A stretch of DNA of 32,253 bases. It comes from a virus. The notes beneath the pieces were generated by a model that was not told where the DNA came from, made no database searches, and saw only the letters and a program-made list of their open reading frames with translations. The position numbers and the translations under genes were made by a program. Where the stretch lies: the IMG/VR virus record IMGVR_UViG_3300033150_002129, positions 1-32,253 of that record; one strand, written 5' to 3'. Below, in pieces: positions 1 to 32,253 of the stretch; position 1 is the first letter of the stretch; each line of letters begins with the position of its first letter.

Positions 1-273
1 TCCAAATGACGACTTTTGACAATTTTCAGCGGCAACTTTTGACGCGCCGCTCCAGCATCAGCACCCGTGTCATGTCCTCCGAGCCCTTGTAACACTGCTG
101 GTATCCCTCGGCCGCCTGCTCCGGGAAGCTCGCATCCATGGACAGCATCCTCTCGGTGAACCCGGAGGGAGGCTACGCAGTAATCCAGCCGGGGGTGACC
201 ATTCTCAAGCTTTCCACCGTGGAGCGGCGCGTCAAAAGTTGCCGCTGAAAATTGTCAAAAGTCGTCATTTGGA
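1..273. repeat. 273-bp unit with perfect 53-bp inverted ends, IS-terminus-like
   Basis: Bases 1-53 are the exact reverse complement of 221-273, with about 167 bp between them. Each arm carries the direct repeat ACTTTTGAC twice, 23 bp apart (12-20 and 35-43). Multiple internal repeats of this kind are typical of IS21-family ends, but no transposase gene is present. From either strand a short coding-like reading enters the arm. The plus-strand one (from ATG 138) contains NPEGGYAVIQPGVT, which resembles the FAD-binding part of VAO/GlcD-type oxidases, so the spacer may be a fragment of a host gene. It could be a MITE, two facing IS ends around a remnant, or an assembly chimera at a contig edge. 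This stretch and the bases up to 327 hold no convincing intact gene. Confidence 0.75.
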
Positions 274-277
274 AAAG

Positions 278-311
278 TTCACTCAGTGCAAAAATATTTT
301 CACTCAGTGAA
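278..311. repeat. Two 11-bp direct repeats, each nearly palindromic, 21 bp apart
   Basis: TTCACTCAGTG occurs at 278-288 and 299-309. The second copy extends to the odd-centred palindrome TTCACTCAGTGAA. The 21-bp spacing is two helical turns, as in a protein-binding site. It lies just beyond the stop of the last cassette gene and next to the inverted-repeat unit. Function is unknown. Confidence 0.4.
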
Positions 312-327
312 ATTGCACTGTTATCAT

Positions 328-1365
328 TTAAGCAAGCTTGAGCGCTTCCAGCAAGATATCGGCGACAAATTCGGCGTTCCTATCGCTCATGCCGGGCCAG
401 AAAGGAAGGCTTAAAACTTCCGCCCCAAAACTCTCGGAAAAGGATAAATCAGCGCCATCAGGCACGTATTTTTTATAGCAATCGAACCGGCTCAAAGGCT
501 TGTAATGAATTGAGCACTCGATTCCGGTCCCGATCATGAATGCCTTTATCCGGTCGCGCTTTTCGCTTGGTACCCTGATCCAATATAGATGAGTGGTTAG
601 CACATCAGGGATCATCACATGCCGCTTGAGCTTCTCATCGTAGATCGCCCTGATCCGATCCTTGTGATCCATGATCTCGGGCAATTTTTCGAGCTGCACT
701 CTGAGTACCGCGGCTTGAAGCTCGCTCATTCTGAAATTCAAGCTGCCTGGATGCGTGACTGCATCAGGCATGTATCTTCCGTGATCTCTCATCCGGCGCA
801 ATTCTGTGCCGATATAACAGTCGACACCAATCAGTCCCCCTTCTCCAGCGGCGATATTCTTGTTGCCGTAAAAGCTCCAGACCGAGTTTTCCCTATACGC
901 GCCCGACTGAAAGCTGTGAGCCTGGTCTACCAGGACAGAATGAGGCAGGTTTTCCGGCAAATATCCTGCATACGTTGCATATATCGCCCCATCCAGATTA
1001 AGTTCTTCTGGACACAACATGATGCCTTTGTCATCCACGTCGCAGATTACGGGTTTGTTCCCCGCGGCAAGCACCGAATTGATGGTGGCGCAAAAAGTCA
1101 AATTAGGTACAGCCACAGCCCTCGATTCAGGATGCTCGGGATTGTTGAAAAGAATTTGCTGCAACAGATAAAGCCCTGCCGTAGCGCTCGAAACAGCCAC
1201 ACACTCATGTCCTTCCGGCGCGCCAAGGACATGAGCCGCCTCTTTCTCGAACGCCTCGACTTCCTCTCCCATTGAGAGGTTTTTCGAGTCGATCACCCGA
1301 GCCAGGGCCTCTTTTTCCCGATCGTCCACATACGGCACATAAAACGGCACATCCCAGCTTCTCAT
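328..1365 (-). CDS. DegT/DnrJ/EryC1-family sugar aminotransferase
   Basis: A fold-type I PLP enzyme of 345 aa, slightly shorter than the usual 370-400. Visible hallmarks are the PLP-binding aspartate in DQAH (D147), the Schiff-base lysine in FYGNKN (K169) followed by the family signature GEGG, and the early SSATAGLYL segment. Family members transfer an amino group from glutamate to a nucleotide-linked keto sugar. The natural partner here is the 4,6-dehydratase at 6896-7900, which would supply a 4-keto-6-deoxy sugar nucleotide. The ATG overlaps the stop of the sulfotransferase before it (ATGA), so it is translationally coupled and is the last gene of the operon. The substrate sugar and the amination position are inferred. 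Confidence 0.9.
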   Translation of the reverse strand: MRSWDVPFYVPYVDDREKEALARVIDSKNLSMGEEVEAFEKEAAHVLGAPEGHECVAVSSATAGLYLLQQILFNNPEHPESRAVAVPNLTFCATINSVLAAGNKPVICDVDDKGIMLCPEELNLDGAIYATYAGYLPENLPHSVLVDQAHSFQSGAYRENSVWSFYGNKNIAAGEGGLIGVDCYIGTELRRMRDHGRYMPDAVTHPGSLNFRMSELQAAVLRVQLEKLPEIMDHKDRIRAIYDEKLKRHVMIPDVLTTHLYWIRVPSEKRDRIKAFMIGTGIECSIHYKPLSRFDCYKKYVPDGADLSFSESFGAEVLSLPFWPGMSDRNAEFVADILLEALKLA

Positions 1366-2153
1366 CGGTTCTCTCCTTCCGTATATAGTTTCCGCCAGGC
1401 GCTTGATCCGGCTACATTATTCACCACTATCCGCTGCGCCGCGCCGCTGAGGTGTTTTTTCCACGCTCCCAGCACGCGGTCGGGATTTTTGATCACTGCG
1501 TGTGGATGATTGCGATGACCCTGGTGCGATCGGCTGATGAAGCGCTCCTGTTCGATCGCCCAGGGCAAATCAGCCCACTCACAAAGCTTTTTCGCCATCT
1601 CGACTGGGAATTTCACCAGCTCTTCGAACCGGACGATTGTATAGAGCTCCGGGCTCGACTCGGCCAGGGCCAGGAAATGGTCACTCCTTTGTGCCCATCG
1701 TCTTGCTGTGCCCGCTGCCGGGTAGGATTTGCCGAATTGCGTCCTCCACAGGCTGGAGATCACCGCTCTCGGATCGCGCATGATGTATATGATCTGCCCG
1801 AAATGAGCCGCCACATCAGCGACAGGCATGATTTTCGGGCTTTTGATGACCATCATCCTCGGCTGATCGGGCTGTCCGAAGTACGGCTCGCGATCGAGGT
1901 TGTGATCGCGCACGCGCCAGAATTGCTCCAGCGCGCTATAGAGCATGGCCTGTCTGACTTCTGCCCTGCTTCGCTCGACTTGCTGGATTTTGTCGATCAG
2001 GCCGTAGAATTTCAAACTGTGCGGATTTTTCTTCCGTTCGGGTTTGTCATCGAACGGCTCGAAGTGGTAGAGCACTTCGGGATGGGCGGCGAATATTTTT
2101 CCCAGCCACGAGGTGCCCGACCTGGGCATCCCTGTGATCCAGATGATTCTCAC
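1362..2153 (-). CDS. PAPS-dependent sulfotransferase (copy 2)
   Basis: Sulfotransferase of about 263 aa. The 5'-phosphosulfate loop is GMPRSGTSWLGK near the N-terminus, and the 3'-phosphate site is MRDPRAVISSLW about halfway along. Family members move sulfate from PAPS to sugars or other acceptors. I chose the GTG at 2153 because it overlaps the upstream stop (GTGA) and lies 11 nt after GGGAGG; an ATG-initiated longer form would only add a low-complexity leader. It is clearly a paralogue of the gene before it: both have P-Y-F-x-Q-P, RDPRAV, a W-rich RRW/ERW block, R-[YF]-E-[DE]-L and a matching C-terminal VAGS. No PAPS synthase is seen, so PAPS presumably comes from the host. Confidence 0.88.
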   Translation of the reverse strand: MRIIWITGMPRSGTSWLGKIFAAHPEVLYHFEPFDDKPERKKNPHSLKFYGLIDKIQQVERSRAEVRQAMLYSALEQFWRVRDHNLDREPYFGQPDQPRMMVIKSPKIMPVADVAAHFGQIIYIMRDPRAVISSLWRTQFGKSYPAAGTARRWAQRSDHFLALAESSPELYTIVRFEELVKFPVEMAKKLCEWADLPWAIEQERFISRSHQGHRNHPHAVIKNPDRVLGAWKKHLSGAAQRIVVNNVAGSSAWRKLYTEGENR

Positions 2154-2875
2154 AGCCCGTAGAGCCTCCCTGCCCTCGATCCGGCCACCGCATCCGCCAC
2201 AATTTTTTTGCCTATCTCGGACAATTCGCGTCTCCACGAGTTGAGTGTAATATCAGGATCTTTGGTGATCGCCAAGTGATGCGGATCGTGCGATGACTGG
2301 CTCGACTCGGCGAATTTCACTAGCCCATTGTCGCGCCTGAGTCCCATCCATTTGATCAGCCTCCTGATCTCCCGTGCCGTCTTGCCGGGGTTGGCCAGAT
2401 CTTCGTAGCGCACCAGGATGGCCTTTTCAGGATCTTCCTCCACCATTTCGAGATATTTTCCATTCCTTTCGGCCCAGCGCTCGGCGCTCGAGGCCATGCC
2501 GTAATGACCGGGCCGATAGTGGTTGATCAGTGAGTTCACCACCGCCCTCGGATCGCGTATCAGAACGATCAGCCGGCCATGTTTTGCGCACAGCTCCGGC
2601 TCCTGGGCCGCGTGCGAATCCTTTACAACCATGGCAAACGGGCTGCCGGGATGAGGCTGCGAAAAGTACGGTCTGCAGTCGTACTGGCGCGTTCTGTTCT
2701 GCGCCAGCAGTCTGAGATCGCGCGCGAAATGGCGCTTCTGCCCTTCGGTCAGCCTCCCCTTCGAGTTCATCCAGCAGTGCTGATGAAAAAGCACATCCGG
2801 ATGGGCCGAGAGTATTTTCCCCAGCCAGGTCGAGCCGCTACGGGCCACAAAGAGAATAAAGAAGTTGTTTACCAT
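2150..2875 (-). CDS. PAPS-dependent sulfotransferase (copy 1)
   Basis: Sulfotransferase of 241 aa. It opens directly with the PAPS loop VARSGSTWLGK, and the 3'-phosphate motif is LIRDPRAVVNSL near residue 125. The start at ATG 2875 lies inside the end of the glycosyltransferase gene (7-nt overlap ATGGTAA), which indicates coupling. Longer upstream readings in this frame are shadow sequence of the GT gene. Tandem paralogous copies with diverged middles suggest two acceptors, or two positions on one glycan. Acceptor unknown. Confidence 0.88.
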   Translation of the reverse strand: MVNNFFILFVARSGSTWLGKILSAHPDVLFHQHCWMNSKGRLTEGQKRHFARDLRLLAQNRTRQYDCRPYFSQPHPGSPFAMVVKDSHAAQEPELCAKHGRLIVLIRDPRAVVNSLINHYRPGHYGMASSAERWAERNGKYLEMVEEDPEKAILVRYEDLANPGKTAREIRRLIKWMGLRRDNGLVKFAESSQSSHDPHHLAITKDPDITLNSWRRELSEIGKKIVADAVAGSRAGRLYGL

Positions 2876-3627
2876 GCTTTTCTTTTCTCCCGAGCCAGCT
2901 TCTGCTGGAGTCCATGCTGGGCGCGGCTGATCTGCCTCGAATGCTGGCGATAAAGTATCAGGGCCTGGTCGTAGCAGCCGTATTTGATTCCGGCTTTTTT
3001 GGCCGCAAGCAGGAAGCCATAATCCACGTCGGCCATGTCCTCGGAATACTCGATCAGCCCGCAGCAGCAGGTGAGAATTTTCCGCCTGTACGCCATGGTC
3101 GGATGCCAGATGTCCTGCTGGCGCTCGAGATAATCCCATTGCGTGGGCCGCGCATGTTGGTAATGCTGATGCCTGAGATTGCGGTCCACCAGGTGCGCCC
3201 CGGACCAGAAGAGGTCGCGGTCGTGATGGGTCTCGAACCAACGGGCGATGATCGAGAGCCGGCCTGAAAGCGACACGTCATCCGAATCCTGCACCACGAT
3301 TATGTCGCCTCGAGCCCAGCGATTGCCGAAGTTCCTGGCCTTGCCGGGTCCTCCATGCTGCTGCAAAAGATAGAGCCGCGCTGAATAACCGCGCCGCTTC
3401 AGCTCATCGATTTTTCTCACCAACATTTCCGGCGTTTTGCCGTCATCAGAGGCGTCGTCCACCACCACCACTTCGTACAGATCTTTGGGCATCTCCTGCT
3501 GCGCTAGCCGCTCCAGGCATTCCTCGGTGTATACGGGCCGGTTGCGAACCGTAACGATCACACTTATCAGCGGGCGCTTGTCCGCTCCCTTTGACTGGCT
3601 TGGACCACTATCTTCAAGTTTGCTCAT
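2869..3627 (-). CDS. Family 2 glycosyltransferase
   Basis: A 252-aa GT-A fold enzyme. It begins with the nucleotide-binding strand ISVIVTVRNRP, followed by VVVVDDASDDGKT, and has the metal-binding D-x-D as VVQDSDD near residue 115. Such enzymes transfer a sugar from UDP- or GDP-sugar to a growing chain in the cytoplasm. The C-terminal 30 residues are Arg/Lys/Gln-rich and might touch membrane or nucleic acid. It sits 36 nt after the double methyltransferase and overlaps the sulfotransferase after it. Donor and acceptor cannot be read from the sequence. Confidence 0.9.
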   Translation of the reverse strand: MSKLEDSGPSQSKGADKRPLISVIVTVRNRPVYTEECLERLAQQEMPKDLYEVVVVDDASDDGKTPEMLVRKIDELKRRGYSARLYLLQQHGGPGKARNFGNRWARGDIIVVQDSDDVSLSGRLSIIARWFETHHDRDLFWSGAHLVDRNLRHQHYQHARPTQWDYLERQQDIWHPTMAYRRKILTCCCGLIEYSEDMADVDYGFLLAAKKAGIKYGCYDQALILYRQHSRQISRAQHGLQQKLAREKRKAW

Positions 3628-3648
3628 AGGATCACCTCGGGTACGGGT

Positions 3649-3664
3649 GCGGGCACGTGCCTGC
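3649..3664 (-). repeat. GC hairpin (6-4-6), gene junction
   Basis: GCGGGC-ACGT-GCCTGC with one G-T pair in the stem. It ends at the stop codon of the double methyltransferase. Loop on transcribed strand ACGT. Confidence 0.5.
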
Positions 3665-5061
3665 TAAAAAATCATGACGGCTTTCCAGCGGTCAACCATG
3701 CGTTGAAATTTGGGTCTGCCGAACAGCTTCTGGTAATCATGCCGGAAAGTGAAGTCACAGAAGCAGTCTCCCTGCACCGGCTCGATCAGCATGAGGCGCT
3801 TGGTCCGCTTTTTTAGGATGTCCGCCGTCTCTTTGATCTCTGACGGTGGCACGTGTCCCAGCACGGTGAAGGTAAAACCCAGGTCCCACGATCTGCGGCC
3901 GAGTCCGCCGTCCTTTGTCGAGCGGTTGTCGAGGTCGGAAAGTTCTCCCATGATGATTTCGATGCTGGGGTCGGCCCCGAACCTGCGGTCAGCCTCGAGC
4001 GCCAGGGCTTCGACCGGCTCGATGCCGGTGATCTTTTTCGCACCCACCCCAAGCACCCAGAAGCGGAACCAGCGGCCGATGCCGCAGCCGAGATCGAGCA
4101 CTGACGAGATCGGCTTTTCCACGTACATTACTTTTGCAAGCTCGAATACTTTTTCGGGCTCTTGCTGTACGCATTCATTGGCCAGGTTATAGGTATTGGC
4201 CGTGCGCGGTGGATAGGCGTCTATCATGCCCTGGGCCCGCCTGGCGAACATCTCGAGAATTTCCTTGCGCGATTTACGTTTTGCCATTCTTTCATTCCTC
4301 CCTTGCCGGCGCGCGCCCGGCCGGGATGCCCCGGCTGGCAGGCCCGAAGCCGGCCTTTGTGATTCTTCATGCCCAGTGGCTCGGGCCCTACCTGGCTGCC
4401 GCCTCTTGGCCGCCACCCACAGCTCTTCGCTGGTATCGATCGCGTGCCTTTTCGCCTTCTCCCTTTTGATCCGCGCGCCGTAGCGGATCATCTCGACCGA
4501 AAAGCCCGCATCTTCGATCCTCCGGCTGATGTCCCGCCCGTACATCCGGACGTGCGCAGGATCGCCGAACCTGCGACGGCGCTCGGCCGGGCCCGCGCCC
4601 GGTGCCTCGACGGTTTTTTTCTTCGACGGGTCCCAGGGGACCATGACCAGAAGAATGCCGCCCGGCTGTATTATCCGATGTAGCTCGGACAGAGCCTTCC
4701 GGTCGTCCTCCACGTGCTCAAGCACGTGTGAGCAAAGGATGAGATCAAAGCTCGAATCGGGCACGTTGACCATGTTCTCCACGTTGTTGGTGATGTCCGG
4801 CCAGCGGTCGGGATCGCGATCTAGGGTGATGTAGTTGACCTTTGGCATGGCCCGCAGTCTCTCGGCCATGGGCTCCATGTGCGCGATGTCCAAAATTCTT
4901 ATAGGGGTGGAGCCGACTTTCAGCTCATCACGCAAATAGAGCCACAGAAGCCGGTGGCGCTCCATCACTCCGCATCCAGGACAACGGGCGTTTATCCGTC
5001 CTCTATAGGAGTCGAAACTCGAAACCTTGTAATTGCAGATAGGGCATTCAATAAGTTTCAT
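3664..5061 (-). CDS. Double SAM-dependent methyltransferase, probable fusion of two genes
   Basis: One 465-aa frame holds two methyltransferases. The first has an N-terminal zinc ribbon (C6, C9, C27, C30), then an altered motif I (ILDIAHMEPM) and the class I block LILCSHVLEHVEDD. The second begins about residue 259 (MAKRKSRKEIL) and has a standard motif I, VLDLGCGIGR. Between them is a Gly/Ala/Pro/Arg-rich linker that contains a GC hairpin (4320-4335). The second domain has its own Shine-Dalgarno (GGGAGG at 4297-4302, spacing 9) and ATG at 4287, so it is probably also made alone. It may have been two coupled genes whose stop was lost. They likely methylate the sugar product; targets unknown. 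Confidence 0.85.
   Translation of the reverse strand: MKLIECPICNYKVSSFDSYRGRINARCPGCGVMERHRLLWLYLRDELKVGSTPIRILDIAHMEPMAERLRAMPKVNYITLDRDPDRWPDITNNVENMVNVPDSSFDLILCSHVLEHVEDDRKALSELHRIIQPGGILLVMVPWDPSKKKTVEAPGAGPAERRRRFGDPAHVRMYGRDISRRIEDAGFSVEMIRYGARIKREKAKRHAIDTSEELWVAAKRRQPGRARATGHEESQRPASGLPAGASRPGARRQGRNERMAKRKSRKEILEMFARRAQGMIDAYPPRTANTYNLANECVQQEPEKVFELAKVMYVEKPISSVLDLGCGIGRWFRFWVLGVGAKKITGIEPVEALALEADRRFGADPSIEIIMGELSDLDNRSTKDGGLGRRSWDLGFTFTVLGHVPPSEIKETADILKKRTKRLMLIEPVQGDCFCDFTFRHDYQKLFGRPKFQRMVDRWKAVMIF
4320..4335 (-). repeat. GC hairpin (6-4-6), in methyltransferase linker
   Basis: GCCGGG-ATGC-CCCGGC, a perfect stem. It encodes part of the linker GLPAGASRPGARR between the two domains. 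Loop on transcribed strand GCAT. Confidence 0.5.
4587..4602 (-). repeat. GC hairpin (6-4-6), inside first methyltransferase
   Basis: CCGGGC-CCGC-GCCCGG, a perfect stem. It encodes PGAGPA around residue 154, a probable surface loop. Confidence 0.5.
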
Positions 5062-5110
5062 GATTCATCCACATCGTTTTCAGGCTTGTTCCGGTACGGA
5101 GGCTCCCTCC

Positions 5111-6082
5111 TCATTTCATTATCCTCTCGATCTCGGCGATCAGCTTTTCAGGGTCGTTCCTCTCTCTCCAGTATTCACTTCCCTTCCGGTTATAGGCCGC
5201 GCCGCGGCGCTGGTTCTGCCTCACCCGCTCGACCATGCGGGCCAGCTTCTGAGGCGTCATATCGGGCATATGCTCGACGTAGGGCAGCGGGGCGAAGTTG
5301 TAGATTACCGGCCGACCGGCCATACATGCTTCCATTGGCCCCTGGGGCATTCCGTCGCTCATGACGCATCTCACGTGCAGGCTTTGCCTGGCATAGAGCT
5401 TATCCACGTCCTCCGCATCCACCCTCGCTACGTAATCGATGTTGCCGCGCGACTCGGCGCGCCGCCTGGGGTAGATCATCCAGCGCGTCTCAGGGGATAG
5501 CGCCGCGGCCCGCTTTACGATCTCCTCGCCGTAAAAACCTGACCTCGAGTCGTAGCAATAAATCCCGACGGTGAATTTTTCCGGAAGCGGCATCGGCTCG
5601 TAGCGCTTCCGGGTGGGCAGGTGCACTATCCGAACGTTCTCGATCCCGCAGGCCCGCAGCCTCTCGGCCGATGGCCCCCACTCGGCCCAGTGCTCGACGC
5701 CCTCGTTATTGAGCTTCTTTATCCTCGGATGATCTTTCAGCGATTGGCCCGCCCCGCCCAGGGCCGCTTCCAGCCACATCAAGTCGGTGCCGACCCACCA
5801 GATGACTTTCCGGCGAGCCATTTTCATCTCCGCCCAGTGGTTTTCCTCGGAATTGTTGTTGCTATACCAGCCGAGCATGATCTTGAGATCGCACTGGTGG
5901 GGCTTTCGCACCACCGCAGCGGACATCCCGCGCCTTTGCAAAAGTGCGCTGAGGTTGTCGGCGCCCCACAGGCAGCCGTGTGTCGAGATCAATATATCGT
6001 GCCTTGCCACGCCGGCCGGCCTCCTCTTCGCCTGCTCCCGCACGCGGGCCCGAATCTTGTTCCTCTCGTAGTTGGATCGCAT
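5111..6082 (-). CDS. GT4-like glycosyltransferase
   Basis: About 323 aa from ATG 6082, which follows the preceding stop by one base; GGAGG lies 11 nt upstream. The C-terminal half has the GT-B donor-site pattern MSDGMPQGPMEACMAGRPVI, including the glutamate that contacts the nucleotide sugar in GT4 enzymes. The N-terminal half (ILISTHGCLWGADNL) fits the acceptor domain but is otherwise not recognisable. The tail is Arg/Lys-rich. It lies between the nucleotidyltransferase and the methyltransferases. Linkage and acceptor unknown. Confidence 0.8.
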   Translation of the reverse strand: MRSNYERNKIRARVREQAKRRPAGVARHDILISTHGCLWGADNLSALLQRRGMSAAVVRKPHQCDLKIMLGWYSNNNSEENHWAEMKMARRKVIWWVGTDLMWLEAALGGAGQSLKDHPRIKKLNNEGVEHWAEWGPSAERLRACGIENVRIVHLPTRKRYEPMPLPEKFTVGIYCYDSRSGFYGEEIVKRAAALSPETRWMIYPRRRAESRGNIDYVARVDAEDVDKLYARQSLHVRCVMSDGMPQGPMEACMAGRPVIYNFAPLPYVEHMPDMTPQKLARMVERVRQNQRRGAAYNRKGSEYWRERNDPEKLIAEIERIMK

Positions 6083-6083
6083 T

Positions 6084-6860
6084 TCAATCAACGCCTCCGG
6101 CGGGCGGACATGTGCCCGCGGGCAGGCCCGATCCAGAGGTTGTACCGTCTTCCGCTTCGAAGCCCGCACATGCCCTGGAATAATCTTCTGGCCTGCCTAT
6201 GTCGAGCCACTCCCCATCGTGATAATAGACCGCGGTGACGTTCGATTGAACCAGATCCGGCATATCGGAACAGCCCGGAGGCAGGTGCTCCAGGGCCTCG
6301 GGGGAAATGGCGTAGATGCCCATGGCCACCGGCAGGAGCAACTCGGGTTTCTCGCGCCATCTCTTTATTATCGGCGGGTCTCCTTTGGTCACGCTCACTA
6401 TTCCATAATCTATTTTCTGGCGGCGCCTCGTCACCGCGGCCGTGACGAGCTCGGGCCTTTCGATGTGAAAATCGTGGAGCGCGCCGAAATCGAGGTCGGT
6501 GATGGTGTCCCCGTTGACGGAGATGAATGGCTCATCCAGAAGCCCGGCCCGGTGACATTTGAGGATCGGGCCGGCGGTACCCAGAGGTTCGCTCTCCTCC
6601 GAATAGAGAATCTCGACCTCCCATTTATCGCCATTCCCACAATAGGTTTTTATCAACTCCGCCTGATGTCCCACGCACACGATCACGCGCTTGAACCCGC
6701 AGGCTGATAAGCGTTCGAGCAGGATCGCCAACACCGGCCGGGCGGCCTCGTACTTTCCCACCGGCATCAAAGGCTTGGGTAGTGAGTACGTGAATGGCCG
6801 CAATCTCATGCCTTTGCCGCCCGCCAGCACTGTGCATGTGCGCGGACCCATGCCCGGACT
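6084..6860 (-). CDS. Sugar-1-phosphate nucleotidyltransferase
   Basis: A 258-aa enzyme of the RmlA/GlmU/HddC-like family. It has the signature LAGGKGMRLRP (residues 13-23), PKPLMPVG, FISVNGDT with the metal-binding Asp, and DIGRPEDY near the end. It would couple an NTP to a sugar-1-phosphate and so open the pathway to an NDP-sugar. The start at 6860 is supported by AAGGAG upstream; longer readings lack coding character. The last dozen residues (GLPAGTCPPAGG) are encoded by one of the GC hairpins and look like an added tail. GTP or UDP/dTDP specificity cannot be decided. Confidence 0.88.
   Translation of the reverse strand, partial: SPGMGPRTCTVLAGGKGMRLRPFTYSLPKPLMPVGKYEAARPVLAILLERLSACGFKRVIVCVGHQAELIKTYCGNGDKWEVEILYSEESEPLGTAGPILKCHRAGLLDEPFISVNGDTITDLDFGALHDFHIERPELVTAAVTRRRQKIDYGIVSVTKGDPPIIKRWREKPELLLPVAMGIYAISPEALEHLPPGCSDMPDLVQSNVTAVYYHDGEWLDIGRPEDYSRACAGFEAEDGTTSGSGLPAGTCPPAGGVD
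6104..6119 (-). repeat. GC hairpin (6-4-6), end of nucleotidyltransferase
   Basis: GCGGAC-ATGT-GCCCGC, one mismatch. It encodes the C-terminal AGTCPP and precedes the GGAGG of the next gene. Confidence 0.45.
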
Positions 6861-6895
6861 CATCCTCTGTCTCTCCTTTTCATCATCGGCACGAA

Positions 6896-7900
6896 TTAAA
6901 CCGCGTAATCTGTCCGCAACTTCCCCCGCTTCATCTCCTGCCGCATGTAATCCATCACGTTTTGCAGGCCGTTTTTCATGTCCACCTGGGGTTCCCACCC
7001 CAGTTTTTTGATCCTCGAGTTGTCGCAACAAAGATATTGCACCTCCGAGCCTCCGGGCCTTACCCTCAACGGATCGACCACGATGCCCGGAGAAAACGCC
7101 GTCATGCCTATGATCCTCCTCGCCAGCTCGACGATCTCATGCGTTTTACCCGATCCCACATTCACCAGCCCTGGTGGATCATCGGCCTCGAGCATCATCC
7201 GGAAAGCGCAGCAGGTATCGGTCACATAGGTGTAATCGCGCCGAGTATGCAGGTTCCCGAGCTTCACCTGATCGCCCGAGAGCGCCTGTGCGCAGATGGC
7301 CGGAATCACCGCCCGCTCGGATTGCCTCGGGCCGTAGCAATTAAAGGGTCGGATAATCGAGACGGGCAGGTTGAATGCCCTTCCATATGAGATCGCCAAC
7401 TCGTCTGCCGCAATCTTCGAGGCGGCGTAGGGAGAAGCCGCGGTGCGGGGATGATCCTCGTTCATTATATCTTCGCGCGCCCGGCCATAAACCTCGGAGG
7501 TTGAAGTCATGATCACGCGATTACAGCCGCACAGCTTTGCATTCTCCAGGACATTATAAGTTCCTTCGACATTGGTCTTGAGGTAAGCCAGCGGCGAGAT
7601 GTAGCTGTACGGGATGCCTATCAATGCAGCCAGGTGAATTATCGATTCAGCTCGGCCCATGGCATCGCGCACCGAATCGAAATCCCTTATATCTCCTCGG
7701 ATGATCTCGACTTCCTTCAACACGTACCTGGGTATCTCCGCCAACTTGCCGATTCCGCCGTCGCTTTTGTAACGCACGAAAGCGATCACCTTCCAGCCCG
7801 ACTCGACCAATTCCTTCACCAGGTGGCTCCCTATAAAGCCGGCGGCACCGGTCACGAGGCAACTTCCTTTGGCGCGTGCCGCATTATTCGATTCAATCAT
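6896..7900 (-). CDS. NAD-dependent sugar-nucleotide 4,6-dehydratase (LegB-like SDR)
   Basis: An extended short-chain dehydrogenase of about 334 aa. The Rossmann motif is G18-x2-G21-x2-G24 (TGAAGFIGSH) and the catalytic YAASK is present. The active-site strand reads TSTSEVYG: the acidic residue after the serine is the dehydratase pattern, where 4-epimerases have a small residue. Overall wording (ALIGIPYSYISP, RPFNCYGPRQSERAVIP) closely recalls LegB of the legionaminic-acid pathway and related GDP/UDP-sugar dehydratases. I chose ATG 7900 over 7912 because GGAG lies 6 nt upstream. With the aminotransferase at 328-1365 it would give a 4-amino-4,6-dideoxy sugar nucleotide. Confidence 0.88.
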   Translation of the reverse strand: MIESNNAARAKGSCLVTGAAGFIGSHLVKELVESGWKVIAFVRYKSDGGIGKLAEIPRYVLKEVEIIRGDIRDFDSVRDAMGRAESIIHLAALIGIPYSYISPLAYLKTNVEGTYNVLENAKLCGCNRVIMTSTSEVYGRAREDIMNEDHPRTAASPYAASKIAADELAISYGRAFNLPVSIIRPFNCYGPRQSERAVIPAICAQALSGDQVKLGNLHTRRDYTYVTDTCCAFRMMLEADDPPGLVNVGSGKTHEIVELARRIIGMTAFSPGIVVDPLRVRPGGSEVQYLCCDNSRIKKLGWEPQVDMKNGLQNVMDYMRQEMKRGKLRTDYAV

Positions 7901-7956
7901 CAGCTTCTCCATTCGGCTTTGTCAGCGGCGACTCGCCGCGATCCGCGTTGGTTATC

Positions 7957-8106
7957 TTATTTTCTCCGCCTTTTTTTGGAGGTCTGAATGGCGCCATGCT
8001 GCGCCAGGGCTTCTTTCTTGGTCCTGAACTTTTTGATGATCTTTCCTTTATTCGGCCCGGAGCAATGATAGGTCGCATAGCCGCCTTTCACTTTCCTAAC
8101 CGCCAT
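7957..8106 (-). CDS. Small basic protein, unknown function
   Basis: A 49-aa protein beginning MAVRKVKGGYATYHC and ending in a Lys/Arg cluster. Its ATG lies inside the end of the double glycosyltransferase gene (11-nt overlap). The pattern of a short beta-rich start (VKGGYATY), a lysine-rich middle and a short helix resembles small basic proteins seen in many phages and mobile elements, whose role is not established. Because it is so short and basic it may bind nucleic acid or act as a structural peptide. It separates the double glycosyltransferase from the sugar-nucleotide genes and is likely made by coupling. Confidence 0.6.
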   Translation of the reverse strand: MAVRKVKGGYATYHCSGPNKGKIIKKFRTKKEALAQHGAIQTSKKRRRK

Positions 8107-10075
8107 TGTCCACCTTCCTTTTTTCATTCATCTTGCGCAATTGCCCCTTTTTATACTCTTTCCGCTCAGCGCTGGTGGGCCCCAAATGCTCGAGCGGCAT
8201 GGGCAAATATACGCCTTTCCTGATGTTCATCACGGGGATCAGGTGAGCATTCTCATAGCCCACCTCCCAATAGGCGTCGGCCATGAGCTGATCGGTGCCG
8301 TAGAGCACGTCTTCCGGGTGGCCGCCCACCTTCCGGAAAGACTCCGCGCTCTCCATCCGGCACATGCCTACCGCGGTCGAGTTGCCCTCCAAAAAGTTCA
8401 GGTAATGGCCGTCCCGGGTCACCATGCTCCGGCTCACCACCTTCATCATGTCGCGCGTACCGAACGTCTCCGGGCCCCAGGCGGGATCGTAGGAGAGCAT
8501 ACCGATCAATTCGCCGCGATTTTGCAGCTCGGTATACACTTCCATCATCACGTCCAAAAAGCCGGGCGCGGGAATCACGTCGTCATCGATTTTCATGAAA
8601 TATGGCTCATCGGCGGCGGCGAACAGATCGTTGATCGCCGGCACTCCCCGGTTGTCGCATCTGGTGATCAAATCTATATCCAGGCCGCGCTTCCTTGCCA
8701 ACTCGACTTCCGCCGCCACGAACGTATGGGCCTCCTTGCATGAGTCCTGCAACAGAATCCGGTAAGTTATCGGCGTTTTTGAATCAAATAGCCTCGAGAT
8801 AATGATCGGCAGGCACTTTCTTACGCACAGCAATCTTTCATCCGGCTCGGGAATCCAACTGACAGTCCCAACTCTGATTTGAGTGCGAGCTGCTGACTTT
8901 GTGCGGCCGCGTGATCTTCCATGCGGGTTTGGATGCGGGCCCATGCCCGCATTCCTCTTGCGGATAAGGGCCTGCATATAGATGTCCCGCAATTTGATGA
9001 CTTCGGCTTCGGGTGAGCGGTGATCGAGGCAGAATTCGCGGGCGTTTTTTATCCAGCGGCGGCGCTCCTCTTCCTCTTCGAGCGCATAGAGGATGAGATC
9101 GCGCCATTGTCTGGGATTATCGTGTTGTTTGATCAGGAGGCCGGTTTGCTCATGCTTGATCGTATCGGCATATGGCCCGTAATCGGTGGCGATCGTCAAC
9201 GCGTTCATGGCCGAGTATTCCTGAAACTTTATATCGGATTTGCATTTGTTGAACACGTGCTCGCGGATGGGCGCCAGGCCGATATCGAGTGCCAGGCCGT
9301 GAAGGTGGCGGTAATACTGATCGAAGCTCACCGGCGGCTGCCAGAAAATTTGTTCGCCCTGCCACAACCTTGCCGCCAATCTGCCTAAATGTCCCATCAC
9401 CGCAGGCCGGCATATATCGGCAGATGGATCCTGGCCGGCCTCTCTGCGTTTTTTGGAGCTGCGGCCTGCGTCATGCTCAGCGCGACGATTCCATTCATCC
9501 AGTGCCAATTTCATCCCTTTCATGGCCGGCTCGACATCGCGCACGTGGGTCGAGGAGCCGGCCCAGCCCACCCGTATGTGATCCTTTTCCATCTCCGGCC
9601 AGTCGAACAGTCGCGGGTCGATGGTGTTCGGGATCACCGCGATATTGTCGTTGTATTCCGAAAGCAGTTTTTTCAACGGCTCGGTCGAGACCGTCACCAG
9701 GTCAGCGCCCTCGATGTTGGCTTTGAGGCACTCGAGCTGGAAGGGGTTGGTCCATTGCGTGAAGGGATTCTCATCCGGGGTGAGCAGCAGATAATCATCG
9801 AGGTCGAACACCAGGAGCGCGTCGGGATTGTAGTCGCGAATGTTTCGGACCGGCCCAAGAGCCTGGATGCGGCTGACGAGCACCACATCGGCCCAGCGCA
9901 AAAGCTCAGGCCCGCCGTGCTCGACGGATTCCCAGTGCTTGAAGGAGAGGACTTTGCATTCCGTCGGCTTCGGCTGCGGGCCCGTGCCTGCGAGAGCATT
10001 GAGCCACAATAAGGGTTGGCGCTGCCTGTAGAATCCGCAACCTCCGGCATCAGGCAAAAAGGCCAGCACCTTCAT
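8096..10075 (-). CDS. Two-domain glycosyltransferase (GT4-like plus GT2)
   Basis: A 659-aa protein. Residues 1-370 are GT-B/GT4-like: the start MKVLAFLPDAGGCGFYR, the middle TVSTEPLKKLLSEY and VIPNTIDP, and a donor-site stretch SDIKFQEYSAMNALTIATDYGPY. Residues 395-640 are a GT-A/GT2 domain with the metal motif KIDDDVIP and a late YGTDQLMADAYWEVGY. The linker near 372-395 (AGMGPHPNPHGRSRGR) contains a GC hairpin (8933-8952), as in the double methyltransferase. Its ATG overlaps the stop of the virion-type gene at 10072 (ATGA), which ties the sugar cassette to the phage operon. It could add two successive sugars. Confidence 0.88.
   Translation of the reverse strand: MKVLAFLPDAGGCGFYRQRQPLLWLNALAGTGPQPKPTECKVLSFKHWESVEHGGPELLRWADVVLVSRIQALGPVRNIRDYNPDALLVFDLDDYLLLTPDENPFTQWTNPFQLECLKANIEGADLVTVSTEPLKKLLSEYNDNIAVIPNTIDPRLFDWPEMEKDHIRVGWAGSSTHVRDVEPAMKGMKLALDEWNRRAEHDAGRSSKKRREAGQDPSADICRPAVMGHLGRLAARLWQGEQIFWQPPVSFDQYYRHLHGLALDIGLAPIREHVFNKCKSDIKFQEYSAMNALTIATDYGPYADTIKHEQTGLLIKQHDNPRQWRDLILYALEEEEERRRWIKNAREFCLDHRSPEAEVIKLRDIYMQALIRKRNAGMGPHPNPHGRSRGRTKSAARTQIRVGTVSWIPEPDERLLCVRKCLPIIISRLFDSKTPITYRILLQDSCKEAHTFVAAEVELARKRGLDIDLITRCDNRGVPAINDLFAAADEPYFMKIDDDVIPAPGFLDVMMEVYTELQNRGELIGMLSYDPAWGPETFGTRDMMKVVSRSMVTRDGHYLNFLEGNSTAVGMCRMESAESFRKVGGHPEDVLYGTDQLMADAYWEVGYENAHLIPVMNIRKGVYLPMPLEHLGPTSAERKEYKKGQLRKMNEKRKVDNGG
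8933..8952 (-). repeat. GC hairpin with 8-bp stem, in glycosyltransferase linker
   Basis: ATGCGGGC-CCAT-GCCCGCAT, a perfect 8-bp stem. It encodes AGMGPHP at the junction of GT4 and GT2 domains. Confidence 0.6.
9976..9991 (-). repeat. GC hairpin (6-4-6), inside GT4 domain
   Basis: GCGGGC-CCGT-GCCTGC with one G-T pair. It encodes AGTGPQ around residue 30, in an N-terminal loop. Confidence 0.45.
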
Positions 10076-10911
10076 GGTTTCACCTCTCTTGTAGGATCGT
10101 AATGGAAATCGACCAGCCGTACGTCCGGGGCATAGAGGGCTGGAGCTGCACCGGATTTCGATATCAGATAGGGCGCCAGCATTCCGCCGGCCTTCATCTT
10201 TTCATGCGCCTCATCCGTCTTCGGCAACCTGGGCTGCGCCGAACCTTTCAATGTGAGGGCGCCGGAGTCGAGCGCCGACTGCACCTGCATCAAAAAGCTA
10301 TCTCCGGAATGGTGATAGTCCTTGAAAAGTTTTTTGCAAAACGCCTTATTATTTTTGAGTTGCAGGCAGAACAGCTCGTGCAAATCGGGATCAAATATCT
10401 GGCCGAAGCCGATGCACTCGGGATCGAAATGCAGTCCCAGTATTTCGGAGTTCGCCTTGTCCCTTTTTATCCAGACCACCGGTTCGTTCCGCGAAGCCTG
10501 CACATATCTAATTTTTGCATAGGTTGGATTAGCTCCGGCGCCGCCCGAGACATAGACCTGCGTGACGTAGGCCAGACTGTTCACACCGTAATTGATTCCC
10601 AGATCCACGCCGATGCTCATGTCGCTGCCGCCGGCATCGGAAGAAGAATGCACTCTCGGATAAAAGCCGTATTCGCCGACGTTGACAAAGATGAGTACGC
10701 CGGGTATGGCGCCCGCTGCGATGGATTGCTCCTCGGTCGAGCTCTTCAAATGGGCCTGCGCCACCCAGTTCTGATAGCCTGCGCTGGCCTGGATATAATC
10801 GAGGCACTCGTCGTCCCTGTCGCGGTAATCTTTCATCAAGTCTTCGGTGATGGGCTCGCCCGCGGCGATCCGCGAATCCCCGATCTCTATCCCAGCAGGC
10901 CATGTAGCCAT
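10072..10911 (-). CDS. Probable distal tail or baseplate protein, unknown
   Basis: A 279-aa protein with no motif I recognise. It is Gly/Ser-rich with alternating beta-type stretches (VLIFVNVGEYGFYPRV, LAYVTQVYVSGGAG), as in virion structural or fibre-base proteins. It starts at ATG 10911 with GGAGG just upstream and overlaps the Cys-rich gene before it by 25 nt. Its place after the tail hub is where receptor-binding or fibre proteins usually lie. It is the last virion-type gene before the glycan cassette and is coupled to the first glycosyltransferase, so it is a candidate target of the glycosylation. Confidence 0.55.
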   Translation of the reverse strand: MATWPAGIEIGDSRIAAGEPITEDLMKDYRDRDDECLDYIQASAGYQNWVAQAHLKSSTEEQSIAAGAIPGVLIFVNVGEYGFYPRVHSSSDAGGSDMSIGVDLGINYGVNSLAYVTQVYVSGGAGANPTYAKIRYVQASRNEPVVWIKRDKANSEILGLHFDPECIGFGQIFDPDLHELFCLQLKNNKAFCKKLFKDYHHSGDSFLMQVQSALDSGALTLKGSAQPRLPKTDEAHEKMKAGGMLAPYLISKSGAAPALYAPDVRLVDFHYDPTREVKP

Positions 10912-11252
10912 TTTTTACCTCCTGCGGGTGCGCGCCCGCGGGCAGACTCGAGGCCGGCCGCTTCAATTTTTCCCGGTCCGCAGCCCGAGCCAGGCACAGT
11001 GATCTTTTTCACCGGCAGGAGCCGGGGTGCGTTGCACACGATCATCTTTTTGTCTCCACGATGCCTGCCGCGCGAGCGCTTCTCCATTCCGCCGTGATAG
11101 TTGCAATCCTTACAAAGCCCGATCGAGAGAGGTGCGCCGTTCACCGGGCAGTCCACCGCCTCGATATCCTCGATCTCGATCCCTTCCAGTCCTGTTTCAT
11201 ACTTTGTCATGTCCAAGTTTTTTGAAGCGCCCTTTTTCCAAAAAGAACGCAC
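10887..11252 (-). CDS. Small Cys-rich protein, possible zinc site
   Basis: About 121 aa from GTG 11252, which has an ideal AGGAGG (11260-11265) 7 nt upstream; no ATG start is as well placed (the next is at 11210). The core reads VDCPVNGAP, then GLCKDCNYHGGM and later IVCNAP: four cysteines and a histidine, as in a zinc ribbon. The C-terminal ESARGRAPAGG is encoded by a GC hairpin (10924-10939). It lies between tail hub and last tail gene. It could be a tail assembly factor. Function not known. Confidence 0.5.
   Translation of the reverse strand: MRSFWKKGASKNLDMTKYETGLEGIEIEDIEAVDCPVNGAPLSIGLCKDCNYHGGMEKRSRGRHRGDKKMIVCNAPRLLPVKKITVPGSGCGPGKIEAAGLESARGRAPAGGKKWLHGLLG
10924..10939 (-). repeat. 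GC hairpin (6-4-6), end of Cys-rich gene
   Basis: GCGGGT-GCGC-GCCCGC with one wobble pair. It directly precedes the AGGAGG of the gene at 10072-10911. Confidence 0.45.
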
Positions 11253-11263
11253 CCGAAAACCTC

Positions 11264-12898
11264 CTAAATGATCAAAGTGGGAGGATCGCCGTTCGGCATT
11301 AGCTCGGTGGCGGTATTGCAGATATATGCCCACTTCCGTTCCTCCTCGTCCGCATCCGCATAAGTCGGCCAGCCATTCGGGGCGATCATTCCTCCCTTGC
11401 CCTCGAGTCGGCTATCCAGCACCTCGATGTCTATCTCTCCGCGGTCCGGATCGGGACGCACGCGCACTATCTCCATCAAGTCGGCGGCCACTCCCCGCGC
11501 TCCCCGCGCGATATCGGTGAGAAAATCAAGTGTGACCGATACGATGTCGCCGGGGTCCCAGCGGAACAGGCCGAAGTCTATTCTTGCCCTGAAAGACACC
11601 GGCCCGTCGGCATAGCGCAAAAACATCCGGGTGATCAACCGCTCGACAATCGCCTCGGCCTGGAGATCGGAGTAAAGGCCGTCGGACTCAAGCTTCCACG
11701 CCTTTGATAAGCCGTGCCGATTGATCGAAGAGGCCTCGAGATCGAATCGCTGCAGCTTGTACTCGCCGTCAATCACCGACTTGTCGTATTTCACATGGGC
11801 GTTGTTCACGACTTCCTTCAGGCCGCGCGACCAGCCTGAGAAGCGGGTGAAATGAGATTCGGTGAACTCGTCTGGGTCCTCGGCGAACGGCATGTGATAC
11901 AAGACCAGGCTGATGGCGCCGTCGCCCGACACCACCGGATATGCGTTCATCACCCGGAAAATCTGCCCCTCGCTCCAGCTCTTGAAATCATCTATCGGCT
12001 CCTTGAGCACAAAACGGAGAGTGTCCGTGGGGATGAAACGGTTACGCTCGCGCTCATATTTTTCTATATCGATCAGGGATTGGTCCACCCCCAGCCCCTG
12101 GTCGGACTCCCACACATCATAATCGCCGTTGGTTCCCGCGCCGGTCGAGCACATGAGTTTCAGAAAGAGATTTACCGGATTATCTTCGATTATGATCAGT
12201 TCGCGCACCTGTGCGCCGTCGTCGTGGGTCGAGGCCGCCGAGCCTCCCGCCACGCCGTACTGGCCGCGGGCGCAGCCGGTGAAGGAATTGGCGGTGTATC
12301 CCGTCGGCACCAATATCTCGTCATCTATCAGAAGCGCATAAGTGAGGCCGTCGCCTGCGCCAGCCGGGTCGTGGAAACCTTTGTCGCCGATTATCGAGCC
12401 GTCGGTCGAGTCAACTGCAATGATCGCGTCGCCTGCGGCGATTGCGCCATCGAGATGGGTGGCACCGAAGCTCCTCATCACCTGCGCGATCTTGTAGTAG
12501 CGTAAGTCGTTGATCTTGATTTTCCACAACCCGTGATCCGACTCTTCGCAGTCCTCCACCAAGCCGGTTATGAGAGAGGTGAAATCAGTCTCGGGTATGC
12601 CCTCAAAGCCGCCGAGAAGCTGCACGTGTTCCTCCTTTTTTATGAGAGGGAGGAGCTGGTGGAAACGCTCGTCTCCGATCACGGTGACGGTGACGCCGGA
12701 CACATCCGCCCGGCCCTCATTGGGACGCACCGAGCCGGTCCAGGAGGGCACCTTTTCGATCAGGTCCCACCGATCGGGATTGTCCGGGTCCCGCCATGAA
12801 ATGAGCTCGATACCGAGATCGGTGAAATCCAGGATGAATCTCGGTACGCGCCCCCGGCGCGAAGCCGCCTCGTCAAACACATGTGACGTGCTTTTCAC
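11264..12898 (-). CDS. Tail hub / baseplate-type protein
   Basis: A 544-aa protein in the position where siphoviruses encode the tail hub (Tal/gp27-like) after tape measure and distal tail protein. The N-terminal 130 residues (ILDFTDLGIELISW, ADVSGVTVTVIGDE) are beta-rich. The centre holds ILVPTGYTANSFTGCARGQYG, a wording common in phage tail proteins, and the C-terminal part is a second beta domain (FRWDPGDIVSVTLDF, DIEVLDSRLE). Starts at a GTG overlapping the previous stop (GTGA) with GAGGG upstream. The hub assignment rests on order and composition rather than a diagnostic motif. Confidence 0.6.
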   Translation of the reverse strand: MKSTSHVFDEAASRRGRVPRFILDFTDLGIELISWRDPDNPDRWDLIEKVPSWTGSVRPNEGRADVSGVTVTVIGDERFHQLLPLIKKEEHVQLLGGFEGIPETDFTSLITGLVEDCEESDHGLWKIKINDLRYYKIAQVMRSFGATHLDGAIAAGDAIIAVDSTDGSIIGDKGFHDPAGAGDGLTYALLIDDEILVPTGYTANSFTGCARGQYGVAGGSAASTHDDGAQVRELIIIEDNPVNLFLKLMCSTGAGTNGDYDVWESDQGLGVDQSLIDIEKYERERNRFIPTDTLRFVLKEPIDDFKSWSEGQIFRVMNAYPVVSGDGAISLVLYHMPFAEDPDEFTESHFTRFSGWSRGLKEVVNNAHVKYDKSVIDGEYKLQRFDLEASSINRHGLSKAWKLESDGLYSDLQAEAIVERLITRMFLRYADGPVSFRARIDFGLFRWDPGDIVSVTLDFLTDIARGARGVAADLMEIVRVRPDPDRGEIDIEVLDSRLEGKGGMIAPNGWPTYADADEEERKWAYICNTATELMPNGDPPTLII

Positions 12899-13272
12899 TT
12901 TTCACCCTCTGGATTGAACAATCCGCCTTTGCCGAAATATTCAGGGTTGTCCATTAAGGTGTGCAAAAGTATTTCACTAAAACTCTGCACATCCTTCTCT
13001 CCGATCCCCTTCAAACCTATTTCAAAGCACAAGGCATGGATGATTTCATGGAGTAGAGTCTTGCGATAACGCGTATTCGATAAATCATTTGCAATGAAAA
13101 TTCTTGTGGCTTTGTAGTATATACAACCATTTTCATTTAACTCGAGTCCGGGTATGCCTGTACCGGCCTGGACAATTTCCACCTCATAGCTCTGTGACCC
13201 GATCTTGATTTCTGGAAGTCGTTTGCTATCGGCGCGGACTGCTGTTTTTGATTTCATCATCATTCCCTCCAT
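12895..13272 (-). CDS. Small HExxH metalloprotein
   Basis: About 125 aa (shorter if it starts at the third or fourth Met; all follow one GGAGGG). It has LLHEIIHALCFEIG with H75-E76-x2-H79 and a candidate third zinc ligand in VQSFSE (E100). This is a gluzincin-type pattern seen in small phage metalloproteins and, more distantly, in ImmA/IrrE-like peptidases. It lies between two tail genes in a locally AT-richer stretch, which suggests a later insertion. It may process a tail protein, act on the host cell surface, or be a moron. The substrate is unknown. Confidence 0.65.
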   Translation of the reverse strand: MEGMMMKSKTAVRADSKRLPEIKIGSQSYEVEIVQAGTGIPGLELNENGCIYYKATRIFIANDLSNTRYRKTLLHEIIHALCFEIGLKGIGEKDVQSFSEILLHTLMDNPEYFGKGGLFNPEGEK

Positions 13273-13284
13273 TCGGCTCCATGA

Positions 13285-13300
13285 CTAGGTATATGCCTAG
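13285..13300 (-). repeat. 16-bp near-palindrome over the distal tail gene stop
   Basis: CTAGG-TATATG-CCTAG; the TAG stop of the gene at 13297-14082 is in one arm. Position parallels the palindrome at the tail tube stop. Confidence 0.35.
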
Positions 13301-14082
13301 CGATCCTGCAGGTCTTCCAGGTCAATCGGTCCATCATTGTTCCCCGCTTGCAATAATTTGATCCTATAGGTAAAGTTTTTGAACAGTGGGAGCCGCTCGC
13401 CCACGGCTTCGGCCTTGTTCTCGAGCATCACCTTCACCCACCGATGCATCCCCCACGCTCCCTGGTGCTGCCACCACCTGAAAGCTCCGCCTTTCAGCGC
13501 CCATTGCAGAAAGGTCCAGAAATCGTCGAGGTGAGAAAAATTGGGAAAGCGAACCTCGGCCTCCCACTTCCGGGTGAAGGCCATGGGCATCATCGAACGG
13601 CGCCGGCCGGAGTAGCTTCGATTGTCCGTCCGTTCGTTGAAGTCCGGCGTGAAGGCGGGCGAGCGCACCGGCTCGAGAAAATCGAAGTACATTATGTCAG
13701 GCACGGGAATGTCACCCAGGTAGATGAACGCGCCCGAGCGCGGCAAGGTGGTGAACCCAAGCGTCGGGAAAATCGAGCTTGCGCAGGCCGCGCCCAGGGC
13801 GAAGATCGCCGAAGCGCTGGGAGAGATCATCTGGAAGTAATACCTTTCGAGATCACCGTCGCGCCACACGGCGTAATTCTCCGAGCCGGCAGCTTCCATC
13901 GCCGCCTTGATCTCGGCGGCCAGCTCGAGGTCAGAATATGTCCCCATCGTCACGGCAGTGGTGAGGAGTAGCCCGGGGCGCTCATACCAGCATAGTCTCC
14001 GATTGTCGCCTCCGATCACAAAGGCATCCTCCGGATCGCGCCATCCCACGCGGGGCCTTTTTATGAGAGGTTCAGTGGCCAT
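13297..14082 (-). CDS. Probable distal tail protein
   Basis: A 261-aa protein directly after the tape measure gene and before the hub, where Dit-type or minor tail proteins occur. It is beta-rich with many aromatic residues, for example SGAFIYLGDIPVPDIMYFDF and RWWQHQGAWGMHRWVKV. GGGGGTGG precedes the ATG. A 16-bp near-palindrome (13285-13300) spans its stop codon. No diagnostic motif seen; the call is positional. Confidence 0.5.
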   Translation of the reverse strand: MATEPLIKRPRVGWRDPEDAFVIGGDNRRLCWYERPGLLLTTAVTMGTYSDLELAAEIKAAMEAAGSENYAVWRDGDLERYYFQMISPSASAIFALGAACASSIFPTLGFTTLPRSGAFIYLGDIPVPDIMYFDFLEPVRSPAFTPDFNERTDNRSYSGRRRSMMPMAFTRKWEAEVRFPNFSHLDDFWTFLQWALKGGAFRWWQHQGAWGMHRWVKVMLENKAEAVGERLPLFKNFTYRIKLLQAGNNDGPIDLEDLQDR

Positions 14083-14134
14083 GTGGCCACCCCCATTTAT
14101 GATATATATTCATCATATCCATCCGGGTGCGCCC

Positions 14135-14150
14135 GCGGGGGCGTCCCCGC
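14135..14150 (-). repeat. GC hairpin (6-4-6), after tape measure gene
   Basis: GCGGGG-GCGT-CCCCGC, a perfect stem that begins at the last base of the tape measure stop codon. Confidence 0.5.
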
Positions 14151-16021
14151 TATTCTCGCTTTGTCTTGAGTTCGAGTTTGCCGGCGTTGACGGCATTCTC
14201 GATCAGCGGCGCGAAGGTGTTGACCGTCCACTCCGTCACCGCCTCTTCAGTGGCAAAGCCTCCATGAAAATGCACCTCAAAGGCCGCCGCCGGCTGCTCT
14301 CTGAGTTCCGGCTCCTCGCGGCCGGGGGTTTCGGTATCCCGGCGGCCTCCTCCGACGCCTCCGCCTCCGCCTCCGCGGCCGCCCCCGCCGCCTCCGCCCG
14401 ACTTGGCCGCCTCGAGGTACTGCTTGGCCGCCAGGGCGTGCTGGAGTGATGAGAGCAGAAAGGTCGGGTCCTTGGTCTCGAGAAATTTTGCAAATGCCTT
14501 GGTGCCTTCCGCCACCTCGAAAGCGGCCATTATCTTGGATTGCGCGGCCACGTCATTTATCAAAAGCTGCACGCCCACCCGGGCCGATTGTTTATAGGCG
14601 GCGATTTTTTCCTTCTTGGCGGCAATCTCTTTTTCCTGCGCGGCCTGCATCTTGTCGGTGCGCTCTTTTTGTATGCGGGCCAGCTCGTCGTTGAGTTCCT
14701 GCTCCGCCTGGATCTCGGCCTTTCTGAGCTCGTCTTTTTCTAAATCGCCTTGCTGGAGTATCTCGAGGGTTTTGTCATAATGCTCCTGCGCGATCTGCTC
14801 TTCAGTCAGATACTGCTGCCGGAGCCGCTCAGCCTCTTCTTCCGCGGCCTCTTCCCTCGCCAGCCGCAGCCTTTTTTCCTCTTCGGTCTCGCCGCCATCG
14901 CCATCGTCATTATCATCATCGTCGTCGTCTATTTCGCGCTCTTTAATTGTTCTTTTTCTTACAGCATTCCATTCTAACTTTGCGGCGTTTGCCAATCCTT
15001 CGGCAACAACAAGCTGTGCTTCCAGGTTTTCCAAATATTTCTCTTCATCTTTATAAAAAATTTTTTTAACAGCCGAGGCATTTCTATAAAATTCTTCCGC
15101 GTAGGCTATTTTATTTTTTAAATCTTCTACTTTTTTTTGGGCTTCTATCATCTTGTCGCTGGCTTTCACAAAAGAGTCATCGTTTATCAGCAGCGCATCC
15201 GAGATTTTTCCAAGCTGGGTCGCCCAGAATGTTAATGTGTCTCCAAGTATCCCCTTGCTTGCAATGATTTTGCCGATGGCAATTTTCATATTATTAAAAG
15301 CCGCCGTGGCTTTTTCTATTGCTATCGCCGTGTCAGCGCTCTCGTCGCCCAGGTCGGCTACCATATCGCGGCCGCGCTCCAGAACCGCGTTGGTAAAAGC
15401 CTGCTTTCTCTCCTGCTCGGAGAGCTGTTTGACGCTCTTTCCCACTGCGGCGGCATAATCCTTGTAAGCCTTTTCCGTATCAATGATGATTCCGAGGTTG
15501 TCGAGCCAAAGCTTCGATTGCCGCGCAGTCCCGGTGATGATGCTCTCGAGCATCTGGGAGGTATCCTCTCCCATCGCCCGCGCCGCAGCCCGGGCGATCC
15601 CCGCCATCTCGATGAACTCATCCGGCTTGAGGCCCAGCGTCAGAGCCTGGCCCGAGCGCTTCAAGAGCTCGAGGTCGGACACCGCGCCGCCGGTGGCCTT
15701 TTTCATGGCCGCCCTCACGTCCTCCCATGTGCGGCCGTATTTTTCTAGCTGGATATTATTGGCCTCGGTCAGACGCTCGGCGGTGCCGAAGTCTTTTACC
15801 GCCTCGGCGCCGAAGCGGGCCATCTGCCGGATGGCGTAGGCCAGCCCCAGGCCGGCAATGGCACTTTTCAAGGACAGCCAGGCCTTGCGGGTCTTTACCA
15901 CCTGCTTTTCGGATTCCTGGCCGAAACCCTTGAAATCCTTCTTCACCCGCGCGATGGCCTTGCCCATCTCGCGATGGGAAAGCTCCATCCGGGCGACCAC
16001 CGCTCCCGCATCAAAACTCAT
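14150..16021 (-). CDS. Tail tape measure protein
   Basis: A 623-aa protein with the composition of a tape measure: long helical and coiled-coil runs of Ala, Lys, Glu and Gln, a hydrophobic patch near residues 40-70, an acidic run of Asp near 365-375, and a Gly-only hinge near 545-560 before a beta C-terminus (FEVHFHGGFATEE). At about 1.5 angstrom per residue it would set a tail of about 90 nm. It is followed by distal tail and hub genes. Residues about 237-364 are encoded by a conspicuously AT-rich, Lys-rich patch, which suggests a recombination block. A GC hairpin touches its stop codon. Confidence 0.85.
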   Translation of the reverse strand: MSFDAGAVVARMELSHREMGKAIARVKKDFKGFGQESEKQVVKTRKAWLSLKSAIAGLGLAYAIRQMARFGAEAVKDFGTAERLTEANNIQLEKYGRTWEDVRAAMKKATGGAVSDLELLKRSGQALTLGLKPDEFIEMAGIARAAARAMGEDTSQMLESIITGTARQSKLWLDNLGIIIDTEKAYKDYAAAVGKSVKQLSEQERKQAFTNAVLERGRDMVADLGDESADTAIAIEKATAAFNNMKIAIGKIIASKGILGDTLTFWATQLGKISDALLINDDSFVKASDKMIEAQKKVEDLKNKIAYAEEFYRNASAVKKIFYKDEEKYLENLEAQLVVAEGLANAAKLEWNAVRKRTIKEREIDDDDDDNDDGDGGETEEEKRLRLAREEAAEEEAERLRQQYLTEEQIAQEHYDKTLEILQQGDLEKDELRKAEIQAEQELNDELARIQKERTDKMQAAQEKEIAAKKEKIAAYKQSARVGVQLLINDVAAQSKIMAAFEVAEGTKAFAKFLETKDPTFLLSSLQHALAAKQYLEAAKSGGGGGGGRGGGGGGVGGGRRDTETPGREEPELREQPAAAFEVHFHGGFATEEAVTEWTVNTFAPLIENAVNAGKLELKTKRE

Positions 16022-16121
16022 GGTATGAGTTCCTATGCCCGCAAGTGGAAATCGCGGTTGATTTACAGATGTGGCCCGCGCCGGGCATCTTTTTCATACT
16101 CTTCAAACTTTCAAATCCTTC

Positions 16122-16463
16122 TTACAGATTCCAAATAGAGACGATTCTCTCGTACGCCTCCATCACCTCTTCGCGGCTCACGTCCCTCCAGGCCTTCCTG
16201 AGCTTCCAGGCGTGCCGCAGATTTTTCACAACAGCCACTTTCACGAGTTCGATGGTGAGCCAGTAAACCATCACCGGATCTTCGCTGTTGCGGATGCGAT
16301 CGATTAGCGGCAGAAGCCTGCCAAAACGCTTGAGGTTCAGCGGCTGTACTTCCAGAAGATGCGGGCCGATCTTCACGCGGTCCGTCCGCAAAGCCTCCGG
16401 AGGCTCCGCCGGATTCCACTGCTCGGGCATCACCACGTTGGCTTCATCAGGTATGTTTTCCAT
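16122..16463 (-). CDS. Tail assembly chaperone-position protein
   Basis: About 113 aa from ATG 16463 with AAGGAG upstream. It lies between a larger unknown and the tape measure gene, where many siphoviruses encode the tail assembly chaperones. It is helical, with VQPLNLKRFGRLLPLID and a Lys/Arg-rich end, which resembles several tail-chaperone families but has no signature I can name. The frame stays open upstream to 16508, overlapping the previous gene by 62 nt. Confidence 0.5.
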   Translation of the reverse strand: MENIPDEANVVMPEQWNPAEPPEALRTDRVKIGPHLLEVQPLNLKRFGRLLPLIDRIRNSEDPVMVYWLTIELVKVAVVKNLRHAWKLRKAWRDVSREEVMEAYERIVSIWNL

Positions 16464-17130
16464 CCTTTTCTCCTTTCTGTATGCCCATTCTTTCTCTGGC
16501 CAGGGCAAAATGATCTCTCCATGGCGAGCCGTCCTTGTGCCTAATTTTCGCCATCACCTCGAAAAACCCCGCCCGAATTTTTTCGCGGGAGTTCCTGGTG
16601 ACGTGCGGATAGATCAACGCCTCGAGCAGGTCTTCCCGGAAGCCGGCCCACAGGGCTTCGGCCATCCTCTCGGTGCGGCGGTACTTGTGCATGGGCATCT
16701 CCAGGAGTTCTGCGGCCGGAATGCCCAGGAGCCTTGAGGTCCGATGGACGGGCAGCATGAGCTGCTCGCGGGTGTAGAGCTCGGGCTTGGTATCTGGCTC
16801 GGGCTGGAATGCGCCGGAAACCTCGTGATCGTCGGCCGGGATTTGAATTATCAAGTGGTGGGCGAGAACGAGGATGCTCTCGAGCGGCGCCTCATCGAGT
16901 GCACCCGCAGCACCCCGCGATCCATAGCTTTCCTCCACCGCCCGCGCCATCATGGAATAGCCCTCGAAGCGCTCGCGCGGGGACTCGCCCGCGACCGCCG
17001 CCTGCATCCCCAGCATGATCTCGATGAAGTTTCTCAAAGAGATCATCGGCCCATCAACGGACTTTATGCGCGCTGCGGTCGCGCGACCTCCCCTGGTCTC
17101 GAGTCTGCTATGTGCTTTTTTATCGCCCAT
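16447..17130 (-). CDS. Unknown tail-region protein
   Basis: A 227-aa predominantly helical protein between tail tube and chaperone-position gene. It has no motif I recognise. The C-terminal half (LLGIPAAELLEMPMHKYRRTE, EKIRAGFFEVMAKI) looks globular. The start at 17130 has only a weak ribosome-binding site. By order it could be the first of two tail assembly chaperones; the next frame is shifted by +1 (equivalently -2) relative to it and overlaps, so a programmed shift is possible but no classic slippery heptamer was seen. Confidence 0.45.
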   Translation of the reverse strand: MGDKKAHSRLETRGGRATAARIKSVDGPMISLRNFIEIMLGMQAAVAGESPRERFEGYSMMARAVEESYGSRGAAGALDEAPLESILVLAHHLIIQIPADDHEVSGAFQPEPDTKPELYTREQLMLPVHRTSRLLGIPAAELLEMPMHKYRRTERMAEALWAGFREDLLEALIYPHVTRNSREKIRAGFFEVMAKIRHKDGSPWRDHFALARERMGIQKGEKDGKHT

Positions 17131-17151
17131 ATCTCGCGTCTATTTCTGCCT

Positions 17152-17167
17152 GGGGCCGCATGGCCCC
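17152..17167 (-). repeat. GC hairpin (6-4-6), after tail tube gene
   Basis: GGGGCC-GCAT-GGCCCC, a perfect stem in the 56-nt gap between tail tube and the next gene. Confidence 0.5.
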
Positions 17168-17178
17168 GCGGCTCCGTC

Positions 17179-17195
17179 GGCAGCTACTAGCTGCC
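17179..17195 (-). repeat. 17-bp palindrome over the tail tube stop codons
   Basis: Arms of 8 bp (GGCAGCTA/TAGCTGCC) around a single base; it contains both stop codons. Could form a short hairpin at the 3' end of a highly expressed gene. Confidence 0.5.
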
Positions 17196-17711
17196 TATAC
17201 CGGATGAGAGAATCGAGCCGTTTTCTTCGGATTCATCCACCAGGCCGACGAACTCACAGCTCAGCGTCTGGTTCTCATCATGGCGGTGTATCATCTCGAG
17301 GTCCGATACCAGCACCGCGTCGTTCAGGACGAAGTCTTCCTCGCCGGCAGGATAGGCGAACGGCCGATGCACCACCTTGCCGCGCTTGGTGATGTTCGCA
17401 CCCGGCACATTGCCCGTTCTGAGAGTCGTGCCGTCGAGGTTGAGTTTCGGATCGATCCTCACCAGCTTATCCTTGGTAGTCTCGAGCATGATGAGGGAGA
17501 GCACCGCCCGCTCGCCGCCGTACTTGATGTTGAGCGGCATAGCGCCCGCCTCGTCCGCCGTGTCCTCCTGCACGTTGCCCTCGATCCGGAGAGTGGCCCC
17601 CTCCTGGGTGTAGCCCAGGAAGAGAAGGCCGGTGGCGTCGGTCCAGAACGCACAGCCCGGCAGGTTCCGGATGTTGGCTTTATCAAATCCTGCTCCATAC
17701 GGTGTTCCCAT
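17187..17711 (-). CDS. Probable major tail tube protein
   Basis: About 174 aa from ATG 17711, with GGAGG 9 nt upstream; it follows the previous stop by two bases. It is beta-rich with few cysteines and has GATLRIEGNVQEDTADE and LNIKYGGERAVLSLIMLETT, the alternating pattern of tail tube proteins. Position is right: after connector and terminator genes, before chaperones and tape measure. Two stop codons in tandem (TAGTAG) end it, and lie inside a 17-bp palindrome (17179-17195) that may form a hairpin in the transcript. Confidence 0.65.
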   Translation of the reverse strand: MGTPYGAGFDKANIRNLPGCAFWTDATGLLFLGYTQEGATLRIEGNVQEDTADEAGAMPLNIKYGGERAVLSLIMLETTKDKLVRIDPKLNLDGTTLRTGNVPGANITKRGKVVHRPFAYPAGEEDFVLNDAVLVSDLEMIHRHDENQTLSCEFVGLVDESEENGSILSSGIGS

Positions 17712-17713
17712 GA

Positions 17714-18058
17714 TCAATTACCTCCCTTTTTTGCGGAGATGCCTCCGCCGGCAGACCCGGGTTTCGCTTCAGTGGTTGATCCGTCGCCACGGCCCGAGCC
17801 GTAATCAGTGCCATCTTTTTGCGGAGATAGCTCCACAAAAAAAGGCAGCCCATTGAAATTCAGCGACATCATTTCCTCCAGTTTTCCGGACGATATGTTC
17901 TCAAGCACAGGGGCGTAGCACGTTCCCTTTTTGAAAACGCGGCCCCCAACGTGCACGGCATGACCCTGGATCTTCGGGTTGACCGCGAACGGCGCGGGCC
18001 GCTCGATATAGCCCAGCCTGCGCGCTTTCTCCAATCGCCGTTTTATGCGATCCAGCAT
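17714..18058 (-). CDS. Small tail-region protein, unknown
   Basis: A 114-aa protein. The N-terminal 25 residues are very basic (RIKRRLEKARRLGY), the centre has short beta stretches (AVHVGGRVFKKGTCYAPVL), and the C-terminal 30 are Gly/Ser/Lys low complexity. Its ATG shares a base with the previous stop (TAATG). It lies between tail terminator and tail tube. Probably a minor tail or connector-associated protein; function not recognised. Confidence 0.5.
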   Translation of the reverse strand: MLDRIKRRLEKARRLGYIERPAPFAVNPKIQGHAVHVGGRVFKKGTCYAPVLENISSGKLEEMMSLNFNGLPFFVELSPQKDGTDYGSGRGDGSTTEAKPGSAGGGISAKKGGN

Positions 18059-18447
18059 TACAGGCTCCTGTAAGAGAGCAGGAGGTTGAAAACGTACTGC
18101 TCGCGGCCCTTATCGTCTCTGCCTAAAGCATATGGCCTCTGCGAAGCCTCCGACCATTTGATTTGGTGTCCCGCCAAATCGAGGTGGTGCGCACCGTGAT
18201 ACCGGCGGTAAAGCCGCTCGATAAGGTCGAGGCCACCCTCGGGATCATTGGGAGCTGAGGTTACCAACACCTGTATGGTCTCGTCGGCCCAGGCGAAATC
18301 TATCCGGTTGGGAGCGCCCGAAGTCTGCGTCACAACCACCAGCGGGAACTCCGCGTCGCGCTCGTCCATCGAGTTTATATATACTCGATCTATGAGGCCG
18401 AAATTCGCTATCATGTCGGACGCGATATCATCAGCAAGATGGCTCAT
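18058..18447 (-). CDS. Probable tail terminator protein
   Basis: A 129-aa protein of the size and composition of gpU-like/DUF3168-type tail terminators, which cap the tail tube and join it to the head. Visible features: a short N-terminal helix (HLADDIASDMIANFG), central beta strands (FPLVVVTQTS, ETIQVLVTS) and a strand near the end (REQYVFNLLLSY). It overlaps the gp10-like gene upstream by ATGA and the small gene after it by one base. Confidence 0.6.
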   Translation of the reverse strand: MSHLADDIASDMIANFGLIDRVYINSMDERDAEFPLVVVTQTSGAPNRIDFAWADETIQVLVTSAPNDPEGGLDLIERLYRRYHGAHHLDLAGHQIKWSEASQRPYALGRDDKGREQYVFNLLLSYRSL

Positions 18448-18908
18448 TTTGCATATCCCTGCGCTCTGGCAATAGACTCAGAAATCCATTGCATCCATCT
18501 CTGAGTGTTTTCGAGCAGCACCCGCTCGACGTATTTGCCGCCGCCGCCCCTGGTCCCAGGTTCGTCCAGTTCATGGCGCCTGGCTGCGTAATGGGCGTTG
18601 AAGCCGAACAGGATCACCGTGGCCGACGGCTTCTTGCCCTGCGGTACCTCTCCTGTGACCGCAACTTGTGCGCCCTCGTCCGGCGGAGGTCCCGCCATGA
18701 TGAAATCGCCGTTCACATGCGCCGATGCCGAACCGCGCAGATAGCCGGTCAACACTGGCGCGGCCTGGATCATCTTGCCCAGGCCGTCGTGCGCGATCTT
18801 CCGGCCCGCGTCCGCCGCGGCATACGGGACTGTCTCATGATAACGGTCCAGCCCGTGGAACAGATCGCTATAATCGAACTTCAGCTTTATGTCCCCTTTA
18901 TCAGCCAT
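18444..18908 (-). CDS. HK97 gp10-like tail completion / minor head-tail protein
   Basis: About 154 aa starting at ATG 18908 (MADKGDIKLKF), preferred over the adjacent ATG 18911 because of better spacing from GAGG. The pattern is that of gp10-like proteins: a helical start (YSDLFHGLDRYHETVPYAAADAG), then QAAPVLTGYLRGSASAHV, then HYAARRHELDEPGTRGGGGKYVER. The phrase tgyLrgS followed by hyA..hE..g....kyl is typical of this family. It lies between stopper and terminator genes, as in other siphoviruses. Confidence 0.75.
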   Translation of the reverse strand: MADKGDIKLKFDYSDLFHGLDRYHETVPYAAADAGRKIAHDGLGKMIQAAPVLTGYLRGSASAHVNGDFIMAGPPPDEGAQVAVTGEVPQGKKPSATVILFGFNAHYAARRHELDEPGTRGGGGKYVERVLLENTQRWMQWISESIARAQGYAK

Positions 18909-19228
18909 CATTCTTCCTCGATGAGATAAGCTTCCACGTGATCCGGGGCGCCCGTCACCCTGGGCGCGTCCATCATCTTCACCACCCTGTAGGCTACGCC
19001 CGATATGGTCACGCGGTAGTTGAGGCCGATGCCGACTCCGGGCCGGAGGAAAAGCCTCGCCGCGTAAGGCGCGCTCTGCTTGCCTCCCAGTTCGGTCTCG
19101 CTCTGGTTCCACTCGATCCGCGCCTTTTCCATCACCGCGGCGGCGTAAGTCTTTACGTTCCACTTGTTGACGCCGGTCATGGCCTCGATCGACACAATAT
19201 CATTCAAAAGGTGCGCCATTGGGCTCAT
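18908..19228 (-). CDS. Head-tail adaptor / stopper-type protein
   Basis: A 106-aa beta-rich protein with DIVSIEAMTGVNKWNVKTY and a C-terminal VTISGVAYRVVKMMD, which resembles the small head-closure (stopper) proteins, where a VxI..IeP.tg..k.g.. start is common. It shares the ATG/TGA base with the next gene. The order connector, stopper, gp10-like, terminator, tube fits siphoviral necks. Confidence 0.6.
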   Translation of the reverse strand: MSPMAHLLNDIVSIEAMTGVNKWNVKTYAAAVMEKARIEWNQSETELGGKQSAPYAARLFLRPGVGIGLNYRVTISGVAYRVVKMMDAPRVTGAPDHVEAYLIEEE

Positions 19229-19231
19229 TTT

Positions 19232-19858
19232 CTAAACCCCGAACTTTCCGCGCTCATTGTTGTATACCCAGTTAAAATATTCAGAGGGTGGAATTTCATA
19301 CGGCCACGCGCGCGGCGCGGCTATATCAGCGTTGGCAGCGAAAATCAGCCCTCCGAACGATCCCACTACGAAGTTAGACGGTTGCGAAAGGTCGTCTCCT
19401 CCCACGGGTACGGCCGCGATGTTTTCAGCCACGTGCGCTCCGTCCAGCCATAAGTTCATCCTGTCGGGCGCCCACGAGCCGGCTATGAAGTGCCATACGT
19501 TCTGAGTCAGGTTTCCCGCTGCCGCTATCTGAGCCCAGGCCAGTCCGCCCGCGCCATCGTCATATCTAATCTGGAGCATATTGCCCATGGCCGCACCCAT
19601 TTTGGCGATGCTTATATAGCTGAGTCCCATCCCGGGAATCGTCGGTCCTACCAGGATATAAAAATGGGGATTGCCGTCAGCGGGTGCATGCAAAGGCCGC
19701 ACCCATGCCGCCATGGCGCCATGGTCGGAGCGTATATCATGATCGAGATCAAAATTTTGCGTGTCCCCCAGGGCATTAAAGCGCGCGTTCAGGCCGGGGC
19801 GGGCGAACTTGGGCGGATACCGCCGATGTATGCGGCGGCTGTATGGAAAGCCGCCCAC
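19232..19858 (-). CDS. LamG/ConA-like lectin-domain protein
   Basis: About 208 aa from GTG 19858, which shares a base with the previous stop (TAGTG) and has GGAGG 7 nt upstream. The sequence from residue 40 follows a concanavalin-type jelly roll: HGAMAAWVRPLHAP, then WHFIAGSWAPDRMNLWLDG and VAENIAAVP, and a closing ADIAAPRAWPYEIPPSEYF. Such domains bind glycans on virion or host surface. The position among head-tail joining genes is unusual for a lectin, so it may be a decoration protein on the capsid or neck. Confidence 0.65.
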   Translation of the reverse strand: MGGFPYSRRIHRRYPPKFARPGLNARFNALGDTQNFDLDHDIRSDHGAMAAWVRPLHAPADGNPHFYILVGPTIPGMGLSYISIAKMGAAMGNMLQIRYDDGAGGLAWAQIAAAGNLTQNVWHFIAGSWAPDRMNLWLDGAHVAENIAAVPVGGDDLSQPSNFVVGSFGGLIFAANADIAAPRAWPYEIPPSEYFNWVYNNERGKFGV

Positions 19859-20160
19859 TACATGACCTCCACTGTGTAGAGCCAGCCATTCGTGTTGTAG
19901 CGGGTGAAATGGATGTGGCGATACGTCTCGCTCGAAATGTAGAGCGGCGTCATGCCCGGCCAAAGCATGCCGTTGGCCGCGGTCACTCCCGCCGCGGGAT
20001 CGTTGTTCATCAAGAAGTAGAAGTCGAACTCCGATACCACCAAAAAATTTTTTGCGCGCCCGAGATCGAGATGATCGGAATCGGACTGTACCCGGATTCT
20101 CCGGGGCGCCGCCGCTGGTCCCACGATCTGGATCGGCATTACATTATTGTCATTTATCAT
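19858..20160 (-). CDS. Small virion-type protein, unknown
   Basis: A 100-aa beta-rich protein with IRVQSDSDHLDLG, EFDFYFLMNNDPAAG and HIHFTRYNTNGWLY. Starts at ATG 20160 preceded by GGAGGAAGG. It lies between connector and lectin-like gene, and so may be a capsid decoration protein or connector accessory. No diagnostic motif seen. A GC hairpin (20172-20187) sits just upstream of its ribosome-binding site. Confidence 0.5.
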   Translation of the reverse strand: MINDNNVMPIQIVGPAAAPRRIRVQSDSDHLDLGRAKNFLVVSEFDFYFLMNNDPAAGVTAANGMLWPGMTPLYISSETYRHIHFTRYNTNGWLYTVEVM

Positions 20161-20171
20161 TTCCTTCCTCC

Positions 20172-20187
20172 GCCGGGGTATCCCGGC
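20172..20187 (-). repeat. GC hairpin (6-4-6), before small virion gene
   Basis: GCCGGG-GTAT-CCCGGC, a perfect stem, directly followed on the transcribed strand by GGAGG of the gene at 19858-20160. Confidence 0.5.
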
Positions 20188-20208
20188 CGGCGGATCCGAT
20201 GTCCGCCC

Positions 20209-20772
20209 TTAAATGGCATGGCTTCTCCTGATGAGTGGCCGGAGCCAGTTTTCGGCTTCCGGACACAATGCGTTCGCCTTGCCGCTGTATTTCTCCCGGG
20301 TGTTCCCGATTCCGATCTCGGTAACCCCCTCGGCCTGGAGCATGGCCCTGGTTCCCCCTCCGGGCACCGGGCCGCCAACGCCGCTCACCTCGACTTGCCA
20401 CACGAGGTGAATCGCCTGGGCGACCTGCGCCTTTTTTACCCGCTTATCGATCTCATAATCCCCGGCGCTTCTGTATGCCTCAATATTGGCCTTGCCGCCG
20501 CGGTAATTGAATGAGAATCTCGGGAATTCCAGGGCCTGCGCCTCCTCGTCCGTCAGCTCCGTCACCTGCCGTCCGATGTAGCAATGAGCCGCGTCGATCA
20601 TTCGGCAGGCCTGGATCAGGTAACGCCGCTTGTCCGCTGCCGCCAGCGCGGCCCACGCGGTCTCGGCATCGCCCTGGATGCGGTCCTCGATTAGAGCCTC
20701 GGCCTCGGCGAGCGTCACGTAAGTGTTGGCATCCGGGTCTGCCGCAGTGGCTATTAAAGCGCTTACCGCCAT
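20209..20772 (-). CDS. Head-tail connector protein (DnaT-like/gp6-like)
   Basis: A 187-aa protein. The start DANTYVTLAEAEALIEDR, the middle ADKRRYLIQACRMIDAAHCYIGRQV and YEIDKRVKKAQVAQAIHLV match a common phage head-tail connector family (often named putative DnaT-like ssDNA-binding protein). It would bind beneath the portal and start the neck. It is the first gene after the capsid and is separated from it by a 26-bp hairpin. Confidence 0.7.
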   Translation of the reverse strand: MAVSALIATAADPDANTYVTLAEAEALIEDRIQGDAETAWAALAAADKRRYLIQACRMIDAAHCYIGRQVTELTDEEAQALEFPRFSFNYRGGKANIEAYRSAGDYEIDKRVKKAQVAQAIHLVWQVEVSGVGGPVPGGGTRAMLQAEGVTEIGIGNTREKYSGKANALCPEAENWLRPLIRRSHAI

Positions 20773-20802
20773 TTATTCACCTTTACGCTCAGGAGGGGGG
20801 AT

Positions 20803-20828
20803 GGGGGATCCTTTGGAAAGGATCCCCC
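20803..20828 (-). other. Strong 12-bp-stem hairpin after the capsid gene
   Basis: A perfect inverted repeat (arms 20803-20814 and 20817-20828, two-base centre) lies 19 nt past the capsid stop and about 30 nt before the connector gene. There is no T tract on the transcript side, so it is not a clean intrinsic terminator. It could protect capsid mRNA or act as a partial terminator that lowers downstream expression. Confidence 0.6.
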
Positions 20829-20846
20829 GTTTCCCCTCTGAGACTC

Positions 20847-22205
20847 TTATGGTGTCCAGTTGTAGCAATAGGAGTGCCAGCCCTGGGAGATGCCTTTCAT
20901 CTCCAAGGTGTACTCTCCCACTATCTCCTCGGTCTTGCGGTCGCCTGTCTTTCCGATCGGTATCGAGAAGAAAGAGCGGCCTTGGAGGTTCAAGACCTTG
21001 ACGAACTTCCTGGTCAGGAGTATCGAAACATTGCCGAATACGCGGAGCCTCGGAACCATCAACACGGTCACCGTCCCGAAGTCAGTCAGCACCGTGCCTA
21101 CGAGCTGGGCCACGTTCTCGGCGTTCATATCGGCATTCACCGTCGCGATGTTGCCCTTCCATCCCGCCACGCTGACCTTCAGCGCTGGCGGTATCAGCAG
21201 AAGGTCGGCCTGGCCCTCTTCCGCTCCGTTCTGGTAAATTACCTGCTGCTGCAGGGTGCGGAAATTATTGAAGGTGAAGGCCGCACCTCCGACGTTTCTG
21301 AAGCAGTTGGCCGGAGGCGTCACCGCTGCGCCCGCGCCGGTCAGCGCCCCGTGTCGGAGATAGCGCATGATGCCCCGCATCGTTCGCACCTGCGTCGCCG
21401 AGCCCAAACTCGGAACGCCGCCCACGAAGTTCCAATCGGAGAAGAGCACCGCTGCCTCGAGGTCGCGCATGGCCTCGGTCAGCCTTTTCTGCTTGGTGTA
21501 GGCGAACTCGTCTCCCACGTCTCCCAGGTGCTGGTCGATCAGTGCCTCCCGGGTGCCGGTCATTTCGACCGCGTAGTTGAAGATGTGAGAGATGTTGTAG
21601 AGCCGGTCCATGTTGGACTTCTGCGCGTCAGGAGCATCGTCGCCCTCGATCGACACCTCGCCTCCCAAGAGGATTTCCTCGCCGGATGCGTGCGCGATGG
21701 CGGTGGACTGCCCCCAGCCGCGCGACACGCCCACCTGGTTGGTGGTCGAGTTAATCGAGGTGATGCGCATGATCTCGTCATTCGGCACCTGCCCGACCGT
21801 GATCAACTCGCCCACCTGGAAAACGTCGGCGTCGGGAACGGTCAGGAACCCTCCAGCCGCGCCCACCGCGCCCTGGAGGGTCACCACATCCGCCAGGAGC
21901 TCGTCCTCCAGCCATTCGTGGCGGATGTTGCGGGCCGGGTACGGCCCCATGCCGAGAGCCGAAAGAAGAGGCGTGGTCTTCGGGGATATTATCTCGATCA
22001 GAGGCGCAACGTCCTCCGCGTGCTCTCCGCCCGGCTGGACGGTGTCGAACATCGCCTTGCCCGGAAAGCCCGCGGCGAGCACCGTGATGCCCACCACTGT
22101 GAGCATCCCGAACAAAAGCATGTTCGAGGGATTTGTGAGGTTTTCAATTATGGGGGTTATAAGGGGGCTGATTGCGGCCCATAGGGCCATCAGCCAGATT
22201 TCCAT
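20847..22205 (-). CDS. Major capsid protein, SU10-type (HK97 fold)
   Basis: A 452-aa frame. From residue 52 the sequence (MFDTVQPGGEHAED) resembles SU10-type major capsid proteins: IEIISPKTTPLLSALG, then a short spacer to RHEWLEDEL, later EMTGTREALID and a C-terminal beta region. Preceding this are 51 hydrophobic residues with LLFGMLTVVGITVLAAG, which are unusual for a capsid. The upstream ATG 22205 has AAGGAG at spacing 10, while ATG 22052 has only AAGG. So the long form may be made. The extension could be a cleaved leader, a fused small membrane protein, or an artefact of start choice. The scaffold gene lies just upstream. Confidence 0.82.
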   Translation of the reverse strand: MEIWLMALWAAISPLITPIIENLTNPSNMLLFGMLTVVGITVLAAGFPGKAMFDTVQPGGEHAEDVAPLIEIISPKTTPLLSALGMGPYPARNIRHEWLEDELLADVVTLQGAVGAAGGFLTVPDADVFQVGELITVGQVPNDEIMRITSINSTTNQVGVSRGWGQSTAIAHASGEEILLGGEVSIEGDDAPDAQKSNMDRLYNISHIFNYAVEMTGTREALIDQHLGDVGDEFAYTKQKRLTEAMRDLEAAVLFSDWNFVGGVPSLGSATQVRTMRGIMRYLRHGALTGAGAAVTPPANCFRNVGGAAFTFNNFRTLQQQVIYQNGAEEGQADLLLIPPALKVSVAGWKGNIATVNADMNAENVAQLVGTVLTDFGTVTVLMVPRLRVFGNVSILLTRKFVKVLNLQGRSFFSIPIGKTGDRKTEEIVGEYTLEMKGISQGWHSYCYNWTP

Positions 22206-22236
22206 TTTCGTTTTTCTCCTTTTTTCACGTTTTGTT

Positions 22237-23007
22237 TCACTTTTTGAGTTCTTTCACTCTTTTCATGAGCTGCGTCCGGGCGATATCGTCTCCGGCCGCG
22301 GCCCGCTTTTTCAGATCCTCGAGGTCCGCATTCTTAGGCGCGTTCGGGTCCGGATCTGATCCCGGAGGGGTCCCCCCGCCGGGAGGTGAAGCGGCCGGTC
22401 CCTTGAACAGGTAGGCCTTGTTCTTTTTCAGCTCGGCCACCGCCTCGGCCGCACCCTTGACCTCGCCAGTGTCGAGGTCCACCTCGATCCCGTCCTTCCC
22501 GGAAAGGATCAAAAAAATGTCCGCAGGGTCGGTTGCGCCCTCCCGGGCCGCGGCCGCGGTCAGAGCGGAGCGCAAAAGCGCCGATTTTGCCCTGGCCTCG
22601 AGAGAGGCGGCACGCTCGTTCGCCACCCGCGCGATCTCCGCCGGGTCCGAGTCGTCCGCCGCGTTCGGATCGAGGGCCGCGAGAAGATTCTTCCGGAACT
22701 CCTCGTCCTTTTTTTTCAGCTCGACGATCTGAGACTCGAGCGCCTGGCGCTTCTTGCGCTCTTGCGCAACCTCGGCCACTGGCACCAACCCCTTCTTATC
22801 GTCTTTTCCCTTGCCGCCGCCGTCTCCGGCGCCGGGCTTGTCGGTAGGTTCGCCCGCGCCATTGTTGTCATCCTTGGTCTTGCCGCCGCCGGCGCCGGCC
22901 TTATCGTCGGCCGGGGGGTCTCCCTCTCCGGTCCCGTTTGTCCCCATCCCGCTGCCGCCGCCGGCGCCGGGATGGAAAAGCAGCCTTTCCAGCAGTGATT
23001 TGATCAT
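22237..23007 (-). CDS. Head scaffolding protein
   Basis: A 256-aa acidic, low-complexity protein. The first 75 residues are Gly/Asp/Lys-rich; a coiled coil follows (RKKRQALESQIVELKKKDEEF), then an Ala/Arg-rich helical part and a C-terminal Gly/Pro linker before a basic helix (ARTQLMKRVKELKK), the usual capsid-binding end of scaffolds. Position just before the capsid gene fits. No protease domain seen, so it is probably released whole or cleaved by an unseen host protease. Confidence 0.75.
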   Translation of the reverse strand: MIKSLLERLLFHPGAGGGSGMGTNGTGEGDPPADDKAGAGGGKTKDDNNGAGEPTDKPGAGDGGGKGKDDKKGLVPVAEVAQERKKRQALESQIVELKKKDEEFRKNLLAALDPNAADDSDPAEIARVANERAASLEARAKSALLRSALTAAAAREGATDPADIFLILSGKDGIEVDLDTGEVKGAAEAVAELKKNKAYLFKGPAASPPGGGTPPGSDPDPNAPKNADLEDLKKRAAAGDDIARTQLMKRVKELKK

Positions 23008-23078
23008 CTCATTCTCCTCTTTAATTATGCCTCTCGACCACCAAGAGGCTGTTCAAAACGTTCATAAACACCAAGCCG

Positions 23079-23261
23079 CTACCTTCGGGCGCCGGCGTTA
23101 CTTTTAAGCTCTTTTTTAAGAAATTCCGCCACCCCGTCAACATCGGTGAACACCTCCACGATCTCCTTGGAAATGCGGTCACCGTCGTCATCGTACTCGG
23201 CCCAGATCCTCACTACATATCCGTCATTGTCCGTTATCTCCACCTCTGCCTTTCTCGCCAT
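23079..23261 (-). CDS. Small acidic head-region protein, unknown
   Basis: About 60 aa from ATG 23261 (preferred over 23267 because the GGGG is 6 nt upstream). A beta start (AEVEITDNDGYVVRIWAEY), an acidic middle and a short helix (FLKKELKS). It lies between head morphogenesis and scaffold genes, with 6 nt to the former. Probably a minor structural or assembly protein; function not recognised. Confidence 0.55.
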   Translation of the reverse strand: MARKAEVEITDNDGYVVRIWAEYDDDGDRISKEIVEVFTDVDGVAEFLKKELKSNAGARR

Positions 23262-23273
23262 TTTCATCCCCTT

Positions 23274-24167
23274 TTAAGCGGCTTTCTTAAGGCTTCTCAA
23301 TCCGGCCTCGGCCGCCTGTTGGCCGTCTTGTATCTCCTCGGGCCTCGCCAGCTCCTCTACGAACGGCGCCAGCACGTCCACACAGTTGGGGTGCCAGGGC
23401 GGAGGGCCGATGGACGCGAGGCTCGGGTAGCCGGGATGTTCTCCCTTGATCGAGAGCACCGCCCCCTGCCAGGGTGCGCAGATCGGACATGCGCCCCCGT
23501 GCGACGGCACCCGCACAAGCTCGATTCCATATTGGTCATATCGTATCAGCGCCCCCGCGGTCTGTGCCTCCCGGGTTCTGGTCCGCGCCAAGAGCTCGGC
23601 GTATGAGCGCAGGGTGCCGCGATACCCCCCCGGAATCACCTGGCCGGCCAGTATGTCCAGAAGCTCCTGTTGAATGCCTTTGATGCCCTTGCCGGTCACG
23701 AGCCCCGTCCCTATCGCCTTCGATGAGGCGATGTCTATCTCGATCGGCATCTGCGATGCCCTGATCACCCGCGTGATGTTTCTCTCGATCCCGTCGAGCA
23801 TCACTGCCAAATCGTCCGCCATGGACTCGGTAAGCGCATAGATCGAGTTTCTGTCCACCACCGCGAAGCCCGCCCGGAGTGCGGTGTCGTCTGCCACTCC
23901 CAGTTTATGGAGCGACCTGGTGGCGTACAGGGTCCCGTTGCCGTACGAGCGCGGCAGCCAGGTCTCGATCCATTGCGCCGCGGGGTCGTAAGCCGCATCG
24001 AGTATCTCGTCAATCTGTTTCGACAAAACGCGCAGCCTTCCCAATTCCGCCCCCGGCAATTGCAATGCCTGGTAGTTGGCCAGGAGCGAAGTGATCTCGC
24101 GCTGCGCATCCTCGAAAATGGCGCGGAACTGCTCGATGGCGCGCTCGCTAATCGCTTCTGCGGCCAT
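23274..24167 (-). CDS. Phage head morphogenesis protein (Mu gpF/SPP1 gp7-like)
   Basis: About 297 aa from ATG 24167 with GGAGG 7 nt upstream. The C-terminal domain is typical: ARTRTREAQTAGALIRYDQYG, then CPICAPWQGAVLSI with a C-x2-C pair, then GPPPWHPNCVDVLAPF, the GPP.HPNC signature of the gpF family. The N-terminal part is helical. These minor head proteins associate with portal and enter the head. It is the first gene after the portal. Confidence 0.85.
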   Translation of the reverse strand: MAAEAISERAIEQFRAIFEDAQREITSLLANYQALQLPGAELGRLRVLSKQIDEILDAAYDPAAQWIETWLPRSYGNGTLYATRSLHKLGVADDTALRAGFAVVDRNSIYALTESMADDLAVMLDGIERNITRVIRASQMPIEIDIASSKAIGTGLVTGKGIKGIQQELLDILAGQVIPGGYRGTLRSYAELLARTRTREAQTAGALIRYDQYGIELVRVPSHGGACPICAPWQGAVLSIKGEHPGYPSLASIGPPPWHPNCVDVLAPFVEELARPEEIQDGQQAAEAGLRSLKKAA

Positions 24168-24258
24168 GTAACCGCCTCCATACCGCAAGAATTGCCTGCG
24201 GTTCGTTTCGGCTGGTGACCCACGCTGACGTTTTCAATTTCATCTTTTCAAACTCTTT

Positions 24259-26007
24259 TTATCTTGACTGCACTTGTTGTCCCGCCTGCTCTTGCCCCGC
24301 ATTAATTTCGGGCTCTTTCCGCGGCGGAGTCGCCGCTTTTTCCGCTCCATCGAGGTCGGGATTCAATCCCCTTTGCAGCCGCCTCTCGCGGGCCGCCTGG
24401 CCGGTGCCGATCAATTCGGCCCGCTCCTGCTCGTTCTCGGCGAAGATCGCGGCCACTGTCTCTTTAGCGCCGTCGATCCCATCCATGTCCTGCACCGCCT
24501 GCATTACGGTGGCGGTCTGTCTCTGCCCGGTCCTGATCTGCCATATCCGGGCCCGCTTCTCGGCGTCCATGGGGAAGCCGTCTCCCCAGCTTACGCTGAC
24601 CTCGACGCCCTCCGGGTCTTCGATTGCCTCCGGATGCCCGATCATCTTCTCCACCGACAAAGCGCTCCGGAAGATGCGCTCGATCGACTCGTTAAGATAG
24701 ACTATGCGGCTGGTGTTGCGTAAAAGCGTGTTGACGCACGCCAGTCGCAAGGTGTCGAACGCCTCCTCCGCGGCCCCGGCCTTGTAGCCCAGAAGCCGCG
24801 GGGACATCCTCATCTGCCTGACGATCTCTTCGGTCAGGAATTCGATCTCTTCCTTGATGTACTGGAAATGGCCGACGGGCATCTCGATGTATTTGGGCTC
24901 CGGGTCCTCCTTGTCGCGCTCGATGTACTTTCCCCCCGTTCCCCGGTTGGTGCGGTTATCTCCGTCGGGATTCTCGGTCTCTTCGCCCTCGAGATAAGGC
25001 CCGCTCATGCCGAGGTCGCCGTGTTTATCGAGTTGGTGCCCGAGCTGGGTCAGCCGATGGTTGAGTTCGTCCGCCAAGGTGAGAACGCCCCGGCCGTAAT
25101 CCGAGTCGCCGTAGGGGTCGGCGTCGTCTCCCATCTTATTGGGTGTGTGAATTACCGCGGGGAGCGCCTCCGGCAGCTCGTACTCGCGCTGCGCATCCGC
25201 GCCAAAAGCCGCCCGGAAAATCCCTTCGGGCGCCTCTCCCTTGAAAAAGTTGCCCGTTTTTGAATCGAGCTCCTGCACATCCAACAAAATTTTATTTTCG
25301 CTGTATCGCTCTCTCGCCACATAGGTCGTCTTGTCCAGCTTGAACTGGTGGGCGAAGGCCTGTTCAGAGAAATTCATCCGATCCATCGGGTCCACCGTCG
25401 GCAGCCAGGTATCGGCCCGGCGAGAGCGTATCCATACCCTCTTGTCCGCGGCCGACCAGCCCAGGCTCCAGATAATGTCGCCCTTGTAGGAGCCGGTCAC
25501 GGTCGAAAGATGGAGGAGCTTGCGAAAATTCGAATTCTTGAAAATGCGATTGATCGCCGCCTGCGTTTTCTCGTCAGGACTCTGCACGTCCTTCAACGCC
25601 TCGACCATCAGATCGGCGAAGGTATCGGTAGTAAGGCTGAAAAGATTCATGGCGACGAACAGAATGTCGAGGCCGCCCTGCCCGAAAAGCTGTCCCAGCC
25701 GCACGTCATCGGCGATCATGCCTGAGCGGTAAAGATACTGCGCGTACCGGAAAGCATTGTAATGATCGCCCTTGTAAAGGGCCGAGTTGAATTTGTAGAG
25801 CTCGAGCCGAAACTGGTCATGCTTCGAGAGATATTGATTCTCCGCCCTATAATAGGGGTCCTTCCCGGAGGTGGACAGCTCCGGCATATCTGAAAGCCAT
25901 TGATAGGTCTCTGCATAGAAAGAGCTGCGATCTCGGTACCGGCCCGAGAAGCGGCCTCCCCAGTTTCTGAAGGTCAGCCGGTCTTTTATGTCACTGAACC
26001 AACCCAA
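24259..26007 (-). CDS. Portal protein
   Basis: About 582 aa from TTG 26007, one base after the terminase stop, with GAGGG upstream; no ATG is available nearby except 24 codons further up inside the terminase gene. The sequence has KTQAAINRIFKNSNFRKLLHL, VYLNESIERIFRSALS, and a long region of mixed helix/strand with EELNHRLTQLGHQLDKH-like clip and stem features; its place directly after TerL and before the gpF-like gene is standard for a portal. The C-terminus is a Gln-rich low-complexity tail. No single motif is decisive. Confidence 0.8.
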   Translation of the reverse strand: MGWFSDIKDRLTFRNWGGRFSGRYRDRSSFYAETYQWLSDMPELSTSGKDPYYRAENQYLSKHDQFRLELYKFNSALYKGDHYNAFRYAQYLYRSGMIADDVRLGQLFGQGGLDILFVAMNLFSLTTDTFADLMVEALKDVQSPDEKTQAAINRIFKNSNFRKLLHLSTVTGSYKGDIIWSLGWSAADKRVWIRSRRADTWLPTVDPMDRMNFSEQAFAHQFKLDKTTYVARERYSENKILLDVQELDSKTGNFFKGEAPEGIFRAAFGADAQREYELPEALPAVIHTPNKMGDDADPYGDSDYGRGVLTLADELNHRLTQLGHQLDKHGDLGMSGPYLEGEETENPDGDNRTNRGTGGKYIERDKEDPEPKYIEMPVGHFQYIKEEIEFLTEEIVRQMRMSPRLLGYKAGAAEEAFDTLRLACVNTLLRNTSRIVYLNESIERIFRSALSVEKMIGHPEAIEDPEGVEVSVSWGDGFPMDAEKRARIWQIRTGQRQTATVMQAVQDMDGIDGAKETVAAIFAENEQERAELIGTGQAARERRLQRGLNPDLDGAEKAATPPRKEPEINAGQEQAGQQVQSR

Positions 26008-26008
26008 G

Positions 26009-27430
26009 TTACATCCCTCGCGGCTTATGCGTGCGTCTCGCGCCGCGCTTTCCGGCCTTGCCCGCGGTCTCGAGCGCAATCAAAAAGGCGTCCATCAAAT
26101 CGATGTCTTTTGCGTCCTTCATGTCTGGCCCGAAACGCAGAAGCTGCTCCTCGAGCCTCTCAGTTCCCTCCATGGGGAAAAACACCTTGCCGTTCTCGAA
26201 ATGGGGTTGCGCCCGCAGGGCGCGGGTCATCTTGTCCTTGTGGGTGTGCACCGCCTTCACCGGCACCATCGAGCTGACCCGTATGTTCTGCGCCAGGGCC
26301 GCTTGATACTGGTTGGACTCGATCCCGACGCGCATCACCGGCGAGCGGCCCCGATCATGAAGTTCGAAAAGCTCCTTGACCTTCTCCTCCTGCTGCTTGA
26401 ATGTAAGCCGGCCCTGGAATTCGGACACGACGTAAATTTTCCCGCTCTTTTGGTCGACCCCCACGGTCGCGCCTGCAAACTTGTTTGCGAATTCCTTGTC
26501 CGAAATCGCGAGGTCATAGCCCTGATACTTCCGGAGGCCGGCGGGGAGCTTCTTGTAGCGCTTGAACCACTCGGCCTTGAACACCGAGCCCTTCATGGCC
26601 TCTACGTCGTTCTGGTACTGGGCGTTGAACTCGACCGGGCCGAGGTTGGCCCGGAGCTTCTCCAGAAGCTCCAATGGATAGTAGCTCTCCCATAGGGCCG
26701 CGCCATCGTCGCCGATGGCTTTCGAGCGCAGCATTTTCACCCCGGTCTTCCAATGAGCGGGATCGAGCAGCCTTCCGTAGAGATCGTCGAAATGATAGCG
26801 GGTGCCTATCACCCATAACTGGCCGCGGGCCACCACCGGGATGAGCGTCATTTTAAACCACTCGAAAGTCTTGTCGCGCTGAAGCTGCGTCCTCGAGTTC
26901 TCCAGGTCCACCACGTCGTCTAGGATCACCCGCTCGTAATGGCCGGAGGTGACCGGACCGCCCGCGGAAAGGATGGTGATTGTTGCCTCCTTCTCATCGA
27001 GGGTCGAGCCCGAGAGCGTCATCTCCGTGTCCGACCACTTGTCGCCTCTCACATCTCCCCATCGTGACCTGACCTTATCCGAGGTGAGAATGCTTTTTAT
27101 CCGGCGACCCATCCTCTTGGCCATGTCACTGGTATCGGATACGATGGCGGTTCTGAAATCAGGATTTGCAAGAGAGGCGATGGCGGTCTCGTTGGCCGTT
27201 ATCTGTTGCGTTTTTGCGTGTTCCCTGGGAGCGAGCAACATCCTGATCTCGCCGGGGCCACATGAGCGCATGTGGCGCGCCCAGGCCTTGTGAAAGGCCT
27301 CACGCGGCCAGCGGGTGAAATGTTCGGCGAAATAATCCGAATCACGCTCGGCCCGCTCACGCTCGTCGCGATAAATGTCCTGTGAGATCAGGCCTGAGAA
27401 TTCATTGAGATGTTCAATCGCGTCCTGCAT
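26009..27430 (-). CDS. Terminase large subunit
   Basis: A 473-aa packaging motor. The ATPase domain has a deviant Walker A near residues 66-76 (LLAPREHAKTQ), Walker B with acidic pair (RVILDDVVD) and a coupling-type GTRYHFDDLY. The C-terminal RNase H-like nuclease has its acidic residues in YQGYDLAISD, GVDQKSGKIYVV, VGIESNQYQ and DIDLMDAFL. Start ATG 27430 shares a base with the TerS stop (TGATG). It cuts and translocates the DNA into proheads with TerS and portal. Confidence 0.9.
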   Translation of the reverse strand: MQDAIEHLNEFSGLISQDIYRDERERAERDSDYFAEHFTRWPREAFHKAWARHMRSCGPGEIRMLLAPREHAKTQQITANETAIASLANPDFRTAIVSDTSDMAKRMGRRIKSILTSDKVRSRWGDVRGDKWSDTEMTLSGSTLDEKEATITILSAGGPVTSGHYERVILDDVVDLENSRTQLQRDKTFEWFKMTLIPVVARGQLWVIGTRYHFDDLYGRLLDPAHWKTGVKMLRSKAIGDDGAALWESYYPLELLEKLRANLGPVEFNAQYQNDVEAMKGSVFKAEWFKRYKKLPAGLRKYQGYDLAISDKEFANKFAGATVGVDQKSGKIYVVSEFQGRLTFKQQEEKVKELFELHDRGRSPVMRVGIESNQYQAALAQNIRVSSMVPVKAVHTHKDKMTRALRAQPHFENGKVFFPMEGTERLEEQLLRFGPDMKDAKDIDLMDAFLIALETAGKAGKRGARRTHKPRGM

Positions 27431-28035
27431 CACGCCAATCCCACCTCACGTCTGGCGTAGGCGAGTTTCTCTTCGGCTATGAGCGACTGCACCTCTTCCA
27501 ACACGTCGCGCCGGGAGAGCAATTTCCCGATCTTCGGATGTTTTTTCAGCGCGGAGAAGATAGCCTCGACCGGGGTTTTGACCGCCTCCGCGGCGCGGGC
27601 CTTCCGCAAGTTCTCGATCAGAAGCCCCTCAGTCTGGGCCAGCCGATTGTAGGCGTAAAAATCTTGCGAGTTCGACTCCTTGATCTCGAACACACCGTCG
27701 TTTTCGCGCACTATCTTTTTATACGCTACGTTCCTCATGGTCTGGACCTGCGCGAGGAGCTTCTCGAGTTCGTCCTTATCCTCGAGGTCTTCGGCGCCCG
27801 CGATCTGGTCGTTGATGGTGAGCGCTTCCTTCCAGCCCTCCTCGTCGCGCCACTCGGTCAGGGTCTTCCTGTTGGGCGGATGCTTATATCCGCGGGCCTT
27901 CAATGTGCGAATCACCCCCGCCAGCGTGCGCTGCTCCATGTAGATCAGCTTGCACTCGCGCCGGAAACGCTGTCCGTACGGGCATGTGCCCGTTCCCGAA
28001 CCCAGCTTCCCGCTCTGTATTTTCTTCTTGCTCAT
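27430..28035 (-). CDS. Terminase small subunit
   Basis: A 201-aa protein starting at ATG 28035, overlapping the upstream stop (ATGA). The N-terminal part has a putative helix-turn-helix (LAGVIRTLKARGYKHPPNRKTLTEW) for recognising the packaging site; the centre is a helical oligomerisation region and the C-terminal 50 residues are basic. Immediately precedes TerL, with coupling. A GC hairpin (27978-27993) encodes part of the N-terminus (GTGTCPYG), which looks like an insertion. Confidence 0.8.
   Translation of the reverse strand: MSKKKIQSGKLGSGTGTCPYGQRFRRECKLIYMEQRTLAGVIRTLKARGYKHPPNRKTLTEWRDEEGWKEALTINDQIAGAEDLEDKDELEKLLAQVQTMRNVAYKKIVRENDGVFEIKESNSQDFYAYNRLAQTEGLLIENLRKARAAEAVKTPVEAIFSALKKHPKIGKLLSRRDVLEEVQSLIAEEKLAYARREVGLA
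27978..27993 (-). repeat. GC hairpin (6-4-6), inside TerS N-terminus
   Basis: ACGGGC-ATGT-GCCCGT, a perfect stem. It encodes TGTCPY near residue 15 of the small terminase. Confidence 0.5.
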
Positions 28036-28322
28036 GTCCAACTTTTTATTCCCAGGCTGGCCAGAAAGCCCATCAACGCTCCCATAAAAGCTCCCCAGGC
28101 TGAGGCCTTTCCTTTTATCTCGCTTACATCGTTGCTGTTCTTTTTTATGTCCCCCGCGATGTTGTCCATCCTATTGAAGATCGCCTGGTGAGTCTCGTGG
28201 TTTTCGTCAAGCCTCCGGCACATGTCCTTGTGGTTGGCCTCCATCGCCCCCAGCTTGGTCAGCACCTCCAAGCGGAACTTGTGGTCGTCCCGCGCGATTA
28301 CGTCTTTTTCCCGATCGTTCAT
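28032..28322 (-). CDS. XhlA-like small membrane protein
   Basis: A 96-aa protein from ATG 28322 (ATGA overlap). The first 60 residues form a coiled coil (MEANHKDMCRRLDENHETH, RMDNIAGDIKKNSND); the C-terminus is one transmembrane segment (WGAFMGALMGFLASLGI). This matches XhlA-type hemolysin/holin-accessory proteins, which help lyse the cell by acting with a holin. Longer upstream readings of this frame are shadow sequence. Confidence 0.65.
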   Translation of the reverse strand: MNDREKDVIARDDHKFRLEVLTKLGAMEANHKDMCRRLDENHETHQAIFNRMDNIAGDIKKNSNDVSEIKGKASAWGAFMGALMGFLASLGIKSWT

Positions 28323-29008
28323 CTCGGCCACATCCTGTAGCGCAGCCGCACGGCCAGCGCCGCATCGCCGGATACCTGTCCGGACCCGTATAAATCGGCC
28401 TGTGCCATGGCGCCCACCCCGAGCTTCCACCTCCTGCCGGTCTCGATAAATACGCTCGCACCCGCGTGCGCGCCCGCGAAACCGTAAGCGCCGGAGCCCT
28501 CGGCCAACAGCCTCACCGGATGGTAGCGCTCCGAGCGGGTCAGCTCTGACTTGCAGGCGCCGTAAGCGTCTTTGTAGGGCCCGATGATCATCGAGTCGTA
28601 AGGCTCCTTGATCTCCACCCGCAGCGGCTCACTCCATGCATCATCGGTCCAGCAGCGCCGATAACGGTTGTCGGTCTCGAGAGGGAAGGGAATCTGTGCG
28701 CAAGTCCCGCAGGCCTCGGGGACCTCGACCTCGGTGTTTTTCGCCCCCTGGTTGATCCGTCTTTTGAGTTCAGCCACCCGTTCGTTCTCTTCGGCCAGCT
28801 CGGAATCCAGAAAAGCGATCCGGGCACGCGCATCCTCGAGATCATTCAGGGTTGCAAGATGTTTCTTACCGAGGACCGAAAGCTCCCCGGCCGCGGCCTT
28901 CCGCAGGCTGTATTGTCTTGCGGACCCCCACAAAGCCGCAACGAGGAAAAGGGCGAGAATGACGATCCCGCCATATGTGATTTTACGAGCCAGTAGTTGC
29001 CTCCACAT
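28319..29008 (-). CDS. Membrane-anchored coiled-coil protein, spanin-like
   Basis: About 229 aa. There is an N-terminal transmembrane anchor (YGGIVILALFLVAALWG), then a coiled coil (LATLNDLEDARARIAFLDSEL, NERVAELKRRI), four cysteines, and a C-terminal beta-type region (GASVFIETGRRWKLGVGAMA, ALAVRLRYRMW) resembling strands of an outer-membrane barrel. The first two segments are those of an inner-membrane spanin; the C-terminal part is longer than usual. Possible starts are TTG 29029, ATG 29017 and ATG 29008, none with a strong ribosome-binding site. It lies between small lysis-region genes. Confidence 0.55.
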   Translation of the reverse strand: MWRQLLARKITYGGIVILALFLVAALWGSARQYSLRKAAAGELSVLGKKHLATLNDLEDARARIAFLDSELAEENERVAELKRRINQGAKNTEVEVPEACGTCAQIPFPLETDNRYRRCWTDDAWSEPLRVEIKEPYDSMIIGPYKDAYGACKSELTRSERYHPVRLLAEGSGAYGFAGAHAGASVFIETGRRWKLGVGAMAQADLYGSGQVSGDAALAVRLRYRMWPR

Positions 29009-29171
29009 AAAGCTCATAGGCTTTTTCAACCACGCGCTCCACGTCGCAGATTAGCGCCGCGGCGCTCTCGCAGCCGTCCTCCCATAGAGCCTCTTTGACC
29101 TCGTTCCTGAAATTCTCGTCGCCTACGAATTTCTTGGTCGTCTCGATCGCTTTTGGTATCCAGTCGAACAT
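28983..29171 (-). CDS. Small acidic protein, unknown
   Basis: A 62-aa helical protein with MFDWIPKAIETTKKFVGDE, a cysteine pair and an acidic end. AGGAGG lies 8 nt upstream of the ATG. It lies between holin-like and spanin-like genes and overlaps the latter by at least 26 nt. Not recognised; possibly a lysis accessory. Confidence 0.5.
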   Translation of the reverse strand: MFDWIPKAIETTKKFVGDENFRNEVKEALWEDGCESAAALICDVERVVEKAYELYVEATTGS

Positions 29172-29183
29172 TCCAACAACCTC

Positions 29184-29420
29184 CTAAGCCTGTCCGTTCT
29201 TCCCCTTGTGGTAGAGCATGGCGATTATTGCCTGCACAAAGCCGTAGAAGGCCGCGGCTTTTGCCAGGGCCTCGACAAACAGATTATCCGGGAGCATGGC
29301 GATCCGGACCAGCACCATCACCATAAAGCCGGTGGTCACCATGAAGATTGCAAAAAGCCAGAAGGCCGTCTTTGAGGCCTTGTCGCCTTTCTTGTAAAGA
29401 AAAGAAAACCCGCGTTTCAT
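29184..29420 (-). CDS. Holin-like small membrane protein
   Basis: A 78-aa protein from ATG 29420, chosen because ATG overlaps the peptidase stop (ATGA). Two transmembrane segments (about residues 19-41 and 51-70) are flanked by positive charges at both ends (KRGFSFLYKKGDKASK and YHKGKNG). This is the profile of a class II holin, which opens the inner membrane. Its position directly after the endolysin supports the call. Confidence 0.6.
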   Translation of the reverse strand: MKRGFSFLYKKGDKASKTAFWLFAIFMVTTGFMVMVLVRIAMLPDNLFVEALAKAAAFYGFVQAIIAMLYHKGKNGQA

Positions 29421-29863
29421 TCTTTCGCCCACCTGTATTTTCTGTCGCCGTAGGTCCACAGCGCCCTTGTGCCGTCGGCCTTCCTGGGCCGGGCATCAAC
29501 GTGTATCTTGGAGTGTCCTATGCCGAGGCCCCCGAAGCCGTCGGGGACCCCCCCGCTTGTGGATTTGATTGGGCCGACGCGTTGCGCCAGCTCCATCACC
29601 TGGCCGGGGGTGAGTCCGGGCACGGCGATGTCAGCGGCATCACGGTAGAGATGCCTCGAATGCCTGGCGCCTTCCACCGCCTTATTGTGGAGGGAGCAGC
29701 GGCAGCCGGAGAGGATTTTTATGGGACGCTCGCCATGTTTGTCGGCAATGAATCTGCGGAGGGTTTCGAGGGCTTCGATCAGCTCGGGCCTCGGGCAATC
29801 AAAGCCGCAGCCGCAGCCGCATGTGAATTCCGAGCTTGAAAAATGCTGCGAAAGGTCGCCCAT
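29417..29863 (-). CDS. Peptidase M15 family endolysin
   Basis: A 148-aa peptidoglycan-cleaving enzyme of the M15 (D-Ala-D-Ala carboxypeptidase/L-Ala-D-Glu endopeptidase) type. The zinc site is complete: H71 and D78 in SRHLYRDAADI and H121 in HVDAR, with D123 as family acid. A Cys pair (CGCGC) lies near the N-terminus. No signal peptide is visible, so export would need the holin after it. It is the first gene behind the promoter at 30017-30046. Confidence 0.88.
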   Translation of the reverse strand: MGDLSQHFSSSEFTCGCGCGFDCPRPELIEALETLRRFIADKHGERPIKILSGCRCSLHNKAVEGARHSRHLYRDAADIAVPGLTPGQVMELAQRVGPIKSTSGGVPDGFGGLGIGHSKIHVDARPRKADGTRALWTYGDRKYRWAKE

Positions 29864-29929
29864 GTGCGCCTCGCATCGCGGGGGGCGAAATCAAGGGAGC
29901 TTTATATTGCGAGGGCTATCAGTTCGGGG

Positions 29930-29945
29930 GCCGGGCGCGTGCCCG
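29930..29945 (-). repeat. GC hairpin (6-4-6), late-operon leader
   Basis: CCGGGC-GCGT-GCCCGG, a perfect stem, in the transcript leader between promoter (30017-30046) and endolysin gene. Confidence 0.5.
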
Positions 29946-30016
29946 GTGATTTCCGGCGCCCCTCCCCGAGGATGGGAAGAGCGCCCGTTGAAGCGGAAGC
30001 GAGAACCTATGTATTA

Positions 30017-30046
30017 ATTATAAATGGTATATTCAGCTTTTGTCAA
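30017..30046 (-). promoter_or_regulatory. Consensus sigma70-type promoter, probable late-operon start
   Basis: On the minus strand, TTGACA (30046-30041) and TATAAT (30022-30017) are both exact consensus matches with 18 nt between them. Transcription would start about 30009, 146 nt before the endolysin ATG. No other promoter as good is visible over the following 29 kb, so this may drive the whole late region. The leader holds a GC hairpin (29930-29945). Confidence 0.75.
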
Positions 30047-30056
30047 GCGCCGCCGC

Positions 30057-30251
30057 CTAGCCATCGACAAGTTCCCGCCAATCGATTTGCAGAACCTGCC
30101 CAAGGCGAACCAAGTGATCCAGGGTCGGCCGGGCCGATCCGCTGAGCCATCGGTGGACGGAGACGCGGTCCACCCTGACCTGGTCAGCCACCTGTTGGTG
30201 GGTGAGCCCGAGGGCCTCGCGGGCCTCATTGTAGCGCGCGCGGTTGAACAT
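30057..30251 (-). CDS. XRE-family transcription regulator
   Basis: A 64-aa helix-turn-helix protein: NEAREALGLTHQQVADQVRV, DRVSVHRWLSGSARPTLDHL with the standard W in the third helix. Its small size, with only the DNA-binding domain, is typical of Cro or late regulators. It lies 8 nt after the unknown gene and so shares the promoter at 30597-30625; the palindrome there is a candidate site for autoregulation. Confidence 0.8.
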   Translation of the reverse strand: MFNRARYNEAREALGLTHQQVADQVRVDRVSVHRWLSGSARPTLDHLVRLGQVLQIDWRELVDG

Positions 30252-30259
30252 TCGAGCGA

Positions 30260-30523
30260 TCAGGAATCCCAGCGAAATTGATTTTTATCATCATCAAATT
30301 TGGCTGATGCTTGGAGTGTGAGATTAAGTTGGCCCGGCCGCACAGATTCCGGATCGGGAAAATCGCTCACCCTCCATTCCTCTATAATGATATTGCTGCC
30401 AGCCTCCAAATCTGATGCAAATTCCTCGCGTGCGAAATTCTCAACCTCATCGCGATTATTGAATTGCATGAAAGGATCCGCCGGCCCATAAATCCTGTTC
30501 TCGATGAAGATTCTAAAAATCAT
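30260..30523 (-). CDS. Unknown small protein
   Basis: About 87 aa. The start at ATG 30523 is preferred over ATG 30529 because AGGAGG (30531-30536) is 7 nt from the former but only one from the latter. Sequence: a beta start (IFRIFIENRIYG), an acidic helix (RDEVENFAREEFASDLE), a strand (NIIIEEWRVSDF). Not recognised; cotranscribed with the XRE gene. Confidence 0.55.
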   Translation of the reverse strand: MIFRIFIENRIYGPADPFMQFNNRDEVENFAREEFASDLEAGSNIIIEEWRVSDFPDPESVRPGQLNLTLQASAKFDDDKNQFRWDS

Positions 30524-30596
30524 TTTCATTCCTCCTCTTTCTTGTTGCCACTTGAGCGGTCAGTTGTTTTTGTTTTCTTCCCTTCCATCTGACAAT

Positions 30597-30625
30597 AACG
30601 TAACACGATATGTTACATTTGTCAA
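30597..30625 (-). promoter_or_regulatory. Promoter with operator-like palindrome
   Basis: On the minus strand TTGACA (30625-30620) is followed after 17 nt by TACGTT (30602-30597), a weak -10. Between and over them lies GTAACA-CGATA-TGTTAC (30600-30616), a perfect 6-bp dyad. A further half site GTAACA is at 30646-30651. It would drive the unknown gene and the XRE gene. The half site TAGACAATT (30654-30662), matching the switch-region operator, is also nearby. Confidence 0.55.
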
Positions 30626-30752
30626 GAAAAAAATGGGGTAAAATTGTAACAGAATAGACAATTTCCAGCCTAAAAAAGCCTTATAAATCGAGCCTTTCCA
30701 GGGGGAGCCGATTTTGTACCCAGCCTTTATTTGTACCCGGCCCCCAGCGGCG

Positions 30753-31208
30753 TCACTGGCAGAAGTTGAAGGCTTCCGGATACCAATCTAGTCGGCCGCC
30801 GCTCACGGTATCCGATTCGCCCGCCTCGTTCCAGGCGGTCACATAGAAAGAGCAATAAGTCGGCCCGGCGTCCCCCAACGTGATCTCGACGAATGCGCGG
30901 TCCGAGTCGGCCGGCATTTCACGCAGGATGTAGTCCGAGCCTCCTTCGAACGTCACCTCCACGTCGTAGCCGTCCTCATTGTCCGCGCTGTCTCCCCACC
31001 GCACCCTGACCTTGATAATCCCCCACGAGTCATGGTTCTCCAGACACTCGACTTTTTCGTAATACACATCGACCGGGGCCGCGGGAGGCTCGAGCCCGGG
31101 GCCGGGATTGGAGCCGCCGCCTCCGCCGCCGCTATCTCCCCCGCAGGCTGTGCACACGGCGAGGCAAAATCCGATCAAACTCAGTGCCGTTAAAAAATTC
31201 CTTTTCAT
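30753..31208 (-). CDS. Fn3-like lipoprotein
   Basis: A 151-aa exported lipoprotein. The signal peptide is KRNFLTALSLIGFCLAVCTAC with the lipobox cysteine at C22; a Gly/Pro linker follows, then a fibronectin-III-like beta domain (VDVYYEKVEC to SFYVTAWNEAGESDTV). C22 is followed by GGD; aspartate at +3 rather than +2 suggests outer-membrane location. There is no ribosome-binding site in the usual place, because the tandem repeat runs right up to the ATG. It is probably transcribed with the repressor, so it would be made in the lysogen; a role in superinfection exclusion or host-surface change is possible. Confidence 0.75.
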   Translation of the reverse strand: MKRNFLTALSLIGFCLAVCTACGGDSGGGGGGSNPGPGLEPPAAPVDVYYEKVECLENHDSWGIIKVRVRWGDSADNEDGYDVEVTFEGGSDYILREMPADSDRAFVEITLGDAGPTYCSFYVTAWNEAGESDTVSGGRLDWYPEAFNFCQ

Positions 31209-31210
31209 TT

Positions 31211-31300
31211 TCTATTCGGTTCTATTCGGCTCTGTTCGGCTCTATTCGGTTCTATTCGGCTCTGTTCGGTTCTGTTCGGTTCTGTTCGGCTCTGTTCGGC
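31211..31300 (-). repeat. Nine tandem copies of a 10-bp unit
   Basis: TCT(A/G)TTCGG(T/C) is repeated nine times without interruption, and a degenerate tenth unit follows (31301-31310). The array lies directly upstream of the lipoprotein ATG and covers most of a small ORF. The unit length is near one helical turn and not a multiple of three, so copy-number changes would shift reading frames across it. Function unknown. Confidence 0.9.
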
Positions 31301-31332
31301 TCTACGGCCGCTTTTGATATGACATAATTCAT
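31252..31332 (-). CDS. Possible 26-aa peptide running into the tandem repeat
   Basis: An ATG at 31332 immediately follows the repressor stop (TAG ATG) and has GGAGG 6 nt upstream, an ideal site. The frame reads MNYVISKAAV and then a repeat-coded EPNRAEQNRT-type decapeptide before a TAG inside the array. It could be a small regulatory ORF that carries ribosomes toward the lipoprotein gene. It may not be a functional protein. Confidence 0.35.
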   Translation of the reverse strand: MNYVISKAAVEPNRAEQNRTEPNRAE

Positions 31333-31839
31333 CTAGGGCCTCCTTTTTTTCCTTTTTTGTCCTGGCCTGGCCTGCGAGAGGTATGTATAATAATGGAGGA
31401 CGAGCCGACGGAGATCGGGATCCGTGATAAGGTCGGAGAAGAGCACGGCCAGGTCGTCGCGGTCTTCTTTTTTAAGGTCGAGCTCCTGGATGAGGGCGTG
31501 GATGTATTCGACGCGGTCCCTGTCCGTCATGGCCCTATTATGTCTATGGCCCAGGACGCGGGCGCGTTCGTGGGCGGGGTCGAAGCCTTGGACCTGGTTT
31601 GCCAAATGGTCCGGGGGTATGAATTTTGGCCCGCGCCCGGTCAGGAGCCAATCGGGAGAGACGCCGGTGCGGAGGGAGATTTGTAAGATCACTGTGGATG
31701 CGGGAATTCTTCCAGAATAATAGTTAGACAGACTGGTATAATGAACTCCTATTCTGCCGGCGAACTCTCCTTTCAATTCCCCCTCTTTGCGAAGAGAATC
31801 TAGCCGCCGACCAAATTCAGATTTGGGCCGCTGGCTCAT
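31333..31839 (-). CDS. Phage repressor, XRE family without cleavage domain
   Basis: A 168-aa CI-type repressor. The N-terminal 65 residues are a helix-turn-helix domain (GEFAGRIGVHYTSLSNYYSGRIPASTV, followed by SPDWLLTGRGPKF, the usual end of such domains). The rest is helical (DRDRVEYIHALIQEL) and basic at the end. No S24/LexA peptidase residues are seen, so induction must work otherwise than by RecA-stimulated cleavage. It diverges from the Cro-like gene across a control region with operator-like sites. Confidence 0.85.
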   Translation of the reverse strand: MSQRPKSEFGRRLDSLRKEGELKGEFAGRIGVHYTSLSNYYSGRIPASTVILQISLRTGVSPDWLLTGRGPKFIPPDHLANQVQGFDPAHERARVLGHRHNRAMTDRDRVEYIHALIQELDLKKEDRDDLAVLFSDLITDPDLRRLVLHYYTYLSQARPGQKRKKRRP

Positions 31840-31919
31840 TAAGTATTTCTCTCGCCCTGGATATATCTTCCAGGATAATTCCCGAAGACCAACATCTCGG
31901 ACGAGTTTATTTTTTTCAT
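31839..31919 (-). CDS. Possible 26-aa leader peptide coupled to the repressor
   Basis: ATG 31919 has GGGGGAG at ideal spacing, and the frame (MKKINSSEMLVFGNYPGRY) ends in a TAA sharing its last base with the repressor ATG (TAATG). This architecture suggests that ribosomes from the leader re-initiate on the repressor. The repressor frame itself stays open upstream without a usual start codon. No homology claimed. Confidence 0.4.
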   Translation of the reverse strand: MKKINSSEMLVFGNYPGRYIQGERNT

Positions 31920-31937
31920 GGCTCCCCCTGCAAAACC

Positions 31938-31949
31938 GTCAATTGTCGT
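31938..31949. promoter_or_regulatory. Second operator-like site
   Basis: CGTCAATTGTCG shares the 8-bp core CAATTGTC (31940-31947) with the palindrome at 32030-32043. It lies in the leader of the repressor gene, about 90 bp from the first site. Two such sites would permit cooperative or loop binding. Confidence 0.4.
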
Positions 31950-32018
31950 TTTTCAAGTCGAAAAATAATAATAATATCAGGCGCATATAAAATTTTCACA
32001 CAAACATCTATTTTTTAC

Positions 32019-32047
32019 TTGACATTTTTTAGACAATTGTCTACAAT
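32019..32047 (+). promoter_or_regulatory. Rightward promoter with embedded operator palindrome
   Basis: TTGACA (32019-32024), spacer of 17, TACAAT (32042-32047). The 14-bp perfect palindrome TAGACAATTGTCTA (32030-32043) fills the spacer and touches the -10, so a bound repressor would block polymerase. It drives the Cro-like gene at 32103. Comparable with the right operator-promoter of lambdoid phages. Confidence 0.75.
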
Positions 32048-32102
32048 ATTAGCACGATGCAGGAAGCAGCCCCCAGAACCGGCCCCATAGAGAGGATTCA
32101 AG

Positions 32103-32253
32103 ATGATTCTCATTTCAGATGGAAAAATCATCACCAAGGTCATGATCAAGGAGATCGCCGAGGCCATGGGGGTTTCCCACGCATTCGCCCGCCAGATCGT
32201 CCGCGGCGAGCGCAAGATGCCGCGAAAATATGTCAAGAAGGTCGAAAAGGCCA
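32103..32253 (+). CDS. Cro-like helix-turn-helix protein, partial at right edge
   Basis: Fifty codons are visible from ATG 32103, with GAGAGG upstream; it runs off the window. The sequence KVMIKEIAEAMGVSHAFARQ, then IVRGERKMPRKY, is a helix-turn-helix with G-V-S at the turn. Its opposite orientation to the repressor and the repressible promoter suggest a Cro-type early regulator or the first early gene. Confidence 0.65.
   Translation, partial: MILISDGKIITKVMIKEIAEAMGVSHAFARQIVRGERKMPRKYVKKVEKA

Follow-up and report, generated by a model that had tools for sequence, protein, structure and literature searches.

Gene Content of the Cassette

The window, the whole stretch of DNA analyzed here, is a single viral record of 32,253 bases. 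Ten genes between positions 328 and 10075, all on the minus strand, were assigned to a glycan cassette by profile matches and motif positions. The enzyme classes and motifs that had been read from the sequence alone were all recovered with Pfam, NCBIfam and motif positions. The cassette begins with a fusion of GT1-type and GT2-type glycosyltransferases (8096-10075; phrog_7162, 7e-34; PF00534, 1.2e-10; weak GT2 match, 2.8e-4). Between this gene and the dehydratase gene lies a basic ORF of 49 aa (7957-8106; MAVRKVKGGYATYHC...), which weakly matches phrog_11531 (E 0.014) and was absent from the gene list of the sequence-only reading. Four true starts are internal to the listed ORFs: those of the nucleotidyltransferase (~6863), the 5111-6082 gene (~6082), and the two sulfotransferases ST2 (~2875) and ST1 (~2153).

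Three enzymes are likely to supply the sugar. The LegB-like NAD-dependent NDP-sugar 4,6-dehydratase (6896-7912; PF16363 (GDP_Man_Dehyd), 2.2e-69) contains TGAAGFIG, TSTSEVYG at 136, and YAASK at 162. The sugar-1-phosphate nucleotidyltransferase (6084-6863; PF00483 (NTP_transferase), 1.3e-32) contains LAGGKGMRLRP; its closest PDB matches are of the mannose-1-P guanylyl, UTP-glucose and MurU types, from which the nucleotide base and the sugar substrate are not predictable. The DegT/DnrJ/EryC1 PLP sugar aminotransferase (328-1365; PF01041, 4.9e-51) contains K169 and GEGG and is PseC/LegC-like, below the NCBIfam cut-offs. By the known chemistry of these families, such a set makes an NDP-4-amino-4,6-dideoxy sugar. 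All three enzymes are present with their catalytic motifs, and the earlier assignment of the set to an NDP-4-amino-4,6-dideoxyhexose-type product is probably right. The legionaminic acid pathway likewise combines a LegB-like dehydratase with a DegT aminotransferase (LegC). In contrast to that pathway, the cassette proteins score below the cut-offs (350 of 475 bits for TIGR04180 and 101 of 420 bits for TIGR04181), no NulO synthase was found among the cassette genes with Pfam and NCBIfam, and there is no hydrolase or CMP-transferase.

The remaining enzymes would assemble and modify the glycan. A GT2-family glycosyltransferase with a QDSDD motif is encoded at 2869-3627 (PF00535 (Glycos_transf_2), 3.4e-23). 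The protein at 5111-6082 is a probable divergent GT-B glycosyltransferase (PF00534, E 0.011; PF13692, E 0.021), and its predicted structure (pLDDT 39) is uninformative on the fold. Of the four glycosyltransferase domains claimed previously, the GT2, the GT1 and the weak GT2 domains stand, while the fourth, at 5111-6082, corresponds to a weak GT1 match. The claim of two methyltransferase domains agrees with the two-domain SAM methyltransferase at 3664-5061, where PF08241, PF13489 and PF13649 match across both halves. This protein has zinc-ribbon-like cysteines at its N-terminus.

Two sulfotransferases had also been claimed, and both are confirmed. ST1 (1362-2153; PF13469, 8.8e-22; PF00685, 1.7e-10) has the CurM sulfotransferase as its nearest solved structure (3.5e-10). 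ST2 (2150-2875; PF13469, 1.2e-13) can be aligned to ST1, and the two are paralogues with 35% identity. The PAPS-site motifs, RSGTSW or RSGSTW and RDPRAVxxS (RSGTSW and RDPRAVISS in ST1), are kept in both, so that each combines the Sulfotransfer_3 profile with the motifs binding the 5'- and 3'-phosphates of PAPS. With tblastn, neither sequence had a match in 50,697 phage records.

Operon Structure

Five overlaps join the cassette genes to one another or to the gene upstream; elsewhere the gaps are 49 nt or shorter. The start of the glycosyltransferase fusion, which has its own RBS, lies inside the stop of the preceding late gene (10072-10911, minus strand) in an ATGA (10072/10075), as the sequence-only reading had noticed. 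The fusion overlaps the 49-aa ORF by 11 nt. The ATG of ST2 overlaps the stop of the GT2 gene (7 nt), the GTG start of ST1 overlaps the stop of ST2 (4 nt), and ST1 and DegT overlap by 4 nt (ATGA). The gap at 6082/6084 is 1 nt, and the other non-overlapping junctions measure 32-49 nt. Thus, the coupling said to continue to DegT describes the operon as a whole, though some junctions lack it. The region has about as many promoter-like and terminator-like hits as expected from shuffled sequence; on the coding strand of 1-12000, terminator-like hits are few, and the total does not clearly exceed that in shuffled sequence. Taken together with the overlaps from the late gene through the first glycosyltransferase, which bear out the idea of a late operon running on into a glycan cassette, the gene arrangement indicates that the late operon of a Mu-like transposable phage ends with the cassette.

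The late gene upstream of the cassette probably encodes a tail-tip or fibre protein. Its earlier description as a tail protein fits its late-gene position, but homology does not back it: the best match is phrog_5081, a family of unknown function (E 0.005), there is no Pfam match, and the structure prediction has a pLDDT of 36.

The profile matches of ST1 and ST2 include tyrosylprotein and polyketide sulfotransferases. The sulfated group therefore need not be a sugar, and the targets of the two enzymes might be protein tyrosines or small molecules, with no relation to the neighbouring glycan genes. This is very improbable, as translational overlaps tie the sulfotransferases to glycan genes on either side (GT2 and DegT), and two paralogues have been retained.

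A Near-Identical Mu-Like Phage

A search of viral contigs with the terminase identified one contig, G001 (IMGVR_UViG_3300033153_016005), which is 99.7% identical to window 11253-31212. Its early region encodes MuA, MuB, Gam, GemA, a DNA methylase and a repressor. The Mu-type early genes match phrog_310 (6e-47), phrog_296 (7.5e-26), PF07352 (8.6e-17) and PF06252 (3.9e-13), and MuA stands with MuB, Gam and GemA in the early operon. Because G001 is nearly identical to the window, the phage of the window is also considered to be Mu-like. A MazG-like protein, an N6/N4 DNA methylase and a DUF5131 protein are encoded near MuA/MuB in the early region of G001 (4494-15755).

The structural genes of the window, on the minus strand, include those for the terminase large subunit (26009-27433; phrog_38, 2e-84; 100% identical in G001), an SU10-type major capsid protein (20847-22205; PF17236, 3.5e-43), a tape measure protein (14150-16021; phrog_3779, 1.6e-15), and a tail/baseplate-like protein (11264-12898; phrog_2885, 1.8e-5), the last gene common to G001. 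Judged by its genes, this transposable phage is Mu-like, and it combines siphovirus-type tail genes with an SU10-type capsid protein. Its size is estimated at ~42 kb from G001 and the missing 11 kb. A Laminin-G/ConA-like lectin domain protein (19232-19963) is encoded among the head-neck genes, and the tail module holds a low-GC (43%) gene for an SprT/M78-like metallopeptidase (12895-13272).

The Mu-like phages B3, D3112-type and Microcystis phage Mae-JY22 share MuB, Gam and GemA with this phage, and their MuA proteins are ~28-32% identical to that of G001. The SU10-type capsid protein and the glycan cassette in the right arm distinguish the phage described here from them. Distant homologues of the 11264-12898 protein are encoded downstream of tape-measure-like proteins in three bacterial contigs. 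Relatives of this protein were found in four of 398 genomes of one phylum, in phage tail context, and the three contigs read that hold them contain no relatives of the cassette proteins.

Linkage of the Cassette to the Phage

The last tail gene in common is followed by just 11 nt in G001, which ends at window 11253. This contig does not reach the cassette, and the linkage therefore rests on one assembly and the gene overlaps. Searches of viral contigs with the terminase, the major capsid protein, MuA, the glycosyltransferase fusion, the dehydratase, the 10072-10911 protein, the sulfotransferase alignment and the junction yielded only G001 and one other relative, whose terminase is 27% identical. 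The exact junction pattern at 10.07 kb was present in no other viral contig searched. The right arm may vary between near-identical phages, with its boundary at the end of G001.

Both ends of the window have unusual structure. The last 984 bases match the left end of G001 in inverted orientation, which implies at least one misjoin or rearrangement in the contig. This segment (31213-32253) corresponds to the phage left end, with the repressor and early promoter region, and is joined beside the start of a lipoprotein gene via tandem TCTRTTCGGY-type repeats. It represents either a misassembly or a rearrangement such as a product of self-transposition. The join near 31212 is 20 kb away from the cassette.

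At the other end, the region after the last gene, DegT, is the presumed right end of the phage (274-327, unstranded). It contains two TTCACTCAGTG repeats 21 bp apart (278 and 299), which we infer to be candidate transposase sites. The pair was not found at the end of G001. In the genome scan it was observed at 20 Bradyrhizobium loci and one Dactylosporangium locus, and it is thus not specific to the phage; it may be the operator of a regulator rather than a transposase site. Further outward, a perfect inverted repeat of 54 nt (1-54 and 220-273) encloses 165 nt. The interior of this 1-273 repeat resembles, by eye, a fragment of a bacterial oxidase gene. The segment may be host DNA or the ends of an IS or MITE, and the first 330 bases of the window had no plasmid match.

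These observations bear on the possibility that the cassette is host DNA, either because the phage right end lies before or within it or because the contig is chimeric, with a host glycan cluster flanking the insertion. Mu-like phages insert at nearly any site, G001 leaves the cassette uncovered, the contig that carries the cassette is misjoined or rearranged near 31212, and the right end of the phage is a presumed one. However, the first glycosyltransferase starts within the preceding late gene and overlaps the small ORF. This chain of overlaps also argues against the insertion boundary at about 10.07 kb that was raised with the original proposal. The codon usage of the pooled cassette resembles that of the pooled late genes (correlation 0.95). 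Among the cassette genes, DegT (GC 51%, correlation 0.69) and ST1 (0.67) have the poorest fit to the phage. Pfam found no IS or integrase gene inside the cassette, and the operon is tight up to the intergenic region with the paired repeats. It is unlikely that the assembly was joined wrongly between ~10.9 and 11.25 kb, and host origin as a whole is quite improbable.

The cassette would thus occupy the right arm, beside the presumed end of the phage, by analogy with Mu, whose right arm is variable. The Mu right arm carries the tail-fibre genes and mom, a DNA modification gene. The Mu-like phage type and this placement were missed by the sequence-only reading.

Possible Functions of the Cassette

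The placement at the position of mom recalls another activity, the hypermodification of DNA bases. The addition of sugars and sulfate to modified phage bases, with glycosyltransferases and sulfotransferases, has been proposed for some phages (Iyer 2013, as presented in PMC10829341). Neither the cassette nor the ten scanned early proteins of G001 include a thymidylate-synthase-like, TET/JBP or hydroxymethylase enzyme. Base modification is highly unlikely because such an entry enzyme is lacking among the scanned early genes, and the nucleotide-sugar pathway and the two methyltransferase domains suit a glycan better.

If the product is a glycan, its acceptor may be a virion protein or the host surface. 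On the Kyte-Doolittle scale, every 19-mer of the cassette proteins stays at or below 1.5. Pfam, NCBIfam and phrog profiles detected no initiating transferase, flippase, polymerase, ligase or oligosaccharyltransferase in the scanned cassette genes. In the absence of a GtrA match and of membrane segments, the cassette does not resemble a serotype-converting (gtr) cluster; one GT2 matches phrog_841 weakly (E 0.002). A virion protein is the most economical target since no membrane segment or gene for export, polymerisation or ligation was found, but host machinery could supply the lipid-linked steps.

The alternative is that the cassette remodels LPS, capsule or flagellin during infection or lysogeny through host lipid carriers and exporters, leading to exclusion of other phages or to lysogenic conversion. 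Typical decorations of surfaces include 4-amino-6-deoxy sugars, methylation and sulfation, and O-antigen modification genes are common in temperate phages. A bacterial parallel is seen in Desulfolutivibrio plasmid p1 (17340-21478), where DegT, methyltransferase, sulfotransferase and WbqC genes stand in a row. Such remodelling is nevertheless rather unlikely, as the cassette has no GtrA-type flippase, membrane transferase, polymerase or ligase and lies at the end of a late (lytic) operon with no clear promoter of its own.

We tentatively favor the glycosylation of a virion protein in the cytoplasm over remodelling of the host surface, at slightly less than even likelihood. The nucleotidyltransferase would activate a sugar-1-phosphate, the LegB-like dehydratase would form a 4-keto-6-deoxy intermediate, and the DegT enzyme would aminate it to the NDP-4-amino-4,6-dideoxy sugar. 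In the cytoplasm, the three soluble glycosyltransferase proteins would then assemble a short glycan directly on a virion protein; the most likely acceptor would be a tail-tip protein, for example that of 10072-10911. The double methyltransferase and the two sulfotransferases, with PAPS from the host, would cap the glycan. The outcome would be a coat, charged and methylated, that is produced alongside the virion parts. The more specific proposal that a temperate Mu-like phage makes a sulfated, methylated amino-glycan for its tail tip, as a right-arm module swapped among near-identical phages, is unlikely. Mycobacteriophages use glycosyltransferases of their own to glycosylate capsid and tail-tube proteins (Freeman 2023, as described in PMC12363180 and PMC12619734), and flagellin islands make comparable modified 4-amino-6-deoxy glycans (PMC3927599).

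Comparison with Known Systems

In Che8, Corndog and Myrna, phage-encoded glycosyltransferases decorate structural proteins, according to the accounts of Freeman et al. (2023), and the glycosyltransferases here are also encoded by the phage. In contrast to those mycobacteriophages, the phage here is Mu-like and has a sugar-nucleotide route, methylation and two sulfotransferases, and its decoration is predicted from the genes.

Every enzyme type of the cassette has been met in phages before; a compact set with two sulfotransferases is unusual. Sulfotransferase genes have been published for phages and viromes (PMC10580990, PMC10829341, PMC12285232). According to published reports, viral genomes with these genes sometimes also carry sugar-nucleotide genes, and the role of sulfotransferases and sugar enzymes listed as auxiliary phage genes was called unclear in PMC10580990. 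Synechococcus phage S-SKS1 has the annotated sulfotransferase SWZG_00288 (Sulfotransfer_3; 203666-204496) and nucleotide-sugar genes elsewhere in its genome, including an epimerase (33993-34886). In S-SKS1, S-SRM01 and marine OM43-phage MVGs, sulfotransferases are single genes of large phages, away from sugar genes, whereas paralogous sulfotransferases lie inside one glycan operon here. In the marine single-cell virus MH319749.1, a sulfotransferase-like stretch, a DegT gene and a LegB-like gene are dispersed (58029, 108417 and 117568). As isolated cyanophages and viromes carry sulfotransferases, sulfation in phages is not new in kind, and the earlier remark that no phage set with sulfation was known was too strong. 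The novelty lies in a compact, late operon that includes sulfation, carried by a small transposable phage; no such operon was found elsewhere in the searches here.

The viosamine flagellin island of Pseudomonas syringae is comparable to the cassette: it encodes the synthesis of a modified 4-amino-4,6-dideoxy sugar and the attachment of this sugar to a protein. Unlike the phage cassette, it is chromosomal and flagellar, and we know of no sulfotransferase in it.

The operon links two sulfotransferases to a full sugar route behind tail genes and thereby points to a testable function, a charged glycan on the virion or the host surface. If it is on virions, it would be, to our knowledge, the first sulfated phage glycoprotein.
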